Source: a virus
IMG/VR virus record: IMGVR_UViG_3300022540_000472
Location: 1-64,000 of that record
Reading direction: 5' to 3' (one strand)
Length of the DNA: 64,000 nt
The translations under genes were made by a program, and so were the position numbers. Positions within the stretch are counted from its first letter, which is position 1; every line of letters starts with the position of its first letter. The notes beneath the pieces were generated by a model. That model did not search any database. It worked only from the letters and a program-made list of their open reading frames with translations, and had not been told where the DNA came from. Shown here piece by piece: positions 1-64,000 of this stretch.

Positions 1-20
1 GACGATAAGTAAAATTTAAA

Positions 21-43
21 GAGTCACTTCGGTGACTCTTTTT
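21..43 (+). terminator. Rho-independent terminator
   Basis: A 7-bp stem (GAGTCAC / GTGACTC) closed by a TTCG tetraloop is followed by five T. It ends one base before the first tRNA, so it separates an upstream transcript from the tRNA. Confidence 0.85.
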
Positions 44-139
44 GGAAGAGTCAACCGAAATTGGTATCGGCCTTGTTTGCTAAACAAGTCAGCGGGTTAG
101 TAGCTCGCTGTGGGGGTTCGAGTCCCCCCTCTTCCGCCA
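44..139 (+). tRNA. tRNA-Ser(GCU)
   Basis: The acceptor stem GGAAGAG/CTCTTCC, anticodon loop TTGCTAA (anticodon GCT) and TTCGAGT T-loop are all present. A long variable arm marks it as class II, as expected for serine. The 3' CCA is encoded. Confidence 0.93.
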
Positions 140-211
140 AGTTACAAATGGTTACATTGATTGGTAACCAGTACCAAAGTCTCCGATATATAAGGGAAAA
201 GGAGACGAACA

Positions 212-1348
212 TTGAAAATTATAAAGATGATAACAATAAAAATAACCGATCTTTACGAGTTACTACGAACACAAACTAAACAAGAATGGAAAGAAATTGC
301 AGTTAAGTTCTATAATGAACGAGTCATTCATTTAGAAAAAACCGAAGAAGAAATTGAAGCAGAACGGATTGCCGAAGAAGAAGCACAGTGGCAAGAAATT
401 TTACTTGCCCTTCTTGAAGGCGTTGATGAAAAACAAGTTCCAATTTATAAAGCAATACTTGAGAATCAGCATAGGTATCTCAAAGAGCACGAAGAATCAA
501 GCCAATGTCAATCTTCTAAACTTCCAATAATTCCAATTGTTCGTCGTATATTATCAGACATGACAATAATGGATTTGGTTGGTGTTCAGCCAATGGTTGG
601 TCCTGTTAGTTTAGTTTATAAATTAAGAATTACCACCAAAGAAGAAACAGAGGAAGGGACAAAACTTTCTCTTGAAATTGTTTCTCAAGCTGTTGAAGCT
701 GGTTCACGTAAATTAAAAGCTGCTTGGACATTAGAAGCTGAGCAAGACTTAAATGCTATGCATGGCCTTAACATTGAAGCTGAATTAACAGCAGCGTTGG
801 CACAAGAGGTAGCTTACGAACATAATACAGAATGGTTGAATAGATTATCTTCGATTGCTAATCAATCATCATATGAAATTGATGACAATGCTGAATTAAT
901 TATTGCAATTAATAAAGCAGCAAATGATATTGCTAGAAACACAAGACGTGGTGCTGGCAATTGGATTGTCGTTTCACCTAGTACATTTGCTAGAATTCAT
1001 GAAGGAGCAACTCGTAATATGTCTCCTCGTGATATGTTTGTTGCTTCAGAAAAACCAGCAATCGGTACAGATTTAAAATTTGTTGGTACATTAAACAAAA
1101 CTATGAAAGTTTACGTCAATGTATATGCAGATAACGATGAAATATTAGTTGGGTACAAAGGAACAAGCGAAGTCGATACTGGTTTAATTTTTTCTCCATA
1201 TGTTATGCTAATGCCTTCTGGTGTTGTAGTTAATTCCAAAACTTTTCAACCACTAATAAGTTTAATGACTCGTTATGGTGTTGCTACGGATGATGATTCT
1301 CATAAGTATTATGAGAAGATAAAAATAACATATAAGGATAAGAAATGA
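212..1348 (+). CDS. T4 gp23-like capsid protein (paralog)
   Basis: The middle and C-terminal parts match the gp23 major capsid/gp24 vertex family. Visible hallmarks are a VGVQPM segment near residue 122, the SRKLKA..TLE..QDL..MHG block near residues 167-187, and a C-terminal FSPYV.LMPSGVVVNSKTFQP stretch followed by a MTRYG motif. At 378 aa it is much shorter than T4 gp23 (521 aa). The first 100 residues are charged and helical and do not resemble the usual capsid N-terminus. It starts at TTG, chosen because AAGGAG lies 8 nt upstream. It sits alone between tRNAs, away from any head module in view. It may be a vertex-type protein, a diverged second capsid copy, or the only capsid gene of a deviant lineage. 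Confidence 0.75.
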   Translation: MKIIKMITIKITDLYELLRTQTKQEWKEIAVKFYNERVIHLEKTEEEIEAERIAEEEAQWQEILLALLEGVDEKQVPIYKAILENQHRYLKEHEESSQCQSSKLPIIPIVRRILSDMTIMDLVGVQPMVGPVSLVYKLRITTKEETEEGTKLSLEIVSQAVEAGSRKLKAAWTLEAEQDLNAMHGLNIEAELTAALAQEVAYEHNTEWLNRLSSIANQSSYEIDDNAELIIAINKAANDIARNTRRGAGNWIVVSPSTFARIHEGATRNMSPRDMFVASEKPAIGTDLKFVGTLNKTMKVYVNVYADNDEILVGYKGTSEVDTGLIFSPYVMLMPSGVVVNSKTFQPLISLMTRYGVATDDDSHKYYEKIKITYKDKK

Positions 1349-1704
1349 GTTTTAAAGCAGGTAAGTGTTGGGGCCAAACTGAATTGGTCCACGCAAATGG
1401 AGTATTAGAATTTCATCGCATTGAAACAGTTAAAGGTGGGGTATGCTCAAAGCATGCCCACGAGTTTAAGTGGAATGGATTCTTTGTTGAGTCTGGCAAA
1501 CTTCTTATTCGTGTTTGGAAGAATGACTATAACCTTGTTGATGAAACAATTCTTGAAGCAGGTGATTTCACAAGAGTCAAACCAGGTGAGTACCATCAGT
1601 TCGAAGCATTAGAAGATTGTGTTGCATTTGAATTGTATTGGGCAGAATTTGACCATAATGATATCATTCGTGAAACAGTTGGTGGAATGAAAGAAGATAA
1701 ATAG
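1345..1704 (+). CDS. Small cupin-fold protein
   Basis: A 119-aa single cupin domain. The pattern of glycines and histidines (KHAHEFKWNGFFVESGKLLI near residues 37-56, then PGEYHQFEALED near 80-91) fits cupin motifs 1 and 2, which hold a metal in a beta-barrel. Relatives include mannose-6-phosphate isomerase-like and dioxygenase-like cupins, but the substrate cannot be told. The start codon overlaps the capsid gene stop by 4 nt, so the two are translationally coupled. It ends with TAG just before a tRNA cluster. A sugar-related role would fit the glycan island downstream, but that is inference. Confidence 0.65.
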   Translation: MSFKAGKCWGQTELVHANGVLEFHRIETVKGGVCSKHAHEFKWNGFFVESGKLLIRVWKNDYNLVDETILEAGDFTRVKPGEYHQFEALEDCVAFELYWAEFDHNDIIRETVGGMKEDK

Positions 1705-1710
1705 GAATAT

Positions 1711-1813
1711 GCGGGTGTAGCTCAGTGGTAGAGCCCTTCGTTGCCAGAATATATTCGTAAGAGTGTATTGTGGAACGAAGATGTCGAGAGTTCAAATCTC
1801 TTCACCCGCTCCA
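1711..1813 (+). tRNA. tRNA-Gly(GCC) with 28-nt insertion in the anticodon loop
   Basis: Acceptor GCGGGTG/CACCCGC, D-arm GCTC/GAGC, T-arm GAGAG/CTCTT and encoded CCA are all normal. The anticodon stem CTTCG (1736-1740)/CGAAG (1776-1780) encloses 35 nt instead of 7. Removing 28 nt (about 1747-1774) restores loop TTGCCAA with anticodon GCC and a 75-nt tRNA. The insertion falls between positions 37 and 38. It folds back on itself: 1748-1755 pairs with 1762-1769, and CCA 1744-1746 pairs with TGG 1771-1773. Confidence 0.85.
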
Positions 1814-1821
1814 AAGTTAAT

Positions 1822-1897
1822 GCGGTATTGGTGTTTAATGGCAGCATACGAGGCTTCCACCCTCTAGGTACGAGTTCGAATCTCGTATACCGCTCCA
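1822..1897 (+). tRNA. tRNA-Gly(UCC)
   Basis: Acceptor GCGGTAT/ATACCGC, anticodon loop CTTCCAC (anticodon TCC), T-loop TTCGAAT and encoded CCA. It lies 8 nt after the insertion-bearing tRNA-Gly. Confidence 0.92.
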
Positions 1898-1904
1898 AAC
1901 AAAT

Positions 1905-1988
1905 GGGCCTGTGGTGGAATGGCAGACACGCCAGCTTAAGGTGCTGGTTCCTTCGGGAGTGTGGGTTCGACTCCCACTAGGCCCACCA
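1905..1988 (+). tRNA. tRNA-Leu(AAG)
   Basis: A class II tRNA with acceptor GGGCCTG/TAGGCCC, anticodon arm CCAGC-TTAAGGT-GCTGG, a long variable arm capped by TTCG, T-loop TTCGACT and encoded CCA. The loop reads anticodon AAG. A34 is unusual for a bacterial leucine tRNA; the common isoacceptor would be GAG. Confidence 0.88.
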
Positions 1989-1993
1989 AATTA

Positions 1994-2042
1994 TGTGACC
2001 TCTCACACCACGCAATTAGAGCGGAAATGTCAAGTCACACCA
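1994..2042 (+). other. Possible tRNA remnant ending in CCA
   Basis: GTGAC (from 1995) and GTCAC, followed by A-CCA at the end, could form a short acceptor-like stem around about 40 nt. No D-, anticodon or T-arm can be made out. It directly follows the tRNA-Leu and may be a decayed tRNA or chance. Confidence 0.25.
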
Positions 2043-2062
2043 AATTAAATGATAATAATATA

Positions 2063-2734
2063 ATGAATAAATTAGAATACTATCTCAATAAACTCAACGA
2101 CGACACAACACAAGATATACCAGAACCATGGTATGCTCCTGCTGGGTTCAAACGTGGTAAGATTTCAGAAAAACAATTTAAAGCTGAATACGAATGTTCG
2201 TTCCAACCACAATTTGTACAAGATGATAAGATTGATTTCAATGCACATACAAAACGAATTAGAGTTTGGAGAGATATAACTTTCGAAAATTTATATTGGT
2301 ACACAGCAAAATTGTGGGAATATACAGACATGTATGAACCGTTTCCATTTACAATGGTTACACCCCAAATCTTTATAATTGAGAATGGGTGGGATTTTTT
2401 TAATGATGGAACAATTCAAAACATTAAAGATGCTGGGTGGGAAGTTCATGATGAATCAAATCAAGTTATAGATCAATATACATGTATTAAAACTATTGGG
2501 AATGATCATAAAGAACAATTAAGCTATTCATGTGATGGTGATTTTATAAAACAATTTTCATCACTAGGACAAGTTAATCAAGCTGTCCGTACTTGGGGCC
2601 TTTGGAAAAACAAACCAAGAACAAGCATTGATATTGTTTGGAAAAATGGATATGCTTGTTCTATTAAATGTGGTATTACAGAATTACAACCAAATGTAAT
2701 TCATATTCCAGTTTATATTCCTTATGAAGCTTGA
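2063..2734 (+). CDS. Hypothetical protein
   Basis: A 223-aa soluble protein rich in Trp, Tyr and Asp, with no family recognised and no signal peptide or membrane segment. The frame is open upstream to 1961, but that part runs through the tRNA-Leu. I therefore chose the ATG at 2063; an ATG at 2027 is the alternative and neither has a clear ribosome site. It overlaps the next gene by 11 nt, suggesting the pair is co-expressed. Confidence 0.6.
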   Translation: MNKLEYYLNKLNDDTTQDIPEPWYAPAGFKRGKISEKQFKAEYECSFQPQFVQDDKIDFNAHTKRIRVWRDITFENLYWYTAKLWEYTDMYEPFPFTMVTPQIFIIENGWDFFNDGTIQNIKDAGWEVHDESNQVIDQYTCIKTIGNDHKEQLSYSCDGDFIKQFSSLGQVNQAVRTWGLWKNKPRTSIDIVWKNGYACSIKCGITELQPNVIHIPVYIPYEA

Positions 2735-3377
2735 TAAAATGACGAATGGGATTTATCATATTCGTGGTAAAGATCAATATGAAATAACATCTGTATTTTT
2801 ACGAATACAAGAATTTTATGAATCACCATTCCGTGGGATTCGTGGTAAACACTTTACACTTGAACATTATATGGATTTGTATGCTAAAGAATATGGAAAC
2901 TTTACATATTGTCAAGATTGGGTAGGGTTCAACGTTCCTGGTAATGTTGTTCGTAAATTCTTCAAAATATTTGAAGATGATTTACTCGACAAAGAAGAAT
3001 TGCTTTTTCAAACAATTGAAGAGATTGTTGATTCAAAGAAAAGATTTTACTTAATTGGTACTTACCAAGACGGTGCAGTTGTTGACCATGAACTTGCTCA
3101 TGCTTTCTTTTATCTCGATTCTGAATATAAGAAAACAATGAAACGAATCATATTAAGTCTTCCAGAAAAGATTAAAGATGCTATGCTTCAATCAATTACA
3201 GATAAAGGATATTGTAAAATGGTTCTTGAAGATGAACTTCAAGCATACTGTTCAACATCAACCATGATTGAATTAACAGAACAATTTGAAGGAATTCACA
3301 TCCCTTGGGAAGTTGTTCTTGATTTTAAAAAAACATTCGCTGACGCAAAAGATGCAAAGCTCAGTGAAACCGAATAA
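2724..3377 (+). CDS. Zincin-like protein with HELAH motif
   Basis: 217 aa. Residues 122-126 read HELAH, matching the HExxH zinc-binding helix of metallopeptidases. An acidic helix about 45 residues later (EDELQAY near 169-175) could supply the third, glutamate ligand as in gluzincins. The rest is not recognised. The gene overlaps the preceding unknown gene and ends one base before a tRNA. A proteolytic role is plausible but rests on the motif only. Confidence 0.6.
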   Translation: MKLDKMTNGIYHIRGKDQYEITSVFLRIQEFYESPFRGIRGKHFTLEHYMDLYAKEYGNFTYCQDWVGFNVPGNVVRKFFKIFEDDLLDKEELLFQTIEEIVDSKKRFYLIGTYQDGAVVDHELAHAFFYLDSEYKKTMKRIILSLPEKIKDAMLQSITDKGYCKMVLEDELQAYCSTSTMIELTEQFEGIHIPWEVVLDFKKTFADAKDAKLSETE

Positions 3378-3378
3378 T

Positions 3379-3463
3379 GCCCTTTGTTCCCGACATCGGC
3401 CTTCTAAGCCGATCCTTAGAGTTGGGTGGATGGCCTGGGGTTCGATTCCTCCAGAGGGCTCCA
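3379..3463 (+). tRNA. Atypical tRNA-Arg(UCU)
   Basis: Acceptor GCCCTTT/AGAGGGC, anticodon arm TCGGC-CTTCTAA-GCCGA (anticodon TCT) and encoded CCA are clear. The D-arm region is only about 10 nt and forms no D stem. The stretch between anticodon arm and T-loop is about 23 nt, and CCCGAC before the anticodon arm can pair with GTTGGG after it. The T-stem has a mismatch. Either this is a rearranged tRNA or a degenerate one. Confidence 0.6.
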
Positions 3464-3465
3464 AA

Positions 3466-3882
3466 TTACTTAGAAATAGTTATGTGATCATATCCAAGAC
3501 TTGTAGGTTCTTGTTTGAACGTATACCCAAACTTCTTACCAATTTTCTTAAGCAAATGGCTAAACACTCGAACTCGTGCAGGCTCTTCCGCATCTGATTG
3601 TATATGAAGTTTTGTTGGTTTTTCCTTTTTAATATACTGGTCTATACCACTAGAAATAGTAGATAAAATAATAAAATGGTTTTTGTTTTTCTTAGATAGT
3701 TGTTGACTTCCGTTTATATCAAATTCAAGAAATGCCTCGGAAGGATCATCGTCGGGATGAACAACAAATTGAATAGAAATAGTATCATTGTCGATATCAA
3801 ATGAGCCCTGCCAACCATATTTGTTGCGGGTTCCCCATTTAATCTGGGTGGCTGATGAATTAAATATTTCAACGATTAACAT
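3466..3882 (-). CDS. Hypothetical protein
   Basis: 138 aa on the minus strand, a soluble beta-rich protein with a basic C-terminal third. It has no recognisable family. A perfect TATAAATA box on the minus strand (3895-3888) ends only 6 nt from the start codon, so a transcript from it would have almost no leader. It converges on the tRNA-Arg. Confidence 0.55.
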   Translation of the reverse strand: MLIVEIFNSSATQIKWGTRNKYGWQGSFDIDNDTISIQFVVHPDDDPSEAFLEFDINGSQQLSKKNKNHFIILSTISSGIDQYIKKEKPTKLHIQSDAEEPARVRVFSHLLKKIGKKFGYTFKQEPTSLGYDHITISK

Positions 3883-3887
3883 ATAAG

Positions 3888-3895
3888 TATTTATA
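3888..3895 (-). promoter_or_regulatory. T4-late-like promoter box
   Basis: TATAAATA on the minus strand, immediately upstream of the 138-aa gene. It matches the T4 late consensus exactly. It overlaps the 5' edge of the RNase P RNA. Confidence 0.45.
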
Positions 3896-4097
3896 ATAGT
3901 TGACTAGGCAATCGCGCGAAAGTGAGGAAAGTCAGGACACAGTTAGAGTAAGTTGTAGGAGCTACGGCGTTTTACTACGAATAAACGAAAGGACTGTGCA
4001 ACACAAACAGAACTAGATAAACTCTAATCGATGATGTTCGGGTTGTGGCGAAGGTGAATGATTGTCCAAGACAGAATCCTGCTTATCGGTTAACTAT
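3896..4097 (+). ncRNA. rnpB: Minimal class A RNase P RNA
   Basis: About 202 nt that align by eye with E. coli M1 RNA at its universal core. GAGGAAAGTC (near 3922) matches the 5' strand of P4. GTGAATGATTGTCC, GACAGAATCC and TGCTTATCGG (4048-4089) match the 3' conserved block. P1 forms from 3896-3904 with 4089-4097, P2 from CAATC with GATTG, and P3 is reduced to a GAAA-capped mini-hairpin. E. coli M1 is 377 nt, so most peripheral helices and the specificity domain are cut down. No RNase P protein gene is in view. It ends 6 nt before a tRNA. Confidence 0.88.
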
Positions 4098-4102
4098 ATA
4101 AT

Positions 4103-4180
4103 GCTCTCGTATCCCAATTGGCAGAGGAGGCTAGTTCAAACCTAGTTAATGTGTGAGTTCGAATCTCACCGAGAGTACCA
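4103..4180 (+). tRNA. tRNA with CAA anticodon (Leu by codon)
   Basis: Acceptor GCTCTCG/CGAGAGT with a G1-T72 wobble, anticodon arm GCTAG-TTCAAAC-CTAGT (anticodon CAA), T-arm GTGAG/CTCAC and encoded CCA. The variable loop is short, unlike normal class II leucine tRNAs, so charging identity is uncertain. Confidence 0.8.
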
Positions 4181-4193
4181 GCTTTGTATTAAT

Positions 4194-4266
4194 GCCCCCT
4201 CCGATGGATACGGACCAGTGGCTTCGAACCACAGGAAAGAGCGTTCAATTCGTTCAGGGGGTACCA
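4194..4266 (+). tRNA. tRNA-Arg(UCG)
   Basis: Acceptor GCCCCCT/AGGGGGT, D-stem CCG/CGG, anticodon arm GTGG-CTTCGAA-CCAC (anticodon TCG), T-loop TTCAATT and encoded CCA. Like its neighbour it has a G1-T72 wobble pair. Confidence 0.88.
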
Positions 4267-4272
4267 AATTAG

Positions 4273-4349
4273 GGTCATATGGGTGAATTGGAAATACCGC
4301 ATCCCTCATAAGGATGAACATGCTGGTTCGATCCCAGTTATGACCACCA
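4273..4349 (+). tRNA. tRNA-Met or tRNA-Ile2 (CAU)
   Basis: Acceptor GGTCATA/TATGACC, anticodon arm CATCC-CTCATAA-GGATG (anticodon CAT), T-loop TTCGATC and encoded CCA. G1-C72 is paired, so it is not an initiator. It may be elongator Met or a lysidine-modified Ile tRNA. Confidence 0.9.
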
Positions 4350-4380
4350 AATTTATTTTTAAACTAAATAGAAAAAGCTG

Positions 4381-4408
4381 TTGACATTTCTGTAAAGTTA
4401 TGTATAAT
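4381..4408 (+). promoter_or_regulatory. Sigma70-type promoter
   Basis: TTGACA and TATAAT, both perfect, with a 16-nt spacer. It drives the structured leader and the 91-aa gene. Confidence 0.85.
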
Positions 4409-4442
4409 AGCCGGACTGTTTGAGAGAACAGCTACAGTAATG

Positions 4443-4489
4443 TTTTAATTCCCCTTGGAAGCCTATTGCAACCAATAGGAGAATTAAAA
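4443..4489 (+). promoter_or_regulatory. RBS-sequestering leader hairpin
   Basis: TTTTAATTC (4443-4451) pairs with GAATTAAAA (4481-4489), and CCTATTG (4462-4468) with CAATAGG (4473-4479). The ribosome site AGGAGA and the A of the start codon lie inside the helix. The roughly 75-nt leader from the promoter could therefore act as a switch or thermometer. Confidence 0.6.
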
Positions 4490-4764
4490 TGATTATAGTA
4501 GACTATTCCCACAGAGACTTTAAATCAATGGCTCGTACATTGCGTCCTGAAGACTTAGGTTTTCATGAGAAAGATGGATGGACAGTTGAAGGAGAAGTAG
4601 TTGAGGACTGGTATGAGTGGGTGAATGATTTCACTGCTTTTCATCCTGTTTATGGAAGAATCGAGGGAAACTTCGAAACAGAAGTAACAGCTGAAACGCA
4701 ATTGGCATTAGATCACTTTCTTCACAACCACCCTTATTCTGAATGGGATTATTATGACATTTAG
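4489..4764 (+). CDS. Hypothetical acidic protein
   Basis: 91 aa, rich in Asp, Glu, Trp and Tyr, with no family recognised and no membrane segment. It has its own strong promoter 80 nt upstream, and its ribosome site lies inside a stable hairpin, so its expression seems specially controlled. It ends with TAG. The following 1.36 kb are non-coding. Confidence 0.65.
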   Translation: MIIVDYSHRDFKSMARTLRPEDLGFHEKDGWTVEGEVVEDWYEWVNDFTAFHPVYGRIEGNFETEVTAETQLALDHFLHNHPYSEWDYYDI

Positions 4765-4769
4765 GTGTC

Positions 4770-5125
4770 ATATACGAATTATAAATGTACCAGAAACATA
4801 AGAACCTGGCGAAAGCAACCCCATAGTGGGTCTAAGTCGAGTCAATGGTAATCCGAAAGGACCCGTTGAACGTAGGATGAAGTTTGGCAACTGGGTCCTT
4901 TAAATGCATATCGTGCTGACATTTATATTTAAACACTAATGACGGTTACTTTTTGTGCACCAAGGTAATTCGTGTCGTGTTAGATTCCGATGCATTACGT
5001 AGGGGAGGAGAAATCCGTAGAACCGATTATCGTAGGAAGCACTCACGAGCTTACAGTGGGATCATCGTTATGGGATGGTGAATAGGAATCCGTTGGTGCG
5101 ACCAAACAGACCACCAACAATTATT
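4770..5125 (+). ncRNA. Candidate structured RNA A
   Basis: No open frame, but many helices. AAAGGACCC-GTTG (near 4856) pairs with CAAC-T-GGGTCCTTT about 20 nt on. GCACCAA (4957-4963) pairs with TTGGTGC (5093-5099) across about 130 nt. A competing local hairpin GTTGGTG (5092-5098)/CACCAAC (5112-5118) precedes a T-rich stretch and could end transcription. No known family was recognised. It may be an extension of the preceding mRNA or a separate RNA. Confidence 0.5.
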
Positions 5126-5147
5126 TTGATTTAATTTTAAAAACCTG

Positions 5148-5176
5148 TTGACTTTTAAGTTGATAAGTGATATAAT
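5148..5176 (+). promoter_or_regulatory. Sigma70-type promoter for large RNA B
   Basis: TTGACT, 17-nt spacer, TATAAT. The expected start near 5184 opens the large non-coding region. Confidence 0.85.
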
Positions 5177-5183
5177 AATTAAA

Positions 5184-6115
5184 TCGGTTGGGAAACCAAT
5201 CAAAGAGTTTTAAAGTTTAGCCGCATGGGGTAGATAACCTCTGGTAACAGAGCGAAAGGGCAGTGATCTAACTATAGCTGTCGCCATTAGGATTTATCCG
5301 AAGTGGACATCCATGCAAGCCAAACCTCCCCAGCGATGGGGTCTTCACTTACAAGTGCGGTGGAGATAACTATGAAGTAAGTGCATAGGAAAGAGTTGTT
5401 ATTTAAGGGCCTGCAAAGGTAACCCAAGTAACAAAAGAGTAACAGGTGGTGCTGACCTCTATGTTAAACCAGCTTGCGAATAGGTAGGGTAAATGGTAGG
5501 AATGTTGTTCGAGGTGCAAACAAGAGCTTCATTCCAAACTAGTATGTATTCCCTTAGGGGTGCATATGTTAGGTTTTTGGGTTGATTCGTCAATCCATAT
5601 AAATCTTGAAAGTTGACTGAGTTCCGGTAGGATAAAGGTATTTGATGTAGTGTATTTTGTAACTCAAAAGGTTACGAAGCATTAGTCCGCACACATCGAG
5701 GTTAGTTATGATATAGCTCATTGTAGAGCATCTGCTTTTGGTGCAGAAGGCGGTTGGTTCAAATCCAACTATCTTTTAAAAAACGCAAAGTTGCGGACAG
5801 TAGTAAGTTAAAATGGCTTAATCCTTCACACTTATGTGAATGAAGGCATCCGAAACTCGCGAGGCGGAGGATGTTAAAGTAGAGTCGCACGGAAGACGTT
5901 AGCGCGTCATTGCAGTCCTAATAAGATTGACGGTAGATAAAACTTTGAGTAGCTTGCTATGATATGAGAATCGCCACTCATTAAAAAAGGCAGTCATGTT
6001 TGTAAACTCTGTTTGACGGAGTGGATAAGAGTAGAACTCTAGGTGTCGCAACTGATGAGATAATGACTCGAAAGTACAAATGGTAAAGCTATAATCTCAG
6101 GCTTACAACAACTAA
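5184..6115 (+). ncRNA. Large ornate structured RNA, GOLLD/ROOL-like
   Basis: About 930 nt without a coding frame, behind its own strong promoter. Nested helices are easy to find: GCATGG (5223-5228)/CCATGC (5311-5316) encloses TAGAT/ATCTA and a CTCTG-GTAA-CAGAG hairpin; CACTTAC (5346-5352)/GTAAGTG (5377-5383); TGAGAT (6056-6061)/ATCTCA (6094-6099). A 7-bp helix GTCCGCA (5685-5691)/TGCGGAC (5792-5798) encloses a tRNA-like domain. Size, phage setting and embedded tRNA resemble GOLLD RNAs, which are known from phages and lake metagenomes. Family assignment is by appearance only. The bS21 gene starts about 16 nt after the end, so the RNA may also be the leader of that message. Confidence 0.65.
5707..5776 (+). 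tRNA. tRNA-Gln(UUG)-like domain inside RNA B
   Basis: D-arm GCTC/GAGC, anticodon arm CTGC-TTTTGGT-GCAG (anticodon TTG) and T-arm GTTGG-TTCAAAT-CCAAC are intact. The acceptor stem has only about 4-5 pairs and no CCA is encoded. A perfect 7-bp outer helix locks it into the larger RNA. It may be a structural tRNA mimic rather than a working tRNA. Confidence 0.7.
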
Positions 6116-6131
6116 ATTAAAAAGGTTTAAT

Positions 6132-6362
6132 ATGTTAAAAGTAAGAGCAACAGTAAAACGAAAGCACGAAAATGAAAGTTTTGAATCATTGATGAGACGT
6201 TTCAAGCGTTCATGTGAAAAAGCTGACATTCTATCAGAAGTCCGAGAACGAGAGTTCTTTGAACGACCAACTACAAAACGAAAACGTAGCAAAGCTGCTG
6301 CCAAGAAACGAGAACAAAAACGAGTTTCTGGCGATAAAACTAAATTTAAAAGATTATATTAA
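6132..6362 (+). CDS. rpsU: Ribosomal protein bS21
   Basis: 76 aa with the bS21 signature: [10 protein letters not shown] (residues 22-31), [22 protein letters not shown], and a basic tail. bS21 binds the 30S platform near the anti-Shine-Dalgarno end of 16S rRNA and affects mRNA choice. Phage copies are known and are thought to steer host ribosomes. A short N-terminal extension ([11 protein letters not shown]) replaces the usual MPVIKVR start. It lies directly after large RNA B and ends in a strong terminator. Confidence 0.93.
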
Positions 6363-6386
6363 AAAGATGCTAAGGCATCTTTTTTC
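6361..6386 (+). terminator. Rho-independent terminator after bS21
   Basis: Stem AAAAAGATGC (6361-6370)/GCATCTTTTT (6375-6384) with a TAAG loop and further T. It overlaps the bS21 stop codon. Confidence 0.88.
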
Positions 6387-6389
6387 TTT

Positions 6390-6479
6390 GGAGGGTCGGC
6401 GAAGACGGTGAGTCGCGCTTACCTGGAAAGTAAGTGGCCCCTTTAAACGGGTCTGAGGGTTCGAATCCCTTGCCCTCCT
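6390..6479 (+). tRNA. tRNA-Ser(GGA)
   Basis: Class II tRNA with acceptor GGAGGGT/GCCCTCC, anticodon arm CTTAC-CTGGAAA-GTAAG (anticodon GGA) and a long variable arm. Unlike the other tRNAs here, CCA is not encoded (CTA follows the discriminator), so it needs host CCA addition. Confidence 0.9.
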
Positions 6480-6547
6480 CTAAAGTTACATCCTCAAATG
6501 AACAGTCCTGTTCATTATCTCCCTAAAGTAAAACAATAAATATCTCT

Positions 6548-7147
6548 ATGAAATTACGATATGTAGAAATAGAAACATCAAAAATATATAATAGACTAGC
6601 AATTGAAAACCAAACATGTTGGAGCAATGCTCCGCAATGGCATGATACTTGGTTTGAACCTGAAACAATCAGCCTACGAAAACAATTCGCTGATATATGG
6701 CGCGAAGAGTTTGATAAAATAATTCCACATTTCAACAAACTCGAACAATCAATCCCAGTAGATGGAATCAAATCTCCAATAAGTCTTATATCTGGTCCTC
6801 CGCGTGACAAATTCCTTAAAACACCTGACTACACCGTACGAGGACATTATCCTCCTCAGTACTACTCAAATCTCGACAACCTATTATTCGTTCAACCATT
6901 TGGTGGCAGCCGAGTCACTGTTGCTGAGAAATTAGGAATTGAAAAGATTCCATGTGTCGTTCATGATTTCTCAAATTTATTCCCAGATGCTCCAGAAGTT
7001 AATCAGCGCAACTATCGAGATTGGTTTGATGATAATTATATGTTTTGTGGTCAGGCACCACACATACGGGATGGAGCTATGAATGCTCAACACAGAAATG
7101 CTCAACAAACAGCTTCAAGAATTGCTAAGGAGAAAATGAATGTATAA
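6548..7147 (+). CDS. ParB/sulfiredoxin-like domain protein
   Basis: 199 aa. The middle (residues 70-145) has the ParB N-domain style: VDGIKSPISL, then QPFGGSRVTVAEKLGIEKIP, in which the GGSR-type loop binds nucleotide in this fold. Phage relatives act as partition-like, nuclease or kinase proteins, so the activity is open. It overlaps the glycosyltransferase gene by 8 nt and heads the glycan island. An AATAAATA box ends 5 nt before the start, which would leave almost no leader. Confidence 0.55.
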   Translation: MKLRYVEIETSKIYNRLAIENQTCWSNAPQWHDTWFEPETISLRKQFADIWREEFDKIIPHFNKLEQSIPVDGIKSPISLISGPPRDKFLKTPDYTVRGHYPPQYYSNLDNLLFVQPFGGSRVTVAEKLGIEKIPCVVHDFSNLFPDAPEVNQRNYRDWFDDNYMFCGQAPHIRDGAMNAQHRNAQQTASRIAKEKMNV

Positions 7148-7820
7148 TGTTGTATGTCTTAAATGGGGAACAAAATTTACTCCAGAATATGTTAATAGAT
7201 TATTTTATGGCGTTCGTAGAAACACAACAGTTCCTTTTAAGTTTCATTGTTTTACTGATGACGCAACAGGATTAGATTCAGATATTCAACTTCATCCGTT
7301 ACCACATACTAATGTAGAAGGGTGGTGGCAGAAATTATATTTGTTCAGTGATGAAATCGATATTGAAGGACGAGTTCTATTCATTGATCTTGATACATTA
7401 ATAACTGGAAACATAGATAATTACATAACGCACAATAAAGGAATTGCTGTAATGCAAGACATTTGGCAGAAAGGAGATAATGTTGGTTCCGCTGTAATGT
7501 CATTCGAAGTTGGGCAGCATACACAAATTTGGGATACTTTTATTAAGGACCCAGTCGCAGCAGTAAGAAGTCTTCATCCACATGGTGACCAAAAGTGGAT
7601 ACAACGACATCAAGCTCAAAGAATGTATTGGCAAATTATGTATCCAGAACAAATACTTAGCTTCAAATCTGGTTGCAGAGGTGGACTTCCACCAACCGCA
7701 CGTATCATTTGTTATCATGGAAAACCTTCAATTATTGAATCGATGACAATTACAACACAAGTACAAGGATTTACTATACCACCAACAAAATGGGTAGAGG
7801 AGTATTGGAAAGATGACTAA
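7140..7820 (+). CDS. Glycosyltransferase, GT-A type
   Basis: 226 aa. FIDLDTLITGNID (residues about 81-93) carries the DxD metal/nucleotide-sugar motif, and the N-terminal VVCLKWGTKF strand fits a GT-A fold similar to GT8 or related families. Donor and acceptor are unknown. It overlaps both neighbours by 8 nt in a tight operon with a UDP-sugar dehydrogenase, so a uronic-acid transferase is a reasonable guess. Confidence 0.7.
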   Translation: MYNVVCLKWGTKFTPEYVNRLFYGVRRNTTVPFKFHCFTDDATGLDSDIQLHPLPHTNVEGWWQKLYLFSDEIDIEGRVLFIDLDTLITGNIDNYITHNKGIAVMQDIWQKGDNVGSAVMSFEVGQHTQIWDTFIKDPVAAVRSLHPHGDQKWIQRHQAQRMYWQIMYPEQILSFKSGCRGGLPPTARIICYHGKPSIIESMTITTQVQGFTIPPTKWVEEYWKDD

Positions 7821-8616
7821 ATTAAGTATGGGAATAATTGGGACTGGATTTGTTGGCGGTAGTGTTGCCAACGGATTCGACCAAAATGTTGAGCAATTAA
7901 TCGTTGACCCAAAATATAGCGAATTAACAATTGAACGATGTGTATGTAAATCACCTTCGTTAATTTTTATTTGTGTACCAACGCCACCAGCCGAAAATGG
8001 TGATGTGGATGTATCAATTGCAAGAACGATTCTTAAAGAACTTGATGATTTACATTATGAAGGAATTGTTGTAATTAAAAGTACTATTATACCTAGTCAC
8101 CTACAACAATTCCAACGAGACTTTGACTTGCGTATAGTGTATAATCCAGAGTTCTTAACAGAAGCAAATGCACATTGGGATTTTTGTAATCCTCCAATGC
8201 AAATACTAGGTGGCAAGTGGGAAGACTGTGAAGTGGTTGAAAAAGCTTATGTCCATCACAGCAGCGTAAATGTTGTTCCAACATTTAAAACAGATATAGC
8301 TACTGCAAGTATGTTAAAATATACAATCAATAGTTGGTTAGCGACCAAAGTAGTATTCATGAACGAATTAAGAGAATTATTTGAGGCTTCAGGTGCAGAT
8401 GCATCTTGGTCACAGTTTACTGATATGTTATCTCGTGATGTACGTATTGGACATTCGCATATGTCAGTACCTGGACCTGATGGATATTTTGGGTTCGGTG
8501 GACACTGCTTTCCAAAAGATACATCAGCCTTGTTGTATTATGCTAAATCTTTAGATAGTGATATGAGTGTATTGGAACAAGCTGTAACAAAAAATAAAGA
8601 GGTACGAGATGACTAA
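7813..8616 (+). CDS. UDP-glucose/GDP-mannose dehydrogenase family, short form
   Basis: 267 aa. The Rossmann motif GIIGTGFVGGSVA is at residues 8-20 and the catalytic cysteine is C232 in GFGGHCFPKD. Members oxidise a UDP- or GDP-hexose to the uronic acid with two NAD+. Usual length is 390-450 aa; this protein stops after the central domain and lacks the C-terminal UDP-binding domain. It could still work if the remaining domains bind the substrate, or may use another partner. The 4-epimerase further downstream would act on its product. Confidence 0.85.
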   Translation: MTKLSMGIIGTGFVGGSVANGFDQNVEQLIVDPKYSELTIERCVCKSPSLIFICVPTPPAENGDVDVSIARTILKELDDLHYEGIVVIKSTIIPSHLQQFQRDFDLRIVYNPEFLTEANAHWDFCNPPMQILGGKWEDCEVVEKAYVHHSSVNVVPTFKTDIATASMLKYTINSWLATKVVFMNELRELFEASGADASWSQFTDMLSRDVRIGHSHMSVPGPDGYFGFGGHCFPKDTSALLYYAKSLDSDMSVLEQAVTKNKEVRDD

Positions 8617-9418
8617 TTTAATCTTTCAAGTTTGTGTTGGTCCAAATCCACCAGCGTTCTATGAAACGTGTATAACATCTGCAAAACAATACGCTGACCA
8701 GATTGGGGCAGACCATATAGTTCTTAGAGAACCTGAATTAAAAATCCGTCCACTAAATTCTCATAGAAGTGAGCAAGCAGTTGAACGGCTAGGGTACCTT
8801 CCAATATATGAAAAAGAAGTTGCTTTTAAGTACCTTGACCGATATGATAATATTGCAATTGTTGATAGTGATATCTTTATACGTGAATCCGCTCCTAACA
8901 TATTTGATGAGTTAGATGATGATACAATATTTGCAGGAGTAGCAGAAAGAGATATGCCTCTCACAGCACAATACATACAAAAGATTAAAGCGTATAGCCA
9001 AGGACAATATAATTCATTACAAGATGTTGATTGGAAGTGGAGTCCTACTCATGGTGCTGAATTTTATAATATGGGATTAATGGTATTTTCAAATAAAATT
9101 ATTGAATACTTGAATGGTGAGACACCTGAACAATTTATTAGAAGACCTGAATTTGAACGATTCGTAAATGGTGAAGGTAATTGGAAATGGTCAACAGACC
9201 AAACATTATTAAACTACTGGGTTAAACAATCTGGAATGAAGGTGAAAAATTTAGATTGGAAATGGAATACATTATTCAAAGGTGTACGAGATGAGATGCT
9301 ACCAGAATCTTACTTTATTCATTTCTTTTTATCTGGTAACTTACCTCAGAATGGTAAGGAGATTCCATCAATCATTGCGGACCTCGATAAAGCGGCTACA
9401 ATAAAAGGACACGGATAA
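8609..9418 (+). CDS. Glycosyltransferase-like protein
   Basis: 269 aa. NIAIVDSDIFI near residues 91-101 is a DxD-type motif at the end of a hydrophobic strand, and the N-terminal half has a GT-A look. It overlaps the dehydrogenase and abuts the sulfotransferase (ATG shares the stop). Substrate unknown. Confidence 0.6.
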   Translation: MTNLIFQVCVGPNPPAFYETCITSAKQYADQIGADHIVLREPELKIRPLNSHRSEQAVERLGYLPIYEKEVAFKYLDRYDNIAIVDSDIFIRESAPNIFDELDDDTIFAGVAERDMPLTAQYIQKIKAYSQGQYNSLQDVDWKWSPTHGAEFYNMGLMVFSNKIIEYLNGETPEQFIRRPEFERFVNGEGNWKWSTDQTLLNYWVKQSGMKVKNLDWKWNTLFKGVRDEMLPESYFIHFFLSGNLPQNGKEIPSIIADLDKAATIKGHG

Positions 9419-9966
9419 TGATTATTAATAAAACAAATAACTTTATTTTCGTTCATGTTTACAGAACAGGTGGAAGTAGTATTGATAGATCGTTTGGTGG
9501 AACTACAAATGGAATGCCAACACATACTAAACTTGAAGAAGTTCCAAATTGGGAAAAATATTTTTCTTTTGGTGTTATTAGAAATCCATGGGATAGGACA
9601 GTTTCTTCTTACAACTACTTAACTACGAAAAAACAATTTACAGGAACTTTTTTTGAATATATACATATGTTTGCCGAAGGTAGATTAAAAACAGCAAAAA
9701 AATACGCTCAACATGATATGGTTAAAAATTGTTCCTATGTTATGCGATTCGAGTATTTACAAGAAGATTTCAATGAAGTGTGTAAACTAATTGGTATTCA
9801 ACCACCAAACCTTCCTCATGTATGGAAAACGGAACACAAGCCTTACACAGAGTTATACACAGAAGAAATGAAACAAATTATTGCAGAAGCATCATCTGGT
9901 GATGTCGAAGAGTATGGTTTTTCTTTTGAAGGAACAGCTACAAAAAATGTAGGTGACAAACGATGA
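9418..9966 (+). CDS. Sulfotransferase
   Basis: 182 aa. FVHVYRTGGSSI (residues 11-22) fits the 5'-phosphosulfate loop and RNPWDRTVSSYNYL (residues about 57-70) the 3'-phosphate-binding motif of PAPS-dependent sulfotransferases. It would transfer sulfate from PAPS to a carbohydrate. The loop has R where many enzymes have K. It overlaps the next glycosyltransferase by 4 nt. An APS-kinase-like gene at 15581-16009 could supply PAPS. Confidence 0.8.
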   Translation: MIINKTNNFIFVHVYRTGGSSIDRSFGGTTNGMPTHTKLEEVPNWEKYFSFGVIRNPWDRTVSSYNYLTTKKQFTGTFFEYIHMFAEGRLKTAKKYAQHDMVKNCSYVMRFEYLQEDFNEVCKLIGIQPPNLPHVWKTEHKPYTELYTEEMKQIIAEASSGDVEEYGFSFEGTATKNVGDKR

Positions 9967-10658
9967 GAGCTTTTGTGATTACACTAAAAGATAACACATA
10001 TTCTGAGAAGAAAGCATCGGAATGCATCGCATCAGCCGCAGGTTTTGAGACCGCCGTAGAACGGTTCTACGGCGTTGATAAGCTGCATGCTGAACAGGTG
10101 ATGAATGACCACGATCTCACGTGGAAATGGGCTAAGAACAATACTGAGAGCGTGATATGTCCAATTTCTGGCCTCAAACAGTTCCCATATAATGCGGCTG
10201 ATTTGAGAGCGAAAATAGGATGCTCAATGTCCCATTATCTGTTATGGAAAAAATGCATTGAACTGGATGAGCCTATTCTGATATTAGAACATGATGCAGT
10301 ATTTTTACGAGAACTTCCTGACTTTGAATTCAAAGGAATATGTCAAATCAATGACCCTTCAGGTGCAACCCGAAAAGGACATTGGTGGAGTCAGCAAATG
10401 ATAGCTCGTGGTGGTTTTGGTGCTTTTGAAAAAACATGGGTAACATCAGAGAGCGAACGAATGATTCCAGATGGCCTTGCAGGTAACTCAGCATATGTAA
10501 TTAGACCTTGGGCAGCAAAAGAGCTGGTAAACACATTTTATAAATACGGCGTATGGCCAAATGATGCTACAATGTGTAAACAATTGTTTCCTTATTTGGA
10601 AGAATATTATCCATTTATAACAAACGTAAATCAAACACAATCAACGACAGTGAACTAA
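9963..10658 (+). CDS. Glycosyltransferase family 25 (LPS type)
   Basis: 231 aa. It has the GT25 layout: VITLKDN at the start, KIGCSMSHYLLWKKCIE near residues 80-96, then ILILEHDAVF near 101-110 with the acidic E-D pair, and a late GNSAYVIRPWAAKEL segment. GT25 enzymes add galactose-like sugars to lipopolysaccharide or collagen-type acceptors. The first 330 nt are visibly richer in G+C than the rest and contain a 21-nt palindrome, suggesting a recombined 5' part. Confidence 0.8.
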   Translation: MRAFVITLKDNTYSEKKASECIASAAGFETAVERFYGVDKLHAEQVMNDHDLTWKWAKNNTESVICPISGLKQFPYNAADLRAKIGCSMSHYLLWKKCIELDEPILILEHDAVFLRELPDFEFKGICQINDPSGATRKGHWWSQQMIARGGFGAFEKTWVTSESERMIPDGLAGNSAYVIRPWAAKELVNTFYKYGVWPNDATMCKQLFPYLEEYYPFITNVNQTQSTTVN

Positions 10659-10662
10659 TTAT

Positions 10663-11331
10663 ATGAAAAAACACTTTATACATATTCCAAAAAATGGTGG
10701 AATGACAATAAGACATTCGCCACACCTAAAAGGAAAAATTACATTATCTACACCAAACAATCATATTACCCCCGAATACACAAAACGGTTAAAAGCACAA
10801 ATGGTTAAATATGGTGAACATCATGGTAATGAACATGCACGGTGGAGAGATTTAAAAGAAAACATACGAAATGGAGAGTGTTTTGCTGTTATTAGAAATC
10901 CTTGGAGTAAGGTAGTATCACGATATACTTATAGTGAGCTAGCTCACAAAAATGGAAGTAAATATGCTCCAATGAGTTTCACATTTGAAGAATTTTTAGA
11001 ACAACGACACGAATTTGGTAATTTAGAGTTTTTCTGGCATAGAGCAATTAAAGGTTGGTTTCAACAAAAAGATCATGTGACTGATGACCAAGGTAATTTA
11101 AAAGTTGATATACTCAGGTTAGATCATTTGGATGAAGATATTAGCAAATATTTCAATATTTCTGTTGACATGAATGTTAGAAATTTAAGTAATGTATCTA
11201 ACCATAATTATAAAGATTTTTATAACGATTCAACGAAAAGAATTGTTGCTGATTGGTATGCTGAAGATATAGAGTTTTTTGGGTTCACTTTTGATGGTGG
11301 AGCTACAAAAAACATTTGGAATATAAAATAG
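10663..11331 (+). CDS. Sulfotransferase
   Basis: 222 aa. FIHIPKNGGMTIR (residues 5-17) is a clear 5'-phosphosulfate-binding loop with the catalytic-type lysine, and VIRNPWSKVVSRYTY (residues about 72-86) is the 3'-phosphate motif. It resembles the sulfotransferase-2/heparan sulfotransferase families. It is the second sulfotransferase in the island and differs strongly from the first, so it probably has another acceptor. Confidence 0.83.
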   Translation: MKKHFIHIPKNGGMTIRHSPHLKGKITLSTPNNHITPEYTKRLKAQMVKYGEHHGNEHARWRDLKENIRNGECFAVIRNPWSKVVSRYTYSELAHKNGSKYAPMSFTFEEFLEQRHEFGNLEFFWHRAIKGWFQQKDHVTDDQGNLKVDILRLDHLDEDISKYFNISVDMNVRNLSNVSNHNYKDFYNDSTKRIVADWYAEDIEFFGFTFDGGATKNIWNIK

Positions 11332-11344
11332 GAGTAAAAATGGT

Positions 11345-11917
11345 ATGATGTTTGGAAAGAATCCAGGAACCAATGAGACTTGGAAAAGAATACCAAATGG
11401 TTCAATAGGTGTAGAGCTTGGAGTTTGGAAAGGTGACTCAAGTGAAAAGTTTTTACAACGTGCTAAACATCTACACTTAGTTGATCCTTGGTCTGTTGTT
11501 GCGTATGAAGACTCAGATGAATTTGGAAATTATGAAGGATACTTAGATCGTTACTCTAAATTAGTTGGCTCACGAAATCCGAAAGATTTTCAAAAGTATT
11601 ATGATGACATTGCTGAATCTGTACAATTAAAATTTAAAAATAATCCTGTAACTATTCATCGGATGACTACAGATGAGTTCTTTGATACATTTGAAGGTCA
11701 GGTCGATTGGGTATATGTAGATGCACTACATAATTTTGAGGGATGTCTTTCAGATTTAAGAAACTCGCTTAAAATTATCAAAGTGGGTGGAGTTATATTT
11801 GGAGATGACTACGGTAATAAACCAGGTGTAATAAAAGCTGTCGATGCGTTTATCGCTGAAACAGGACTCACACTTGAAACTTTCTCGACGAATCAATATG
11901 AAATAAAGGTAACATAA
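11345..11917 (+). CDS. Class I SAM-dependent methyltransferase
   Basis: 190 aa. GVELGVWKGDSS (residues 21-32) is the SAM-binding glycine motif, WVYVDALHNFEG the acidic post-II region, and VGGVIFGDDY a TylF/macrocin O-methyltransferase-like block. It is likely a sugar O-methyltransferase, given the context. The start at 11345 was chosen for the GGAG 10 nt upstream; the next codon is also ATG. Confidence 0.75.
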   Translation: MMFGKNPGTNETWKRIPNGSIGVELGVWKGDSSEKFLQRAKHLHLVDPWSVVAYEDSDEFGNYEGYLDRYSKLVGSRNPKDFQKYYDDIAESVQLKFKNNPVTIHRMTTDEFFDTFEGQVDWVYVDALHNFEGCLSDLRNSLKIIKVGGVIFGDDYGNKPGVIKAVDAFIAETGLTLETFSTNQYEIKVT

Positions 11918-12465
11918 TGCATCCATCAAGTGTAGAAAATATGAAAAAGATACGAGCACAGTATCTCCAGTATCTAAACAAAATTGAGAATCCTAAAGTG
12001 CTTGATGTTGGTGGTTTACATAACCAACCAGAAAAATCATATCTGAGATTATTTGAAAATATTCCAGGTATTGAATGGACTGTTGCTGATATTGTTGAAC
12101 ATCCAAGTGTTAATGTAGTAATGACGAATCCATTTGTTCTTCCATTTGAAGATGAGACTTTTGATTTAGTTGTATCAGGTCAAATGCTTGAACATAGCGC
12201 AAATCCTTTTAAGAGTGTTGCTGAAATGCATCGGGTTTTAAAAACAGGTGGACGACTTGCTCTTGCAGCACCATCTGCAGGTCCTCGTCATGATGCTCAA
12301 GATGGGTGGAGATTCATGGATGATGCCTTCAGATTTATTGCTGAAGATATTGGTGGTATTGAAATAATCGCCGATTGGATTCATAAAGATGCGCCAGATA
12401 CCCGTTCACGTAAGTGGCAAGACCACCTATTTGTTGGAAAAAAAATACACAGAGAAATAAGATGA
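11917..12465 (+). CDS. Class I SAM-dependent methyltransferase
   Basis: 182 aa of the Methyltransf_11 kind: VLDVGGLHNQ (residues 28-37) as motif I, DLVVSGQMLEH near 85-95 and LKTGGRLALAAPS near 108-120. Its acceptor is unknown. It starts on the last base of the preceding gene and overlaps the next by 4 nt, so three methyltransferases are translated in series. Confidence 0.78.
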   Translation: MHPSSVENMKKIRAQYLQYLNKIENPKVLDVGGLHNQPEKSYLRLFENIPGIEWTVADIVEHPSVNVVMTNPFVLPFEDETFDLVVSGQMLEHSANPFKSVAEMHRVLKTGGRLALAAPSAGPRHDAQDGWRFMDDAFRFIAEDIGGIEIIADWIHKDAPDTRSRKWQDHLFVGKKIHREIR

Positions 12466-13226
12466 AATATTCAAAAGACAAGATTATGTCACACCTATAT
12501 AACTGCGATGATGGCTCATATGATAAAACAATTCCAGGATGGTGGAAGGATTCTGCGTTTGAAATATACGAAGCGTTTGACTTAATACAAAAGGATTTAA
12601 AGATAGAAGGGGATTTGTGTGAGATTGGAACTTGGTTTGGTCGTTCATTCTTAGCCCTACGAAACTTTGCAGAAGATCACGAGACGTGCATCGGTATTGA
12701 TATTTTTAAGCACAGCAAACACGAATATTATTCTGCTTTAATCAATAACATCGAAAAATGTTTTGGAAATCTTAACAGAAGTAAAATTATTAAAGTCTCT
12801 CCAAGCAGCTCCCCCACAGAGAAGTGTGAAGTTCTTACCCCATATACACCAATAAGAATATTTTACATAGATGGCGATCATTCGTATGCGGGGGCTTTAC
12901 TTGACCTCAACGTTGCTAAGGAAGTTCTTCACAAAGATGGGATTGTGTTCCTTGATGATTACGAAAACCCCAGATATGGACCAAACGTGACAAAGGCTGT
13001 TAATACCTTCATTAACGAAAACGATGATTTTGCTTTGGCTTTCTCGTCATCACAGCGAATATTTTTATGTAGGAAACATATGGTAGATTCATATGTATCG
13101 GCTATGTCAAAACTTAACTGGAATGTCAGCAAGGACATGGTGTGGGTGGATCTTATTAACTTTGAACATCCACATGGATATAACTCATGGCAACAGATGC
13201 AACAATTGCAAGAACAAAACATATGA
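12462..13226 (+). CDS. Class I methyltransferase-like protein
   Basis: 254 aa. LCEIGTWFGRSFLAL (near residues 48-62) is SAM motif I, and IFYIDGDHSYAGALLDL near 136-152 plus GIVFLDDYENP near 163-173 follow the Methyltransf_24 pattern. The frame is open to 12414, but the ATG at 12462 overlaps the previous stop as ATGA and is preferred. The C-terminal 60 residues are extra and unmatched. Confidence 0.7.
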   Translation: MKYSKDKIMSHLYNCDDGSYDKTIPGWWKDSAFEIYEAFDLIQKDLKIEGDLCEIGTWFGRSFLALRNFAEDHETCIGIDIFKHSKHEYYSALINNIEKCFGNLNRSKIIKVSPSSSPTEKCEVLTPYTPIRIFYIDGDHSYAGALLDLNVAKEVLHKDGIVFLDDYENPRYGPNVTKAVNTFINENDDFALAFSSSQRIFLCRKHMVDSYVSAMSKLNWNVSKDMVWVDLINFEHPHGYNSWQQMQQLQEQNI

Positions 13227-13250
13227 AGTCTTCGGACTGGTAGGTGATAA

Positions 13251-13904
13251 ATGAAAGGTTATGTAGGAATAGTTTTACAAATACCAGAATCAATGGCAGT
13301 AGGACTTAGGTGTATTGAATCTGGTAGAATGTTTGACATTGATGTTATAATTGAACCTGCTGTATATAAAGAATTTGCTATGGAACAGCTTGAATATCAT
13401 AAACTAAAACTATCAAAGTGGGATGAGTCATATTCAAGCATCGGTGCTGTAGTAGGAAACTTTATAACACAATATCGTTGTTGGAAACATATTGTTGAAA
13501 ATGATGAACCAGGTATTGTTCTTGAACATGATGCGATTTTTGTTGGACCTATTCCAGATTTAACAGGGAAAGGTGATATTATAAATCTCGGCAAACCAAG
13601 CTTTGGAAAATTTAAGTCTCAAAATCAACCTGGTGTATATCCTATGTTTTCAAAGACAGGTGGATACATTCCTGGTGCTCATGGATATTACCTTACCCCA
13701 AAAGGTGCTCAACAATTAATAGACAAAGCTAAAGTGTTAGGTGCAACTCCTTGTGATTTATTTTTGAATAAAACAAACTTTCCAGATATTAAAGAATTAT
13801 ATCCTTGGCCAATTGAAGCAGATGATTCATTTACAACTATACAAAAAGAAAAAGGTTGTGGTGCTAAACACAACTATAACGAAGATTATAAAATAATAGA
13901 GTAA
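13251..13904 (+). CDS. Glycosyltransferase family 25-like
   Basis: 217 aa. It follows the GT25 layout: GAVVGNFITQYRCWKHIVE near residues 63-81, PGIVLEHDAIF near 86-96, and GAHGYYLTPKGAQQLID near 142-158. It is a second, diverged GT25 in the island. Substrate not known. Confidence 0.75.
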   Translation: MKGYVGIVLQIPESMAVGLRCIESGRMFDIDVIIEPAVYKEFAMEQLEYHKLKLSKWDESYSSIGAVVGNFITQYRCWKHIVENDEPGIVLEHDAIFVGPIPDLTGKGDIINLGKPSFGKFKSQNQPGVYPMFSKTGGYIPGAHGYYLTPKGAQQLIDKAKVLGATPCDLFLNKTNFPDIKELYPWPIEADDSFTTIQKEKGCGAKHNYNEDYKIIE

Positions 13905-13907
13905 GAT

Positions 13908-14930
13908 ATGAAAGTATTAGTAACAGGTTCAGCAGGATTCATTGGTTCAGCAGTATGTTTAAAGTTACTTGAAAGAGGAGACGAAGTTATTGGGATTGAT
14001 AATCATAACGATTACTATGATCCACTTCTTAAAAAGGCTCGATTAGATCGACACATTAAACATTCAAATTATACTCATTATATGATCGATCTATCTAATA
14101 GAGATGATATCGCTGCAACTTTCAAATACCATAAACCACAACGAGTTATTAATCTTGCTGCCCAAGCTGGAGTCCGTTACTCATTGGAAAATCCACTTGC
14201 TTATGTTGATAGTAATTTGGTAGGGTTTGCTAATGTATTAGAGAGCTGCCGTCACAATAATGTTGAGCATCTTGTTTATGCGTCATCAAGTTCAGTGTAT
14301 GGAGCAAATACAACTACACCATTCTCAGTACATGACAACGTTGACCATCCATTAAGTTTATATGCTGCTACAAAGAAAGCTAATGAACTAATGTCACACA
14401 CTTATAGCCACTTATATAATTTACCAACTACTGGACTACGATTCTTTACTGTGTATGGACCTTGGGATAGACCTGATATGGCTTTGCAGAAATTTGCTAA
14501 AGCGATTTTAGCAGGAGATGAAATTGATGTGTTTAATTATGGACAACATCGTAGAGATTTTACATACATTGATGATATCGTAGAAGGTATAATTCGAGTA
14601 TTAGATAAGCCTGCAGAACCAAATCCTGATTGGAATGGGGACAACCCAGACCCTTGTACAAGCAATGCTCCATACAAAATATATAACATCGGAAACAATA
14701 ATGTAGTTGAATTATTAAGATATATTGAAGTATTAGAAGAGAATTTAGGCGTTAAGGCTAAAAAGAATATGCTTCCATTACAAGCTGGCGATGTTGTCGC
14801 GACATATGCAAATGTTGATGATTTGGTGCGAGATTTTGATTATAAACCAAGCACCAATATCGAAGATGGGATTAAAGAATTTGCCAAATGGTACAAGGAT
14901 TACTACGGTGAAACTCCACACTCAGGATAA
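13908..14930 (+). CDS. UDP-glucuronate 4-epimerase-like SDR
   Basis: 340 aa extended short-chain dehydrogenase. [12 protein letters not shown] (residues 5-16) binds NAD, Y-x3-K is present in [11 protein letters not shown], and DNHNDYYDP after the second strand is typical of UDP-glucuronate 4-epimerases. The expected reaction is UDP-GlcA to UDP-GalA. With the dehydrogenase at 7813-8616 it makes a two-step route from UDP-glucose to UDP-galacturonate. Full length for the family. Confidence 0.87.
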
Positions 14931-14933
14931 ATA
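14926..14933 (+). promoter_or_regulatory. T4-late-like promoter box
   Basis: GATAAATA, 24 nt before the membrane protein gene at 14957 and overlapping the epimerase stop. Confidence 0.45.
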
Positions 14934-14956
14934 GTTAATACACGGAGGTATTAAAA

Positions 14957-15298
14957 ATGGCAAATGCAGTTGACGCAGTAAAGAATAATCCATGGAAAAC
15001 AGTATTAGCTGCTATTCCTGTTCTGATAACTGTCATATATTTTGCAGTAGATGTAAGCAATTGGATTGTTACTCAAGAAGATTTAAACAATGCAAAAAGG
15101 GAAATTATTAATGAGATGCGTGATGAATCAGCAAAGATCCGTACAGCATATCTCCACGATTTAGAATCACGTCTTGAAGATGTAGAAGTTGAAATGGAAT
15201 CTCTCGAAGAAGCAAACCAAATAATTCCAACGGCAACAAGAAGAAAGGCAAAGAGACTTCAGCGTAGAATAAATGAAATCACAAATGGGATAAACTAA
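14957..15298 (+). CDS. Membrane-anchored coiled-coil protein
   Basis: 113 aa. One hydrophobic segment (residues about 16-36) follows a short N-terminus, and the rest is a charged coiled coil. The AUG has GGAGG upstream and a late-type box before that. It overlaps the exported protein that follows by a shared base (TAATG), an arrangement seen in lysis (spanin-like) or envelope gene pairs. The function is not established. Confidence 0.6.
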   Translation: MANAVDAVKNNPWKTVLAAIPVLITVIYFAVDVSNWIVTQEDLNNAKREIINEMRDESAKIRTAYLHDLESRLEDVEVEMESLEEANQIIPTATRRKAKRLQRRINEITNGIN

Positions 15299-15612
15299 TG
15301 AATAAAATTATAACTATATTATTTGCATTAATTATTATGTTACCAGTTGGATACGCTGCACCATCAATTAATGATGATATCCCATCTGTAGGTGAGCGGA
15401 TGCGAAATAACTTTAAGCAACAAGCTGAAATGGAAGGTCCGCTCACTGAAGAAGAACAAGAAGACTTAATTACTTGTCAAGAAAAAATTGATAGGTATAC
15501 CAAAAAAGTTAACAAATATGTCGGTAAAATTAATCTTGATGATTTTCAACAGTGGAAATTCAAACATTACACAAAACGTCTTAACTGGTGGAAGAAATAT
15601 TGCGCTGAATAA
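15298..15612 (+). CDS. Small secreted protein
   Basis: 104 aa. Residues 1-20 form a signal peptide with a likely cleavage after GYA-A; there is no lipobox cysteine. The mature part has two cysteines (near residues 57 and 102) that could form one disulfide, and is otherwise helical. It pairs with the coiled-coil membrane protein upstream. The 3' end overlaps the convergent APS-kinase-like gene by 32 nt. Confidence 0.6.
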   Translation: MNKIITILFALIIMLPVGYAAPSINDDIPSVGERMRNNFKQQAEMEGPLTEEEQEDLITCQEKIDRYTKKVNKYVGKINLDDFQQWKFKHYTKRLNWWKKYCAE

Positions 15613-16009
15613 TATCAGCCCATTCTTCAGGAGTACCTTTTTCTAATACACGAACATCATATTCCGTTGGTGGCTCGAATAACTGATTTGTGTCATCAAA
15701 CCTACCTGCCTTAATACGATCAACCCAAACAACAAATGCTTTTTCAGTATCAAATGCTTCTCGTGTTTCTTTTGTTGGGCAAATGAAATCAACAACAACA
15801 TAATGTCCTGCATCAACAACTCTATCAGACATCCATTTCATCCGTTTTGCTTGAATTATACGGTCTTCTGGAGCGAATCCTAAGTCAGTACTGATATTCT
15901 GCCGTACTTCATCAGCATTGAAGTGGACTGCGTTAAATCGCTTGACAAGCTCTGTGGCAAGTGTGGTTTTACCAGAACCTGGTAACCCCATTACAAGAAT
16001 CTTTTTCAT
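15581..16009 (-). CDS. APS kinase-like P-loop kinase
   Basis: 142 aa. GLPGSGKTTLA (residues 8-18) is the Walker A loop. NADEVRQNISTDLGFAPEDR (residues about 31-50) parallels the D-x-R-x3-x-LGFxxEDR region of CysC. DAGHYVVVDFICP parallels the next CysC strand. APS kinase makes PAPS, the donor for the two sulfotransferases in this island. It is shorter than bacterial CysC (about 180-200 aa). An alternative is another small nucleoside kinase. Confidence 0.72.
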   Translation of the reverse strand: MKKILVMGLPGSGKTTLATELVKRFNAVHFNADEVRQNISTDLGFAPEDRIIQAKRMKWMSDRVVDAGHYVVVDFICPTKETREAFDTEKAFVVWVDRIKAGRFDDTNQLFEPPTEYDVRVLEKGTPEEWADIIQRNISSTS

Positions 16010-16029
16010 ATATTACCCTATTGTTTCTG

Positions 16030-16058
16030 TTGATATTTTGTATGATATTATTTATAAT
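16030..16058 (+). promoter_or_regulatory. Sigma70-type promoter
   Basis: TTGATA, 17-nt spacer, TATAAT, 33 nt upstream of the 85-aa gene. Confidence 0.7.
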
Positions 16059-16090
16059 ATACCTCAATACCCGTTCATTAGGAAACTTAG

Positions 16091-16348
16091 ATGCTTTTAC
16101 CAGAATCGTTTTTACAAACTATAAAATACTATGAGAGTGAATCTCTTCGTTATGAAAATTATAAGTATCATGATTGTATTACAATATACTTTAAATCTAT
16201 CTGGAAACGAAAGAAAGTATTAAAGTGGCAATGTGTTAGATGCAGCGAAGACGGTCAGAATGTAGTAAAAACATCACATGATTATAATGAATTGAAGAAA
16301 CAACTCGACGAATATTTCGCATCAATCAAAAATGATTTGAGATTATAA
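16091..16348 (+). CDS. Hypothetical protein
   Basis: 85 aa, basic and aromatic with one C-x2-C pair (WQCVRCSED). No family recognised. It has its own promoter and ends just before a tRNA. Confidence 0.6.
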   Translation: MLLPESFLQTIKYYESESLRYENYKYHDCITIYFKSIWKRKKVLKWQCVRCSEDGQNVVKTSHDYNELKKQLDEYFASIKNDLRL

Positions 16349-16350
16349 AA

Positions 16351-16426
16351 GTTCAGTTAGCTCAGTGGTAGAGCCGAAGACTCTAAATCTTTGTGGTCGA
16401 GGGTTCGAACCCCTCACTGAACACCA
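16351..16426 (+). tRNA. tRNA with amber anticodon (CUA)
   Basis: Acceptor GTTCAGT/ACTGAAC, D-arm GCTC/GAGC, anticodon arm GAAGA-CTCTAAA-TCTTT (anticodon CTA), T-arm GAGGG/CCCTC and encoded CCA. The cloverleaf is complete. CTA reads the UAG stop codon. The loop is the same as that of E. coli supF. The amino acid cannot be told. Confidence 0.85.
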
Positions 16427-16461
16427 AACACTAAATAACATTATCCTGTAGGAGAATTGTT

Positions 16462-16752
16462 ATGAATTTTTTAACACACACGATGATGCTCGTAATTGGT
16501 TTTTTAATGCTGCCAATATTTATTGGTATTGCTGAGTATAATCGACCATCCGAATTTACTGGGAATCACAAAGAACCAGGTGAAGTTTTAGCTACTACGA
16601 CAAAACGAGATTTTCACAAATGTGAAAACACAGGATTTACGATGGTTGAGCTTCAGTTAAGTAAGAAAATCATTATTCTATGTGGGATTCACAAATCTGC
16701 AGGGAAAAAAATCTCTGTAACTGTTGACGGACCATTAAGGGTTGATATATAA
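16462..16752 (+). CDS. Small membrane-anchored protein
   Basis: 96 aa with a hydrophobic N-terminal segment (residues about 7-25), either a signal anchor or uncleaved signal. The outward part has two cysteines. GGAGAA precedes the ATG and a CTAAATA late-like box lies 25 nt upstream. Function unknown. Confidence 0.6.
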   Translation: MNFLTHTMMLVIGFLMLPIFIGIAEYNRPSEFTGNHKEPGEVLATTTKRDFHKCENTGFTMVELQLSKKIIILCGIHKSAGKKISVTVDGPLRVDI

Positions 16753-16912
16753 TAGGCAACATTAGATATACTTTTACTAAATAGAATTAACACAACACAG
16801 GAGTTAGAACAATGTTATAGGTACATTATTTAAAAACGGGTCCTCCGTAATATGATTGTTACATATCAATTTTCGCAAACAAAACAATCAAATTAAATTA
16901 CTGGAGAATACC

Positions 16913-17452
16913 ATGAAAACACTACAAATCGAAAACACACGCGAAATCTTTTTTACAAGCAAAGAACAATATCTACACCTACGTAAAGTCTGGTCACAGG
17001 CTGTAAATTCTGCCGAGAATTATAAGCTAACTGCTGGACATCATTTAATATATTCACTTCTTCGTGGCAGAGATGCTATGAAAGGCTTCACGCCAACTAC
17101 AAACACCAACAAACTTTCAAATGGTGCTTATATCAACTATGGACTATACGAAGCTCGTAATGAGTTAAGTCGTATGGCTGGTTATGTACGTGGTTACATC
17201 AAAAACGCAGAGATGGCGAAAGTTGACAAAAACGTAGCCTTCTGGATGGGAGAAGTTGGAAACTTCTTAAAACCATTCGATGGTGCTGTAACCCCTCAAA
17301 TGCTTATCAAACTTGATGATTTATGTCCAAAAATTGAGTTATTGGAATCAGGATATGGTAAAGGTCGTCAAATAGCTAAATTAATTATCGAATCTAAAAC
17401 TAAACCTATATCATATGCTGATGTATGGACTATGTATGAGGAGGTGGCGTAA
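16913..17452 (+). CDS. Hypothetical protein
   Basis: 179 aa, soluble and helical, with no recognised domain. The frame is open to 16856, but the ATG at 16913 has GGAGAA 8 nt before it and is preferred. The 160-nt gap upstream holds an ACTAAATA-like box and no gene. It starts a chain of five overlapping small genes (16913-19087) that look like an early-gene operon. Confidence 0.65.
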   Translation: MKTLQIENTREIFFTSKEQYLHLRKVWSQAVNSAENYKLTAGHHLIYSLLRGRDAMKGFTPTTNTNKLSNGAYINYGLYEARNELSRMAGYVRGYIKNAEMAKVDKNVAFWMGEVGNFLKPFDGAVTPQMLIKLDDLCPKIELLESGYGKGRQIAKLIIESKTKPISYADVWTMYEEVA

Positions 17453-17847
17453 TGGATGCTTATGTTGAAGAAAACTTAAAACTCATTGAGTCATATAAAA
17501 TCCTCCATGATCGTATGGAAGCAATTGCTGAGGATTACATTAGAATTAATAATGGACGAGAAATTGATACGATTGATAGTGTTACTATTGATGGTGAATA
17601 TATTGAGGTCGAAGGACGAAACTATTCTCACTGTGGATGCTGTGGTGATGATTATGAAAGTTATGAAATTCCAATTTCTTATTTGTGGAATCCTGACTGG
17701 AGAGAAGATTTGCGTGAAGAATTAACGAAACGCAATTTGGAAGCTCTCAAGAAAAAGGAAGCAGAGAAAAAGGAAAAAGAACGCAAGGATAAAGAAGCTG
17801 AGTATAAACGTTTCTTGGAGTTAAAGGAGAAATTCGATGACCGTTAA
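17452..17847 (+). CDS. Hypothetical protein with charged coiled coil
   Basis: 131 aa. The middle has CGCCGDDYESYEIPISYLW, a cluster of three cysteines that could bind metal. The last 45 residues are a Lys/Glu-rich helix. It starts on the last base of the previous gene (TAATG). Confidence 0.6.
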   Translation: MDAYVEENLKLIESYKILHDRMEAIAEDYIRINNGREIDTIDSVTIDGEYIEVEGRNYSHCGCCGDDYESYEIPISYLWNPDWREDLREELTKRNLEALKKKEAEKKEKERKDKEAEYKRFLELKEKFDDR

Positions 17848-18049
17848 TCAACTTATAACATACTTGAGCGAATATGCTATCAATGACCATGGGAGAGAAA
17901 GTGAAATTGATTTCTATAATATGAATACTGAAGAGTATATGGAATTGATGCCACAAGACGACTGTGATGATCCAGGAATTGAACATAATCATTATGGTGG
18001 TTGTGGGTGCATTATGGGATTCACCTTAAATTTGAGGATGAAGAAATGA
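17837..18049 (+). CDS. Hypothetical protein
   Basis: 70 aa, acidic, ending with a CGCIMGFTL segment after a His/Asp-rich stretch. It overlaps both neighbours. No family recognised. Confidence 0.55.
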   Translation: MTVNQLITYLSEYAINDHGRESEIDFYNMNTEEYMELMPQDDCDDPGIEHNHYGGCGCIMGFTLNLRMKK

Positions 18050-18447
18050 AAAGTAAAGAAGTTATAAAGATGTTACTTGAATTAGATCCAACTGGTGAAG
18101 TCGAAGTATGTGTTGGCAATACTGATATTTTTGATATCGTTATGGAACCAGCATACTACGATGGATGCTATCAACGACTAGTTAGGGATCCTGAAAAGGC
18201 TCCCTACTATGATATTGTTGGTGGTGAGTATATTAGCGAAGGTGTTAAGATATGTATAGATGGAATGACATTAAAAAGTGCTCTTTGGAATAATCCTAAA
18301 TTACCTATCAAGTTTTTAGATAAAGGATATAATATGGATCGGTACAAAGAAGCGATTGCTGAACATCGCAAAGATGCTCAAAAATGGGCAGATGGGAAAG
18401 AAGAGAGAATGTCTCGATTGGAGGAGATACGAAATGGAAAAAACTGA
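18046..18447 (+). CDS. Hypothetical protein
   Basis: 133 aa. It opens with KSKEVIKMLLELDPTGEVEVCVGN, a pattern common in small phage proteins that begin with a helix and a VxV strand (compare the 85-aa protein at 48010). The ATGA overlap with the previous stop fixes the start. Confidence 0.6.
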   Translation: MKSKEVIKMLLELDPTGEVEVCVGNTDIFDIVMEPAYYDGCYQRLVRDPEKAPYYDIVGGEYISEGVKICIDGMTLKSALWNNPKLPIKFLDKGYNMDRYKEAIAEHRKDAQKWADGKEERMSRLEEIRNGKN

Positions 18448-19087
18448 ATTTTATAAACTACTTGGTGGTGAAGATACTCTTGCTATGTACATATTTGACC
18501 ATTGGGCTACAGATATAAGAGAAAAGAATGGTCTCTCTTATAGTACAGAAGACCTTGATTTTCGTTATGAATATAATTATCGTGATAAATCTATTACGGT
18601 ACGAACACAACATGGAGATGAAACGTTTCCTGCAGATGTCATTTATGAGAAAGTAGACAAGAACGATGAAGCACAAATGTTATGGCACAGTGGGTATTAC
18701 GATGGACCATTATCTGGTATTGCTCGATATAAAGGAAAAATTGTTTGGTTTGACTGTGTTGATGAAGATTATCTTTTTAGAACGCGGCAATATAATCTTC
18801 ATGAATTATCACAAAAACAAATAGATGATGAAATATACAGACACAATCGTTGGAGAAAACAAGGCGGAAGACATTGTGATTATTGTGATGACTTTTGGGA
18901 TCCTGATGCTAAGGAGCTTAAAACAGTAAGTACCATACTTAACGATTTTTATGAGTGGTTCAAAAAGAATCCACGAGAAAAAGTAACAGATGGAAAAATT
19001 GTTGGTTCGCTTGAATATTGCCAATTTTGGAAAGAACGAGACAGATGGACGTATAGAGAGGAAAATAACCCTAAAGAAAAAGGGTAA
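18434..19087 (+). CDS. Hypothetical protein
   Basis: 217 aa, rich in Asp, Tyr and Trp, with HCDYCDDFWDPDA in the middle (a possible metal site). The start at 18434 has GGAG upstream; the longer frame to 18356 is unlikely. Last gene of the small operon. Confidence 0.6.
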   Translation: MEKTEFYKLLGGEDTLAMYIFDHWATDIREKNGLSYSTEDLDFRYEYNYRDKSITVRTQHGDETFPADVIYEKVDKNDEAQMLWHSGYYDGPLSGIARYKGKIVWFDCVDEDYLFRTRQYNLHELSQKQIDDEIYRHNRWRKQGGRHCDYCDDFWDPDAKELKTVSTILNDFYEWFKKNPREKVTDGKIVGSLEYCQFWKERDRWTYREENNPKEKG

Positions 19088-19093
19088 ATTCTG

Positions 19094-19122
19094 TTGCAAA
19101 TGGTTAATAAGTATGGTATAAT
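19094..19122 (+). promoter_or_regulatory. Sigma70-type promoter
   Basis: TTGCAA, 17-nt spacer, TATAAT; serves the HNH nuclease gene. Confidence 0.72.
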
Positions 19123-19171
19123 GTACCGATAGTAAATACCCCTATGGGTAACTAAAAAAGGAGACCTGCAA

Positions 19172-19777
19172 ATGGCATTACTAAATAATGAACACGTAAA
19201 TATTGACAACCTACCACCAATTTTGGCTCTTGACGTTGCAGGTCAACCACGCCGTTGGATTTCGTACAAAGATAGCTGTTACTACTCAGCTAAAGGATTG
19301 GTCGCTTGGACTATGGGCGAACAAGACGTAACTTTGTTTGGTGGTAAATCACGAATGACTGGTGAACAGTCTACTTTGACAATGAACACAATTATTGCAA
19401 TTCGCGGACACATTAATGCGAAAGCGATTGCACATCATCGTGTTCCTTTGACCAACAAGGCTTTGTTCCGTCGTGACAGAAACGTTTGCGCTTACTGTGG
19501 TGATCAATCAACACACACAAGATTAACACGTGACCACATCCACCCATCATCAAAAGGTGGTAAAGATGTTTGGACAAATGTTGTAACGTCTTGTGGTTCT
19601 TGTAATAAGCGCAAAAGTGACTTAACCCTTGTACAAGCAAATATGGAATTGATGTATGTTCCATATGAACCAAATCGCAGCGAATACCTTATTCTTATGA
19701 ATAAGAAGATTTTAGCTGACCAGATGACGTTCTTGTTAAAGCAAGTTCCTAAGCATAGCAGATTGCACCTCGATTGA
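19172..19777 (+). CDS. HNH endonuclease
   Basis: 201 aa. The nuclease domain spans residues about 105-155: CAYCGDQ, then TRDHIHPSSKGGKDVWTN, then CGSCNKRKSD, giving two CxxC zinc pairs around the DH...N core. It has its own promoter and terminator, so it is an independent unit, as free-standing homing or packaging-type HNH genes often are. Target unknown. Confidence 0.87.
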   Translation: MALLNNEHVNIDNLPPILALDVAGQPRRWISYKDSCYYSAKGLVAWTMGEQDVTLFGGKSRMTGEQSTLTMNTIIAIRGHINAKAIAHHRVPLTNKALFRRDRNVCAYCGDQSTHTRLTRDHIHPSSKGGKDVWTNVVTSCGSCNKRKSDLTLVQANMELMYVPYEPNRSEYLILMNKKILADQMTFLLKQVPKHSRLHLD

Positions 19778-19797
19778 GGGGTGCAACCTCTTTTCTT
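19763..19797 (+). terminator. Rho-independent terminator
   Basis: TTGCACCTC (19763-19771) pairs with GAGG-GG-TGCAA after a GATT loop, followed by a T-rich run. It overlaps the end of the HNH gene. Confidence 0.75.
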
Positions 19798-19817
19798 TTG
19801 AAAATAGGATAAAATAT

Positions 19818-20351
19818 ATGACAGATGAAATCATGGGAGTTACTCCAAAACTCCTACCAATACTTACGTTCCCAAATGAGAGACTTCGTATAGTTGCTGA
19901 AAAGGTAACAGAATTTGATGAAGAACTTAAACAATTAGTTCTTGATATGATTATCACAATGTCTGAAAATAACGGTATCGGTTTAGCTGCACCACAAGTT
20001 GGTATTAATAAACGAGTTATTGTTATTGCACTTAGTGATACTCCTCTCGCTTTAATCAATCCAATCATCATAGCATCGGAAGGTGATATAACATCTGAAG
20101 AAGGATGCCTATCCGTTCCTGGATATTACGAAACAATTAAACGCCACAGTAACATTGTAGTTAGCTTTCAAACATTAGAAGGTGAAGTTAAGGAATCAAC
20201 TGCAGCAGGAATGTTATCAACTGTTGTTCAGCACGAAATTGATCACCTTAATGGAAAACTATTTGTTGACTATCTTTCCCCCTTAAAACAAAATAGGGCA
20301 AGAGAAAAATCAAAAAAGAATGCGAAGAAAATGCTTAAACTCGTGAAATAG
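19818..20351 (+). CDS. def: Peptide deformylase
   Basis: 177 aa. All three motifs are present: GIGLAAPQ (53-60), EGCLS (95-99, metal ligand C97) and QHEIDHL (138-144, ligands H139 and H143 with E140). It removes the formyl group from nascent proteins using Fe2+. Phage versions are known in cyanophages and vibriophages, usually shorter at the C-terminus. This one has a near full-length, basic C-terminal helix. It ends with TAG. Confidence 0.93.
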   Translation: MTDEIMGVTPKLLPILTFPNERLRIVAEKVTEFDEELKQLVLDMIITMSENNGIGLAAPQVGINKRVIVIALSDTPLALINPIIIASEGDITSEEGCLSVPGYYETIKRHSNIVVSFQTLEGEVKESTAAGMLSTVVQHEIDHLNGKLFVDYLSPLKQNRAREKSKKNAKKMLKLVK

Positions 20352-20363
20352 TTATTGTTTCTG

Positions 20364-20392
20364 TTGTCTTTTGGTGAACATACGTATATAAT
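20364..20392 (+). promoter_or_regulatory. Sigma70-type promoter
   Basis: TTGTCT, 17-nt spacer, TATAAT, upstream of the 71-aa basic protein and tRNA-Arg. Confidence 0.72.
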
Positions 20393-20420
20393 ACAATTTC
20401 TAAAATAGAAGGAAATTCAA

Positions 20421-20636
20421 ATGAAAGAATCAATAAAAGAAATATTATCTAATGCTGTTACTCAAGGGATTGACCCTGCAGAAATTAAAAAATTAAAGGA
20501 AATGATGGCAATTGGGCAACCAAGTCCAACTAAAAAATATAGAACTCGTGCTGAACGTGTATCGCGTCGAAAGATGCAAAAAGAATCTCGTCGTCGTAAT
20601 CGTGGTGTCAATCAAGGTAAACGCGCTAAACGATAA
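20421..20636 (+). CDS. Small basic protein
   Basis: 71 aa. The N-terminal half is a helix (DPAEIKKLKEMMA) and the C-terminal half is very rich in Arg and Lys (RTRAERVSRRKMQKESRRR), as in nucleic-acid-binding or ribosome-associated proteins. It has its own promoter and a tRNA follows 6 nt later. It could bind RNA or DNA; no family recognised. Confidence 0.65.
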   Translation: MKESIKEILSNAVTQGIDPAEIKKLKEMMAIGQPSPTKKYRTRAERVSRRKMQKESRRRNRGVNQGKRAKR

Positions 20637-20642
20637 TTGTAT

Positions 20643-20718
20643 GTCCTTGTAGTGTAACTGGATGCACACAGACCTCCTAAGTCTGCTGGTGTGGGTTCGA
20701 ATCCCACCGAGGACACCA
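20643..20718 (+). tRNA. tRNA-Arg(CCU)
   Basis: Acceptor GTCCTTG/CGAGGAC, anticodon arm CAGAC-CTCCTAA-GTCTG (anticodon CCT), T-loop TTCGAAT and encoded CCA. Confidence 0.93.
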
Positions 20719-20740
20719 TAATAAAAATAAAGAGAACAAT

Positions 20741-21301
20741 ATGGATTTAGAGCAATATAAGAAAGATGCAATACGCACAGAAAGTCAAATAGATAGTATA
20801 AAAATTAATACAACCATGCTTATTAATGTGTTAGCAATGTACATTAGTGCTGGACAAATGCTTGACCAAGTTAAAAAGCACATTTTTTATGGAAAAGAAT
20901 ATAAGATTGATGAATTCAATCACGCATATATGACTGTAAGAGATTCACTTGAAGATGTTGCTGGTGTACCATTATCAGGAGACCTTAATGAAGAGTTAGT
21001 CGATTTCGACCCACGCGTATTCCATGCTATCGTTGGAATCGCAACTGAATCAACTGAATTATGTGAAGCGTTATATGATACCCTTCTTGGTAAAAAGGAA
21101 ATGGATATTGTAAACCTTCTTGAAGAGAATGGTGACATACATTGGTATCAAGCTATTATGATGGATGCACTTGGTGGTGATTGGGAAAAGATTTTCAATA
21201 CAAACATCGAAAAGCTACGTGCTCGCTACCCAGAAAAATTTACAAGTGATAAAGCAATCAATCGTGATTTGGAGACTGAGAGAGAAATCTTAGAAAAATA
21301 A
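20741..21301 (+). CDS. MazG-like nucleotide pyrophosphohydrolase
   Basis: 186 aa, all helical. ATESTELCEAL (residues about 104-114) fits the ExxE metal motif and NGDIHWY near 131-137 the second acidic helix of the all-alpha NTP pyrophosphohydrolases. These cleave (d)NTPs or ppGpp-like nucleotides. It is one of three MazG-type genes in the window, and overlaps the following gene by one base. Confidence 0.6.
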   Translation: MDLEQYKKDAIRTESQIDSIKINTTMLINVLAMYISAGQMLDQVKKHIFYGKEYKIDEFNHAYMTVRDSLEDVAGVPLSGDLNEELVDFDPRVFHAIVGIATESTELCEALYDTLLGKKEMDIVNLLEENGDIHWYQAIMMDALGGDWEKIFNTNIEKLRARYPEKFTSDKAINRDLETEREILEK

Positions 21302-22119
21302 TGAATATATATCGTAAACTTGTTGGCTTCCGTAATCGTTATCCTTATTGGAGCAATTCTAAACTGTCGTATAAAATTCAGCAGTGGTCTGGAATGGAAA
21401 AATCTCCTACTGCTGCTTCATCTAAGGAATGGCGAGAGCTCGGTGAACGTCAACAGAAAGTAAGCCCAATCATCTATTGGATTACTGAAGAAGGTTTCGA
21501 TATTGTTCAAGATATTTTATTTTTTCCTTATGATGTATATCGTAACGCACGTGCTAAACTTCACAACATTTTCATTTCAAAAACACAATACATTCAAACA
21601 AGACTTCCTCGTGGAGAGTGGCACGAAAGCGAAACTCGTATCCTTCACGGACTTTGTGAATTAGTTGTTGATTTTGTTGAAGGCGAAAAAGCCCATATGT
21701 ATGATAATGGAGAAGTTTGGGGAGGAGATGATTTTGTTCCCATTAAAGATAGACGTGAAGCGGGATTAAAATATTTAGATTGGGAAATTGGATTAGTAGT
21801 TGATGACGATTATCCAGGTGCAACAGAAGAGGATAAAGGAAAACCAACAGCACAATCAGAAACAGCACAAGAAATTAAAGACATCTATCTTTGGTGGAAG
21901 GATGTTCGTCCTAATCGTCCTGACCCAATGGATATTTCTGGTTGGTCAGATTATTGTGATACAAAAAGAGATATGTTTGACCCAGAAGAAGATGAAGAAA
22001 AGAGAAAACAAGTTCGGGTGATGTTAAAAACTATTACTAAACTTGAAAAAACATACGATGACGAAGATACAGAAATGTTAGTCAGTATAGTAAAAGCTCG
22101 TAAAGGAATGTGGACATGA
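21301..22119 (+). CDS. Hypothetical protein
   Basis: 272 aa, Trp- and Asp-rich, soluble. Residues about 160-210 are acidic with a long helix. No family could be named. It is coupled to the MazG-like gene upstream and to a 60-aa gene downstream by overlapping stop and start codons. Confidence 0.6.
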   Translation: MNIYRKLVGFRNRYPYWSNSKLSYKIQQWSGMEKSPTAASSKEWRELGERQQKVSPIIYWITEEGFDIVQDILFFPYDVYRNARAKLHNIFISKTQYIQTRLPRGEWHESETRILHGLCELVVDFVEGEKAHMYDNGEVWGGDDFVPIKDRREAGLKYLDWEIGLVVDDDYPGATEEDKGKPTAQSETAQEIKDIYLWWKDVRPNRPDPMDISGWSDYCDTKRDMFDPEEDEEKRKQVRVMLKTITKLEKTYDDEDTEMLVSIVKARKGMWT

Positions 22120-22298
22120 CAATAGAAGAGTTTATCGAGTTGGCTAAAAAACATTCAGCTACACCCGAAGCAATAAAAGCTTTTGAAGAACGCTGCAAAG
22201 AACGTGAAAAACGTTTCAAAGAGGAAGCTAGGAAACGGAGACCCGATAAAGAATTTATGGATAGACAATACACATATGATTCAGATATACATGAATAA
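22116..22298 (+). CDS. Hypothetical small charged helix protein
   Basis: 60 aa, almost entirely helical with Lys/Arg and Glu. ATGA overlap with the preceding stop fixes the start at 22116. Confidence 0.55.
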   Translation: MTIEEFIELAKKHSATPEAIKAFEERCKEREKRFKEEARKRRPDKEFMDRQYTYDSDIHE

Positions 22299-22323
22299 TC
22301 TGGACTAAACCCAAAAAATGTAG

Positions 22324-22352
22324 TTGACAAGTTGGTTAATTTGTTATATTAT
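22324..22352 (+). promoter_or_regulatory. Sigma70-type promoter of the PrkA operon
   Basis: TTGACA, 17-nt spacer, TATTAT, 39 nt before the prkA start. Confidence 0.8.
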
Positions 22353-22390
22353 ATACCCATCAAAGCTAATTACAATTAAAGAGGAAGGTT

Positions 22391-24343
22391 ATGAGCATTT
22401 TTGACAATTACCAAAAACGTTATACCAAGAAACAAGCTGAAGAGATGTCAATACAAGAATATCTCGATTTATGCAAAAAAGACCCATCATCATATGCGAC
22501 TGCTTCAGAACGCATGTTAGATGCTATCGGGGAACCTAAAATTATCGATACACGAAATGACCTTCGTTTAAGTCGCATCTTCACGAATCGTAAAGTTCGT
22601 ACATATCCAACGTTTAATGAATTCTATGGTATGGAAGATACTATTGAACAAATCGTCGCATATTTCAAATATGCCGCACAAGGGTTAGAAGAAAAGAAAC
22701 AAATTCTTTATCTTTTAGGTCCAGTTGGTGGTGGTAAGTCATCTATTGCTGAACGATTAAAAGAATTAATTGAAACCGTTCCGTTCTATACACTTAAAGC
22801 ACACAACGAAGCAACAGGTGAAGATGAATTTTCACCTATATTTGAATCACCACTTGGTTTATTTAATTTAGGTGAAGATGCTGGCATTCTTAGTGAAGAA
22901 TATGGTATTGCTGAACGATATCTTGGTGTAGTTCCTTCTCCTTGGGCAATAAAACGTCTTGATGAGATGGGTGGTGATATCACAAAATTCTCTGTTGTTA
23001 AATTGTGGCCTTCTAAATTGCAGCAAATTGGTGTTACTAAAACAGAACCTGGTGATGAAAACAATCAAGACATTTCCGCATTGGTTGGTAAAACTGAATT
23101 GCGTAAGTTAGAATATTATGCTCAAGACGACCCAGATGCGTATAGCTACAGTGGTGGTTTAAACTTAACTACTCAAGGTATGCTTGAATTCGTTGAAATG
23201 TTTAAAGCACCAATTAAAATGTTACACCCTCTTCTTACAGCAACACAAGAAGGTAACTACAATGGTACAGAACAGTTAGGTGCTATGCCTTATCAAGGTA
23301 TTATTTTGGCCCACTCAAACGAATCAGAGTGGCAGAAATTCCGTAACAATTCTGATAACGAAGCATTTCTTGATCGTGTGTACATTGTAAAAGTTCCTTA
23401 CTGCTTACGTGTTACTGAAGAAGTTGAAATTTATGAAAAATTGTTAAAGCATTCAGAATTGGCTAAAGCTAAATGCGCTCCTGGTACTTTGGATATGATG
23501 GCACAATTTTCAATTCTTTCACGATTGGTTGATCCTGAAAATTCAAACTTCTTTTCAAAAATGGAAATATATGATGGTAAGAATTTAAAAGATATCGATC
23601 CTAACGCTAAATCACTTCAGGAGTATCGTGACTTTGCTGGTGTAAATGAAGGTATGGATGGTTTCTCTACTCGTGCTGCATATAAGATTCTTTCAAAAGT
23701 ATTTAACTTTGATTCATCAGAAGTAGCAGCTAACCCTGTTCACTTGATGCACGTATTAAGAAAGCAAATTAAGCAAGAACAATACAAGCCAGAAATTGAA
23801 GAACAGTACGAAATGTTTGTAAATGGAATCCTTGGACCAAAATATGCTGAATTCATCGGTGATGAAATTCAAAAAGCATATCTTGAATCATATAGTGAAT
23901 ACGGCCAGAACTTATTCGACCGTTATATTCAGTATGCTGATTATTGGATTCAGGATTCAGACTTCCGTGATCCAGATACTGGCGAACAGTTTGATCGTGA
24001 ATCATTAGATGCTGAATTATCGAAGATTGAAAAACCTGCTCACATTTCAAATCCAAAAGATTTCCGAAATGAAGTTGTAAATTTTGTTCTTCGTGCAAAG
24101 GCAAATAATGAAGGCAACAATCCTGACTGGACAAGTTATGAAAAACTTCGTGTTGTTATCGAAAAGAAAATGTTTGCTAACACAGAAGAATTAATGCCTA
24201 TAATTTCATTCAACCAGAAAGCATCAAGGGATGAAGCTGATAAACATAATGATTTTGTAAATCGTATGGTAAGCCGTGGTTACACGAAGAAGCAAGTTCA
24301 GTTGTTAGTAGAATGGTATATGCGTTTTAAAGGTAACAACTAA
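22391..24343 (+). CDS. prkA: PrkA/YeaG serine protein kinase with AAA+ domain
   Basis: 650 aa, the same length as E. coli YeaG (644 aa). The AAA+ part has Walker A GPVGGGKSS at 110-118 and the family's FYGMEDTIEQIV and QILYLLGP lead-in. The C-terminal half continues to the end without truncation. In bacteria PrkA is a starvation and sporulation protein, described as a kinase and also as an ATP-dependent protease. It is first in an operon with its usual partners YeaH and SpoVR, with a private promoter. Intact length and motifs argue that it is functional. Confidence 0.93.
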   Translation: MSIFDNYQKRYTKKQAEEMSIQEYLDLCKKDPSSYATASERMLDAIGEPKIIDTRNDLRLSRIFTNRKVRTYPTFNEFYGMEDTIEQIVAYFKYAAQGLEEKKQILYLLGPVGGGKSSIAERLKELIETVPFYTLKAHNEATGEDEFSPIFESPLGLFNLGEDAGILSEEYGIAERYLGVVPSPWAIKRLDEMGGDITKFSVVKLWPSKLQQIGVTKTEPGDENNQDISALVGKTELRKLEYYAQDDPDAYSYSGGLNLTTQGMLEFVEMFKAPIKMLHPLLTATQEGNYNGTEQLGAMPYQGIILAHSNESEWQKFRNNSDNEAFLDRVYIVKVPYCLRVTEEVEIYEKLLKHSELAKAKCAPGTLDMMAQFSILSRLVDPENSNFFSKMEIYDGKNLKDIDPNAKSLQEYRDFAGVNEGMDGFSTRAAYKILSKVFNFDSSEVAANPVHLMHVLRKQIKQEQYKPEIEEQYEMFVNGILGPKYAEFIGDEIQKAYLESYSEYGQNLFDRYIQYADYWIQDSDFRDPDTGEQFDRESLDAELSKIEKPAHISNPKDFRNEVVNFVLRAKANNEGNNPDWTSYEKLRVVIEKKMFANTEELMPIISFNQKASRDEADKHNDFVNRMVSRGYTKKQVQLLVEWYMRFKGNN

Positions 24344-24375
24344 TACTGTAAATACTAAAACAAACGGAGATTAGT

Positions 24376-25677
24376 GTGGCTCATATTATCATAGACCGTA
24401 GAAAGAATGCAAAAAACAAAAGCTCGGTTAATAGACAAAAGTTTATTAAGCGAGTGAAAGGACAAGTGCGAGATGCTGTTAAAGAAGTTATCCGAGATGG
24501 AAAAATTGAGGATATCATTGGAGATAGTGGAAAGAAAGTAAATGTCCCAATTAAAGATTTGAATGAACCAAACTTTCATTACGGTGAAGGTGGAATGACA
24601 GACAAAGTTCTTCCAGGTAACCACCACTACAATGAAGGTGATCGTATAGATCGTCCTGAAGGTGGTGAAGGTGGTGGCGGACCAAAAGGTTCCAAAGATG
24701 GTGAAGATGAAGATGAATTCAGTTTCCACTTAACCAAGGAAGAATTCCTTGACTTATTCTTTGAAGACTTAGAATTGCCTGACCTCCTTAAAAAGGATTT
24801 AGCGACTGTTGATGAGTATGCTTACAGCCGAGCAGGATTTTCAACTGATGGTAACCCTGCTCGGTTAAATGTTCTTCGTTCAATGAAGCAAGCGAAAGCT
24901 CGTAAGTTCGCTCTTCGTTCTCCAAAGAAGAAAAAGCTACGTGTTCTTGAAGAAGAACTTAAACAGTTAGATATTACGATTGAAAATTATCAATCAAAAG
25001 GACAAGATTGTTCAATTGAACAAGACCGTAAAAAGGTTGTAGTCGAAGAAATTAAAATACTCAAAAGAAAGATTAAAGCAATTCCATTTATAGATGATAT
25101 TGACCTTCGTTACAATAGATGGGAAAAACATCCAATACCTGTTACACAAGCTGTTATGTTCTGTATTATGGACGTATCTGGTAGTATGGGAGAATGGGAA
25201 AAGGAAATGTCAAAACGTTTCTTTATGCTTTTGTATTTATTCTTAACAAAAAATTACAAACGTGTTGAGCTTGTATTCATTCGTCACCACTCAATTGCTA
25301 AAGAAGTTGATGAAGATGAATTCTTTCACTCAAGAGAATCAGGTGGCACTGTAGTATCACCTGCTTTAGAACTTATGTATAATATTGTACAGCAGCGCTA
25401 TCCCAGAAATTCTTGGAACATATATGCTTGTCAGGCATCAGATGGAGATAACTGGACACCTGATTGTGCAGTCACTCAAAATGTACTAACAAAGAAGATT
25501 CTCGGTATGGTTCAACACTATGCATATGTTGAGATTGATAGAAGGGGAGATGATAGCGACTTGTGGCCATATTATGAGGATGTAAAATTATCACATGATA
25601 ATTTTGATATGTCTCTAATTACAGATGCTACCGATATCTATCCTGTCTTCCGTAAATTATTTGAAAAAAAGAAGTGA
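24376..25677 (+). CDS. yeaH: YeaH/YhbH (DUF444) von Willebrand A-type protein
   Basis: 433 aa, like E. coli YeaH (427 aa). The N-terminus is basic, residues about 85-115 are Gly/Asp/Glu-rich, and the VWA metal site DVSGSMG is at 266-272, followed by SGGTVVSPAL. It starts at GTG with CGGAG upstream. In bacteria it is co-transcribed with prkA and its biochemical role is unclear; it is presumed to bind a partner through the VWA domain. Confidence 0.92.
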   Translation: MAHIIIDRRKNAKNKSSVNRQKFIKRVKGQVRDAVKEVIRDGKIEDIIGDSGKKVNVPIKDLNEPNFHYGEGGMTDKVLPGNHHYNEGDRIDRPEGGEGGGGPKGSKDGEDEDEFSFHLTKEEFLDLFFEDLELPDLLKKDLATVDEYAYSRAGFSTDGNPARLNVLRSMKQAKARKFALRSPKKKKLRVLEEELKQLDITIENYQSKGQDCSIEQDRKKVVVEEIKILKRKIKAIPFIDDIDLRYNRWEKHPIPVTQAVMFCIMDVSGSMGEWEKEMSKRFFMLLYLFLTKNYKRVELVFIRHHSIAKEVDEDEFFHSRESGGTVVSPALELMYNIVQQRYPRNSWNIYACQASDGDNWTPDCAVTQNVLTKKILGMVQHYAYVEIDRRGDDSDLWPYYEDVKLSHDNFDMSLITDATDIYPVFRKLFEKKK

Positions 25678-25684
25678 GGTTATT

Positions 25685-27232
25685 GTGAACGAACGCAAAC
25701 CAATATCTACATGTAGTGAATGGACATTTGAACTCATTGAAGAGTACTATAATGAAATTGAACGTATTGCTCGGGACAAATTCAACATTAGCTACTACCC
25801 AAATCAACTTGAAATAATCTCAAGTGAACAAATGCTTGATGCATACGCATCTGTTGCTATGCCAATTATGTACAACCATTGGTCGTTTGGAAAGCAATTC
25901 GTATACCAACATGAACATTACAAACGTGGTTATATGGGATTGGCATATGAAGTTGTAATTAACTCAAATCCATGTATCTCTTACTTAATGGAAGAGAACA
26001 CGATGACAATGCAAGCGCTTGTAACTGCTCATGCTGCATTTGGACATAATTCATTCTTTAAAAATAACTACCTATTCAAACAATGGACTGATGCTGAAGC
26101 TATCATAGATTATCTTACATTTGCTAAAAAATATATTGCTGATTGTGAAGAGAAGCATGGAATTGATGAAGTAGAAGAAGTTCTTGATTCATGTCATGCG
26201 TTACAACATTATGGTGTTGATAAGTACAAACGTCCACCACAATTATCAATAGCTGAAGAAAAGGCTAGACAAAAAGAACGCAACGAATACTTACAGTCAC
26301 AGTTGAACGAATTGTGGAATACTGTACCGACATCAAAGACGAAAGACAGTAAAGAGACAGAACCAAGTTTCCCTTCAGAGCCACAAGAGAATGTTCTTTA
26401 CTTTATTGAAAAGAATGCTCCGAACATGCCAACATGGAAACGAGAGTTGATTCGTATCGTTCGTAAGATGGCACAATACTTCTATCCTCAAATGCAAACA
26501 AAATTGATGAATGAAGGTTGGGCGACTTTTTGGCACTACACGCTAATTCACGAATTGTATGAAGAAGGACTTGTTACTGATGGGTTTATGCTTGAGTTTT
26601 ATGATAACCACACAGCAGTTGTAGCACAATTACCGTACTGGCACAAACATTACAATGGCATTAATGTGTATGCTCTTGGTTTTGCAATGTATCAAGACAT
26701 TAAACGAATTTGTATGGACCCAACTGAAGAAGACAAAGAGTGGTTCCCTGAGTTTGCTGGAAATGGTGATTGGAATAAAACTGTTCATTGGGCGATGGAA
26801 AACTTTAAAGATGAAAGTTTTGTTATGCAATTTCTTTCACCAAAGGTAATTCGTGACTTTAGGCTGTTTTCTTTTCTTGATGATGATAAAGATCCTAAAC
26901 TTGAGATTTCAGCGATTCATGATAAAAATGGATATAAGAAGATCCGTGAAAAATTATCAAACCAATATAATGTTATTAATTATATCCCTGATATTCAAGT
27001 AACCAACGTTGATCGTTGGGGAGATCGTTCATTAACGCTTCGGCACTATATGTTCAATAGACAACCGTTGGATGAGAAGTCAACAACAGAAGTTTTGAAA
27101 CATTTACACAGATTGTGGGGATTTGGTGTTCACCTTGAATCCACAGATGACCGCGATAAAATCCGTGCTATATACGAAATATCTGGCGATGATGCAATAA
27201 TAGATGTTTTTATGGACGATAGCGACGAATGA
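25685..27232 (+). CDS. spoVR: SpoVR-like protein (YcgB family)
   Basis: 515 aa, matching E. coli YcgB (510 aa). Typical features include WTFELIEEYYNEIERIA near the N-terminus, YYPNQLEIISSEQMLDAYAS, and a central EGWATFWHY-type motif. SpoVR acts in spore cortex formation in Bacillus and is stress-linked in Gram-negatives. The frame is open into the yeaH end, but GTG at 25685 with GAGG upstream gives the normal N-terminus. Completes the PrkA-YeaH-SpoVR set. Confidence 0.92.
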   Translation: MNERKPISTCSEWTFELIEEYYNEIERIARDKFNISYYPNQLEIISSEQMLDAYASVAMPIMYNHWSFGKQFVYQHEHYKRGYMGLAYEVVINSNPCISYLMEENTMTMQALVTAHAAFGHNSFFKNNYLFKQWTDAEAIIDYLTFAKKYIADCEEKHGIDEVEEVLDSCHALQHYGVDKYKRPPQLSIAEEKARQKERNEYLQSQLNELWNTVPTSKTKDSKETEPSFPSEPQENVLYFIEKNAPNMPTWKRELIRIVRKMAQYFYPQMQTKLMNEGWATFWHYTLIHELYEEGLVTDGFMLEFYDNHTAVVAQLPYWHKHYNGINVYALGFAMYQDIKRICMDPTEEDKEWFPEFAGNGDWNKTVHWAMENFKDESFVMQFLSPKVIRDFRLFSFLDDDKDPKLEISAIHDKNGYKKIREKLSNQYNVINYIPDIQVTNVDRWGDRSLTLRHYMFNRQPLDEKSTTEVLKHLHRLWGFGVHLESTDDRDKIRAIYEISGDDAIIDVFMDDSDE

Positions 27233-27233
27233 G

Positions 27234-27241
27234 CATAAATA
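27234..27241 (+). promoter_or_regulatory. T4-late-like promoter box
   Basis: CATAAATA just after the spoVR stop, 14 nt before the next ATG. Confidence 0.4.
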
Positions 27242-27254
27242 TTTGGAGATGAAT

Positions 27255-27386
27255 ATGAAAAAAGATCAGGAATACGAAGAACTTGTTAGCTGGGTTCCGG
27301 AGGACGGATACGGCGAAGAAGACGAAGAAATACGCACCAAGGACGATGCGCTTGAAGGGATTGACCAAACAGAAACTGGATGTTAA
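27255..27386 (+). CDS. Small acidic protein
   Basis: 43 aa, strongly acidic, behind GGAGATG. The terminator follows 2 nt after its stop. No function recognised. Confidence 0.5.
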   Translation: MKKDQEYEELVSWVPEDGYGEEDEEIRTKDDALEGIDQTETGC

Positions 27387-27387
27387 C

Positions 27388-27424
27388 AAAGGGGAATAAC
27401 AATAAAATGTTATTCCCCTTTTTG
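27388..27424 (+). terminator. Rho-independent terminator
   Basis: A 14-bp perfect stem (27388-27401 with 27409-27422) containing GGGGAATAAC, followed by T. Ends the PrkA operon. Confidence 0.93.
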
Positions 27425-27491
27425 TTTGTTCACTAAATACTTTTAAGCAAAATTAGTACCACACCAACAATTTACGACGAAGGAGTGTTAC

Positions 27492-28265
27492 ATGGCTAGA
27501 AAGAAAAACCGCGGCTCTAACAGAGTTCGCAAACAAATAAAATCTCTAGAATTGCAATTAATAGAAAATGGGAGAGCAATGGACCAAGGACCACAGAAAA
27601 AGAAAAAATGGACAAAGCATGATATACATGCAGTCAAACCACTAACCGCTACACAAGAAGAAATGTTTCATTCCTTCTATCAAGGCCAGCACATATGTGC
27701 TCATGGGTCAGCAGGTACAGGAAAAACCTTTCTTGCCTTATATCTCGCAATTAACGAAGTCATTGAACAAGGTATAGGTGCCTCTCGAATTATTATAGTT
27801 CGTTCGCCAGTACAGTTACGTGAAATCGGACATATGCCAGGTGATCTTGAAGAAAAGATTTCTTTCTTTGAAACACCATATAAAGATATTATGGCTGATT
27901 TGTTTAACCGTTCAGCAACGTACGATAATATGAAAGAGGCTGGAATCATTGAATTCATGCCTACAACATTCATACGTGGCCTAACGTGGGACGATGCGAT
28001 AGTTATAGTGGACGAAGGACAAAATATGTCGTTTCATGAAATCAACTCAATTATGACACGATTAGGTGAGAATTCACGTATAATCTTTACTGGTGATTTA
28101 CCACAATCAGATCTAACAAGAAGAAATGATATTAGTGGGATGGGACAGTTTATGAAGATTGCTGAAAATATGAAAGATTTTAGCAGCGTTGGATTCACAA
28201 AACACGATATTGTAAGGAGTAATTTTGTTAAGAGATGGATTATAGCATCTGAAGAAGTTGCATAA
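27492..28265 (+). CDS. phoH: PhoH-like ATPase
   Basis: 257 aa. Walker A GSAGTGKT is at 72-79 and Walker B IVIVDEGQNM near 175-184, with RSPVQLREIGHMPGDLEEK and FTGDLPQSD between and after. PhoH is common in marine phages; its role is uncertain, with RNA-related functions suggested. The first 45 residues are basic and phage-specific. An ACTAAATA box lies about 55 nt upstream and a terminator follows. Confidence 0.92.
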   Translation: MARKKNRGSNRVRKQIKSLELQLIENGRAMDQGPQKKKKWTKHDIHAVKPLTATQEEMFHSFYQGQHICAHGSAGTGKTFLALYLAINEVIEQGIGASRIIIVRSPVQLREIGHMPGDLEEKISFFETPYKDIMADLFNRSATYDNMKEAGIIEFMPTTFIRGLTWDDAIVIVDEGQNMSFHEINSIMTRLGENSRIIFTGDLPQSDLTRRNDISGMGQFMKIAENMKDFSSVGFTKHDIVRSNFVKRWIIASEEVA

Positions 28266-28266
28266 T

Positions 28267-28297
28267 AAAAAAGCCCCTTTAAGGGGCTTTTTTATTT
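28267..28297. terminator. Bidirectional terminator
   Basis: AAAAAAGCCCCTT (28267-28279) and AAGGGGCTTTTTT (28281-28293) form a stem with A- and T-runs on both sides. It serves phoH on the plus strand and the 119-aa gene on the minus strand. Confidence 0.92.
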
Positions 28298-28638
28298 TTT
28301 AAGTGACTACCAGTAATCAGACCTTCGAGCCGAGCTCGGTGTTCCTCGAGTTGTCGGAGACGACCTTCTAACTTCCCAAGGTCATCTCCGATTTCTGAGC
28401 GTGCTTCTTTGTGTTCATCTCTGATTTCTTTTATATCTGTTTTTATTTCTGTTAGATGATTTCCTATGGACAACATTTTCTCCTCAACGACAGACAAGCG
28501 GGTGCCGTACATCATAAATGTAGTCGTAATAGATACGATCGCAATTATAATATATACGACATCACGCAACGATAGAGATGCTGGAACTCTTACGCGTACA
28601 TCATTATTAGGAGAATTCCTAATATTATCATCCGACAT
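28279..28638 (-). CDS. Membrane-anchored coiled-coil protein
   Basis: 119 aa on the minus strand. One membrane segment (residues about 24-44) is followed by a long charged coiled coil. A good AGGAGGC ribosome site precedes the start and a late-type box (28675-28668) lies 30 nt upstream. The pattern resembles small holin- or spanin-like or scaffold-like phage proteins, but nothing specific can be claimed. Confidence 0.6.
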   Translation of the reverse strand: MSDDNIRNSPNNDVRVRVPASLSLRDVVYIIIAIVSITTTFMMYGTRLSVVEEKMLSIGNHLTEIKTDIKEIRDEHKEARSEIGDDLGKLEGRLRQLEEHRARLEGLITGSHLKNKKAP

Positions 28639-28667
28639 TTGATTGCCTCCTTCAATTCATACCCTAA

Positions 28668-28675
28668 TATTTATG
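28668..28675 (-). promoter_or_regulatory. T4-late-like promoter box
   Basis: CATAAATA on the minus strand, 30 nt upstream of the coiled-coil membrane protein. Confidence 0.5.
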
Positions 28676-28763
28676 AGGGTTTGCAGAAAATCTGAGGTTT
28701 AGTAATACTTTAACCACACAATTTCAGTGGGATATTATTTTGACCCATAAAAATATAATGAAA

Positions 28764-28771
28764 CATAAATA
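28764..28771 (+). promoter_or_regulatory. T4-late-like promoter box
   Basis: CATAAATA on the plus strand, 34 nt before the 92-aa membrane protein. Confidence 0.5.
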
Positions 28772-28804
28772 CGAGTGTCGGTATTAAATATTGGAGTTAA
28801 TTAT

Positions 28805-29083
28805 ATGTTACAACTTGGTGGCAAAGGACCTAATTGTTCAAATTGTGTAGACCATTGGGGCTTTGGTTTCTTTTGCATTGTTTTCATCGGACTCACGATT
28901 GGGTGGGTAGGTTTGCGATTCGTTGAAACTCCTCCATCTGTTATGCTGTTAACTCAAACTCGTATCCACTCTGAACAAACATCCGAAATCATACAACGCC
29001 TCGATACAGTCGAACAGTTGCTATTAGAACTCAAAGGTGATGTTCATAAAATTAAAAAAGAAATCGTTAGAACAACAAATTAA
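28805..29083 (+). CDS. Small membrane protein with C-terminal coiled coil
   Basis: 92 aa. Membrane segment at residues about 17-37, then a coiled coil. The start at 28805 has GGAG 8 nt before it. Same general design as the minus-strand gene opposite, from which it is divergently transcribed by a mirror pair of late-type boxes. Confidence 0.6.
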   Translation: MLQLGGKGPNCSNCVDHWGFGFFCIVFIGLTIGWVGLRFVETPPSVMLLTQTRIHSEQTSEIIQRLDTVEQLLLELKGDVHKIKKEIVRTTN

Positions 29084-29095
29084 AGGGATAATATA

Positions 29096-29467
29096 ATGCA
29101 AGGACTACTTTCTTTACTACCATTTATTTTTTGCTTTTGGACAGGAATTCTAATTGCTTGGGGTGCTTTCACTGGATATAAAAATGCAACAATTGTACAC
29201 AATGTATTATCATCAGGAAGAAAAGCAAGACGTTCAGATTTGATTCAGTTGTCAGTAATAACGATTGCTACTTCCTTACTAATTACAGCATTATTCATAC
29301 TACCACAATTCGTTGCTTACCATTTGGACACCATTCTCTTCCTTGAGATTTGGTATTCATTATTCTTGCTTTATATAACAGAACATTCTTTCTATGTTGC
29401 TAATTCATTCAAAAAGAATACTACCTCACACGAAGCAATTACACATTTCCATCCAAAAATTAACTAG
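29096..29467 (+). CDS. Polytopic membrane protein
   Basis: 123 aa with three hydrophobic segments (residues about 5-25, 52-74, 78-98). No family recognised. It overlaps the convergent minus-strand gene by 8 nt. Confidence 0.6.
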   Translation: MQGLLSLLPFIFCFWTGILIAWGAFTGYKNATIVHNVLSSGRKARRSDLIQLSVITIATSLLITALFILPQFVAYHLDTILFLEIWYSLFLLYITEHSFYVANSFKKNTTSHEAITHFHPKIN

Positions 29468-29954
29468 CAAGACCATACTTGTTTAATTCCAACACAAGTT
29501 CAAATTCCCACTTCGATAATTCGTGAGTGACAGCAATTCCTTGATACGGTTCAAGCTCAATAGTTCCACTCTCTTTAATTTTTTCAATGACTTCCTCTTT
29601 TTTACGGAAGGGAAGCGAACGAATATAAGCAGATGATTCATAAATCTTTTCTGGTAGAATAATACCAACACATGTCAGAGCACCATCAAGCGCATCTTGT
29701 CCTTCATGGAATTCTGCAAATGGATATGGATTTTTTGCATCTTTAAAGAAATCTGAAAGCTTCCGAAGGGTTTCACTATACCCACCATTCAACAAAATCA
29801 TAGTTTTGTGATTTTCTGCCCAATCATCAAGCATCTTTGGTCTGTGTGAACTATCAAATTTACTATCAATAAACATTTCTGCAATTGTATGTGCACTTTG
29901 AATACCCTGTTGAATGCTTGACAAATACATGTTTCCAAACCCATAATATCTCAT
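29460..29954 (-). CDS. Possible peptidyl-tRNA hydrolase 2-like protein
   Basis: 164 aa. GIQSAHTIAEMF (residues about 17-28), DWAENHKTMILLNGG near 44-58 and the run from YPFAEFHEGQ to ALTCVGIILP follow the order of Pth2: a GK(x)AAQ(x)SHA-like helix, a KxVLK strand and a DAGxTQ...TVLAIGP end. Key Pth2 residues are only partly kept, so the call is tentative. Pth2 recycles stalled peptidyl-tRNA, which would suit the translation genes here. It could also be only a fold relative. Confidence 0.4.
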   Translation of the reverse strand: MRYYGFGNMYLSSIQQGIQSAHTIAEMFIDSKFDSSHRPKMLDDWAENHKTMILLNGGYSETLRKLSDFFKDAKNPYPFAEFHEGQDALDGALTCVGIILPEKIYESSAYIRSLPFRKKEEVIEKIKESGTIELEPYQGIAVTHELSKWEFELVLELNKYGLAS

Positions 29955-29975
29955 TTTATACCCTCTCTTTCTAAG

Positions 29976-30004
29976 TTGACTAAATAGTACGTTTGGTGTA
30001 TATT
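29976..30004 (+). promoter_or_regulatory. Sigma70-type promoter
   Basis: TTGACT, 17-nt spacer, TATATT, 65 nt before the exported Pro-rich protein. Confidence 0.75.
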
Positions 30005-30068
30005 ATACACTATATCAAAACAGAATTCTACGCCGTAGGGCACAAATATGAATTAGGGTAAGAAAATA

Positions 30069-30839
30069 ATGAAAAAGATTATATCAATAGTGAGCGTTAT
30101 GCTATTGTCAGGACTATTTGCAACTTCTGTATTTGCTGGCGATAAGTCAATAATGTTCGAATTTGGATTTGGATTTGGAGATTCTGGAAAGACTTCATAT
30201 TCAAAAGCTGAACGCAAAAAATTAGATTTAACAAAATGTAGAACCCGAAATTCAGGTCGTATGACGTATTTGGGTCTTCGTTTACGTTCTGACGATGTTG
30301 AGTTACATGGTGCCAAATGGTGGCACGATACCGAAATTGCAAATTGTGACCGTGATAATTACGCAATTGGTCTTGGTTACGTAATTGATACAGAAGATGA
30401 GGGTACACAAGGGAATGACAAATATCACGTATCTTGGACTCCTGGTCTTGCGTATATTGGTAACACAAACTGGCGCATGACTGATAATTGGGCAATGTTT
30501 AATCGTCTTGCTGTTGGCGGTGAAGTAGCTACTAATTTGGATATTGAACTTGCTGTTAATCGTTATGGTAGCTTATATAGTAACCATGGTGAAACATTTG
30601 GTACAGTTGCTATTCGGTTGAATGACCGTGTCAATAATGATCCAGTTCAACCTACAACTACTCCAGTAGATCCACCATGTGATGATTGTGGTCCTGTTGA
30701 TCCACCAGTTGATCCACCAGTTGATCCACCAGTTGATCCACCATGCAGTGATTGTGGTGAAGAAGAGGAAGAGGACGATAAACCAGGTTGGGGATATGGT
30801 ACAACGGGACATACAGGACCACCAGGACGAGACAGATAA
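30069..30839 (+). CDS. Exported beta-barrel-like protein with VDPP repeats
   Basis: 256 aa. Residues 1-23 are a signal peptide (cleavage after VFA). Residues 25-190 show alternating strands and a NYAIGLGYV..YHVSWTPGLAYIG pattern like small outer-membrane barrels such as the lipid A deacylase/PagL fold, but the PagL catalytic triad is not evident. Residues about 200-225 are four VDPP units between CxxC pairs. The tail is acidic, then Gly-rich (GTTGHTGPPGR). It may alter the host surface, for example as superinfection exclusion. Confidence 0.6.
   Translation: MKKIISIVSVMLLSGLFATSVFAGDKSIMFEFGFGFGDSGKTSYSKAERKKLDLTKCRTRNSGRMTYLGLRLRSDDVELHGAKWWHDTEIANCDRDNYAIGLGYVIDTEDEGTQGNDKYHVSWTPGLAYIGNTNWRMTDNWAMFNRLAVGGEVATNLDIELAVNRYGSLYSNHGETFGTVAIRLNDRVNNDPVQPTTTPVDPPCDDCGPVDPPVDPPVDPPVDPPCSDCGEEEEEDDKPGWGYGTTGHTGPPGRDR
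30693..30745 (+). repeat. 12-nt tandem repeat (VDPP coding)
   Basis: Four near-identical copies of GTTGATCCACCA in frame, encoding PVDPPVDPP. The copy number can change by slippage. Confidence 0.85.
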
Positions 30840-30844
30840 CCCTG

Positions 30845-30873
30845 TTGTAATTTAACCCAAAGTAAGATATAAT
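30845..30873 (+). promoter_or_regulatory. Sigma70-type promoter of the Thg1 operon
   Basis: TTGTAA, 17-nt spacer, TATAAT. The -10 box overlaps the 5' arm of the hairpin just downstream. Confidence 0.75.
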
Positions 30874-30908
30874 AGCCGTATAATTAATTTTGTACGGCTA
30901 TTTTTTTT
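30871..30908 (+). terminator. Terminator hairpin overlapping a promoter
   Basis: AATAGCCGTA (30871-30880) pairs with TACGGCTATT (30893-30902), then a T8 run. It would end the exported-protein transcript. For a transcript starting at the overlapping promoter only part of the 5' arm is included. Confidence 0.75.
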
Positions 30909-30919
30909 GGAGAATAAAA

Positions 30920-31714
30920 ATGAAATCTGATAATCTGGGAGACAGGATGAAGGGATACGAATCTGTATCCAAAACAAAACTACTTAATCGTACTCCTGTT
31001 CTAATTCGTATTGATGGTAAAGCATTTCACACTTGGACGAAAGTATTACCAAGTGTAGATGAGAGTCTACAAAATGACCCATTCAGTGAAGTCATGCATA
31101 AATGTATGGTTGCTACAACACAACAGCTTGTTGAGAATACACAAAATGCTGTTATAGGTTATACACAATCTGACGAAATTACAATTCTATTAAATGATTG
31201 GAAAACATTAACTACTGACCAGTGGTTTGGCAACAGTGTCCAAAAGATGGCATCTGTTTCTGCAAGTATGGCAACTGCTTATTTCAATCGTGCTTGGGAA
31301 CGCATGTTCTGGAGTGACAAAATCCCCCCTGCGTTATTTGATGCGCGCGTGTTTAATATTCCCAAAGAGGAGGTGACTAACAATTTCATCTGGCGTCAAC
31401 AAGACGCAACGCGCAATTCAATTAACATGTATGCTCGTCACTTTTTCTCGCATAAAGAAATGCAAGGCAAGAGTACGAGTGAAGTTCAAGATATGTTAAT
31501 GCTTAAAAAAGGTGTTAACTGGAATGACTTGGAAACTTGGAAACGACGTGGCACTTGTGTGACACGTGGTGGACACTATGAATTAAAAGGTGGCCCTAAC
31601 GAAAAATGGATTGCCAATGCACCACATAGTACCATTATCATAAACGAAGAAATTCCTATTTTTACAAAGGATAGAGAATATATTGAACAGTTCTTGGTTA
31701 CAGATGAAGAATGA
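30920..31714 (+). CDS. Thg1-like tRNA(His) guanylyltransferase
   Basis: 264 aa. LIRIDGKAFHTWTK (28-41) with D32 and YTQSDEITILL (81-91) with D85/E86 match the metal-binding motifs of the Thg1/Thg1-like 3'-5' polymerases. These add G-1 to tRNA-His or repair 5'-truncated tRNAs. Phage copies are known in T4-like phages. The ATG at 30920 has GGAG upstream and removes a 10-residue extension. Here it may repair tRNAs damaged by host nucleases or mature the phage tRNAs. Confidence 0.88.
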   Translation: MKSDNLGDRMKGYESVSKTKLLNRTPVLIRIDGKAFHTWTKVLPSVDESLQNDPFSEVMHKCMVATTQQLVENTQNAVIGYTQSDEITILLNDWKTLTTDQWFGNSVQKMASVSASMATAYFNRAWERMFWSDKIPPALFDARVFNIPKEEVTNNFIWRQQDATRNSINMYARHFFSHKEMQGKSTSEVQDMLMLKKGVNWNDLETWKRRGTCVTRGGHYELKGGPNEKWIANAPHSTIIINEEIPIFTKDREYIEQFLVTDEE

Positions 31715-32019
31715 GAAATGTAATTGAACATTTTGAAGGATATGTCCTCGAAGTAAAAGATGAAACTTTTTGGGGACGATATGTTGATATTGCTGGGCAA
31801 GAAGAACAAGCCGAATTCATAACAGATAAAGTACTCTTTACCGATGAAGATAAAGAGTTTCTTCAAGAAGGTGCTTACTTTGATGTAATCTTTTATAATG
31901 ACGAAAGCATGGAGTTCAAGTTTATCAAAGAATATTGGACCCAAGAACAAATTGATGCCGCTCATAAAGAGGCAGTAAAATTAGTTAAATTTTTTAAGGG
32001 GCTACCACAAGATGTTTGA
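31711..32019 (+). CDS. Hypothetical acidic protein
   Basis: 102 aa; beta-rich first half, helical end. Overlaps Thg1 by 4 nt (ATGA). No family recognised. Confidence 0.6.
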   Translation: MRNVIEHFEGYVLEVKDETFWGRYVDIAGQEEQAEFITDKVLFTDEDKEFLQEGAYFDVIFYNDESMEFKFIKEYWTQEQIDAAHKEAVKLVKFFKGLPQDV

Positions 32020-32218
32020 TGTATATATTTGGCATTATCAACCTTATAAGTTGAGTACATTCTCTACACTTAGTTTAGCAGAACAGACTAGAGAAAAAAT
32101 ACTTGAAATCAATCCAGAACAGAAAGTATGGATTGACCCAGTTTGGGGACAAGATTCTATTGAAGCTGCTGTACGAAAATACGAATCAATAAAGAGGAGG
32201 GGGTCCAATGAATCCTAA
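32012..32218 (+). CDS. Hypothetical protein
   Basis: 68 aa, soluble; overlaps both neighbours in the early-type operon. No function recognised. Confidence 0.55.
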   Translation: MFDVYIWHYQPYKLSTFSTLSLAEQTREKILEINPEQKVWIDPVWGQDSIEAAVRKYESIKRRGSNES

Positions 32219-32540
32219 TTTAGAAACAATAATTCGTGACATAATGAATATGACACGTGAAAACGAAACTCTGCCAGATTGGGCTCTTGGTCTAAAACTC
32301 GGGGAAGAGACTGGTGAAGTTTGTGAAGAACTTATGAAAGCAAATGGCTTCTCGCGACACAAAGAACCTGGTGAAGGTGTAATTTATGAAGTTGCTGACG
32401 TTATAAACGTTTGTATTGGACTATTGACACAGCATTATAATGATTTCTCAGTGGATGAAATTATGACACAGCTAGAAGAAGCGTTGTGTAAAAAAAGTGC
32501 AAAATATAAACGTGTATTGGATGAAGGCGCTAATGGATAA
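32208..32540 (+). CDS. MazG-like nucleotide pyrophosphohydrolase
   Basis: 110 aa. GEETGEVCEELMKA (residues about 31-44) has the E-E-x-x-E metal motif and YEVADVINVCIGLL (near 62-75) the second E..D motif of MazG-type enzymes. It is the clearest of the three MazG-type genes. Its 3' end carries a 21-nt sequence repeated at the next gene junction. Confidence 0.8.
   Translation: MNPNLETIIRDIMNMTRENETLPDWALGLKLGEETGEVCEELMKANGFSRHKEPGEGVIYEVADVINVCIGLLTQHYNDFSVDEIMTQLEEALCKKSAKYKRVLDEGANG
32516..32536 (+). repeat. 21-nt direct repeat, copy 1
   Basis: Identical to 32967-32987. It spans the stop of one gene and the start of the next (encoding LDEGANG and the following ATG). Confidence 0.9.
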
Positions 32541-32991
32541 GAATTATGGTCCCAAAGGTTTTGAAAAAGCATGGGTAAAGTTACTCAATGGTTTTAATGA
32601 GACAAAAATATTTTTTACTCATAACAAGTCTGAGACAGTAATTAAGTATATCCACAATGATAAACTATTCGGCATAGAAATGTACCGATGCCAATTTGAA
32701 ATTGATCAGTGGCTTAACCATTTTCAAAACTACCTAGATACAGGAATATTTGATACTAATGCTTACTGGGTTGAATATACTTCTATCAATAAAGATGGAG
32801 AAATTATTAGTACATATTCAACTGAAATTAATACTATTCCAATGGTGCTTAAAAATAAAATTTGGAGTGTCCATAGTCCAGAAATGAATAAGTTCATGGA
32901 TGATGAGCGCGAGACAAAAGGTGATATCGGATTTAAGCAAGTTCCTCGTCCAGTTACTGGAGAAGAATTGGATGAAGGCGCTAATGGGTAG
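32533..32991 (+). CDS. Hypothetical protein
   Basis: 152 aa, soluble. The ATG at 32533 overlaps the MazG-like stop. Its last residues (LDEGANG) are identical to those of the upstream gene because of the direct repeat. No family recognised. Confidence 0.6.
   Translation: MDKNYGPKGFEKAWVKLLNGFNETKIFFTHNKSETVIKYIHNDKLFGIEMYRCQFEIDQWLNHFQNYLDTGIFDTNAYWVEYTSINKDGEIISTYSTEINTIPMVLKNKIWSVHSPEMNKFMDDERETKGDIGFKQVPRPVTGEELDEGANG
32967..32987 (+). repeat. 21-nt direct repeat, copy 2
   Basis: Second copy of the junction sequence at 32516-32536, again joining a gene end to the next ATG. Confidence 0.9.
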
Positions 32992-33205
32992 TATAACGAT
33001 ACAAGCATTTCTGGAAAAGAACAACAATCAAAGATATGGGTGTTCCGTGTGCGAATTCTGTGGCGAAGTTGCTTGTTATGTTAATATATTTGAAGCGGAG
33101 TTAGGGCATGGTTGCGATGAACAGAATATTGTTTGGCGCGATGCCGCAACATTTGTTGATATTCCAATTGAGGAATTAAAATTAATGGTGAAAAATAATG
33201 AATGA
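32984..33205 (+). CDS. Hypothetical protein with zinc-ribbon-like cysteines
   Basis: 73 aa. CSVCEFCGEVACYV gives four cysteines in close order, and a further C occurs later (GHGCDE). The start is set by the overlap with the previous gene. It may bind zinc. Confidence 0.55.
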   Translation: MGSITIQAFLEKNNNQRYGCSVCEFCGEVACYVNIFEAELGHGCDEQNIVWRDAATFVDIPIEELKLMVKNNE

Positions 33206-33461
33206 TTGCTACGAAGAAGTTTTGAAATATTGTTCCGATGAATTTAATTATATTGTATTCAGAGGAATAGAAGATCAATACGCTCTTGAGTTTTGGACAT
33301 TAGAAAAAACCGAAGATGATGCAGCTTCTCGTGTTAGTAGAGAAACAGACGCTTATAATGATGAAGAATATCAATTTTTCTACAAAAAACTTATTAGAGT
33401 TGAAGATGGACCTTGGCATCACAGACCAACAATAGAAATAGTAACAAAGGTAGATTGGTAA
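33198..33461 (+). CDS. Hypothetical protein
   Basis: 87 aa, acidic and aromatic; overlaps both neighbours. No family recognised. Confidence 0.55.
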   Translation: MNDCYEEVLKYCSDEFNYIVFRGIEDQYALEFWTLEKTEDDAASRVSRETDAYNDEEYQFFYKKLIRVEDGPWHHRPTIEIVTKVDW

Positions 33462-33652
33462 TGGATAATACACAAAAAACTTACGTATATGATGGAATTG
33501 AAGTAGTGTTAACTGGTCGCAAGGCTCAGAAACAACTACGTAGTAAGAAAACAGATGAAGTTGTTGAGATTGAGCAGGCTGATAAAGAATCTGCTTCGTT
33601 TAAGAAGTGGGTTCGTATGAAAGAACTTTTTGAAATAGTAGGAGATGAATAA
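33461..33652 (+). CDS. Hypothetical protein
   Basis: 63 aa. GIEVVLTGRKAQKQLRSKKTDEVVEIEQ suggests a small beta-strand domain. TAATG overlap at both ends. Function unknown. Confidence 0.55.
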   Translation: MDNTQKTYVYDGIEVVLTGRKAQKQLRSKKTDEVVEIEQADKESASFKKWVRMKELFEIVGDE

Positions 33653-33840
33653 TGGCAAAGATTCAAATAACATTAAAAGATCCAGATGGTGTTTGGGATG
33701 GTGTTACAAGCTACGGTTATGATATGAATGAACTTCCCGATGATGTTGATGCAGTGTTTAGTAAGTTTGTTGAGTGGAAAGAATATGTCACTATTGAACT
33801 TGATACAGAAACTGGTGAAGCGAGAGTTGTTCCTGTATAA
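33652..33840 (+). CDS. Hypothetical protein
   Basis: 62 aa, acidic, beta-rich; coupled to its neighbours through TAATG overlaps. Function unknown. Confidence 0.55.
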   Translation: MAKIQITLKDPDGVWDGVTSYGYDMNELPDDVDAVFSKFVEWKEYVTIELDTETGEARVVPV

Positions 33841-34052
33841 TGAAATTGTCAACGATTATAAAGCATGTAGTACCACCAACTTGGGCCATCTCTTGTATTG
33901 TCGGTGGTATGCATTTGCTTGAGTGGTTAATTCTTGTAGAGCCACGATGGACATTAATATTAATGCCTCTAGTCTTTATCGTGTGGATAGGTACGATGTT
34001 TTTAGGACATCACATAATAGGAAAGGTATACAAATATTTTTATGGAAATTAA
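33840..34052 (+). CDS. Small membrane protein
   Basis: 70 aa with two hydrophobic segments (residues about 12-30 and 37-58). No family recognised. Confidence 0.55.
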   Translation: MKLSTIIKHVVPPTWAISCIVGGMHLLEWLILVEPRWTLILMPLVFIVWIGTMFLGHHIIGKVYKYFYGN

Positions 34053-34509
34053 ATTAGGTAATGAATATCCTGCAGGCACTTTATCAAACCTTGCGGCTCA
34101 TAAATTCACCTTTCGTGGTGTCGAGTGCAATAGTATGGAAGGATTACTACAAGGATTAAAATTTAAAGGCGTTGAAATGCAACGAGAGATTTGTACGCTT
34201 ACTGGAACTCACGCAAAGAAGTCTGGTGCCAGAAAGAATTGGCAACAGACACAAACTCTTTGGTGGGATGGAGAACCTATCAAACGCAAATCAGATGAAT
34301 ACCAAGAATTGTTAGATGAAGCATACGATTGTTTGTTTCGTCAAAACGAAAAAGCTCGTACGGCTTTACTTGCAACAAACAAAGCCGTGTTGAAACATTC
34401 AATTGGTCGTCGTAAAGCGAATGAAACTGTTTTAACACAACAAGAGTTTTGTTCTCGTTTAACGAAGATGCGTGAATTAATTAAATCAGAAGAATTTTTG
34501 GAGTTTTAA
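34042..34509 (+). CDS. NADAR/YbiA-family protein
   Basis: 155 aa. LSNLAAHKFTFRGVECNSMEGLLQGLKFKG is the YbiA/DUF1768 signature: SNL..HPF.FDG..C.S.E..LQ..KF. C-terminal motifs such as AVLKHSIGRR and TVLTQQEFC also fit. YbiA cleaves riboflavin precursors. Other NADAR proteins remove ADP-ribose from guanine in DNA and counter DarT-type ADP-ribosylation, including in phage. An anti-defence role is therefore plausible. Confidence 0.85.
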   Translation: MEIKLGNEYPAGTLSNLAAHKFTFRGVECNSMEGLLQGLKFKGVEMQREICTLTGTHAKKSGARKNWQQTQTLWWDGEPIKRKSDEYQELLDEAYDCLFRQNEKARTALLATNKAVLKHSIGRRKANETVLTQQEFCSRLTKMRELIKSEEFLEF

Positions 34510-34510
34510 T

Positions 34511-34741
34511 ATGACAAAGACAATATCAAAAAATGAACTGCTAGAAATGCTCAATAATATTATCCCTGATGGTGCACGTATTGCTGCAACAAGTTCTTTG
34601 GGTGGTGGAATACATGAAGTCGACGAAGACAATTTAAGATTCACGATAGCACCAATAGACGATGTATATGATGTATGCGATGAAGATGATATCGATGAAG
34701 ATGAGTTGTCTGATACTACTCATTTAATAATGGGGGTATGA
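34511..34741 (+). CDS. Hypothetical acidic protein
   Basis: 76 aa with a very acidic second half (CDEDDIDEDE). No family recognised; overlaps the next gene. Confidence 0.55.
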   Translation: MTKTISKNELLEMLNNIIPDGARIAATSSLGGGIHEVDEDNLRFTIAPIDDVYDVCDEDDIDEDELSDTTHLIMGV

Positions 34742-34977
34742 TGATGGATGAACTACACGCAACTATTTTTGTACGGGCTTTGTTTCCTCTCCTTCAAGAA
34801 AATGAAGGAGTTGCTGTTCACTTTGAAGGTAAGGGATATCTTGTATGTAAAACTGCTAACCCTGAACTAGATGGAGATAACGAAGTTCGTGTCAGATTAA
34901 TTGAAGATGATGATATGTTAAACTACCCAGATTTGCAATTAATGTGGTTGCACGATGAACCCGTAGGAAATGCATAG
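34738..34977 (+). CDS. Hypothetical acidic protein
   Basis: 79 aa; begins ATGATG, so either codon may start it. Ends with TAG. No family recognised. Confidence 0.55.
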   Translation: MMMDELHATIFVRALFPLLQENEGVAVHFEGKGYLVCKTANPELDGDNEVRVRLIEDDDMLNYPDLQLMWLHDEPVGNA

Positions 34978-34985
34978 GACATAAA

Positions 34986-35465
34986 ATGAAAGTAATTAAA
35001 GCACCGAACGATTTTAGAGGTCAAACTGATATGTCAATCTTCCTTGCTGGCTCCATTGAAATGGGAAAGGCTTGGAATTGGCAACAGTACGTTGAAGATA
35101 CATTAGCTGATGAAGATATTGTACTGTTTAATCCTCGTCGGGATGATTGGGATTCATCTTGGGAACAAACAATTGAAAATGAAAACTTTGTAGAACAAGT
35201 CACGTGGGAATTAGATGCACTATCAGCAGCCGATATTATTCTTATGTATTTTGATCCGAATACAGTATCTCCTATTTCACTTCTTGAACTTGGACGATTC
35301 TCAGCAACTGGTCAAATGATGGTTGTGTGTCCGGAAGATTATTTTAGACGAGGTAACGTTGAAATATTTTGTAAACGATATGGTGTATGGTTTAGTGATT
35401 CACTAGACGATGCTGTAAGAAAGGTCGTTGATTTTAAAAACGCGTTTAATAAGAGGAACAAATAA
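34986..35465 (+). CDS. Nucleoside 2-deoxyribosyltransferase-like protein
   Basis: 159 aa. SIFLAGSIEMGKAWNWQQYVE (residues 19-39) is the GS-type substrate loop. FNPRRDDWD follows, and AADIILMYFDPNTVSPISLLELG carries the catalytic-type glutamate. The family swaps bases on 2'-deoxynucleosides or hydrolyses nucleotides (DUF4406/Nuc_deoxyri_tr). It fits nucleotide salvage together with thyA downstream. Confidence 0.82.
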   Translation: MKVIKAPNDFRGQTDMSIFLAGSIEMGKAWNWQQYVEDTLADEDIVLFNPRRDDWDSSWEQTIENENFVEQVTWELDALSAADIILMYFDPNTVSPISLLELGRFSATGQMMVVCPEDYFRRGNVEIFCKRYGVWFSDSLDDAVRKVVDFKNAFNKRNK

Positions 35466-36769
35466 TGGCTATTGTAGTACCTGAAAAAATATATATTGGT
35501 TATCAAGAACGTACTTGGGATGAAGATAAACCAATCAAACTTGGCTTTGCTACTTATCTTGAAGACAATAAAGCGTTTGAAAAAAGAAAAGTTACGATCG
35601 AAGGTTGGTCTCAGCCATATACTGAAGAACAAATTAAAGAAGGTGATGCTGATTGGAACCCAGATAAGAATAGCTGGTGGCAGAAAAGAAAGATTGAACG
35701 TCCAGATTTAGTATCAGAAATTCTTGACAATGATGCACGCTCTGGATTCAAACTTTCTCGTGAAGTTCGTCGTAGTAGTGGTTGGGGTGGTGGTAACGTC
35801 CTTTGGCGTATTGAAGACCCTCGTGGATTCGAATTAGAGATATCTTCTGCTAATATGGCAAGCATTTTAGATTGTGTAACAATGATTAATGGTGAAATAC
35901 AAACGCCTTGTCGTTGGGGCTGGAATAAAACTGGTGGCAGTCGTGTTGTACTTCTTCCAAAAGATTCAGAGCCGTATAAAGAAGCATTGAACGATACTGA
36001 AATACATAATAGTACTGTTAAATGGAAAGACGTAAATATTGGCGATGAAGTAAAATTAAAGAATGGAACTGTTGGTACGTATCTTGGTTATCATCATTAT
36101 GTTAGTACAAAATGGTGTGAGGTAAGTGAAAGAGCACATCATAGCCAAACAGTGAAAGAGTGGCAGAAGAGTAGCAGACGAACTCACTTCTTTAAATTAA
36201 CAGATACTAGTAAAGTATATATAATGTCTTCTCCAAAAGTCGCTATTATTTCTAAACCTATTGAAACAGCATTAACGCCAGAACAAGGTGCTAAAATGAT
36301 TAATGAAGCATTACAAGCATATGCCGTAATTGAAAGTGCATCATATAATAGTGACATTATATTTGTTTCACCTAACGTAATTAAGGATACGGAATATCAT
36401 ATAACATTTGAGCCATTATCATATGAACTATTTGAACAGTATGCAAAAAATCCTGACGATTATGATGCTCCGACAATTAGCAGACACAAAAATGTTATGC
36501 TAACCTTTCAAGACCAGAAAACATTTATCGTGAAATGGGTACGTAATGATGACAATATACAAATTGAACAAATAGATAGAACCAAATTACAGACTGGACG
36601 ATTTGAAAGTGTAATGATTGATAGTGAACCAAATGGATTTAGAATGTGGGGATATTCAAATTATAAGACAACAAACACAATGACAATACCCGTTGAAATC
36701 GTTAAACCAGATGAAATAAATACAATAATGATGAAGTTTGAAGATGAACTTTATCCTGTTAGACTTTAG
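35465..36769 (+). CDS. Hypothetical protein
   Basis: 434 aa, soluble, with no family recognised. Residues 1-190 are Trp/Arg-rich. A short [21 protein letters not shown] segment near residues 191-211 looks like a small SH3/KOW-type barrel. The C-terminal half is beta-rich. It ends with TAG, 8 nt before thyA. Confidence 0.65.
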
Positions 36770-36777
36770 AGGAATAT

Positions 36778-37659
36778 ATGAAATATTATCACGATTATAC
36801 TTATCTTGACCTTGTACAAAAAGTTCTTGAAACTGGTCACCAAAAAGGTGATAGAACAGGAACAGGAACTATAAGCACATTTGCTCAACAAATGCGTTTT
36901 AATTTAGCAGATGGAACTATTCCAATGCTAACAACAAAGAAAATGTTTACACGTGGAATCATTCACGAAATTCTTTGGTACCTTAAAGGCGAAACTAATA
37001 TCCAATATTTGTTAGACAATGATGTACATATTTGGGATGAGTGGGCTGACGAGAATGGTGACCTAGGACCTATATATGGTGCACAGTGGAGACGCTGGCC
37101 TAGCTATAAATGGCAAAAAGATACTGGTGCATTTCCTAGTGGAGATACAGGTAGTTATGTAAAAAGTGAAATTGATCAAATTGCAACTGTGATTGACCAA
37201 CTACGAAATAATCCAAACGATCGTCGTATCATTGTTAACGCTTGGAATGTTGGACAACTTGATGAAATGGCTTTACCGCCTTGTCATGCTATGTTCCAAT
37301 TCTGGTCACATGAAGTTGAAGGTTCAGACAAGCGAACACTATCATGTCATCTATATCAACGTTCTTGTGATGTTGGTCTTGGGGTTCCATTTAACATTGT
37401 ACAATATAGTATCTTGACTCACATGATTGCTCAAGTGACTGGTCATGTTGCTTCAGAGTTTGTTTGGACTGGTGGTGATGTCCATATCTATAACAACCAC
37501 ATCGAAGCATTGAAAGAACAACTTGAAAGAAAACCATATCCATCACCAATGTTAGTACTTAATCCAGATGTAAAAGAAATTGATGATTTTAATATTGAAG
37601 ACTTTGAGATTGTTAATTACGAAAGTCATCCAACAATAAAAATGAAGGTTAGTGTATGA
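36778..37659 (+). CDS. thyA: Thymidylate synthase
   Basis: 293 aa ThyA. GDRTGTGT near the N-terminus binds dUMP phosphate, the nucleophile is C169 in [11 protein letters not shown], and [18 protein letters not shown] and [10 protein letters not shown] complete the active site. It makes dTMP from dUMP and methylene-THF, working with the DHFR at 40756-41322 and dCMP deaminase at 56848-57258. Slightly longer than E. coli ThyA (264 aa). Confidence 0.96.
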
Positions 37660-38015
37660 GTCGTAATCTAAACATAAGAACAAAAAATATTAACAGCAAA
37701 CGATTATATGATGAAATTAATGAATTTGTTGAATCAGGATTAATGAGTATCGGGATTCGTTGGACTACACCTGAAAACCGAGACACATTTTCAGAAATAC
37801 TTGGAGAGTGGCTTGAAGAATTTCAAGGAGAGGGACGGATAACTCAATACAATGTTATTTGTGATGATCGTAACAACTCCACCAAACAACAAAAGAAAGG
37901 GATTTTCAAAGTTTCTATTACGTACAAACAAATGCATTGTCTAAATGTGACTTCGATAGATTATGAACTTGTAGAAAGTAACAATCCCGTAGATGATGAC
38001 ATTATAACTTATTGA
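37656..38015 (+). CDS. Hypothetical protein
   Basis: 119 aa; overlaps thyA by 4 nt. A short, possibly adaptor-like domain ([16 protein letters not shown]) resembles proteins fused to phage structural genes, but no role can be assigned. Confidence 0.55.
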
Positions 38016-38034
38016 TTTAGAAAGGGTTATACTG

Positions 38035-38063
38035 TTGACTTATTTGTAGAAATAGGGTATAAT
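38035..38063 (+). promoter_or_regulatory. Sigma70-type promoter of the ligase gene
   Basis: TTGACT, 17-nt spacer, TATAAT, 34 nt before the start. Confidence 0.85.
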
Positions 38064-38096
38064 ATAGTATATTATCAATAATCAAAGGACATCTCA

Positions 38097-40043
38097 ATGC
38101 TCGAATCAGATGAACGCAATATAGCTCTCGATATGTTAGCCAATCCCAATGAATACCATGTAGAATTTATCATATCAACATTACAAACTGCTGATATGAT
38201 GTATCACAATGACGAAGAATCTTATTTTGAAGATAATGAATATGATGCTTTGCGTTTAATTGCTCAACGTTTAGCTCCAACAGATGAATATTTTTTAGGT
38301 ATCGGTTCAGATGTTCGTGGCGGCAAAGTTAAACTCCCATTTGAAATGGGAAGTTTGGACCAAGTTGAAATTGGTGACATTGAAGATTGGGTTCGTAAAA
38401 ATAATCTTCAAAATGAAGAAATTATTGCTACCGATAAAATGGATGGCACAAGTGCTTTAATCGTTTATAACAAAGGTGGCTATCCCCAAATTGCTTATAG
38501 TCGCGGCAATGGAACAGAAGGTGCTGATATTTCTCGTCACATTTTCAAAATCAAGAATGTTCCTGAACGATTAACATCACAAAAAAGTATGACAATTCGA
38601 GCAGAAGTTGAATTAACTGAAACTGCATTTGCTATACTTCGTGAAATCGTTTTTAAATCTGATGGTTCCAAATACAAAAATGCTCGCAACATGGTTGCTG
38701 GTATTATGAATAGTTCAGAACGACCTGATATTGTTTATGAGTACTTAACTGTTGTTGCTTATCTAATTGTTGGTGAAGAAAATATCAACAAAGCTCAAAT
38801 GTTAGCTCGATTAAGTGACGAAGGTTTTCAAGTAACTCCGTTTTGGAGATTTCTTGGTAAAGAATTAAATGACGAATTATTAGCTAAATATCTTAACGAA
38901 CGTCGAAGCGAAACTGATTATGCAATTGACGGATTAGTGCTAGATGTCAATAGCAAAGAAAAACGTCAAGAAATGAATCCAACTCGTGACACACTGAATC
39001 CTGCTTACAGCATTAAGTACAAAGTTGCTGACGCTACCAACACTGCAATCGCAACTGTTCGTGGTGTTACTTGGAATATTTCGAAACACGGTTTCTTGAA
39101 GCCACAAGTAAACATTGAGCCAGTTGATTTGGTTGGTGTTACAGTTTCAAATGCAACAGGTTTCAACGCAAAGTTTATTAAAGAAAATGGTATCGGTGCT
39201 GGAGCAAAAATTCGGATTACTCGTTCTGGTGATGTTATTCCATTCATCCAAGAATGTGTTGAACCAGCTACTGCTGATATGCCAACAGAAGAATGTGAAT
39301 GGAATGAAACTAATGTTGATTTGGTTATTCTTGATAAGAGCGGCAACGAAGAAGTAAAAATGCAACAAGCAATTGATTTCTTTATGTCAATTGATGCACC
39401 TCATCTTCGTGAAGGTAGTGTTCGTAAAGTATTTGAACACTTTGAATTTTCTAATGGGGCAGATGCCATATCAGAAATGATTAAATATAACAGAAATGAC
39501 TGGTTACAGATGATTGGTGAAAATGGTAATAAGATTTATGATGGACTTCGTACTCGTTTGACTGATATTCCATTATACACCTTGATGGGGTCAGTTCCAT
39601 TCTTTGGTCGTGGTGTTGGTAAACGTAAGTTCAAAAAATTGATAACTGCTATTGGTTGGGAAGTTCTATATACTTGTGCTGATGATGATATTGTTCCTGT
39701 TGATGGGTTTGATATTACAACCGCCAACAAAATTCTTGCCGGAATGGATGAGTACTTAGCTTGGGTAGAAGAATTGGAACTTGACTTCATCACAATTACA
39801 TACGAAGATGAAGGTCCAACTGGTACTTCAATGATTGGACAGAAAATTGTATTCACAGGCTTCCGTGATAAAGATTTACAAGCGGCTGTTGAAGCTGCAG
39901 GTGGTGAAATGCAAAGTGGTGTTTCAGGCAAGACCACAATGCTTGTGACCAAAGATCCAAACAGCACTTCTGGTAAGGTTCAGAAGGCTCGTGACAAGGG
40001 TGTTCAGATTGTTGGTATTGATGAATTGAAAGGAATGGTATAA
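38097..40043 (+). CDS. ligA: NAD-dependent DNA ligase
   Basis: 648 aa. The adenylated lysine is K114 in DKMDG, followed by GGYPQIAYSRGNGTEG and the OB-fold block KYKVADATNTAIATVRGVTWNI. A C-terminal BRCT domain begins at GQKIVFTGFRDKD. The four-cysteine zinc finger of cellular LigA appears missing. T4 uses an ATP-dependent ligase, so a NAD-dependent one is a lineage marker. It has a private promoter. Confidence 0.93.
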   Translation: MLESDERNIALDMLANPNEYHVEFIISTLQTADMMYHNDEESYFEDNEYDALRLIAQRLAPTDEYFLGIGSDVRGGKVKLPFEMGSLDQVEIGDIEDWVRKNNLQNEEIIATDKMDGTSALIVYNKGGYPQIAYSRGNGTEGADISRHIFKIKNVPERLTSQKSMTIRAEVELTETAFAILREIVFKSDGSKYKNARNMVAGIMNSSERPDIVYEYLTVVAYLIVGEENINKAQMLARLSDEGFQVTPFWRFLGKELNDELLAKYLNERRSETDYAIDGLVLDVNSKEKRQEMNPTRDTLNPAYSIKYKVADATNTAIATVRGVTWNISKHGFLKPQVNIEPVDLVGVTVSNATGFNAKFIKENGIGAGAKIRITRSGDVIPFIQECVEPATADMPTEECEWNETNVDLVILDKSGNEEVKMQQAIDFFMSIDAPHLREGSVRKVFEHFEFSNGADAISEMIKYNRNDWLQMIGENGNKIYDGLRTRLTDIPLYTLMGSVPFFGRGVGKRKFKKLITAIGWEVLYTCADDDIVPVDGFDITTANKILAGMDEYLAWVEELELDFITITYEDEGPTGTSMIGQKIVFTGFRDKDLQAAVEAAGGEMQSGVSGKTTMLVTKDPNSTSGKVQKARDKGVQIVGIDELKGMV

Positions 40044-40516
40044 TGGGAATGAATAAAGCAATATATCTTGGACCTTACATTCGAGTCGAAAAAGTTAAAG
40101 AAAAAACAGAAACATCAAAACGGAAATGTCCCAATGAGCACGAAATCTCATTTGGTGAATTTTGTCCACAATGTGGTAGTAAAATTATTAACGTCACCAT
40201 CGACGGTGAAGATTTTGTCGGTGGACATCAAATTATGCATGACAATGATTTTGAAGATGCGTTTATTATTAATGATGTAGACGGTGACGAAACAACAATG
40301 TTATTTGTTCCTAATAACAGAAGCGCCGGTGGAAAGTATTTGGAAGATTTTGATGGCTATATGTCATTTGTCAATTCACTTGATGAAGAACTTGATACTG
40401 GACCATATCAAACGATCACTAGAATGAAAGACCAGTACAAAGACGAAATTCTAGTAATAGAAAAAACATTTAAAAATATTCAATATGAATATGGTATCGC
40501 TACTTGGTGGTGGTAA
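40043..40516 (+). CDS. Zinc-ribbon protein
   Basis: 157 aa. KRKCPNEHEISFGEFCPQCGSKI (residues about 28-50) carries C-x..H and CPxC, a zinc-ribbon. The rest is an acidic domain of unknown kind. Overlaps ligA by one base (TAATG). Confidence 0.62.
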   Translation: MGMNKAIYLGPYIRVEKVKEKTETSKRKCPNEHEISFGEFCPQCGSKIINVTIDGEDFVGGHQIMHDNDFEDAFIINDVDGDETTMLFVPNNRSAGGKYLEDFDGYMSFVNSLDEELDTGPYQTITRMKDQYKDEILVIEKTFKNIQYEYGIATWWW

Positions 40517-40532
40517 TTAAAGGAGTATTACA

Positions 40533-40709
40533 ATGAAAAAATTTGCAACAGCATTAAAGCTATTTGAAAAGCATGTTCCAAATGTTGAAATACAAATTGT
40601 GGAGCGCACATTAACGAACTGGTTTATGGTAACTACGACCGAAAATCATAAGTATTCAGTTGATATTTCTACAAATAAAGTAGAAAGAAGTTACGACGAC
40701 CCAGAATAA
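40533..40709 (+). CDS. Small hypothetical protein
   Basis: 58 aa (begins MKKFATALKLFEKH). AAAGGAG lies 9 nt before the ATG. A GCCTC-GCAA-GAGGC hairpin follows the stop but has no T-run. No function recognised. Confidence 0.6.
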   Translation: MKKFATALKLFEKHVPNVEIQIVERTLTNWFMVTTTENHKYSVDISTNKVERSYDDPE

Positions 40710-40755
40710 TACACAAGCCTCGCAAGAGGCATAATAGAGAATAAGAATATGATAA

Positions 40756-41322
40756 ATGAAAAAAATATCGGTAATAGTAGCTGTCGATGAACAAGGCGGC
40801 TTTGGATTAAACGGAAAAATTCCGTGGCACTTCCCAGAAGATTTTAAACATTTTAAAGACACTACGATGGGTGGTGTCTGTATTATGGGCAGGAAAACAT
40901 ACGAAGAGATTGTTCAAATGTCGGGTCGCAAGAATAAAGCGATTCAAACATATGAGGAAATCGCAGATATGGGAAGTCCAGAACAAAAACCAACAGAAGA
41001 GAAACCATTATTAGATGGACGAGAATGTTTCGTATTATCCAGTGATGCAAATTTCAAACCTATTGGTGCTGAACGTGGTGCTGGATTACGAGAGGTGATT
41101 GAAAAGTTAGATGATACAGATAATCGTGAAATATTTGTAATTGGAGGTGAGAAACTCTTCATTCAAGCATTGGCTTGGACGGATAAAATATACATGACAA
41201 TCATCAAGAATGATTATGAATGTGACCGATTCTTCCCGATTCAAAATTTATCCAAAACCTATAGGATTGATTCTGGTGAAGAATTAGATGAAATGTACTT
41301 TGTACGATATATAAGGAAGTAA
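40756..41322 (+). CDS. Dihydrofolate reductase
   Basis: 188 aa. GLNGKIPWHFPEDFKHFK (residues 18-35) and GRKTYEEI (near 45-52) are the substrate and NADPH sites, and FVIGGEKLF near 131-139 closes the pocket. It regenerates THF for thymidylate synthase. An insertion near residues 65-85 makes it longer than E. coli FolA (159 aa). Confidence 0.95.
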   Translation: MKKISVIVAVDEQGGFGLNGKIPWHFPEDFKHFKDTTMGGVCIMGRKTYEEIVQMSGRKNKAIQTYEEIADMGSPEQKPTEEKPLLDGRECFVLSSDANFKPIGAERGAGLREVIEKLDDTDNREIFVIGGEKLFIQALAWTDKIYMTIIKNDYECDRFFPIQNLSKTYRIDSGEELDEMYFVRYIRK

Positions 41323-41344
41323 CTAACTCATCGGAGATACTATA

Positions 41345-41542
41345 GTGACAGATATTTGTAAATCTGGAAAGATTGGCGATAGCTACTCTTTTCTCATAAT
41401 TGCTAACAATGACAAAGAATTTGATATAACACTAAACACACCAACAGAACAATATACAAACAAAACAACATCATCGCAGTCAGCAGCGCTTTGGTTGGAA
41501 CAAAAGATAAATATAATAAACAACGAACAACGAGAAGAATAA
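41345..41542 (+). CDS. Hypothetical protein
   Basis: 65 aa from a GTG start; Thr/Asn-rich. It overlaps the Acb1-like gene by one base. No function recognised. Confidence 0.5.
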   Translation: MTDICKSGKIGDSYSFLIIANNDKEFDITLNTPTEQYTNKTTSSQSAALWLEQKINIINNEQREE

Positions 41543-42045
41543 TGGAAGAGAATTTACCAAGTGGGACATATGCTGCTGTCCACTTTGACGAACAAACGAT
41601 AAACAAAATTCAACAATTTATCACTGACAACAACATCCCAAATGGATTAGCCCCAAACAAGATGCACTGTACACTTTTGTATAGTAGAAAACATTTACCT
41701 GATTATGTTCGGCATGGAGATATCAATCCACCACTAAAAGGTACGCCTACTAAATTGGAAAAGTGGCCAAGTCAGCCTGATAGCGAAGGCAACGTGTCTA
41801 TGTGTCTTGTAATGAAATTTGATTGTCCTGAATTAGTGGAACGACACAACTTTTTAATGAAAGAACATAATGCTTCATTTGATTTTGATAAGTATACTCC
41901 TCATGTTACATTATCATATGATGTTGCAGGAATGCAAGTTAAAGACCTTTCCAACATTGAAGATACAGTTGATAGCATGACGGTTGTATATGAATATGGA
42001 GATGACTTAAATTTAGATTGGGCGAAAACAAGCACATCTTCCTAA
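41542..42045 (+). CDS. 2H phosphoesterase, Acb1-like
   Basis: 167 aa. Two HxT motifs, H42-C-T44 and H121-V-T123, define the 2H family. The flanking HCTLLYSRKHLPD and PHVTLSYD segments and the overall length look like T4 57B/Acb1, which cleaves cyclic nucleotides made by CBASS. Other 2H enzymes act on RNA 2'-5' or cyclic phosphates, so the Acb1 call rests on motif context. Confidence 0.72.
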   Translation: MEENLPSGTYAAVHFDEQTINKIQQFITDNNIPNGLAPNKMHCTLLYSRKHLPDYVRHGDINPPLKGTPTKLEKWPSQPDSEGNVSMCLVMKFDCPELVERHNFLMKEHNASFDFDKYTPHVTLSYDVAGMQVKDLSNIEDTVDSMTVVYEYGDDLNLDWAKTSTSS

Positions 42046-42069
42046 ATATCCCAATTAGGGAGAAGGAAA

Positions 42070-42507
42070 ATGTTCAAAGGATTGATATTTTTGTTGTTTT
42101 TGTTTAGTACCTCTGCAGTTGCGGTTGATTACGCAGCTATGGTTAAACAAGAAGGTAATGCTCTTGTTCTATCTGTCGGAGGAGAACGTATTGCATCTAT
42201 TGATGAATATGGACTCAAGTCGAAGAAAGTACAACAACAAATACTTGATAGAGCTGTAAAGCAAGTAGATTTTTGTGCTACAAAAGGTCGGTGGGGTAGT
42301 TCTCTCGCTGATGAAGCAAAAGATAAAATCGGTAATGTAAAATTTCATATAAATCGTTTATATGAGATGACAAAAGATATCAAGATTCCACGATATATGA
42401 TCGTTGATAATGAACGAATGATACGAGAAGCATACAGACATGGTTATAAAGACCATTATCAATTTGGAGTGCAAGTTATAAAGGATTGTCTAGTTAATGG
42501 ATTTTAA
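42070..42507 (+). CDS. Secreted or periplasmic hypothetical protein
   Basis: 145 aa with a signal peptide (residues 1-18, cleavage after AVA). The mature part is helical and basic with two cysteines (near residues 71 and 141). AGGGAGAAGG ribosome site. No family recognised. Confidence 0.6.
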   Translation: MFKGLIFLLFLFSTSAVAVDYAAMVKQEGNALVLSVGGERIASIDEYGLKSKKVQQQILDRAVKQVDFCATKGRWGSSLADEAKDKIGNVKFHINRLYEMTKDIKIPRYMIVDNERMIREAYRHGYKDHYQFGVQVIKDCLVNGF

Positions 42508-42510
42508 TTG

Positions 42511-42539
42511 TTGACTTTTTAGTCTCTTTGTTATATAAT
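42511..42539 (+). promoter_or_regulatory. Sigma70-type promoter of tmRNA
   Basis: TTGACT, 17-nt spacer, TATAAT. A TATAAATA box follows at 42541-42548, so both promoter classes may act here. Confidence 0.82.
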
Positions 42540-42545
42540 TTATAA

Positions 42546-42888
42546 ATAGATATATCATTGTATGAAAGTAATGAAATAGGAAGGTAACACGCGGGTTCGA
42601 ATCCCGCCTTCTCCACCAAAAGCATTTTATGCGGCAGCAAAGTTTTAGTTTAGCGACTGAAAAATGGTTAGAATGAAAAAATTAGCCCGCCTAACCAGAA
42701 TGCTTCTGATGGGGATGACTTGGAATCGACTATCGACTGAAAGATTACTGGACAGTGCGTCAAGTTGACCGACGTAAAAAGGGCAAAAAACTATAATTGC
42801 AAATGACGAAAGTTATGCATATGCAATGGCTGCCTAAACAGCAATAGCCATTACGGGGTTGATAAAACCTGGCAACAGAATTATCATT
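42546..42888 (+). ncRNA. ssrA: Circularly permuted (two-piece) tmRNA
   Basis: The acceptor piece comes first: T-arm GCGGG-TTCGAAT-CCCGC (42591-42607), CTTCTCC and ACCA ending at 42618. After a 92-nt linker with its own hairpins, the 5' acceptor strand GGGGATG (42711-42717) and D-region CTTGGAATCGAC follow. The pairing keeps the G3-U70 pair needed for alanylation. The tag frame 42799-42837 encodes ANDESYAYAMAA and a stop. No T-arm follows the tag, so the gene is permuted and must be cut into two RNAs. It needs RNase P for the 5' end of the coding piece. Confidence 0.92.
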
Positions 42889-42889
42889 A

Positions 42890-42912
42890 GGGTAGCTTCG
42901 GCTGCCCTTTTT
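42890..42912 (+). terminator. Rho-independent terminator of tmRNA
   Basis: GGGTAGC (42890-42896) and GCTGCCC (42901-42907) with a TTCG loop and T5. Confidence 0.92.
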
Positions 42913-42931
42913 ATTGCCTGTCATTTCTTCA

Positions 42932-42939
42932 CATAAATA
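42932..42939 (+). promoter_or_regulatory. T4-late-like promoter box
   Basis: CATAAATA, 40 nt before the ClpP-like gene. Confidence 0.5.
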
Positions 42940-42978
42940 ATATTATAACAAAAACATCAACTCATAAAAGAAGATTAT

Positions 42979-43605
42979 ATGACATATAAATTTGAAGAAG
43001 AAGCAAACGAAAATGAAATTAAAAAACCTTTCAAATATTACGAAAGTCCAACTGGGCAAAGAATTCATCATTTCTACATAAGTGAAAGTGTAGAAGAACC
43101 AGCTAAGTATGTTGATATGATTCATCGTATCAAAACGGCTGGACCAACTGACTTAGTTTACATCTACCTCAATACACCTGGTGGATATATCAATACTGGT
43201 ATACAAATTATAAGTGCCATAAAATCATCACAGGCTCATGTTATAACAGTACTCGAAGGAGAAGTTTGTTCTCTTGGTACTCTTATATTTCTTTCTGGTG
43301 ACGAATTCATTGTTCATGACTTCTGTATGTTCATGATTCATAATTATAGTGGTGGTACATATGGTAAAGGCCACGAGCAAGTTGCTCAACTTGAAGCTAT
43401 GACAAGAGAATGGGGAAAATTAGCTCATGACATTTATGTTCCTTTTATTACCGAAGAAGAACTTGAACGAATTATTAAAGGCGAAGACCTTTGGATGGGT
43501 AGTGACGAAGTTCGTACTCGATTGCAGAAGATGCTTAAAACTATGGAAAGAGAAGCTAAATCCAAATTGAAGGCTGAAAAAGCTGCTCTAAAAAAGACTA
43601 AATAA
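42979..43605 (+). CDS. ClpP-like serine protease
   Basis: 208 aa. VYIYLNTPGGYINTGIQI (residues 60-77), the nucleophile region EGEVCSLGTLIFLSGD with S98, and H121 in MIHNYSGGTYGK fit ClpP. In bacteria ClpP forms a barrel used by ClpX/ClpA. Phage copies may degrade host proteins or process capsid. The region around the third (Asp) residue is not clear. A Lys/Ala-rich tail replaces the usual C-terminus. Confidence 0.85.
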   Translation: MTYKFEEEANENEIKKPFKYYESPTGQRIHHFYISESVEEPAKYVDMIHRIKTAGPTDLVYIYLNTPGGYINTGIQIISAIKSSQAHVITVLEGEVCSLGTLIFLSGDEFIVHDFCMFMIHNYSGGTYGKGHEQVAQLEAMTREWGKLAHDIYVPFITEEELERIIKGEDLWMGSDEVRTRLQKMLKTMEREAKSKLKAEKAALKKTK

Positions 43606-43643
43606 TTAATACCCCCTTATCAATGTCCCCAATTTGGGGGCAC

Positions 43644-43672
43644 TTGATTTCCTCACCGCATTATTGTATAAT
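43644..43672 (+). promoter_or_regulatory. Sigma70-type promoter with start at the ATG
   Basis: TTGATT, 17-nt spacer, TATAAT. The expected transcription start is at about 43679, which is the A of the primase ATG. Confidence 0.7.
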
Positions 43673-43678
43673 AGGCTG

Positions 43679-44749
43679 ATGAAAGATGTCCGCTTAGAAG
43701 ATGTAATACGCAATTATGTTCCCCTACCACTTCACCCCAATGGTCGTGGTTTCTATTCTGTCCTCTGTAAAGTATGTGGAGATAGAGGCCACAAAGGAAT
43801 GAGAGCTGGATTTAAGTTTGATAATGATGCAGTTGGATATAATTGTTTCAATTGTGGACACAAGGCTATATACGACCCAAATGCTGAAGTAATACCCAAC
43901 CACCCAAGCATTTCAGATGCTATGACAAAAGTTCTTGATGCGTTCAATATTCCCGACGATGAATGGAAACAAGTCTTATTAACGAATATGGCTAATGACC
44001 ATCAGGGGTTCAAAAACGTTGGGAAGCAGCCAGTACATTTAGATATAGAGCCAAAAGAAATTGAGCTACCAAAACACTTCTATCCCCTTGGTAATGAAGA
44101 AGATACTAACAAATGGACACAGATTGCACGATTCTATCTTGAAGAGAGAGGAATATCCCCCGATTCTGGTCCGTTCTATCTGTCCACAGGACAAGGTGAT
44201 AAGCAGGCTGCAAAATGGAAAGGACGAATTATAATACCGATATACAAAGATGAGAAGCTGATATTTTACCAAGGACGAGCTCTCGTTGATATGCAAAAGA
44301 AATATATGAGTCCACCAACCCCCAAAGACAAGGTGTTGTATGGATTTGACAAATTATTCAAAAATGCTGATTTACCATTATATGTCGTTGAGGGGTGGTT
44401 TGATGCGTATGCCATTGATGGAGTTGCTGTTTTTGGTAATCAATTATCAGATGAACAGGTAAAATGGCTAAATAGAAGCAGACGTCCAAAAGTCATAATA
44501 CCTGACAGGTTTGGTGATGGTCATATATTAGCGAATCAAGCGTTAAAAATGGGATGGCAAGTAAGTACACCAGATGTTGGAAATTGCAAAGACATGAACG
44601 CTGCTGTTCAAAGATATGGAAAGCTGTATGTAATGAAGTCAATAATTGAACACACGATGTCTGAATTTATGGCTGAGACAGCGATTGGAGTATATTGCAA
44701 GGGTGGACAAAATAAAGGCAAGACGAAGAATAAAAAAACACGTTCGTGA
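43679..44749 (+). CDS. DNA primase (gp61-like)
   Basis: 356 aa. The zinc finger is C30-x2-C33...C56-x2-C59 in a CHC2-like fold. The TOPRIM domain follows, with GRIIIPIYKDEKLIFYQGRAL and YVVEGWFDAYAI carrying the acidic residue and PDRFGDGH. It makes RNA primers and should pair with the helicase at 61248-62567. A TTG upstream could extend it by 15 residues, but the promoter would then lie inside the gene. The mRNA may be leaderless. Confidence 0.85.
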   Translation: MKDVRLEDVIRNYVPLPLHPNGRGFYSVLCKVCGDRGHKGMRAGFKFDNDAVGYNCFNCGHKAIYDPNAEVIPNHPSISDAMTKVLDAFNIPDDEWKQVLLTNMANDHQGFKNVGKQPVHLDIEPKEIELPKHFYPLGNEEDTNKWTQIARFYLEERGISPDSGPFYLSTGQGDKQAAKWKGRIIIPIYKDEKLIFYQGRALVDMQKKYMSPPTPKDKVLYGFDKLFKNADLPLYVVEGWFDAYAIDGVAVFGNQLSDEQVKWLNRSRRPKVIIPDRFGDGHILANQALKMGWQVSTPDVGNCKDMNAAVQRYGKLYVMKSIIEHTMSEFMAETAIGVYCKGGQNKGKTKNKKTRS

Positions 44750-45110
44750 ACGTGGAGGACGTTGTGACTTTGAAGTAACTCCACAATTCGTTTTGTTCTG
44801 GTGGCACAAATTAAACAGTGCTGTTTTTGATAATAAATTGACACCACCAAAAAAGATTGAGATTAGAAATTTTCGTGATTGTTGGGGATGGTGCAAAACA
44901 TACAAAACGAAACCTGACATTGTTCTTGGTATAACAAGTGACATGTGGGACCGCAAAACTTTCCTAACTGTTTTAGTTCATGAGATGGTTCATCAACACG
45001 AGCATCAAACATACAAAAAGATGTCCCATGGCCAAAACTTCTATTATTGGCAAGATAAAATCAAAAGAAATATTGGGTTATCGTTAAGCGAATACGTAGA
45101 CGTTGATTAA
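44703..45110 (+). CDS. SprT-like metalloprotease
   Basis: About 135 aa from GTG 44703 (an ATG at 44646 is possible but lies deep in the primase gene). TVLVHEMVHQHEHQTYKKMSHGQNF contains HExxH and a downstream His, the SprT/Spartan zinc site. SprT proteins cut DNA-bound proteins. It overlaps the 3' end of primase by 47 nt in another frame, and fits replication-linked clearance of cross-links. Confidence 0.75.
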   Translation: MDKIKARRRIKKHVRERGGRCDFEVTPQFVLFWWHKLNSAVFDNKLTPPKKIEIRNFRDCWGWCKTYKTKPDIVLGITSDMWDRKTFLTVLVHEMVHQHEHQTYKKMSHGQNFYYWQDKIKRNIGLSLSEYVDVD

Positions 45111-45131
45111 TATTCCATTCTGTAGTATAAT
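45103..45131 (+). promoter_or_regulatory. Sigma70-type promoter of topoisomerase operon
   Basis: TTGATT, 17-nt spacer, TATAAT, 39 nt before the GTG start. The -35 overlaps the SprT-like stop. Confidence 0.78.
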
Positions 45132-45169
45132 ATCCCTATTATAAAATAACAAATATAAAAGGTACCCGC

Positions 45170-47089
45170 GTGGTTAAGAAAAAAGAATATAGTTCTGATG
45201 ATATTCAGATCCTTACAGACCGTGAACATGTAAGATTAAGAACACAAATTTACTTAGGTAATACTCACCCAACTTCATATAACGTACCTGTCTTCTTGGA
45301 TGGTAAGTTCGCTATTGAAAGTGTTGAGTTTATTCCTGCTGTATATAAAGCCGTGGGTGAAATTATTGATAATAGTATTGATGAGTTTGCTCAAATCAAT
45401 CAAAAAGATAATCATCTTAAAATTGTTGCTGACCCAATCAATGGTAGTTATACTATTGGAGATAATGGTCGTGGTATTCCTATTGATAAGCATGAGTCTG
45501 GAAAGTTTACTCCAGAAGTAGCACTTGGTTCGTTACGAGCAGGTAGAAACTTTTCCAATGATAAAGAAGCAGGTGTAATTGGACAGAATGGTGTTGGTAG
45601 TGCTTGTACAAATTATTGTAGTTCAGAATTTCATATTACAGTCAATCGTGATAATAAGAAATATACTCAATCGTTTACAAATGGTGCGGAATCAGTAACG
45701 AAGCCATCTATTCGCAAAGGACCTTCAAAAACGGGAACTGAAGTTTCATTCACATTGGACCCAACTGTGTTTAAAGATGTGGCACTCCCTCCTCGTCTCA
45801 TGAATAATCGGGCCATTGAACTTGCGTTCACGAACCCCAACGTCGTTGTTGAATACAACAAACACAAGTACAAGTACCGTAGAGGTCTTGAAGATATCGT
45901 TAAAAAGTTGGTCCAGAGTTCTATCCTTGATGAGGGAAGTTATTTCAAGTTTATTTATGAACAAGACGGACTTCAAATGGAGTTCTATGTTATTCATGGA
46001 GTATATGAAGGGTTGGATGAACAAATTTTCTCTTGGGTGAATAGTTCATTATTATTTGATGGTGGGTTGTGTAATACACAATTCCTTAACTCATTTTATG
46101 ATAAGGTTGTCACTCATTTAAAGACTGCGGCAAAGAAACAAAAAGTTGAAGTTACAAAAAATGATGTTCGTCAAAATCTTCTTGTTCTTGGTAATTTAAA
46201 AATTGCTAATCCAGAATACGATGCTCAATCAAAGACTCGCTTAACTGGTCCCAACACTCGTAAAGAGATGGGAGAGATGATGGGAGCAATGTGGACTTCT
46301 TTCTCACGGAAGAATAAGGGATGGTTAGAAGAAGTACTAAACCGTGCGATTGATAGACATCACACAAGTGCTAACAAAAAAGCTATTAAGGACCACACAA
46401 AAACATTAAGTAAGAAAGTTCCTGGTCTTGTTGATGCTACAAGCAAAATGAGATTTAATTGTCAAGTACTTGTCACTGAAGGATTATCTGCTGCAAGTAT
46501 GATTACGGAAGCACGAGACCCAGTAACAACTGCCTCGTTCCCACTTACTGGGAAAATTAATAATGTGTATGGAAATACTCCTGCACAAATTTTGCAGATG
46601 GGAAAGATAACAAACCTATTAGCTGCTGTTGGATTAGTTCCTGGTAAGCGAGCTGTTCGTGGTGAGTTACGTTTTGGTAAAGTAGTCATTGCGACTGATG
46701 CGGATTATGATGGAAGTGATATTTTTACACTTCTTGTAAATCTATTCTATACGTTTTGGCCTGAATTATTAGACCCAAATTATGAACCGTTTATATATCG
46801 GTTAGTTGCTCCCAACGTTGCTGTTATTAAAGGGAAAGAACGAATTCATTTTACAACACGTGCTGATTATGATAAAGTAAAAACCAAATACAAGTCATGG
46901 AATGTAAATTATTATAAGGGACTTGGCTCTATGGTTAAAAAAGATTGGGAAATGATTTTAAGTGGAAAAACAGATACGTTAATTCCTATCGTAGATGATG
47001 GTAACATGAAAGATACATTACAATTGCTATTTGGTCCAAGTGCGGATAACCGCAAGGTATGGTTACAAAATGAAACAACAAACAACTGA
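45170..47089 (+). CDS. Type II DNA topoisomerase large subunit (gp39/60, GyrB type)
   Basis: 639 aa from GTG. The GHKL ATPase has EIIDNSIDEF, IGDNGRGIPI and GQNGVGSACTN; the TOPRIM domain has LVTEGLSAASM and ATDADYDGSD. T4 splits this protein into gp39 and gp60; here it is one chain. It works with the gp52-like subunit at 49155-50495. Confidence 0.95.
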   Translation: MVKKKEYSSDDIQILTDREHVRLRTQIYLGNTHPTSYNVPVFLDGKFAIESVEFIPAVYKAVGEIIDNSIDEFAQINQKDNHLKIVADPINGSYTIGDNGRGIPIDKHESGKFTPEVALGSLRAGRNFSNDKEAGVIGQNGVGSACTNYCSSEFHITVNRDNKKYTQSFTNGAESVTKPSIRKGPSKTGTEVSFTLDPTVFKDVALPPRLMNNRAIELAFTNPNVVVEYNKHKYKYRRGLEDIVKKLVQSSILDEGSYFKFIYEQDGLQMEFYVIHGVYEGLDEQIFSWVNSSLLFDGGLCNTQFLNSFYDKVVTHLKTAAKKQKVEVTKNDVRQNLLVLGNLKIANPEYDAQSKTRLTGPNTRKEMGEMMGAMWTSFSRKNKGWLEEVLNRAIDRHHTSANKKAIKDHTKTLSKKVPGLVDATSKMRFNCQVLVTEGLSAASMITEARDPVTTASFPLTGKINNVYGNTPAQILQMGKITNLLAAVGLVPGKRAVRGELRFGKVVIATDADYDGSDIFTLLVNLFYTFWPELLDPNYEPFIYRLVAPNVAVIKGKERIHFTTRADYDKVKTKYKSWNVNYYKGLGSMVKKDWEMILSGKTDTLIPIVDDGNMKDTLQLLFGPSADNRKVWLQNETTNN

Positions 47090-48020
47090 TTATATTAAAC
47101 TTCTTACAGAACAAGACAAAAAGAATCTTTCGCAAAAGGCGTTAAAAGTATGTGAAGAGGCTGGTGAGCTTGCAAAAGTTGTGTTGCCTTTTGACAATGC
47201 TCATGCGACGACTCATCGTTTTGTTGACCGTCAACGAATTCTTGAAGAAGTAGCTGACATTTATCTTACAAGTATTTCTGTAGCGTATGACCTTGGCTTC
47301 AGTGATGAAGAAATCGAAGAAATGATTTACAGAAAGAGTTTGAAGTGGGGTGATTTACAAAGTCGTGAAGATGTACTATCAAGTAAATCTAACCCAGATA
47401 AAATTCCATATGAGATTCATGTAACTGTGGTAAATGCAAATAAAGAAATGTTTTATGCTGCTTGTAAGCAAATTGGAGTTAAACCAATTGTGCTTGATTT
47501 ACAAACAAAAGACGGGAAGCATGTGTTTGAAGATGTTATGACATCATCAGTACATCTTGGTAACAATCGTTCAGCATATGAAGAAATGTCGCGAATAAGC
47601 AATGCATTGTCATTTGTTGGGACTGTTATTCGTGAAAAGATTGAAACAGTTCCTTGGCATCCAGCAGCACCATCAGATGAACACATGAATCCAGTGATGC
47701 CTGCAGATTGTTACTTTGAATGCCATCTTGGTGTCAATATTAAAAATGATGCTGAGTATAATGATATTAAATGTGTTGCTTCAACGTGTGATGCTCATTT
47801 ATCACGAAACATATTCAAGAAACATGATGATGGGTCTTCAACAGTTATGGTAACATATCGTAAGTATGATGGAACATATGAAGATTTCCAAAAAGGTATG
47901 AAATGGTTAAAATTAGAAATTGAAAGAACTGAATGTGAAATAGAAAAAACGATTATAGAGTTTTCGATTTATGATACGAGAGTATCACATGACGCGGAGT
48001 GGATTAAAAATGAAAGTTAA
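47070..48020 (+). CDS. MazG-like domain fused to a second unknown domain
   Basis: 316 aa. Residues about 10-95 are MazG-like (ALKVCEEAGELAKVV, then EEVADIYLTSISVA). The C-terminal 210 residues form a second domain opening PYEIHVTVVNANKEMF, with REKIETVPWHPAAP in the middle; it is not recognised. The start is inside the end of the topoisomerase gene. The fusion suggests a nucleotide-handling enzyme with extra specificity. Confidence 0.65.
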   Translation: MKQQTTDYIKLLTEQDKKNLSQKALKVCEEAGELAKVVLPFDNAHATTHRFVDRQRILEEVADIYLTSISVAYDLGFSDEEIEEMIYRKSLKWGDLQSREDVLSSKSNPDKIPYEIHVTVVNANKEMFYAACKQIGVKPIVLDLQTKDGKHVFEDVMTSSVHLGNNRSAYEEMSRISNALSFVGTVIREKIETVPWHPAAPSDEHMNPVMPADCYFECHLGVNIKNDAEYNDIKCVASTCDAHLSRNIFKKHDDGSSTVMVTYRKYDGTYEDFQKGMKWLKLEIERTECEIEKTIIEFSIYDTRVSHDAEWIKNES

Positions 48021-48267
48021 AGACCTTATCAAAGAACTACAACAAATGAATCCCGAATCAGAATTAATAATGCAAAAAGATTCTGAAGGTAATGGATACA
48101 GTCCACTAAGTGGTGCGGATGGGAATGCTGTATATATAGCCGATTCTACTTGGAGTGGTGAGGTATATGATACCAAGTGGAGTGCAGAAGATGCTGACAT
48201 GGAAGAAGAAGAATGGGAAGAGATAAAATCTAAACCCGGATGTGTAGTGTTATATCCAATCAATTGA
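48010..48267 (+). CDS. Hypothetical small phage protein
   Basis: 85 aa. KVKDLIKELQQMNPESELIMQKDSEGNGYSPLSG is a pattern widely seen in small phage proteins of unknown role. ATGA-type overlap with the previous gene. Confidence 0.62.
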   Translation: MKVKDLIKELQQMNPESELIMQKDSEGNGYSPLSGADGNAVYIADSTWSGEVYDTKWSAEDADMEEEEWEEIKSKPGCVVLYPIN

Positions 48268-48277
48268 GAAAAAAGAA

Positions 48278-48985
48278 ATGAATAAAGAAATTAAATGGTT
48301 ACGAGATTTATATCTTGAAGACTTAGGAAAGACAGTTTGTTATGATGGCCATAACAAACGTCCTCGTGTGCGACACATTGGTAATTGGGAAAGAATTAAA
48401 ACAATTATTACAGAAGGACAAGAACAAGTTATACTTCCTCTTGCAGATAATGATGAGAGAGACGTATGGGTATGGAGTGATTTGCATTTCGGACATAAAA
48501 ATATTATTCGATTTAGTGAACGTCCATTTGATGATACAGAACAAATGAATGAACATTTGATTGCAAACTTTAACGAATATGTTAAACCAAATGATATAAG
48601 TTATTGGGTTGGTGACATTGCGTTTGGTGGTGATACATTTGCTAATAACATTCTTGACAGATGCAATGGATATAAAATTCTCATTGTCGGCAATCATGAT
48701 TTCCACAAACGGCATCTGCGTAATTTAAAATTTGATGAAGTCCACTTGCTTGGACATATTCAAATCGAAGATGTCGATTTAGTTATGACTCACTATCCAA
48801 TGGAAAACTTACCTCTTCCATATATTAACGTGCATGGCCATTTGCATGCAGGTGGTGGTTCACATGATGCAATGGATACACTGCAACATATAAATGTTAA
48901 TTGTGAATTTCATAATTACAGACCAATCAATTTAAACGAATTAATGACAATGGCCAAAACAAGAAAAAATAGTATGGAGATTTAA
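48278..48985 (+). CDS. Calcineurin-like metallophosphoesterase
   Basis: 235 aa. All motifs are in order: SDLHFGH, GDIAFGG, GNHD, MTHYP and GHLH, binding two metals. About 65 residues precede the domain. Such phage enzymes hydrolyse phosphodiesters or nucleotides; the substrate is not known. Confidence 0.87.
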   Translation: MNKEIKWLRDLYLEDLGKTVCYDGHNKRPRVRHIGNWERIKTIITEGQEQVILPLADNDERDVWVWSDLHFGHKNIIRFSERPFDDTEQMNEHLIANFNEYVKPNDISYWVGDIAFGGDTFANNILDRCNGYKILIVGNHDFHKRHLRNLKFDEVHLLGHIQIEDVDLVMTHYPMENLPLPYINVHGHLHAGGGSHDAMDTLQHINVNCEFHNYRPINLNELMTMAKTRKNSMEI

Positions 48986-49162
48986 ATGGTATCAATTAAA
49001 GGATGGCCACCAAAGTTTCACATATGTGCAAACGGTGACCACACCGGACCTATCCCTTGTTGTCACAAGTGTATGATTTGTGGTGAGCAAATAAAGAAAT
49101 ATTATTCAGGGTTCCATGAACAAATATGTTACGAGAAAAAAGAAAAGGAAAATAATGAATAG
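48986..49162 (+). CDS. Small zinc-finger-like protein
   Basis: 58 aa with CCHKCMICGEQ and further C/H residues (HICANGDH, HEQICYEK), likely a zinc-binding fold. It begins right after the phosphoesterase stop and ends with TAG inside the gp52-like gene start, so it is embedded in the operon. Confidence 0.62.
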   Translation: MVSIKGWPPKFHICANGDHTGPIPCCHKCMICGEQIKKYYSGFHEQICYEKKEKENNE

Positions 49163-50495
49163 TTCACAATACGTTAATAACGAACGAAGAGAGTATTCAC
49201 TGTATGTTCTACAGATGAGAGCTATCGCAGCAATATCTGATGGACTCAAAGCAGGTGGACGTCGCGTTTTATGGACAGCTCGGAATGGTCAAAAATTTAA
49301 AAGTGCTACGCTTGCTGGTGCAACAATGCCAATCCACCCACATGCTGCACCCGAAGGAGCAATTAATACGTTAGCTGCTCCTTATGGAAATAACATTCCT
49401 TTATTAAATGGAGATGGTGCTTTTGGTACTCTATTAAATCCTACTGCATATGGTGCCGCTCGTTACACAAGTGTTAAAGTATCTAAATTTACAAAAGATG
49501 TTATCTTTAGGGATATCGAAATCATTCCAATGGGTGAAAATTATGATGGTACGCTTGAAGAACCAAAACATTTTCTTCCATTAGTCCCAATTGTATTATT
49601 AAACCCAAGCGAAGGGATTGCTGTTGGTTTCGCATCAACTATTCTTCCTCGTGACCTTGAAGATATAATCAATTCACAAATTGCTTATCTATCAAATAAA
49701 AAGTTTGAAGAGATGATGACTGCATTTATGCCTACGGATAACATAGCAGTAGATTGGATGGAAACAACAACAGGAAATGTTAAATGGATATTTGAAGGTG
49801 CATTCAAAAAGATTAATGCATCTACAATACAAATTACAAAACTTCCATATAGTGTATCACATGAAAAGTTTACTGACAATCTAATGAAGTTGGTAGATGA
49901 TGGTAGCTTTGTTGTAGACTTTACAGATAGCTCCAAAGACAAATTTAACATTGAAGTTAAGTTCAAACGTGGTGCTATTGATAATACCTCCAAAAAAGAA
50001 ATGCTGAAAAAATTAAATTTAATTAATAGCGTATCAGAAAATATGAATGTTCTTGACTTTGATGGAAAATATGTTCTATCAACCAATTACATTGAAGTAA
50101 TTGGTAAGTTTTGTGATTGGAGATTGAAATGGTACAAGGACCGTTACGAACGACTTGCTGAACTTCTTCATATTGACATACAACGATACAAAGACATCAT
50201 AACGGCAATTAAGCGTAACGTTGGTGGGACAGCTAAGAAAATAGGGTCAAAAAATGAGCTTAAGGATTTTTTGAAAGAAATAGGAATTATTCATATTGAT
50301 TATATTGCTGAACTTCCTGTTTATAGGTTCACTGAAGATGAGAAAAATAAGGTGGAAGATAAATTAAAAGCTGCAAATATCAAGATGAAAGAGCACAAGA
50401 CCCTGTTGTCTTCTGAACCTGAAAGACGTAAAATATACGTTAAAGAGTTAAGGGAAATTTTACGAAAATATACAAAAGGTGAATATAATGAGTGA
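49155..50495 (+). CDS. Type II DNA topoisomerase medium subunit (gp52, GyrA type)
   Basis: 446 aa. SDGLKAGGRRVLW near residue 28, and the cleavage tyrosine Y104 in AARYTSVKVS, define the GyrA/gp52 breakage-reunion domain. It lacks the C-terminal wrapping domain of gyrase, like T4 gp52 (442 aa). The ATG at 49155 was chosen over 49116, which would run through the preceding small gene. Confidence 0.93.
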   Translation: MNSSQYVNNERREYSLYVLQMRAIAAISDGLKAGGRRVLWTARNGQKFKSATLAGATMPIHPHAAPEGAINTLAAPYGNNIPLLNGDGAFGTLLNPTAYGAARYTSVKVSKFTKDVIFRDIEIIPMGENYDGTLEEPKHFLPLVPIVLLNPSEGIAVGFASTILPRDLEDIINSQIAYLSNKKFEEMMTAFMPTDNIAVDWMETTTGNVKWIFEGAFKKINASTIQITKLPYSVSHEKFTDNLMKLVDDGSFVVDFTDSSKDKFNIEVKFKRGAIDNTSKKEMLKKLNLINSVSENMNVLDFDGKYVLSTNYIEVIGKFCDWRLKWYKDRYERLAELLHIDIQRYKDIITAIKRNVGGTAKKIGSKNELKDFLKEIGIIHIDYIAELPVYRFTEDEKNKVEDKLKAANIKMKEHKTLLSSEPERRKIYVKELREILRKYTKGEYNE

Positions 50496-51480
50496 TACGG
50501 AAGACCTGCAAGAATTTAATGCAAAAGCAAAAAAGGGCCCAAACAGGGAAGATTCGGAAGTTGAAATTTGGTCGGATGAACCTGCTATAACAGCATCACA
50601 CATTGCTGAAAGTGCGGGTGCTAAAATGTGGGCAGTATATGGCAATGCATATAGTCCATGTGAGAAAGCAGTTAATGCACTTCCTCCTGGTCAATACACA
50701 ATTGATGCATCTCAAGAACGTGGAATATTTTTCTCAAAGAAAGATGTTAACCTTGATGATTTAATGATTCTTCCTGATAGTGCTTCTGAGGAAGTTATTG
50801 AAGGGATTGAAACTTTTTGGAAGAAGGAAGACCATTTCCGTAAATTTGGTTTCTTATGGAAACGTGGTGTAATGTTATGGGGTCCTCCAGGTAGTGGCAA
50901 AACTTCTACCGTTCAATTAATTTCAAAAATGATTGTTGATAGAGGTGGACTTTCCGCTTATATTCAAAATCCTGAACTTGGTGCTCGTGGTCTTGAATTG
51001 ATGCGCCGAATAGAGCCTGACCGTCCTATCGTTGTCATTCTCGAAGACATTGACGCAATTGCTCAACGATACAGTGAAGCAGATTTACTTGCGTTATTAG
51101 ATGGTGAATTACAAATTGATAACGTTATCTTTATTGCGACAACTAACTATCCTGAACGTCTTGATAAGCGATTAACTAATCGTCCAAGTCGTTTTGATAT
51201 CGTTAAAAAAATTGGTATGCCTTCAACTGATGCTCGTCGTGTCTACATTAAAGCGACGAACAAAAGACTTGGGGGAAATGAAAACCAAGCTGAACTTGAA
51301 ATGTGGATTAAGCAAACCAAACAATTCTCCCTTGCACATATCAAAGAACTGATTATATCAGTTGAAGTATTTGAAGTACCTTTGGAAAGTGCGGTTGAGC
51401 GTCTTCGTACAATGATGGACATTAACTTAAAATCCGAAGATGGATATGATAAGAAAAGTATGGGGTTTGGTCGTGACTAA
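50488..51480 (+). CDS. AAA+ ATPase, BCS1/FtsH-like
   Basis: 330 aa. Walker A GPPGSGKTS near 132-140, Walker B VVILEDIDAIA near 188-198, ATTNYPERLDKRLTNRPSRFD as sensor/arginine-finger region. The N-terminal 100 residues are not matched. The closest general type is the meiotic clade (BCS1/FtsH) rather than a clamp loader. Remodelling of an unknown substrate is expected. Confidence 0.85.
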   Translation: MSDTEDLQEFNAKAKKGPNREDSEVEIWSDEPAITASHIAESAGAKMWAVYGNAYSPCEKAVNALPPGQYTIDASQERGIFFSKKDVNLDDLMILPDSASEEVIEGIETFWKKEDHFRKFGFLWKRGVMLWGPPGSGKTSTVQLISKMIVDRGGLSAYIQNPELGARGLELMRRIEPDRPIVVILEDIDAIAQRYSEADLLALLDGELQIDNVIFIATTNYPERLDKRLTNRPSRFDIVKKIGMPSTDARRVYIKATNKRLGGNENQAELEMWIKQTKQFSLAHIKELIISVEVFEVPLESAVERLRTMMDINLKSEDGYDKKSMGFGRD

Positions 51481-51718
51481 CCGACGCATACCAGAACGGT
51501 TATTCTATTTCTCCAGAAAGGACCTTCGGACATTACGAGCGAAGGTACGTTACGTCGATGAAGATATTAGTAATTCTATAATATTAAAAATGACTAAAAG
51601 AGAGTTAGTCCACAAAATCGTTCTGAATGAGGTTGGACAAGAGGCATTTGATAATTATATTGAACAATGCAAAATCTGGGACAGTGAAAGAGCTTTTGTA
51701 GAATATGGGGTTCACTAA
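51473..51718 (+). CDS. Hypothetical protein
   Basis: 81 aa from GTG, with a basic N-terminus (TNRRIPERLFYFSRKDLR). It overlaps the AAA gene stop. Function unknown. Confidence 0.5.
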   Translation: MTNRRIPERLFYFSRKDLRTLRAKVRYVDEDISNSIILKMTKRELVHKIVLNEVGQEAFDNYIEQCKIWDSERAFVEYGVH

Positions 51719-51719
51719 T

Positions 51720-52127
51720 ATGAGCGATGCACAAGAATTAGTTGCAGTAGCATATGACATTACAGGCAAACCTTCGTATAATGGGTATGAAACTGTACAT
51801 GAAGCACTCTGGAATCTTGAGCATGAGTTTCAAGTTCTAGAATTTGCAGACCGTATGCTTCTCTCTATTGATATACTAAATGATCTTGAGCCTCCAATAT
51901 CCGAAGGTCGAAGTTTTATGTACACATTTGAATATGATTATGGTGATTTGCGTTGCTCAGTATATGATGTATATAATATAGAAGATCCCATCTTTGAAGC
52001 TTGGGGACGAGACCTTCTTGAAAAAGGAATAATGAAAGATAACTATGACTTGATAGGATTATTTAATTATCTCGTTAAAACAGGTGAGCTTCTCCCAGAA
52101 GATAAGCTCACCTTAATGCATTCTTAG
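51720..52127 (+). CDS. Hypothetical acidic protein
   Basis: 135 aa, acidic, no family recognised; ends with TAG and converges with the HAD gene. Confidence 0.55.
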   Translation: MSDAQELVAVAYDITGKPSYNGYETVHEALWNLEHEFQVLEFADRMLLSIDILNDLEPPISEGRSFMYTFEYDYGDLRCSVYDVYNIEDPIFEAWGRDLLEKGIMKDNYDLIGLFNYLVKTGELLPEDKLTLMHS

Positions 52128-52678
52128 ATACCAAGTTCCTTTAATTGTTTAATCGTATTTGCTGCACTCGTGTGCAATATTCCGATACCACCTGCTTTAA
52201 CCCAAGGGTCAATTGACTTTTTCTTATCGTCAATAAGTATACGATTATCTCCAGCAAACTTTGGTCCTTTTTCTCCTGACTCTGCAACAACATTTACTTT
52301 AATATCACTTCCAAGATGGTCAACAATCCATTCCTTTTTCTGGTCACCAGCTGTTTTTACAGAATGACCAGTTGCAGTTAATATTTCTGGGTCGTGAACT
52401 TTAATATAATCCCATAGTACTCGAGCATCAGGCATTTCTTCTAACTCAAGCCAAAAGTCACCATCACCTTTACTATATTTTTTTACAGCGTCCCACATTC
52501 TCTTTCTAACTTTCGGGTCTCTGTCATATGCTTCTTCACTGTAGTCGTCATCAATAAGTTCCTTAACACCTCTGATGAAGTCAACAAGAACACCATCCAT
52601 GTCACAGAATATTTTATAATCTTGTGGACCAGCTTTTTCTTTTTGTCCTTCCGGCTCATATATTTCATCTAACTTCAT
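52124..52678 (-). CDS. HAD-type 5'(3')-deoxyribonucleotidase-like
   Basis: 184 aa on the minus strand. FCDMDGVLVDF (near residues 24-34) is the HAD nucleophile motif, EILTATGHS the second, and DNRILIDDKKKSI the acidic last one. Related NT5C-type enzymes dephosphorylate dNMPs. It overlaps the next gene by 4 nt and ends the minus-strand nucleotide block. Confidence 0.82.
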   Translation of the reverse strand: MKLDEIYEPEGQKEKAGPQDYKIFCDMDGVLVDFIRGVKELIDDDYSEEAYDRDPKVRKRMWDAVKKYSKGDGDFWLELEEMPDARVLWDYIKVHDPEILTATGHSVKTAGDQKKEWIVDHLGSDIKVNVVAESGEKGPKFAGDNRILIDDKKKSIDPWVKAGGIGILHTSAANTIKQLKELGI

Positions 52679-53067
52679 TTTAGAACCTCAGGAGTTATTT
52701 TAATTGGTGTTGATTCGACTTTATCGAATCCATCTTTTAGAATCTTATTTGAGTCAACAGGCTTTCTTCCTGCTGAACGATCAATAGACCAAGTTATATG
52801 ATACGTGCTTCCATCAGGACGTTCAGACTTACCATTTACGGCAACAACAAGTGCCTCTACACCTTTTCCATCATCCTTGTACCCAACCACTTCAATTGTA
52901 GCCGGTTGTTTTGGTTTAGGTGTATCTTTAGGTACACCAAATTTCAATGTGACATGATGTCCAATAAAATCTGGATACTTTGGTGGGAACTTTTTTTGAA
53001 GCTCCCTTCGTGACTTGGAATCAAGAACCAATGCTGTATACATTTCGAATAACTCCTCTACTTTCAT
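52675..53067 (-). CDS. 2H phosphoesterase-like (RNA-repair type) protein
   Basis: 130 aa. H38-V-T40 and H90-I-T92 give the two HxT motifs, and the YTALVLDSKSR opening resembles the C-terminal module of Swiss-army-knife RNA repair-like proteins. It may open or process cyclic phosphates at RNA ends before ligation by the Rnl2-type ligase. Unlike the gene at 41542 it does not look like Acb1. Confidence 0.6.
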   Translation of the reverse strand: MKVEELFEMYTALVLDSKSRRELQKKFPPKYPDFIGHHVTLKFGVPKDTPKPKQPATIEVVGYKDDGKGVEALVVAVNGKSERPDGSTYHITWSIDRSAGRKPVDSNKILKDGFDKVESTPIKITPEVLK

Positions 53068-53294
53068 GTTGACATGCTTACTTTAGTTCTTAGTGAATCA
53101 AAACTTAACTCATCACCATCGACAACTATCACAGGTACTGCCCGAACAGGGCGACCAACAACACTTTCAAGGTGTTCTTTTGATACATCTTCACCAACAA
53201 CTTTATATTCATATTTGGCTTCATTCCCTTTCAAAAAAGCTAATACATTTTTGCAGTTAGGACAAACTGGGGTTCCATAAATCGTAATTTTCAT
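53064..53294 (-). CDS. nrdC: Glutaredoxin
   Basis: 76 aa. C11-P-N-C14 is the active site in YGTPVCPNCKN and VRAVPVIVVDG carries the cis-proline. It reduces the ribonucleotide reductase next door, as T4 NrdC does. Confidence 0.88.
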   Translation of the reverse strand: MKITIYGTPVCPNCKNVLAFLKGNEAKYEYKVVGEDVSKEHLESVVGRPVRAVPVIVVDGDELSFDSLRTKVSMST

Positions 53295-53303
53295 TTTGTT
53301 TCC

Positions 53304-54425
53304 TTATAATTCTAAATCTTTTAATGATGATGCATCAACATCTTGGTTAATATCAGAAACCAAATAGCTTGAAATTTCTGATTCTTGTGGGGCGACTTGT
53401 ACTTCTTTGCCACTAATCCAATTTTTAGTCCATGGTAATGGATCTGTTGTTGGGTAGTCAAAATCAATATCAAGTCCAATAGTTCTCATACGCTTAACAC
53501 CTATGTGTTCAATATACTGACAAAGAATTTCTTCATTCAATCCAATCATTGACCCATCTTTGAAAAGGTATTTAGCCCATTCTTTTTCTTGACGTATCGC
53601 GTCCATAAACATTTGACGAACTTCGTCTCGTGTTTCTTCTTTTATCTTTTCATATATTGTGTCATCTTTTGGTAGTGTACGGAGCATATACTGTGTCGAA
53701 CCAAGATGAAGGTTTTCATCGCGACAAATTAATTTAATGATTTTCGCATTACCTTCCAGCTTCTTCTGTTCAGCAAAGTTCCAACTACATGCAAACGAAA
53801 CATAAAAACGAATACCTTCAAGAATGTTAATACTATTAAGGCAAAGCCATAACGCTTTTTTATGATTATATGAGTTGTAGTTACTTTCACAAGCAATTAT
53901 ACCCGTTTGTTCTGCTGCATATAATATATTCCACTTATGTAATTCATCATAATACTTTGATACATCAGCAGCACAATCAAGAATTTCTGGAATAGAAGTT
54001 ATCTGATTAAATATTTCTGATGGGTTAGGATAAATGTTTCGTATGATATGAGTATATGAACGACTATGAATAGTTTCATTCGCTCCCCAAGCTTCAATCC
54101 AAGCTTCAATTTCTGGCAAAGAAGCAATTGGTAACAATATTAAATTTGGTCCGCGACCTTGAACGCTATCTAACAAAATCTGACGAAACAAATTACTTGT
54201 AAAGATATGTTGTTCATGTTCTGTGAGGTCACGAAAGTCTAACTTGTCTTTTGATAAATCAACTTCTTCTGGTCGCCAGAAAAAACTTAACTGTTTTTCA
54301 GTAAAATTTTCAAAGGTTGGGTATTTTACTTCCTCGTATCGAGCAATCTCTGGACCACCATTTGGGTCTAAAAACATTTTTGCTTTTAGATGATTGGTGG
54401 CATTTGTATTAAAAACTTTTGACAT
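53304..54425 (-). CDS. nrdB: Ribonucleotide reductase class Ia small subunit
   Basis: 373 aa. NETIHSRSYTHIIRN holds the E-x2-H iron ligands and the radical tyrosine (E. coli Y122 position), and the second ESNY/RDENLH block supplies the other ligands. It makes the diferric tyrosyl radical for NrdA. An ATATT-rich 11-nt gap separates it from nrdA. Confidence 0.95.
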   Translation of the reverse strand: MSKVFNTNATNHLKAKMFLDPNGGPEIARYEEVKYPTFENFTEKQLSFFWRPEEVDLSKDKLDFRDLTEHEQHIFTSNLFRQILLDSVQGRGPNLILLPIASLPEIEAWIEAWGANETIHSRSYTHIIRNIYPNPSEIFNQITSIPEILDCAADVSKYYDELHKWNILYAAEQTGIIACESNYNSYNHKKALWLCLNSINILEGIRFYVSFACSWNFAEQKKLEGNAKIIKLICRDENLHLGSTQYMLRTLPKDDTIYEKIKEETRDEVRQMFMDAIRQEKEWAKYLFKDGSMIGLNEEILCQYIEHIGVKRMRTIGLDIDFDYPTTDPLPWTKNWISGKEVQVAPQESEISSYLVSDINQDVDASSLKDLEL

Positions 54426-54436
54426 ATTATTCTCTC

Positions 54437-56770
54437 TTATAATTTACATGCAGAACATTCTGATTCATCTTCGAATTCAATTTCACCTGCTCCATCATAT
54501 GTGTTCTGATAGTATAATGTTTTGAGTCCGAGCTTATAAGCATATACCAAATCCTTAATCAATTCCGACATTGGTACTTGATTACCTTCATAGTTCTCAG
54601 GATTGTAATGCGTATTCGTTGATATTGATTGGTCGACATATTTTTGAAAGATTGCTGCGATTTCTAAGTACCCACGAGTGTTCGGCATATCCCAAAGATA
54701 TTCATATTTGTTTTTCAAGTGATGAATTTCTGGAACAACTTGAGACAATGCTCCATCTTTAGAACCCTTCACTGTCACACAACTACGGGGTGGTTCAATT
54801 CCATTCGTAGCATTAATAATTTGTGAGCTTGATTCAACAGGCATCAGTGCCATTGTTGTCGAGTTCCGCATTCCATATTTAAAAATATTTGCACGTAACG
54901 TGTTCCAATCCATTTTAAGTTTAGATGTTACTATATCATCAACAGCTTTTTTATATGTATCTACTGGTAGAATACCTTCTGCGTACTTTGTTTCATAAAA
55001 CCAGGTACAAGAACCTTTTTCTTTCGCTAATTTATTGGATGCTTTAATTAAATAATATGAAAATGCTTCAGCGTATTCGTTTATTATTTCATTCGCTGAC
55101 CCATCAGAGTATTTCATATTATTCTTTGCAATAAAATATGCAAGGTTACTAATACCGACTCCAAGTGACCGTCTATTCTTTGCTGGGATTTCAGCAGCAA
55201 TCATCGGATAGTGCTGATAATCAAGTAACTCATCTAAAGCACGAACAGCTAACTCTGCAGGACGTTCCATATCTTCGGGACAAGTTAATGCTCCCATATT
55301 AATAGAAGACAATGTACACAAAGCAATCTCTCCATATTCTTCTTGAAACTCTTGGGCATCTCCATGCATTACATGACTCATGTAGTCCCGTAGTCTACTT
55401 TTGCTTGTTAATGGAGCTGTTGGTAGAGTAATTTCTACACATAAGTTTGACATACGAACTGGACTTGTTTCTTCTAAGAAGGAGCTGTGCGTATTTGTAT
55501 GGTCAACGTTTTGTATATAAATGCGGCCAGTGTTATTACGTTCCATCAATACACTTGATATAAGTTCAATTGCTGGGATAACCTTCTTACGAACGCTATA
55601 AGCACGTTCATATTTTTCATATAATTCAGCAAACTTTTCTTGATCGTTAAAGAATGCTTCGTATAAATCTGGTACTTCATTAGGACTGAATAATGTAATG
55701 TTTTTGCCTTCAATCAATCGTTTGTATAAGTACCCATTAAACTGAACACCATAGTCCATATGGCGAACACGTGTTTCATCCGTTCCTTTATTATTCTTTA
55801 ATACTACAAGGTCTTCAGCTTCCAAATGCCACAACGGAAAGTAAACGGTCGAAGATGCACCACGAACACCACCTTGTGAACAACTCTTTAAAGCAGCTTG
55901 CAAATACTTGTAGAATGGAATGTTGCCTGTATGAAAAACTTCTCCACCTTTTACTGCAGACCCCTTAGCACGAATACGTCCAGCATTAACTCCAATACCT
56001 GCACGACGTGAAGCATAATCAACAATAGACGAAGCTGTTTCATTTATGCTATCAAGACTGTCACCAGTTTCAATTAGAACACAAGAACTAAATTGTCTTG
56101 TTGGTGTACGGATACCTGCTAATACTGGTGTTGGTAATGTAATTGTAGATTTAGCACCTTTTGATATAGCATCATAATAATCTTTAACATATTGCAATCT
56201 TGTTTCTTTTGGGTAGTTAGCAAACAATGTTGCAGCAATAAGAATATATGCCATTTGTGGTGTTTCAAAGTATTGATTCTTTGTTCTATCTTGAACAAGA
56301 TACTTTCCTCGAAATTGTTCAATTGCAGCATAAGTTAAAAGATTATCACGATTATGCTTAGCAATGTTGTTTAATCTATCCCACTCATCTTCATCATAAA
56401 GCGCAAGCAATTCAGAATCATACTTCTTCAACTCAACGTTCTTTTTAACGTGGTCATATAAATGTGGAGGTGTGAATGAATTATATACTTGCTTACGAAG
56501 TGTAATATTAACAAGATGCGCAGCAACGAACTGATAATTTGGAGTTTCTTCAGAAATCAAATCTGCTGCTGTCTTAATTAATGTTTCGTGTATTTCTGAT
56601 GTCTTTATTTTATCATAAAATTGTATGTGAGACTTAATTTCAATCTCGGAGACTGATACTCCATTTATTCCTTCTGTCGCCCAGAAAAGAACTTTGTGTA
56701 CTTTTTCAAGGTCAAATATTTCTGTTGTGCCATCACGTTTAGTGACAACGATATCGTGGTTTGGAAGCAT
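54437..56770 (-). CDS. nrdA: Ribonucleotide reductase class Ia large subunit
   Basis: 777 aa. It has an N-terminal ATP-cone (VVTKRDGTTEIFDLEKVHKVL), the FSSCVLIETGDSLDSI active-site cysteine, SNLCVEI and the C-terminal CSACKL redox pair. It converts NDPs to dNDPs. Length matches E. coli NrdA (761 aa). Confidence 0.96.
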   Translation of the reverse strand: MLPNHDIVVTKRDGTTEIFDLEKVHKVLFWATEGINGVSVSEIEIKSHIQFYDKIKTSEIHETLIKTAADLISEETPNYQFVAAHLVNITLRKQVYNSFTPPHLYDHVKKNVELKKYDSELLALYDEDEWDRLNNIAKHNRDNLLTYAAIEQFRGKYLVQDRTKNQYFETPQMAYILIAATLFANYPKETRLQYVKDYYDAISKGAKSTITLPTPVLAGIRTPTRQFSSCVLIETGDSLDSINETASSIVDYASRRAGIGVNAGRIRAKGSAVKGGEVFHTGNIPFYKYLQAALKSCSQGGVRGASSTVYFPLWHLEAEDLVVLKNNKGTDETRVRHMDYGVQFNGYLYKRLIEGKNITLFSPNEVPDLYEAFFNDQEKFAELYEKYERAYSVRKKVIPAIELISSVLMERNNTGRIYIQNVDHTNTHSSFLEETSPVRMSNLCVEITLPTAPLTSKSRLRDYMSHVMHGDAQEFQEEYGEIALCTLSSINMGALTCPEDMERPAELAVRALDELLDYQHYPMIAAEIPAKNRRSLGVGISNLAYFIAKNNMKYSDGSANEIINEYAEAFSYYLIKASNKLAKEKGSCTWFYETKYAEGILPVDTYKKAVDDIVTSKLKMDWNTLRANIFKYGMRNSTTMALMPVESSSQIINATNGIEPPRSCVTVKGSKDGALSQVVPEIHHLKNKYEYLWDMPNTRGYLEIAAIFQKYVDQSISTNTHYNPENYEGNQVPMSELIKDLVYAYKLGLKTLYYQNTYDGAGEIEFEDESECSACKL

Positions 56771-56847
56771 TCCTGCTTTACTCCTTCTTATTTTTATTAT
56801 TATCCCAATCGCACTTAAACAATTGAGTGGAATTTATATCGGAAGAT

Positions 56848-57258
56848 TTAACCTTCCATCTTATGGACTGCTATGTTGCAATTCTGTAGAAAGGTAAGGC
56901 CTTCTGTGCCTCTGTATTCTTCGGCATAGAAGACCTCACTTATTCCTGATTGAGCTATTAATTTTGCACAATCCATACATGGAGAGCATGTTATGAAAGC
57001 GATAGCTCCCTCGCCTGACTCGTGATTTCGGGCCAGTTTCGTAAGGGCATTTGCTTCTGCATGTAATGTTTCGTTCTTTGTGACGTTATTGTTGTCTTCG
57101 CAACAATTATCCCATCCTGATGGAGTTCCATTGAATCCAATCGAGATAATTCTATCGTCCTTGACGATTACGCAGCCCACCTGTTTCCGCTTGCAATATG
57201 ACAATTCAGCATATATGTGGGCGACCCTCATGTGGGCGTTTGCGTATCTTGTTTTCAT
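56848..57258 (-). CDS. dCMP deaminase
   Basis: 136 aa. HAEANAL (zinc and catalytic Glu) and CSPCMDCAKLI (zinc Cys pair) define the deoxycytidylate deaminase family. It supplies dUMP to thymidylate synthase. The ATG at 57258, with AGGATT upstream, was chosen; the longer frame crosses the promoter. Confidence 0.93.
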   Translation of the reverse strand: MKTRYANAHMRVAHIYAELSYCKRKQVGCVIVKDDRIISIGFNGTPSGWDNCCEDNNNVTKNETLHAEANALTKLARNHESGEGAIAFITCSPCMDCAKLIAQSGISEVFYAEEYRGTEGLTFLQNCNIAVHKMEG

Positions 57259-57297
57259 GAGGTTAATCCTATTTATTATTGTTATCAATGAGCAGAT

Positions 57298-57327
57298 AAT
57301 ATACAACAAACAAAAGGGGTTAGTCAA
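57298..57327 (-). promoter_or_regulatory. Sigma70-type promoter, minus strand
   Basis: TTGACT (57327-57322), 18-nt spacer, TATATT (57303-57298). It faces the dCMP deaminase and nrdAB block and is divergent from the RNA ligase promoter. Confidence 0.78.
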
Positions 57328-57340
57328 CATATATTTTTTG

Positions 57341-57369
57341 TTGACCTTTCCCATGTAATTTAGTATGCT
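57341..57369 (+). promoter_or_regulatory. Sigma70-type promoter of RNA ligase gene
   Basis: TTGACC, 17-nt spacer, TATGCT, 40 nt before the start. Confidence 0.62.
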
Positions 57370-57408
57370 TATTATACACAAACACATATTAGAATTCAAG
57401 GGTAAACA

Positions 57409-58383
57409 ATGAAAAAATTCTCAAGCATTGAACAGTTTCGACATGTTGTCAAATCCGTACAGTTGTACTTTGAGCGTACAGATCGGCCAACGGAAGTACC
57501 AACTCAGCACTTCACAGGTACAGTTAAGCTGCATGGTACGAATGCAGGTATCCGTAGGTCTGCGAGTGGAAAAATACAAGCACAATCTCGTGAACAGATT
57601 ATCAGCCCAACATGCGACAACTATGGTTTTGCAAAATATGTCGAAGAAATTCCTCATAATGAACTAAACAAACTATTTGACCGCATTACTCCTATTACTG
57701 ACGCCAATATTACAATATATGGGGAATGGATAGGTAAAGGTATACAGAGTGGTGTTGGTGTTAGCGAATTAGACAAACAATGGGTTATATTTGGTGCTCA
57801 CGTAAATGATGAATATGTTCCCAATCAGTATTTTTGGCGACTTGATGCATTCAACATCTTTAATATTTTAGATATTGACACTTATCAAATTACCATCGAC
57901 TTCAAAAATCCTGGTGATGCTATCGAAAAACTTGAACAACTAACTAAAGAAGTTGAGGACCAATGTCCTTGGTCATATTCATTTGGCGTTAAAGGCATAG
58001 GTGAAGGAATTGTTTGGACTTGTGACGAACGTCCTGATGATTCTGGATTGTGGTTTAAAACTAAAGGCGACAAGCATTCAGGTAAGAAAAAATCAGGTAA
58101 AAAGATTGCAACGATTGACCCACAGAAAGTAGAAAGTATCGAAAAATGTGTCGATATCATTCTTACGGAAGGTCGCCTTGTTCAAGGACTTGAGCATTTG
58201 AAAGAAAACCATCTCGACTTTGAAATGAAAAACATGGGCAAATATCTCAAATGGATTGGTCAGGATACACAGAAGGAAGAAATTGATACTGTGGAGGCAA
58301 ATGACCTTGAGTGGAAGGATGTAGCAAAATTAGTTACGTCACGTGCAAAGAAGTTTTTCATGGACAAATACAATGAGTTCTAA
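57409..58383 (+). CDS. RNA ligase, Rnl2 type
   Basis: 324 aa. The adenylated lysine is K40 in VKLHGTNAG, followed by YGEWIGKGIQ, EGIVW and LWFKTKGDKHS (motifs III, IV and V). Rnl2 enzymes seal nicks in duplex RNA, such as cleaved tRNA. It could repair tRNAs cut by host anticodon nucleases or join spliced tRNA halves. Confidence 0.88.
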   Translation: MKKFSSIEQFRHVVKSVQLYFERTDRPTEVPTQHFTGTVKLHGTNAGIRRSASGKIQAQSREQIISPTCDNYGFAKYVEEIPHNELNKLFDRITPITDANITIYGEWIGKGIQSGVGVSELDKQWVIFGAHVNDEYVPNQYFWRLDAFNIFNILDIDTYQITIDFKNPGDAIEKLEQLTKEVEDQCPWSYSFGVKGIGEGIVWTCDERPDDSGLWFKTKGDKHSGKKKSGKKIATIDPQKVESIEKCVDIILTEGRLVQGLEHLKENHLDFEMKNMGKYLKWIGQDTQKEEIDTVEANDLEWKDVAKLVTSRAKKFFMDKYNEF

Positions 58384-58391
58384 ATACATGT

Positions 58392-58595
58392 ATGACTCAA
58401 AACGAAAAGGATGCTCTTCTTAATTATCTTGATTTTCAATTACTAACATATGTAGAGAATTTTGAGAGACATGTAGATAGTGACGTAATGCGACAAATGT
58501 ATGATGATGCGTATGCATTATTGATAGACTTAGATATCACCCTTGATACTCAAATGAAAATGCACCGAGAAATAGGGACTAGAAAAAAGAGTTGA
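58392..58595 (+). CDS. Hypothetical small protein
   Basis: 67 aa helical protein just after the ligase; a CTAAATA box overlaps the ligase stop. Its stop lies within the next promoter. Confidence 0.55.
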   Translation: MTQNEKDALLNYLDFQLLTYVENFERHVDSDVMRQMYDDAYALLIDLDITLDTQMKMHREIGTRKKS

Positions 58596-58620
58596 CTTTC
58601 TTCATCAATTAGATGATAAT
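58592..58620 (+). promoter_or_regulatory. Sigma70-type promoter
   Basis: TTGACT, 17-nt spacer, GATAAT, for the 80-aa gene. Confidence 0.7.
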
Positions 58621-58681
58621 TAATTTTGGAGTTGCGACATTGTGTTGTAACATGTAGTAACCACCTGAAAAGGGTAATAAA

Positions 58682-58924
58682 ATGGCGTATGAGTCAAAAA
58701 TAATCAATAGAGACCAGGTTATCAAATACCTGAATCATGCTTTTTCGAAAGCTACCCAACAATTTGGAGCCAAAAATATTATTGGCACTGAATTGCATAA
58801 CCATCAAGTTAATTATTGTTATCTTATTAACGAAATTAAACTTGGTCCAAGTTATATGGTTCCAAAAGTTATAGCTGAAGCTAATCGGCTAATCGACGGA
58901 ATAACATTCCACAATAACGTATAA
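58682..58924 (+). CDS. Hypothetical protein
   Basis: 80 aa, soluble. Own promoter. No family recognised. Transcripts from here can run into the hairpin-controlled gene. Confidence 0.6.
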   Translation: MAYESKIINRDQVIKYLNHAFSKATQQFGAKNIIGTELHNHQVNYCYLINEIKLGPSYMVPKVIAEANRLIDGITFHNNV

Positions 58925-58932
58925 TAGTAATA

Positions 58933-58977
58933 TAGTTTCCTCCTATATCGTTGTAGTATAAATATAGGAGGAAACTA
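58933..58977 (+). promoter_or_regulatory. 16-bp RBS-hiding hairpin with late promoter in its loop
   Basis: TAGTTTCCTCCTATAT (58933-58948) and ATATAGGAGGAAACTA (58962-58977) are a perfect inverted repeat with a 13-nt loop. The 3' arm contains the AGGAGG ribosome site for the ATG at 58980. A TATAAATA box (58957-58964) lies in the loop and start of the 3' arm. There is no T-run, so it is not a terminator. Confidence 0.85.
58957..58964 (+). promoter_or_regulatory. T4-late-like promoter box inside hairpin
   Basis: Perfect TATAAATA. Transcription would start near 58970, so late mRNA lacks the 5' arm of the hairpin. Confidence 0.65.
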
Positions 58978-58979
58978 AT

Positions 58980-59561
58980 ATGCTAATAAACGACATTCTT
59001 CACCCAGCCACTACAACTAACGAATTTCACGTGATTGTAGAATATTGTTCTGATTTTATTACTGAATCGGAAGGGTTACCATTGGTTAAAAGTCTTCCAA
59101 TGACCTACAACGATATACATAAAGTTAAAGTTCGCCTCCACAAAAAGAAGAATGATTTTATAGAAACATTCAATCAAGCGTTTACTAATGAAATAAGAAA
59201 TCTCCGCCAACGTGCCATCTTTGCTTCAAGTTCTCCTGCAAATATTCAAGTGAATGAGAGTGATGAAATGTTCTACGTGTTCCCAACAAATGGGTACAAG
59301 TTCTTTTATAATAAAGAAGTTGCGAATTCAAATGAAGATTATAAGCAAGCGTTCGATACTATACTCGAACAACTTGGTGGGAATAATGATGAAGCAGTTC
59401 AAGTTATTGCAGATTTGTTAAAATACACATATACATCAAAAAACCTAATTGAGGGTATACAAAATGAATCAGAGATTATCTTATACAACATCCCATTTTA
59501 TTACGCTGTTCGGGCTTCAGTATTCCCCGAATATGATGAATTGTTGACATCTTTAATATAA
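58980..59561 (+). CDS. Hypothetical protein under hairpin control
   Basis: 193 aa, soluble, helical with a small beta region; no family recognised. Early read-through mRNA should keep its ribosome site in the hairpin, while mRNA from the internal late box should be free. This points to a product wanted only late in infection. T4 uses the same design for gene e (lysozyme) and soc, though this protein resembles neither. Confidence 0.65.
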   Translation: MLINDILHPATTTNEFHVIVEYCSDFITESEGLPLVKSLPMTYNDIHKVKVRLHKKKNDFIETFNQAFTNEIRNLRQRAIFASSSPANIQVNESDEMFYVFPTNGYKFFYNKEVANSNEDYKQAFDTILEQLGGNNDEAVQVIADLLKYTYTSKNLIEGIQNESEIILYNIPFYYAVRASVFPEYDELLTSLI

Positions 59562-59572
59562 ACCTCTATAAT
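59544..59572 (+). promoter_or_regulatory. Sigma70-type promoter
   Basis: TTGACA, 17-nt spacer, TATAAT, 29 nt before the membrane protein gene. Confidence 0.85.
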
Positions 59573-59600
59573 ATACGATTATACAAAATAAGGAAGAGTT

Positions 59601-59879
59601 ATGTTTTTTCATGCGGTTGATTATTTACTCTACCATTTACAAACAGATTCTGTTTGGTTAAACAGAATCAAGTGGTTTGCTAATATCAATATGTATATTA
59701 GTGCAATCATGATATCATTTTCAATAGCTTTTTCAGCATCTGCTTGGGCATTTGTTGGATTTTTTATCGCACACATCATTTGGTTGGTGGCAGCGTTTGC
59801 TATGAAAGACAAGCCATTAATGGCATTAAACGGGTTTTTTATCCCATTAGACCTGTATGCTATGGTAATCAGATTCTAA
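59601..59879 (+). CDS. Small polytopic membrane protein
   Basis: 92 aa with three hydrophobic segments (residues about 24-46, 48-66, 72-90). It faintly resembles part of PnuC-like transporters but is too short to say. Own promoter. Confidence 0.6.
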   Translation: MFFHAVDYLLYHLQTDSVWLNRIKWFANINMYISAIMISFSIAFSASAWAFVGFFIAHIIWLVAAFAMKDKPLMALNGFFIPLDLYAMVIRF

Positions 59880-59880
59880 C

Positions 59881-59888
59881 AATAAATA
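59881..59888 (+). promoter_or_regulatory. T4-late-like promoter box
   Basis: AATAAATA, 22 nt before the 94-aa gene. Confidence 0.42.
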
Positions 59889-59909
59889 TAATAATAATAG
59901 GAGACAAAC

Positions 59910-60194
59910 ATGTCCGAAGTTCAAGTATACAAATTAATCACTGGTGAAGAAGTAATTTCTAGAATTGGTGAAGAAAAAGAAACTACCATTACATTAGTAA
60001 AACCTCGTGTAGTTGCAATTGGTCCAGGTCCTGGTGGACAAATGAGTATTACACTTATTCCTCTACTTGCAAGCAATCCTGACGGTGACCTTGAACTTGA
60101 AAAGTCAGCTATCGTCGGTAGACCAAATGGTGAAATCGCCAAAGAACTTGAAGCTGGATATCTTGAACAAACAACAGGGCTTGCATTGGTTTAA
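59910..60194 (+). CDS. Small Sm/SH3-like barrel protein
   Basis: 94 aa. VYKLITGEEVISRI at the start and KPRVVAI...MSITLIPLL in the middle look like an Sm/SH3-type small beta-barrel common in marine T4-like phages. It may bind nucleic acid or be a virion part. Late-type box upstream. Confidence 0.55.
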   Translation: MSEVQVYKLITGEEVISRIGEEKETTITLVKPRVVAIGPGPGGQMSITLIPLLASNPDGDLELEKSAIVGRPNGEIAKELEAGYLEQTTGLALV

Positions 60195-60196
60195 TT

Positions 60197-61186
60197 ATGG
60201 CTATTGTCGTTTATAAGTGTGATGTGTGTGACCGTGAAATAGATATACTCCAAAACTTGAAAGGATTGGAGACGGTCGGGCGGTGCGTAATCACTGATGG
60301 TTGCCGAGGTAATCTTTTTGAGATTGCTACACATAAAGATTTTATTCGTGGAACGTTTCCAGATGCCGTTTCTGGATTGTCTGATTGGACACAACGGAAA
60401 ATATTATATAACCACACACAATCCGTTGCGACTGTTCAATGGAGAGTTGAACACAACCTTGGCGTAAATCCTTCAGTTCAAGTATTTGGTGAAAGACAAT
60501 CATCTGGAAGTGAAGTTGAGCTTGTGGAGATTGAACCTGATTCAATTGTGATTGAAGATGAAAATATTTTAATATTAAACTTCTCACGAACTGAATCTGG
60601 TGTTGCACAATGTATAGCTCGGTCTTCCCGACCTATTATTGATGACTCTCGTGTTGTCGCGACTGTGGCTGATGGTATAGAACCATTCCAACTTACATCA
60701 AGTTCAAGATTATCAATTGCGACATTAGATGATTCTACGAATATTGATGTTACACTTTCATTTACAACTCCAAATGGTGATGTAACCGATTTGACATATA
60801 CAGTTGATGACACACCATCTATTATTTCACCTTGGTCTGACTTTGATAAGGTATTGCTCCATAGCAAATTATACACAGTCAGAAGTTTTGATTTAATTAG
60901 TAAAGTCGAATTAACAGACGGAACAATCGTTGATAGTTCTTCTGTGTATATCAAGAATATAAAAACATCATCAGATGTTGCTGCACGAGCTATGACCTCA
61001 GAAGAAGTGATAATACTTCTTGCAGATAGTCCGTATGCAATATATGATAAGCTCACAGACCAATTCATTGACCCAACACCAATTGGAATTAACGAAGCTG
61101 CATTCTCATTTTATTATGCAAATAGTGAAATATTTGGGTATGATAACCTAATAGAAACCATTTTCCCTCACATACGAGAAGTATAA
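60197..61186 (+). CDS. Putative virion protein with N-terminal zinc ribbon
   Basis: 329 aa. YKCDVCDREIDI and GRCVITDGCRGN form a zinc-ribbon-like start. Residues about 75-145 (NHTQSVATVQWRVEHNLGVNPSVQVFG) look like the Ig- or jelly-roll-like domains of phage structural proteins. The rest is beta-rich. Follows the small barrel gene by 2 nt, with which it may be expressed late. Confidence 0.5.
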   Translation: MAIVVYKCDVCDREIDILQNLKGLETVGRCVITDGCRGNLFEIATHKDFIRGTFPDAVSGLSDWTQRKILYNHTQSVATVQWRVEHNLGVNPSVQVFGERQSSGSEVELVEIEPDSIVIEDENILILNFSRTESGVAQCIARSSRPIIDDSRVVATVADGIEPFQLTSSSRLSIATLDDSTNIDVTLSFTTPNGDVTDLTYTVDDTPSIISPWSDFDKVLLHSKLYTVRSFDLISKVELTDGTIVDSSSVYIKNIKTSSDVAARAMTSEEVIILLADSPYAIYDKLTDQFIDPTPIGINEAAFSFYYANSEIFGYDNLIETIFPHIREV

Positions 61187-61189
61187 CCG

Positions 61190-61218
61190 TTGATGGTTTT
61201 TCGTTCTTGTTGTATACT
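61190..61218 (+). promoter_or_regulatory. Sigma70-type promoter of helicase gene
   Basis: TTGATG, 17-nt spacer, TATACT, 30 nt before the TTG start. Confidence 0.7.
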
Positions 61219-61247
61219 ACATCCATAACTATAATAAGAAGAATACA

Positions 61248-62567
61248 TTGGATATAAAAAAACAAAAATTATTAACAGAATATTTGATATCATCTGCTGA
61301 CACATTTGCTTTATGTGCTTCGATCATTCAACCTGAATATTTTGATCCCGAACTCCGTAATACTATTTCTTTTATCAAGAAATATTACGATGAGTATAAT
61401 TCAACACCAACAGAATCACAAATAGAAGGCGAGACTGGTGTTGAGCTAAAAATACAAGAAGTCACCAAAGATCAAGTTTCATATTGTTCAAATGAAATCG
61501 AATCTTTTTGTAAACGAAAAGCTATTGAAAAAGCAATCCTATCATCTCCTGCTTTAATTGATAAAGGAGATTATGGTAAAGTCGAAGAAATAATAAGAGA
61601 TGCAATAACTGTTTCTCTTAATAGAGATTTGGGATTATTATATTCTGATGATCCTGAAGAGCGATTAAGACGATTAGCAAATACAGAAGAAACAACTTCT
61701 ACAAATTGGAAAGAGGTTGACGAACTTTTAAATGGTGGTATCGTTCGTAAGCAGATGTTATTATTCTCTGCTAACTCTGGTGGTGGTAAATCTATTGCTA
61801 TGGCTAACCTTGGATTAAACTTCGCTCAACAAGGATTGAATGTTCTTTATATTTCGCTTGAATTATCAGAAGAGATGGTATCATTACGATACGATAGTAT
61901 GGTCACAGGTATTTCGGCTGCAGGGTGGCAATATAAGATTAGTGAAATTGCTACAAAGGTTGAATCAGCTATACAAAATATGGGCGAAATCACTATTAAG
62001 TATATGAACGCTGGGTCCAATTCGAATGATATAAGAGCATACTTAAAAGAATTTGAACTAACATATGGATATACTCCAGATGCAATTATTGTTGATTACC
62101 TTGACTTGATGGGTACAAATGAATTCATATCAGCTGATAATGTGTTCGAGAAAGATAAAGCGGCTGCAGAACAATTACGTAATATTGCAAATGATTATAA
62201 CGCATTTATGATTACAGCAGCTCAACAAAATAGGACTGCGGTCGGACAAACAGATTTGAACCATAGCCACATTGCAGGTGGCATAAGTAAAATTAACACA
62301 ACAGATGTATACATTTCCATTATAATGAATGATGCGATGAGAGCAAATGGGGAAATTGCATTTATGTTCCTTAAAACACGATCAAGTGATGGTGTGGGTA
62401 AAACAATATATCTAAAATGGGATGGGTCATCATTGAGAATTACAGACCCTGATGGTGGAGGACATACAACTCCATTAAACTTAAAGAGCCCAAAAGCAAA
62501 AAATGGTAGTGAAGATTTTTTAAATCAACCAAGTGGCAAAGGGTTAATTGACCTTATGCAAATTTAG
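61248..62567 (+). CDS. Replicative DNA helicase (DnaB/gp41 type)
   Basis: 439 aa from TTG with AAGAAG upstream. Walker A FSANSGGGKS near residues 174-183, then VLYISLELSEEMV, IIVDYLDLMG (Walker B) and TAAQQNRTAVGQ (H4-like). It has the short N-terminal domain of gp41-like helicases. It should load with the primase at 43679. Ends with TAG, followed at once by the next promoter. Confidence 0.92.
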   Translation: MDIKKQKLLTEYLISSADTFALCASIIQPEYFDPELRNTISFIKKYYDEYNSTPTESQIEGETGVELKIQEVTKDQVSYCSNEIESFCKRKAIEKAILSSPALIDKGDYGKVEEIIRDAITVSLNRDLGLLYSDDPEERLRRLANTEETTSTNWKEVDELLNGGIVRKQMLLFSANSGGGKSIAMANLGLNFAQQGLNVLYISLELSEEMVSLRYDSMVTGISAAGWQYKISEIATKVESAIQNMGEITIKYMNAGSNSNDIRAYLKEFELTYGYTPDAIIVDYLDLMGTNEFISADNVFEKDKAAAEQLRNIANDYNAFMITAAQQNRTAVGQTDLNHSHIAGGISKINTTDVYISIIMNDAMRANGEIAFMFLKTRSSDGVGKTIYLKWDGSSLRITDPDGGGHTTPLNLKSPKAKNGSEDFLNQPSGKGLIDLMQI

Positions 62568-62596
62568 TTGACATAAATACAGAATACATATATAAT
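62568..62596 (+). promoter_or_regulatory. Sigma70-type promoter
   Basis: TTGACA, 17-nt spacer, TATAAT, starting right after the helicase stop. Confidence 0.87.
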
Positions 62597-62620
62597 ACAA
62601 ATATAAAATAGGAGAATAGA

Positions 62621-62929
62621 ATGAAAGTAGAAGCAATTTCAATTATTAACGTTGATGAAGTACCTTATGCAGTAAGCGATATGTCGGAAGATGTAAAACG
62701 TTTAGTTGAATTTTACAATGAGTGGCGTCAAAAAGAATCAGATATCAAATCTGAATTAATGTTGGTTCAAGCTGGACAACGTGACCTTTCTCGTGAAATC
62801 ATCACTACAATTCGCAGAGAGAAAGAAGCGGCAGAAGTGGCAAAGGCTGCAGTAGAAGCGGCAAAGGCTGAAGCGACAGCAGCAAATGATGCAGCTGATG
62901 CTACAGAAGGTGAAATTGTCGATGCTTAA
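62621..62929 (+). CDS. Coiled-coil protein with Ala-rich tail
   Basis: 102 aa. A helical first two thirds (RLVEFYNEWRQKESDIKSEL) and an Ala/Glu/Lys-rich tail. No family recognised. Overlaps the next gene by 8 nt. Confidence 0.6.
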   Translation: MKVEAISIINVDEVPYAVSDMSEDVKRLVEFYNEWRQKESDIKSELMLVQAGQRDLSREIITTIRREKEAAEVAKAAVEAAKAEATAANDAADATEGEIVDA

Positions 62930-63245
62930 AGAAGGTGAAATTCAAAACATACGGTACACAAAAGCAAATGCTGATAGTGGAACTATGGACAGATTTGAAG
63001 TCACTGAACGTGTCATCATTCCAACATTCATTCCAAAACCTAACATAAAAGCAATTGATGTGACTGATCTTTCAGAAGAAGATCGTATTCAATTACAAGA
63101 TATGTTAAAAGAGTATAACCAATATGTGAAAGACTGCTCAAAAACAACATTTTCATTTGATAAATGGGCTGAACATTCAAAGAATACAGATATTAGTAAT
63201 GTGAAATATCGTACATTCAAACTTGATAGTACCGAAATTCTATAA
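62922..63245 (+). CDS. Hypothetical protein with WYL-like start
   Basis: 107 aa. EGEIQNIRYTKANADSGTMDRFEVTERVIIP resembles the small barrel opening of WYL-type ligand domains, as in other phage proteins, but is weak. A terminator follows. Confidence 0.5.
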   Translation: MLKEGEIQNIRYTKANADSGTMDRFEVTERVIIPTFIPKPNIKAIDVTDLSEEDRIQLQDMLKEYNQYVKDCSKTTFSFDKWAEHSKNTDISNVKYRTFKLDSTEIL

Positions 63246-63268
63246 ATCCCCACATTTTGTCTCAAATA

Positions 63269-63302
63269 AACCCAGTTATCGTAAGATGCTGGGTTCCTTT
63301 TT
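63269..63302 (+). terminator. Rho-independent terminator
   Basis: AACCCAG (63269-63275) and CTGGGTT (63289-63295), then CCTTTTT. Closes the helicase-end operon. Confidence 0.85.
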
Positions 63303-63362
63303 GTCTGCCATAAATACATTACACAACCAAACACGAAATTCGTGCATTGTATGCGTTACCAC

Positions 63363-63370
63363 TATAAATA
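63363..63370 (+). promoter_or_regulatory. T4-late-like promoter box
   Basis: Perfect TATAAATA, 29 nt before the acidic repeat protein. Another CATAAATA lies at 63310-63317. Confidence 0.65.
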
Positions 63371-63398
63371 CATAAGATGCTGAAATAGGAAAATAATT

Positions 63399-64000
63399 AT
63401 GTCATTATTGCGAACATTAATCAAAGAAGAAGCTGCGGAAGGTGCTACAAGTGCTGGCGATATCGCTGGAGTCCGTAGTCCGTTGGGATCTGAACCTACC
63501 GAAAAAGTAAAAGTGAATAAAAAGAAGAAGAAAAAGAAACATTCTCTACTCAAACGAATGACAGTTGGTGAAGGTGTTGAAGATAAATTTGATTCAGCAG
63601 ATGTTATTTCTAAATTAAAATCCGCTGAAAAAAGTGCTTCTGTTGAAAATGATACCGTATCATTTGGTCTTGAAGATGAAAATGGTGAAATGGTTAAAGT
63701 ATATGTAAAAGCTGACCAAGCTGAAGAATTTGAAAAAGCTCTTGAAACTGCTCTCGCAGGTAAAGATGATGACGATGACGATGAAAATTCAACATTTGAA
63801 ATTGCTGAAGTTCTATTCGATTTAAAAGATAAGTTTGATATAATTGATGTTGAATGGGGTGCAATTCCAGAAGACGAAGAAGAGAATCAAGAAGTAGAAG
63901 GTGAAGGCGATGAACTTGGTTTAGGCGATGAAGAAGGTGATCTCGGTGATGAAGAAGGTGATCTCGGTGATGAAGAAATGGTCGCTGATGAAATGGGTGA
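63399..64000 (+). CDS. Acidic repeat protein, possible prohead or virion protein (partial)
   Basis: At least 200 aa; the gene runs off the window. The start has EGATSAGDIAGVRSPLG, a pattern seen in structural proteins of marine T4-like phages. A run of Lys (KKKKKKK near 43) follows, then a highly acidic domain with GDLGDEEGDLGDEE repeats. Late-type box upstream. A core or scaffold role is possible but not shown. Confidence 0.55.
   Translation, partial: MSLLRTLIKEEAAEGATSAGDIAGVRSPLGSEPTEKVKVNKKKKKKKHSLLKRMTVGEGVEDKFDSADVISKLKSAEKSASVENDTVSFGLEDENGEMVKVYVKADQAEEFEKALETALAGKDDDDDDENSTFEIAEVLFDLKDKFDIIDVEWGAIPEDEEENQEVEGEGDELGLGDEEGDLGDEEGDLGDEEMVADEMG
63934..63974 (+). repeat. Acidic-repeat tandem DNA
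   Basis: GATGAAGAAGGTGATCTCGGT and its next copy encode DEEGDLG units, a short in-frame tandem repeat. Confidence 0.75.

Follow-up and report, generated by a model that had tools for sequence, protein, structure and literature searches.

The window analyzed here, a stretch of 64,000 nt (positions 1 to 64,000 of IMG/VR virus record IMGVR_UViG_3300022540_000472), belongs to a record with genes for a major head protein (phrog_138), a split topoisomerase II, a ribonucleotide reductase, a DnaB-like helicase, an NAD ligase, and an RNA ligase, and this gene content identifies the virus as a phage. A mini RNase P RNA gene (rnpB-like; 3896 to 4101, plus strand, as are all parts of the RNA described below) is followed on the same strand by tRNA-Leu(CAA) at 4103 to 4180 (ARAGORN; Rfam, 46.9 bits) and then by tRNA-Met(CAT) at 4273 to 4349 (ARAGORN and Rfam), both with encoded CCA; the RNA does stand directly before a tRNA cluster, as the first-pass annotation of this DNA had stated. 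The leader of the tRNA-Leu gene is the RNase P RNA itself, the tRNA starting 5 nt past P1. A permuted tmRNA, which that annotation had also reported, was found by both ARAGORN and RF04321 (113 bits) at ~42.5 to 42.9 kb (42525 to 42928, plus strand; tag ANDESYAYAMAA) and is likely an additional RNase P substrate.

Other RNA genes lie in the same window. A GOLLD RNA occupies 5150 to 6103 (RF02032, 178.9 bits over 5642 to 6103), with tRNA-Gln(TTG) inside it at 5707 to 5777 and a sigma-70-like promoter at 5148 to 5176, and GOLLD, mini RNase P RNA, permuted tmRNA, and tRNAs are all combined in one phage. Two tRNA-like genes were missed by both ARAGORN and Rfam: one at 3379 to 3463, with anticodon loop CTTCTAA (Arg TCT), a very short D-arm region, a CCA end, and 81% similarity to a stretch of Nitrincola phage 1M3-16, and one at ~4194 to 4266, with anticodon loop CTTCGAA (Arg TCG) and a CCA end. 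A tRNA with anticodon CTA (16351 to 16426; Pyl according to ARAGORN) is a possible amber decoder, and TAG is the stop of only 5 of the 47 larger ORFs.

In a cmscan comparison with the bacterial class A RNase P RNA model (RF00010), positions 3896 to 4101 matched with 62.8 bits (E = 1.3e-18) and aligned end to end with model positions 1 to 367; RF00010 matched nowhere else in the virus record of 92,113 bp. The score, although significant, is under the RF00010 gathering score of 100 because ~160 model positions are deleted, the RNA being ~206 nt long versus ~370 nt for bacterial class A RNase P RNA. R1, a covariance model built from ten relatives with the window held out, matched 3906 to 4085 with 82.3 bits and an E value of 1.2e-17, which excludes chance, and this match was stronger than that of Rfam's own model. 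The archaeal model RF00373 was not reported for the window by cmscan, in a listing that holds the best match of each clan only. Minimum free energy folding was no better than for shuffled sequences (z = -1.27) and was set aside as evidence, since the RNA has two pseudoknots that such folding does not model. The earlier recognition of an RNase P RNA of ~200 nt is thus borne out by two covariance models, and on sequence grounds the element is confirmed as a phage-encoded, class-A-derived RNase P RNA. We file it as a reduced variant and not as standard class A because the specificity (S) domain P7 to P14, with CR-II and CR-III, is missing.

Helices P1 to P6, P15, and P16 form in the window RNA, P17/P18 are absent, and P7 to P14 of class A are replaced by a single ~45-nt hairpin. 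P1 (3896 to 3904/4089 to 4097) and P2 (3907 to 3914/4059 to 4066; 5' strand GGCAAUCG) are supported by a cognate pairing test, with 24 relatives for P1, and P2 also by alignment A3, and P3 is a 3-bp stub, CGC-GAAA-GUG (3915 to 3924), read from the sequence. P4 pairs AAG-[U3932]-CAGG with CCUGCUU (3929 to 3936/4078 to 4084; RF00010 and A3) and forms a pseudoknot with P2. These helices, the GAAA-capped P3, and the 3' conserved block all lie where the first-pass annotation had placed them. The class A conserved regions CR-I (GAGGAAAGUC), CR-IV (ACAGAAUCCUGCUUA), and CR-V (AGGUGAAUG) are all aligned in the window RNA by RF00010 and R1: CR-I lies at 3924 to 3936 (GAGGAAAGUCAGG, including the P4 5' strand and bulged U3932; also in A3), CR-V, which is J18/2, at 4052 to 4060, and CR-IV, with the P4 3' strand, at 4071 to 4085. 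P5 (3938 to 3943/3993 to 3998; 5' strand CACAGU) and the P6 pseudoknot (UAGAGU with ACUCUA, 3944 to 3949/4021 to 4026) both have support from the cognate pairing test, and the 7-bp P6 covaries in A3. A P4 pseudoknot with a bulged U together with a P6 pseudoknot is a hallmark of class A. GCAA (J5/15) and J15/16 (CACAAACA) at 3998 to 4009 and P15 at 4002 to 4005/4044 to 4047 are supported by the same test and by R1. The P16 stem GAAC/GUUC (4010 to 4039; strands 4010 to 4013/4036 to 4039; sequence and A3 helix 8) carries the P6 3' strand in its loop. The GGU of L15, with which bacterial RNase P binds the 3'-CCA of tRNAs, is found at 4041 to 4043 (sequence and R1) and in all 10 aligned relatives; counts of GGU by loose regular expression have a high chance rate and were left out as evidence. 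Upstream, TATAAGTA at 3882 to 3889 on the plus strand, 7 nt before P1, is by its sequence a possible -10 or T4-late-like promoter element; a sigma-70 promoter scan of the region listed nothing there, and relatives L025 to L031 have TATAAT or TACAAT at a similar position.

The fold is maintained by compensatory change, for which the first-pass annotation had proposed looking in relatives. Alignment A3 covers ten relatives and 37 pairs, with the P4 and P6 pseudoknots counted among them. Of its cells, 95.4% pair, and both sides change in 25 pairs, compared with 12.3 in shuffles (0 of 500 reach 25). When partners were slid by 1 to 3 columns, pairing fell to 32 to 48%. Alignment A2 had misplaced L004, L014, and L049, and A3 without these was used for the counts and for R1; L047 was excluded for masked bases. 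In an alignment-independent test that compared cognate with noncognate strands in 24 relatives, P1, P2, P5, P6, and P15 each gave 0 of 2,000 noncognate permutations matching the cognate pairing. The claim that the S domain is mostly missing holds for most of it, but a small hairpin with a conserved motif remains at 3950 to 3992 and is homologous in relatives. It consists of a helix (UUGUAG/CUACGA, 3953 to 3958/3975 to 3980) closing GAG ... GUUUUA, and in the window and 13 relatives, in which the pattern is GAG-stem-GNUNNNA, 0 of 5,000 permutations equaled the support for the helix. We speculate that the UNNNA beside this helix resembles a T-loop, the module with which RNase P contacts the tRNA elbow.

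Pattern scans and the covariance model recovered ~90 distinct mini RNase P RNAs in IMG/VR contigs, megaphages, and cultured Microbacterium phages, usually within tRNA arrays. The first scan of IMG/VR, for GAGGAAAGTCNGG...ACAGAANCC at a spacing of 79 to 171 nt, returned 30 stretches, and 28 proved genuine; RF00010 matched in the records of 25 of these 28, over its cutoff in 3. Among the pattern matches of the scans, L006, L015, L032, L150, and L168 were discarded as chance coding sequence. The window RNA had been called one of the smallest of its kind, which does not hold, as L025 to L031 are only ~155 to 165 nt long; in these, no more than a few loop bases cap P5, and the S domain is therefore gone. 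The actinophage-type forms L010, L011, L016, L020, L023, and L024 are ~220 to 245 nt long, and several of them have a different, CCACUAAGC...CUUAAAAAGCA-like S-domain remnant. R1 also detects the tiny forms, the actinophage forms, and a copy in an Achromobacter anxifer island (81.7 bits), whereas full-size rnpB of planctomycetes reaches only 11.7 to 23 bits, and the mini RNAs are therefore a coherent family. L005, L008, and L018 may be separate reductions of host genes, with RF00010 scores of 118.5, 106.8, and 105.5 bits versus R1 scores of 39.5, 48.4, and 57.5 bits.

The majority of members have a P4 helix that differs from the standard one by a one-pair shift. Megaphage members carry GAGGAAGUUC...GNCUA in place of GAGGAAAGUC...GCUUA, forming AGU-[U]-CNNN/NNNG-NCU with the bulged U retained. 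When IMG/VR was scanned for the shifted form, 84 stretches were found; R1 matches 82, and 66 of these are distinct. Four P4 pairs, not fixed by the search pattern or fixed on one side only, could be tested in this set, and all four are intact in 66 of 66 distinct sequences. Three of them vary among GC, CG, AT, and TA and exceed the shuffles (maxima of 61, 45, and 52 of 66); the fourth pair, in which U faces G or A, carries no information. Selection retains P4 and its bulged U even where normally universal letters differ. An Rfam search of five shifted-P4 loci gave no RNase P RNA match over a gathering score, and the best matches for two shifted-P4 relatives were to archaeal RNase P RNA (RF00373) with 35.4 and 26.4 bits, far below 84.

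Three cultured phages of Microbacterium foliorum, A3Wally, Zooman, and Big4 (~192 to 195 kb), carry an unannotated mini RNase P RNA, flanked on either side by a tRNA-Arg gene that lies a few bases away. The P4 is shifted in Zooman and standard in its near relative A3Wally. Standard annotation overlooks such genes because they score under the Rfam cutoff. R1 was positive in 3 of 4 megaphages tested (595 to 642 kb), namely, LR756502 (642 kb, 106.6 bits), LR756511 (595 kb, 101.6 bits), and LR745206 (635 kb, 79.8 bits), and RF00010 under strict filters had no match in these three. RNase P is not mentioned in the main texts of the papers dealing with these megaphages (PMC7162821, PMC9723777). No match was found in T4, Bacillus phage G, XacN1, CcrColossus, Atu_ph07, Thermus phages, or Jay2Jay, so mini RNase P is not general in large phages. 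Nitrincola phage 1M3-16 and Erwinia phage phiEa21-4, the nearest named phages by tRNA similarity, were considered as carriers and gave no match.

Among 398 sampled genomes of one bacterial phylum, two had a match at an E value of ≤1e-5, including the Achromobacter island, and the family is therefore mostly a phage property; a plasmid nucleotide search gave no match. The Achromobacter anxifer island (L086 contig, 4001 to 24000) holds ~47 to 48 tRNA genes, a permuted tmRNA, and the mini RNase P RNA, and the same genome also has a full-size rnpB. In a Gemmataceae MAG (L048, 4553 to 4798; G030, C5:196561-196784), a mini RNase P RNA lies amid chromosomal genes for aldose epimerase, MalQ, and a DUF58-like protein, with no other RF00010 match in the MAG; it is possible that the host rnpB was replaced by a phage-type one or that the MAG is incomplete. 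The idea that mini RNase P is general in Gemmataceae was rejected, as full-size rnpB scored over the cutoff in 34 of 41 genomes. Another Gemmataceae genome has, ~900 bp downstream of its full-size rnpB, a second and weak match to RF00010 (33.5 bits over 182 nt; L087, G033 C1:4869928-4870109).

A search for rnpA elsewhere in the genome, which the first-pass annotation had suggested, found no PF00825 match in the window's record, and the 28 member records (29 genomes in total) likewise gave none. Since no tested member genome encodes RnpA, the protein subunit is most likely borrowed from the host. From homology, the covariation-based fold, gene context, and RnpA absence, we infer transcription, catalysis, use of host RnpA, and the substrates, and the RNA is probably an S-domain-less ribozyme that uses host RnpA to mature phage tRNAs. 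It would act in trans, as almost the catalytic domain alone, and would be transcribed together with the phage tRNA array or just ahead of it. Its fold would rest on P1/P2 and on two pseudoknots, P6 and P4, the latter being the metal-binding core that holds the bulged U. The L15 GGU would bind the 3'-CCA of pre-tRNAs, and the RNA would cut off the 5' leaders of phage tRNAs and probably also process the permuted phage tmRNA; its own 3' end would probably come from RNase P cleavage ahead of the downstream tRNA. In some of the member phages there are tRNAs that lack an encoded CCA, and GGU is therefore not needed to the same degree everywhere. The smaller S domain may weaken recognition of the pre-tRNA elbow. 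The E. coli catalytic domain alone cleaves, with lower efficiency than full RNase P, and a P6-like contact is beneficial (PMC5839562); the phage RNAs have a long natural P6.

The absence of a phage RnpA, together with the fact that the RnpA-contacting parts (P2-P3, CR-IV, and CR-V) are best conserved, would also fit a catalytically inert mimic of RNase P RNA that titrates away host RnpA, or the substrates of RNase P, and shuts down host tRNA maturation to the benefit of the phage. However, a decoy for the protein needs no P4 with bulged U, P6, P15, or GGU, yet compensatory selection there is strong, and placement in tRNA arrays suits processing more than sabotage; we regard a decoy as very unlikely. 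The spacing of neighboring tRNAs bears on another alternative, a cis-acting element that mainly processes the adjoining 3' tRNA or signals processing of the array and is not a general trans enzyme. Besides the tRNA-Leu gene so close to P1 in the window, the first set has 17 loci, of 32, where the next tRNA begins 11 to 30 nt past GCUUA, nearly all tRNAs being on the same strand, and a tRNA starts within 30 to 40 nt downstream in 20 of the 66 distinct loci of the second set, 58 of which have tRNAs. RNase P is a multiple-turnover trans enzyme, however, and the fold is kept also in the many members whose next tRNA lies hundreds of bases off or is absent from the locus; we regard a mainly local role as highly improbable. 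A functionless, decaying fragment of a captured host rnpB, as the large deletions relative to the host RNA and the score below the Rfam gathering threshold might suggest, is in effect refuted by the compensatory changes, the covariation extending over ~90 distinct members. Also speaking against it are the conservation of the S-domain remnant and the poor scores of full-size rnpB on a family model that is itself coherent.

The tRNA-maturing ribozyme favored here can be set beside several known systems. With class A RNase P RNA (RF00010) it shares P1 to P6, P15, P16, CR-I, CR-IV, CR-V, the P4 bulged U, and the GGU in L15, but it is ~206 nt long versus a 367-position model, has a short hairpin for P7 to P14, lacks P17/P18, resides in a phage genome without linked rnpA, and in most relatives has the one-pair-shifted P4. 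Among archaea, the type T RNase P RNA of Pyrobaculum, which we take to be RF02357 and which was reportedly described by Lai et al. in 2010, offers another comparison. This type T (type P) RNA is ~195 to 215 nt long and has lost nearly all of its specificity domain (PMC7191817, PMC4919922). The phage RNA is similar in size and likewise has its S domain nearly gone, but unlike type T, which is archaeal and works with archaeal proteins, it has the bacterial CR blocks and the L15 GGU, and it scores with the bacterial model and with no archaeal model above threshold. The engineered E. coli C-domain RNA (Eco CP RPR, PMC5839562) is also a catalytic domain without an S domain in which a P6-like contact is important, but it is a laboratory deletion, whereas the phage RNAs are natural genes in which a long, true P6 has evolved along with a remnant of the S domain. 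The diverged RNase P RNAs of CPR bacteria similarly lack helices and fall below Rfam cutoffs but are chromosomal and larger, some without GGU, which the phage RNA keeps (PMC8172020).

Open-access full texts in PMC yielded no published description of a phage RNase P RNA, consistent with the earlier remark that such genes are scarcely described, and we found no catalogue entry for the phage mini-ribozyme family. RNase P RNA and the archaeal S-domain-less type T are already known.

Overall, these RNAs of phages and megaphages probably constitute a structural class of their own among RNase P RNAs, ~155 to 245 nt long, in which a conserved T-loop-like hairpin stands in for the S domain or the domain is lost, and P4 is in most cases re-registered with its bulged U kept. 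With host RnpA, such an RNA would serve large tRNA-array phages as their own tRNA-maturing ribozyme. Few ribozymes are nearly universal, and RNase P is among them; a viral mini RNase P would extend phage translation equipment (tRNAs and tmRNA) to tRNA maturation. The phage RNAs would be natural minimal ribozymes revealing which parts of RNase P are dispensable, and the cultured Microbacterium phages allow direct testing. P4 has been shifted by one base pair in nature dozens of times over, which is informative for a long-standing problem, the workings of the P4 metal site and the bulged U.

Follow-up and report, generated by a model that had tools for sequence, protein, structure and literature searches.

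Locus and identity of the GOLLD RNA

The window, i.e., the whole stretch of 64,000 nucleotides that was analyzed, is part of a 92-kb virus record and contains a gene for a Gp23 major capsid protein (212-1348, profile match) and tRNAs at positions 4103, 4273 and 6390. Along its plus strand, a promoter, a GOLLD RNA of about 920 nt, a gene for ribosomal protein bS21 and a likely terminator follow one another. The promoter is sigma-70-like (TTGACT-17 nt-TATAAT, 5148-5176, + strand, 11/12 matches), with an extended -10 element (TG before the -10), and transcription is therefore predicted to start at about position 5183. The GOLLD RNA as a whole (5184-6105, + strand, about 922 nt) was delimited using Rfam for its 3' domain and covariation for its 5' domain, and its start was deduced from the promoter site, not mapped. 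No open reading frame of at least 50 amino acids was found on the plus strand between 4764 and 6132, and the fold of 946 nt has an energy of -266.8 kcal/mol, compared to -240.2 (sd 7.2) for shuffled sequences (z of -3.7, for a single sequence). An earlier reading made from the letters and their open reading frames (hereafter, the sequence-only reading) had described a promoter-driven non-coding stretch with many helices, and these results agree with that description. Approximately 380 nt of non-coding sequence precede the GOLLD promoter (4765-5147), for which a search for relatives produced short weak matches only; a second structured RNA at 4765-5150 was considered and rejected (fold z of +0.46 against shuffles, without an Rfam match).

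The bS21 gene (6132-6362, + strand, 76 aa; PF01165, 60.4 bits, E of 1e-16) lies just downstream of the RNA, where the sequence-only reading had placed it, and a Shine-Dalgarno-like stretch, AAAAAGG, precedes its start. A likely intrinsic terminator, with a 10-bp stem, a TAAG loop and a U tract, is located at 6361-6389 (+ strand, fold of -10.1 kcal/mol); it is absent from the list of the consensus scan, the stem extension of which consumes the U tract. Judging by these signals, bS21 and GOLLD are probably carried on one transcript in the window.

A covariance search with 4227 Rfam families, proposed by the sequence-only reading as a check, matched the GOLLD family (RF02032) over the entire model (positions 1-416 of 416) at 5642-6103 (+ strand), with 178.9 bits and E of 1.2e-48; the gathering cut-off is 150 bits, and the model spans the conserved 3' domain only. 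No ROOL match was detected in the window by the same search, either at the gathering threshold or at E<=5. The resemblance to "GOLLD or ROOL" seen earlier is thus resolved in favor of GOLLD, and the end of the model at 6103 is close to the 3' end of 6115 assigned at that time.

The 5' domain (5184-5641, + strand) lies beyond the Rfam model. In the alignment of the window with three other loci (L129, L139 and L142; mean column identity of 65%), the consensus structure includes 105 pairs, 61 of which have both partners changed in one or more of the sequences, and the alifold energy is -88.3, compared to -12.6 (sd 4.2) for column-shuffled alignments. As judged from this four-sequence covariation, the 5' half, which covaries strongly in relatives, belongs to the GOLLD RNA. 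The linker of the 3' domain is closed by a pseudoknot helix with the strands GTCCGCA (5685-5691, + strand) and TGCGGAC (5792-5798, + strand). This is the perfect 7-bp helix that the sequence-only reading had noticed around a cloverleaf; because the closing strand of a hairpin (5690-5697) lies next to its 5' strand, it is a pseudoknot and a feature of GOLLD, located outside the tRNA. The helix has at least 7 bp in 16/16 GOLLDs from different phages, with sequences that are mostly different, and when partners were swapped between phages, the observed pairing sum was reached in 0/20000 permutations. The covariation in related phages, named earlier as another check, is thus found in both the 5' domain and the linker helix.

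The traits of GOLLD seen in the window include a structured, less conserved 5' region ahead of a conserved 3' region, a variable 3'-domain linker, enclosed in this RNA by a covarying helix, and a phage setting near tRNAs, as is frequent for this family in phages and prophages. Positions 5184-6105 (+ strand) are, with near certainty, a complete GOLLD RNA.

The tRNA-like domain of the linker

The strands of the linker helix are separated by 100 nt, 71 of which form a tRNA-Gln(UUG)-like domain (5707-5777, + strand) that was recognized by ARAGORN as Gln(ttg) and by the Rfam tRNA model with 54.7 bits. The sequence-only reading had reported such a cloverleaf, without CCA and with a poor acceptor stem, and we observe the same: in the acceptor stem, TATGATA/TATCTTT, U faces U at 1-72 and 3-70, and the stem is followed by T-AAA instead of CCA. 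Thus, of the traits of functional tRNAs, the domain has the cloverleaf with anticodon and T arms but not the paired 7-bp acceptor stem. The cryo-EM structure of GOLLD env-38 is a closed 14-mer cage that encloses the linker (nt 497-538 of 833), which is disordered (PMC12286853); the linker of the window RNA occupies approximately nt 519-609 of 922. The same paper notes that some GOLLD linkers carry phage tRNAs; therefore, a tRNA in this place is not itself new, and the window RNA is one more GOLLD of a kind already reported.

We collected relatives using patterns that combined the GOLLD hairpin with a T-loop, which identified 15 and then 69 contigs. RF02032 matched 49/50 of the new tRNA-linker records searched, 47 of them above the cut-off, and most of the other pattern contigs as well. 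When the T-loop requirement was dropped, the scan found nine tRNA-sized linkers, eight of them in loci with a known tRNA; the remaining one, in L142, contains a tRNA-like domain as well. Three cultured phages, Sinorhizobium phage Phosso, Phaeobacter phage MD18 and phage DSS3_MAL1, have a GOLLD with a linker tRNA, whereas the tight pattern with the tRNA had no matches in bacterial and archaeal genome contigs. The linker tRNAs of MD18 and DSS3_MAL1 (L154 2585-2658 and L155 2584-2659) are annotated in those records as ordinary tRNA-Arg, and the surrounding GOLLD is unannotated; caution is advisable because annotation tools label GOLLD linker domains as working tRNAs. In another clade of 119 GOLLD loci, collected by a 3'-end pattern, ARAGORN found no linker tRNA, a strict T-loop motif was present in 0/103 loci with enough upstream sequence, and five looser T-loop matches were chance-like. 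With more than 100 GOLLDs of another clade lacking it, the linker tRNA is unnecessary for GOLLD function in general.

Using one procedure, we compared 57 distinct linker tRNAs (36 clusters at ~80%) to free tRNAs drawn from the fetched GOLLD loci (245 clusters), with the acceptor register for the pair statistics set from the T-arm. The embedded tRNAs were selected by the GOLLD hairpin and the T-loop only; hence, the conservation of the T-loop is no evidence, as it was in the search pattern, which did not include the anticodon arm and the inner acceptor. The fractions of Watson-Crick pairs at the outer acceptor positions 1, 2 and 3 were 0.31, 0.50 and 0.50 for linker tRNAs versus 0.77, 0.87 and 0.88 for free tRNAs, whereas the inner pairs 4-7 were the same in both. 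An acceptor with 7/7 Watson-Crick pairs was found in 0/36 linker clusters versus 81/245 free clusters (3/36 linker clusters if G-U is allowed), and CCA was present in 1/36 versus 168/245. Conversely, the anticodon stem was fully paired (5/5) in 30/36 linker versus 181/245 free clusters, and U33 was present in 33/36 versus 226/245. The few linker tRNAs that keep CCA are those of L184 and L163/L174; the one in L184 is a nearly canonical tRNA-Gln, which fits a recent capture. Constraint has been removed from the amino-acid end of the linker tRNAs only. Descriptions of such regularities were not found in the literature searched, outside of which lay the original 2009 description of GOLLD.

Nearly identical cage bodies can also hold different tRNAs. 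The bodies of L168 and L173 are 98-99% identical; their linker tRNAs are 74% identical and have the anticodons TAG and CTT. The linker tRNAs of L127 and L137 differ in seven positions, including two swapped T-stem pairs and one anticodon base, with the remaining two differences outside the acceptor, anticodon and T stems; these changes, with compensatory swaps in the T stem, would keep the tRNA fold. The mean number of U per anticodon is 1.69 in linker tRNAs versus 1.00 in free tRNAs of the same loci (p of 1e-7, an optimistic value because the linker clusters share ancestry and are incompletely independent lineages). Lys and Asn anticodons account for 11/36 linker versus 23/318 free tRNAs, and Arg-UCU for 6/36 versus 5/318. 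Some linker tRNAs have no U-rich anticodon, e.g., Leu-CAG and Gly-UCC.

Several other RNAs were observed in the window and its relatives. A CUA (amber) anticodon occurs in the linker tRNAs of L170 (oriented 9821-9892) and L161, and another CUA tRNA, this one free, lies just past bS21 in L170. The window contains a tRNA with a CUA anticodon at 16351-16426 (+ strand; "Pyl" in ARAGORN); the TAG recoding that it brought to mind was dismissed, since 5/54 long ORFs end in TAG and the extensions are short, giving no sign of it. A phage-encoded permuted (two-piece) tmRNA is located at 42507-42928 (+ strand) of the window, with the tag ANDESYAYAMAA (RF04321, 113 bits). Permuted tmRNAs of the RF04321 type are present in L138, L139, L154 and L155, and RF00023 tmRNAs in L131/L132/L134; thus, phage tmRNAs and tRNA-linker GOLLDs co-occur. 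The phage contig L137 has a sub-threshold match to archaeal-type RNase P RNA at 798-1046 (- strand; 54.1 bits versus the gathering cut-off of 84).

Possible roles of the linker tRNA

The sequence-only reading had offered, as an alternative, a giant leader for bS21, i.e., a cis-acting RNA that regulates the translation or transcription of this gene. The part of it that stands is the probable shared transcript: no terminator-like site was found in the 27-nt gap between GOLLD and bS21, and the likely terminator comes after bS21. The order is conserved in the closest relative, L170 (75% identity over 481 nt of the 3' domain), in which sigma-70-like promoters (TTGACA/TATAAT-like sites read upstream of the GOLLD), a GOLLD with a linker tRNA (CUA), bS21 and a tRNA are arranged as in the window. 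However, bS21 was found in the fetched flanks of 0/119 GOLLDs of the other clade and of none of the other tRNA-linker loci except L170 and L209, and in L209 it precedes the GOLLD hairpin by about 1 kb instead of following it. No GOLLD match was found for the bS21 relatives L002-L004. A ribosomal-protein leader is consistently associated with the gene it regulates, and GOLLD is not; because almost all other GOLLDs have no bS21 nearby, GOLLD as a family is no bS21 leader, and we consider this function very improbable for the window RNA. The gene order is also relevant to another explanation, in which the tRNA is an attached scaffold or ligand holding a ribosome, a tRNA-binding protein or an assembly partner in the cage or at its rim, with the co-transcribed bS21 in the same translation-related role. 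Ribosome binding by GOLLD has been reported from pull-downs, the cages are spacious enough for big cargo, and OLE RNA is proposed to sequester RpsU (PMC12286853); the order common to the window and L170, and a bS21 match above the cut-off somewhere in 12/38 GOLLD phage records, are in line with such a role. Nevertheless, bS21 adjoins very few GOLLDs, and a ribosome handle gives no obvious preference for U-rich anticodons or for frequent change of isotype, so that we regard a scaffold as unlikely.

If the domain were a working tRNA-Gln, excised from the linker and used in decoding, its recognition by ARAGORN and Rfam would be expected; no other tRNA-Gln was found in the window, where CAA is the more frequent Gln codon (416 versus 108 CAG), and the tRNA-Arg annotations of DSS3_MAL1 and MD18 treat their linker domains in this way. 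The mismatches at 1-72 and 3-70 and the missing CCA contradict this, as do the lack of a full Watson-Crick acceptor in all 36 clusters and the variation of the anticodon between near-identical cages; moreover, excision would cut the cage RNA. A decoding role is thus highly unlikely, and maturation of the linker tRNA very probably does not take place. Alternatively, the domain could be a neutral relic, with tRNA genes of the island recombining into a permissive linker and decaying there as tolerated filler. GOLLD is often found within tRNA islands, the near-intact, CCA-bearing copy in L184 looks as it would after a recent capture, and more than 100 GOLLDs do without a tRNA. However, the decay is limited to acceptor pairs 1-3 and CCA, with pairs 4-7, the anticodon stem and U33 matching free tRNAs, the T-stem swaps between L127 and L137 are compensatory, and the isotype composition of the linkers is unlike that of the neighboring free tRNAs. 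We consider neutral decay possible but rather doubtful. The pattern of the linker tRNAs, as seen in the comparison with free tRNAs, argues against both a decoding tRNA and plain decay, and its presence in dozens of related phages suggests a bait rather than a working tRNA.

The bait, the explanation that we favor over the others, would function as follows. A phage with a gp23-like capsid protein has a GOLLD gene with its own promoter, probably transcribed together with bS21, and, by homology to the solved GOLLD, the RNA would assemble, as a 14-mer, into a closed cage that contains the linker. The tRNA-derived domain, which takes up nearly the whole linker, was probably captured from a phage tRNA island. 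With the outer acceptor pairs and CCA unmaintained, RNase P processing, CCA addition and aminoacylation would all be inefficient on this domain, and without RNase P cutting the cage RNA would stay in one piece. The elbow and the anticodon arm, which are maintained, would be the part seen by anticodon-reading proteins; the cage may present or sequester many uncharged anticodon arms and thereby bind a host factor that recognizes this part of tRNAs. Among such factors, an anticodon nuclease of a defense system is the leading candidate; the bait would divert it from working tRNAs. Such a bait fits both the U-rich bias and the variation of the tRNA between near-identical cages. Some anticodon nucleases have a preference for U-rich anticodons, including those of Lys, Gln and Asn: Cas13a cleaves tRNAs with U-rich anticodons, among them those for Lys and Gln (PMC11042736), Lys(UUU), Thr(UGU) and Asn(GUU) are among the targets of AriB, and PARIS is inhibited by extra phage tRNAs of the AriB-target kinds (PMC12409363). 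Counting against the bait, a linker in a closed cage may be unreachable by a nuclease unless the cage opens; the linker tRNAs with anticodons poor in U, the few that retain CCA and the many GOLLDs lacking a tRNA also speak against it. The entire chain, including the role of a non-processable, exchangeable tRNA bait, is a tentative proposal that we would call a serious possibility, short of probable. A broader version, in which GOLLD is a phage counter-defence platform, with a constant body, an exchangeable bait matched to the anticodon nucleases of the host, and co-transcribed bS21 protecting or replacing ribosome function, is speculative and, on balance, improbable. The regularities of the linker (dead acceptor, intact anticodon arm, U-rich anticodons and tRNAs that differ between closely similar cages) point to a specific class of function for GOLLD, and hypotheses on this role are testable in the cultured phages DSS3_MAL1, MD18 and Phosso, all with a linker-tRNA GOLLD.

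Comparison with known RNAs

The window RNA and GOLLD env-38 both contain the conserved 3' domain over the full model and a divergent structured 5' domain, and share a length of about 920 nt, a variable linker at the equivalent place and a phage setting with tRNAs nearby. The window RNA differs from env-38 in that its linker is a tRNA-like domain, compared to a short disordered loop, and in that bS21 is directly downstream. ROOL is likewise a large ornate, cage-forming phage RNA found near tRNAs; the window has no ROOL match in the Rfam search, and its RNA corresponds to GOLLD in both sequence and secondary structure. OLE is another RNA of this large, ornate type, for which a connection with RpsU (bS21) has been proposed, whereas the window has no Rfam match to OLE, and its link to bS21 is one of gene order only. 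A parallel to the proposed bait is provided by phage tRNAs that counter anticodon nucleases, such as those of T5 against PARIS AriB (PMC12409363): here as there, anticodon arms are encoded by the phage, and the isotypes overlap the targets of the nuclease. Such nuclease-countering tRNAs are whole and free, whereas the domain in the window is fused in a large RNA and has a broken acceptor end.

Follow-up and report, generated by a model that had tools for sequence, protein, structure and literature searches.

The stress proteins PrkA, YeaH and SpoVR are widespread, but their joint biochemistry is unsettled and the kinase label of PrkA is doubtful. In bacteria, the three families are represented by prkA, yhbH and spoVR of B. 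subtilis, by yeaGH and ycgB of E. coli, and by the three-gene prkA operon of R. etli, known from a (p)ppGpp study (PMC3188799). E. coli YeaGH was described as a 'metabolic brake' (PMC10954441). For NorQ/NorD, an AAA+ ATPase and its MIDAS-VWA partner serve a dedicated metalloprotein client (PMC13036017). The MoxR AAA+/VWA machines (NorQ/NorD, RavA/ViaA) resemble the trio in this pairing and, if SpoVR is a metalloprotein, in the client, while PrkA has a C-terminal domain of its own and belongs to an AAA+ family apart from theirs (PF08298).

Among phages, the cultured 344-kb jumbo phage RsoM2USA of Ralstonia carries SpoVR as ORF28 and PrkA as ORF30; the operon was not recognised by its authors and ORF29 is unlisted (PMC8504454). 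SpoVR and PrkA are two ORFs apart, and the gap fits a candidate DUF444 gene. The Thermus phages phiYS40, TMA, phiLo, MN1 and Lalka8 carry vWA, SpoVR and PrkA-like genes together and keep the MIDAS, Walker A and SpoVR HxxGH/EGxA motifs, but the identity is about 22-28% (up to 35% in the VWA part) and the order is vWA-SpoVR-PrkA. These trios are most likely separate acquisitions. In Lalka8 the trio lies between the portal/minor head genes and the terminase, a context not suggestive of metabolism.

The window analysed here is the first 64,000 nucleotides of the 92-kb IMG/VR virus record IMGVR_UViG_3300022540_000472, read as part of a giant phage. Its trio includes the same three families as the bacterial operon with the motifs kept, and agrees in gene order with the Pseudomonadota operon (PrkA identity, 62-71%). 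In contrast to the bacterial operon, the window copy is located on a phage beside MazG and PhoH genes, intein insertions were seen only in its phage relatives, and YeaH (about 42-53% identical) and SpoVR (about 49-65%) are more diverged from their bacterial counterparts.

Organization of the phage locus

The three genes are adjacent on the plus strand, each preceded by a plausible ribosome-binding site, and form one apparent transcription unit. PrkA/YeaG, an AAA+ ATPase of 650 aa, is encoded at 22391-24343, YeaH/DUF444 (433 aa, GTG start) at 24376-25677 and SpoVR/YcgB (515 aa) at 25685-27232. The SpoVR start is most likely the GTG at 25685 and not the listed ATG at 25625, since GAGG is located upstream of the former at 25676-25679 and the latter gives a 53-base overlap with YeaH. 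Upstream from prkA, a promoter-like site on the plus strand, TTGACA-17-TATTAT (22324-22352), matches 11 of 12 positions, the best score in the region; the position is the main support for its assignment, because the total of such sites (31) is no more than expected by chance (32). A terminator-like hairpin of 14 pairs, five of them G-C, followed by a T run is located at 27388-27421 (plus strand). Of the shared promoter and terminator proposed in the original prediction, the hairpin is clear and the promoter is the best-scoring candidate, but the totals of both types of site are at the level of chance (5 hairpins versus 4.7). An acidic ORF of 43 aa (27255-27386, plus strand) fills the gap between SpoVR and the terminator, without visible counterpart in the relatives.

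The phage nature of the carrier, claimed beforehand from the window alone, is borne out by a T4-like major head protein gene on the same contig, together with genes for RNR, topoisomerase II, NAD ligase, DnaB and RNA ligase and a permuted tmRNA. The trio is flanked on the same strand by two conserved neighbours, a MazG-like pyrophosphatase upstream (20741-21301; 14 phage loci including that of the window) and a PhoH-like ATPase downstream (27492-28265; 15 phage loci including that of the window), the latter at a median distance of 138 bp after SpoVR. A suppressor-type tRNA is also present in the record. TAG recoding was considered from this tRNA and rejected: TAG ends few but ordinary ORFs, with no clear read-through.

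Conserved residues and predicted folds

All three proteins are full length and retain their key residues, as originally predicted. PrkA matches NF011999 over residues 1-647 (1175 bits; cut-off, 576) and both Pfam domains, AAA_PrkA and the PrkA C-terminal 'kinase' domain. Its Walker A motif is GPVGGGKSS, including K116 and S117, which are invariant together with G110, R329 and R378. The Walker A and conserved arginine residues are kept even in relatives of 25-30% identity. Profile similarity to RavA and Lon is weak, that to RavA (E 1.5e-4) extending over only about 60 residues and the Lon-like part being the P-loop. YeaH matches DUF444 (PF04285) over its whole length (1-418/418, 551 bits) and NF003707 (586 bits; cut-off, 396). 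Its VWA domain, at about residues 256-432, carries a complete MIDAS (D266-x-S268-x-S270, T325 and D356), of which the residues are conserved in both the window-type and Thermus-type lineages. The AF2 model of YeaH (pLDDT 80) matches VWA folds, with a Foldseek E of 1e-5 and VIA Z of 14.8-16.8. A search by sequence for solved structures gave no match for YeaH or SpoVR.

SpoVR matches PF04293 (564 bits), SpoVR_C and NF008737 (844 bits; cut-off, 679), and its AF2 model has a pLDDT of 89.6. The putative metal site includes H116, H121 and E277, with H65, E89 and H284. Thermus-type SpoVR keeps H116, G120, H121, E277, G278 and A280, with HVYGH spacing, while H65 and H284 vary in some of these proteins. 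The conserved set is H..H...EGxA, the histidine pair being written HAxxGH in the window type and HVYGH in the other. The model resembles gluzincin zinc peptidases: the 50 VIA matches listed are all gluzincins (M1, M2, M32 and M61 type) or gluzincin complexes, many of them of ACE2, with Z of 6.8-10.6. The match covers about residues 10-410; its Z values are below the level regarded as safe for helical folds, for which a Z of about 10 can arise by chance. Besides this tentative resemblance of the predicted fold, the histidine pair and the EGxA glutamate are shared with these peptidases. In contrast, the catalytic glutamate of HExxH is absent from SpoVR, with A or V in its place, the window type has one extra residue within the histidine pair, and no similarity to M1 peptidases emerged when the sequence profiles were compared. 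SpoVR was not filed as a gluzincin metallopeptidase because it lacks the HExxH glutamate. Foldseek detected nothing under E 0.05 in the PDB, and one significant match among viral models, a 617-aa protein of the length of phiLo SpoVR. DUF885 (HExxPGH, EGWA) was considered as the nearest motif analogue, for which one sequence only was found.

Inteins were detected in phage SpoVR at seven sites, all inside three conserved motifs, and in none of the SpoVR genes among about 100 bacterial operons. Both the inteins and the gluzincin-like resemblance are additions to the original prediction. The phage SpoVR variants, diverse and marked by inteins, point to one specific SpoVR site.

Distribution, selection and origin

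The trio was also detected in 74 IMG/VR loci, three metagenomic phages of 635-642 kb, one 595-kb phage and the Thermus phages. The viral co-occurrence and the phylogeny, both suggested at the outset as checks, were examined. Of 50 carrier records collected by a search for PrkA or SpoVR, all 50 carry DUF444, the partner not used as bait, with unchanged gene order, and 48 carry SpoVR, both gaps being at contig ends. In one 642-kb phage all three genes are retained, even though SpoVR lies about 240 kb away from PrkA-YeaH. The dN/dS ratios of 0.046-0.112, for close phage pairs with finite dS, indicate strong purifying selection, in agreement with the expectation that the whole set is kept for use. 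The phage copies represent a natural experiment, in which selection retains all three genes as a set, also where they are no longer neighbours. The trio is an accessory module in these phages, since SpoVR is absent from capsid-sister records of up to 350 kb. The base rate was measured from the MCPs of five carriers; the window's own MCP, topoisomerase and ligase as queries detected 0 or 1 relative. That the trio be common and neutral in relatives had been named as the result that would speak against its use; it is common, but neither neutral nor universal. Its recurrence in many large phages suggests that an ATP-driven protein machine of the hosts, itself little understood, is put to use by the viruses.

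In the tree, the window copy falls among those of phages, in a group of about 17 loci mostly sharing the MazG-trio-PhoH synteny. Six changes between phage and bacterium were counted, and three with confident phages only. A reading as six transfers was rejected, since the short contigs L012, L018, L044 and L053, nested among bacteria, may be misclassified. Acidithiobacillus is placed inside the phage group; a transfer from phage to bacterium is not claimed, because a group of phages alone is still compatible with the one-clade AU test (p 0.465). Large T4-like phages, with Pseudomonadota as the probable hosts, may have acquired the trio in the distant past and then kept it as an accessory fitness module.

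Possible role in infection

Based on these features, our preferred reading, with a probability of about 0.42, is that an AAA+ motor with a MIDAS-VWA adaptor acts on or through SpoVR, a putative metalloprotein, and so imposes a quiescent but viable state on the host. PrkA would form the ring motor and YeaH its MIDAS-bearing adaptor, so that the pair would work like the MoxR/VWA machines. SpoVR, with its predicted gluzincin-like fold and a putative metal site, would be the dedicated partner, to be activated, remodelled or loaded by this motor. Supplied by the phage beside MazG and PhoH, the trio might bring the host into, or keep it in, a stress-adapted and still viable state of low metabolism through a long lytic cycle. 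The originally proposed starved but productive host would fit, by analogy, the brake ascribed to E. coli YeaGH (PMC10954441) and the MazG/PhoH neighbourhood. A bolder version is possible, with the odds against it: large phages would repeatedly have recruited an unrecognised class of machine, in which the AAA+/VWA motor drives SpoVR as a gluzincin-derived, non-HExxH metalloenzyme that reprograms host physiology, the inteins marking its active site.

Two other activities, phosphorylation and proteolysis, had been proposed for the trio. PrkA as a Ser/Thr kinase that rewires the host follows the historical annotation, the matched C-terminal 'kinase' domain and the description of E. coli YeaG as a eukaryote-like kinase (PMC4664914). 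B. anthracis PrkA, however, showed no detectable or negligible kinase activity in vitro (PMC13001217), and the residues invariant across lineages are largely those of AAA+ ATPases; a phosphorylation role is poorly supported and we consider it very unlikely. The same B. anthracis protein, assayed without SpoVR, was not proteolytic, leaving proteolysis by PrkA itself doubtful. The predicted metallopeptidase-like fold and H..H...EGxA residues of SpoVR would fit a protease-like ATP-dependent machine, in which PrkA-YeaH, with its weakly Lon-like P-loop, would be unfoldase and adaptor and SpoVR the metallopeptidase or other hydrolase destroying specific host or phage proteins. The replaced HExxH glutamate argues against such an enzyme, even though the conserved E89 and H65 could provide an alternative general base, and we regard it as unlikely but worth serious attention.

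A phage-specific task such as counter-defence or virion/terminase assembly, instead of host starvation physiology, would agree with the accessory distribution, as expected of arms-race genes, and with the reordered and much diverged Thermus phage trios, that of Lalka8 lying between portal and TerL. This explanation of the trio is distinctly less likely. The window copy retains the bacterial operon order and a PrkA identity of 51-72%, and its group has MazG and PhoH, not structural genes, as neighbours. No PADLOC defence model matched above background, with a weak P-loop match of PrkA (E 0.0045) and none of YeaH or SpoVR. Host DNA acquired recently and without effect on fitness, or a host contig assembled in error, could account for the bacterial gene order and the PrkA identity of about 70% to beta/gammaproteobacteria. 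Enterobacter phage LAU1, of which yeaGH at the very end of the record looks like such a host flank, was rejected as an independent case. For the window, this explanation is already contradicted and scarcely credible: its copy clusters with phage copies in conserved phage synteny, close phage pairs show the low dN/dS, the operon has the GC content of its surroundings and the MCP is on the same contig.

A phage deletion system would allow the benefit of the module to be measured, by burst and latency, in hosts under starvation. Should SpoVR have the proposed metal site, H116, H121 and E277 are concrete mutation targets in any laboratory bacterium.

The trio operon and its phage

The genes for PrkA (22391-24343), YeaH/DUF444 (24376-25677) and SpoVR (25685-27232, most likely starting with GTG at 25685) are aligned consecutively over 22391-27232, each scoring far beyond its curated-family cut-off, in agreement with the original prediction of three complete proteins in a row. 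A single terminator and a single promoter had also been predicted. The terminator was identified as a hairpin of 14 pairs followed by a T run. The promoter candidate, ending 38 bases upstream of the start codon, has the highest score in the region, but promoter-like sites there are as numerous as in shuffled DNA. For a 43-aa acidic open reading frame located 3' of SpoVR, no counterpart was found in relatives.

The virus record totals 92,113 bases, of which the window represents 64 kb. The T4-like major head protein (212-1348), together with class Ia RNR, topoisomerase II, NAD ligase, thymidylate synthase, DnaB helicase and RNA ligase, all encoded within the window, indicates that the carrier is a phage, as had been claimed. 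This head protein consists of 378 aa versus 472-503 aa in the trio-carrying viral records, and lacks profile positions 105-177.

Spread and descent of the trio

Using PrkA and SpoVR as baits, 40 and 34 viral loci were detected, respectively, and the phage-borne trio is less unique than had been assumed. Among 50 carrier records, PrkA was present in 50, DUF444 in 50 and SpoVR in 48, both SpoVR-less records stopping inside or directly after YeaH. Since DUF444 was never a bait, its 50/50 is the unbiased figure, and the predicted co-occurrence of the three families in viral databases was thus observed. The order PrkA-YeaH-SpoVR was found in all carriers, setting apart a second, strongly diverged type in Thermus phages (about 22-28% identity, order vWA-SpoVR-PrkA). 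In the 642-kb phage LR756502.1 (loci L221 and L222) the operon is split, SpoVR lying about 240 kb from PrkA-YeaH, with all three genes retained, while a 595-kb metagenomic phage carries distant relatives of all three together. Matches in annotated phages were limited to these two, the Thermus phages and one doubtful Enterobacter record; a Bacillus phage carries a DUF444-like protein alone. In the Enterobacter record, phage LAU1 (L077, 1-3308), yeaG-yeaH occupies the extreme end of the sequence, which is 30.8 kb long and labelled 'complete', and is probably the host flank of a prophage. In jumbo phage RsoM2USA, SpoVR is ORF28 and PrkA is ORF30, and an operon was not discussed (PMC8504454); the gap between the two has room for DUF444.

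The major capsid proteins of five carriers from the window's group were used as baits to collect 80 sister loci. SpoVR was detected in 3 of 24 sister records tested, all three being already known carriers, and was absent from records of 350, 190, 183, 174 and 160 kb, which may be partial genomes; at these record sizes, the module looks accessory. Such a PrkA was present in 49 of 200 Pseudomonadota genomes.

In a joined tree of the three concatenated proteins (96 rows), high support was obtained for a group comprising the window, 16 further phage loci and a single row from Acidithiobacillus, and the individual protein trees gave nearly the same group. The bacterial row, L219 (Acidithiobacillus sp. 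HP-2), could reflect phage-to-bacterium transfer or a long-branch effect, and the AU test did not reject a pure phage group. Most of this group has MazG upstream, in 14 phage loci altogether, and PhoH downstream, in 15; HNH, Thg1 and other genes are also nearby. Phage and bacterial rows, counting confident phages only, swap at least three times, suggesting that gene flow between phages and bacteria probably occurred more than once. The proposed search for a donor by phylogeny led to no nameable species, the nearest bacterial PrkAs being beta/gammaproteobacterial at about 70%. In close phage pairs with finite dS, dN/dS was 0.046-0.112; several pairs, including the window versus its nearest relatives, were saturated for some genes.

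A putative active site in SpoVR

The first observation is sound, less unique than thought, and richer in one way: the phage versions of SpoVR indicate a testable active site. Ten different phage SpoVR genes (L010, L034, L036, L046, L063, L069, L072, L073, L075 and L223; 15 loci with near-copies) were found to contain in-frame inserts of 125-513 residues whose ends are those of inteins (Cys as the first residue, and HN or GN preceding Cys, Ser or Thr). Several of the inserts match Pfam Intein_splicing or LAGLIDADG. In window SpoVR numbering, the seven insertion points follow residues 54 (approximate by 1-2 residues), 105, 117, 121, 271, 278 and 280, and are located in or beside the three motifs that contain H65, H116/H121 and E277. 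In one PrkA lineage (the L036 family), the P-loop is interrupted by an intein inserted between K116 and S117. No intein was found among about 100 bacterial trio operons. Inteins prefer conserved active-site codons, and by this preference the insertion points lend independent support to the three motifs as the putative functional site of SpoVR. In the literature library searched, no paper linked 'intein' with 'SpoVR'.

The AF2 model of SpoVR was good (pLDDT 89.6, pTM 0.86). Foldseek detected no significant match in PDB, and the matches listed by a second aligner, VIA, were gluzincins only (M1, M32, M2/ACE and M61), with Z of 6.8-10.6 over residues about 10-410, a level at which chance is possible in helical proteins. 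The likeness gains weight because one clan fills the match list and because SpoVR contains the invariant pair H116....H121 followed by N-E277-G-x-A, represented in the Thermus type by HVYGH-like and (H/N)EGxA motifs. SpoVR lacks the glutamate of HExxH, and for this reason was not assigned as a gluzincin peptidase.

Possible role in infection and neighboring genes

Among the PrkA residues that are invariant in every lineage are those of the AAA+ P-loop and several arginines, and a homologue has been solved (9xip, E 1e-54). Pure B. anthracis PrkA showed negligible kinase and protease activity (PMC13001217). YeaH adopts a VWA fold in its C-terminal domain, as matched by Foldseek (E 1e-5) and VIA (Z up to 16.8); its MIDAS is complete and also retained in the Thermus type. 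AAA+ motors that have VWA partners, NorQ/NorD among them, remodel a dedicated metalloprotein (PMC13036017), and PrkA-YeaH would analogously act on SpoVR or together with it. Under nitrogen starvation, E. coli YeaG and YeaH jointly slow metabolism (PMC10954441), and YeaG raises rpoS output (PMC4664914). RT-PCR confirmed the three-gene operon of R. etli in work on the (p)ppGpp response (PMC3188799). We infer that the infected cell is plausibly held in a stress-adapted, viable state by the phage trio, which, beside MazG and PhoH, would maintain it through a long cycle. The trio might instead serve assembly, in view of Thermus phage Lalka8, whose trio adjoins portal and terminase genes.

The window also encodes a phage peptide deformylase (19818-20351), a Thg1-like tRNA-His guanylyltransferase (30890-31714) and a T4 Gp30.3-like protein with a weak NADAR match (34042-34509). 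A tRNA with CTA anticodon (16351-16426), labelled tRNA-Pyl by ARAGORN, is a possible amber suppressor; of the 58 long open frames in the window, only 6 end in TAG, and no clear read-through was found. A phage-borne tmRNA with the tag ANDESYAYAMAA is located at 42507-42928; Rfam (RF04321, 113 bits) and alpha_tmRNA both assign it to the permuted type. A GOLLD RNA, a giant ornate noncoding RNA (RF02032, 178.9 bits), was identified at 5642-6103, with tRNA-Gln (5707-5777) inside it.
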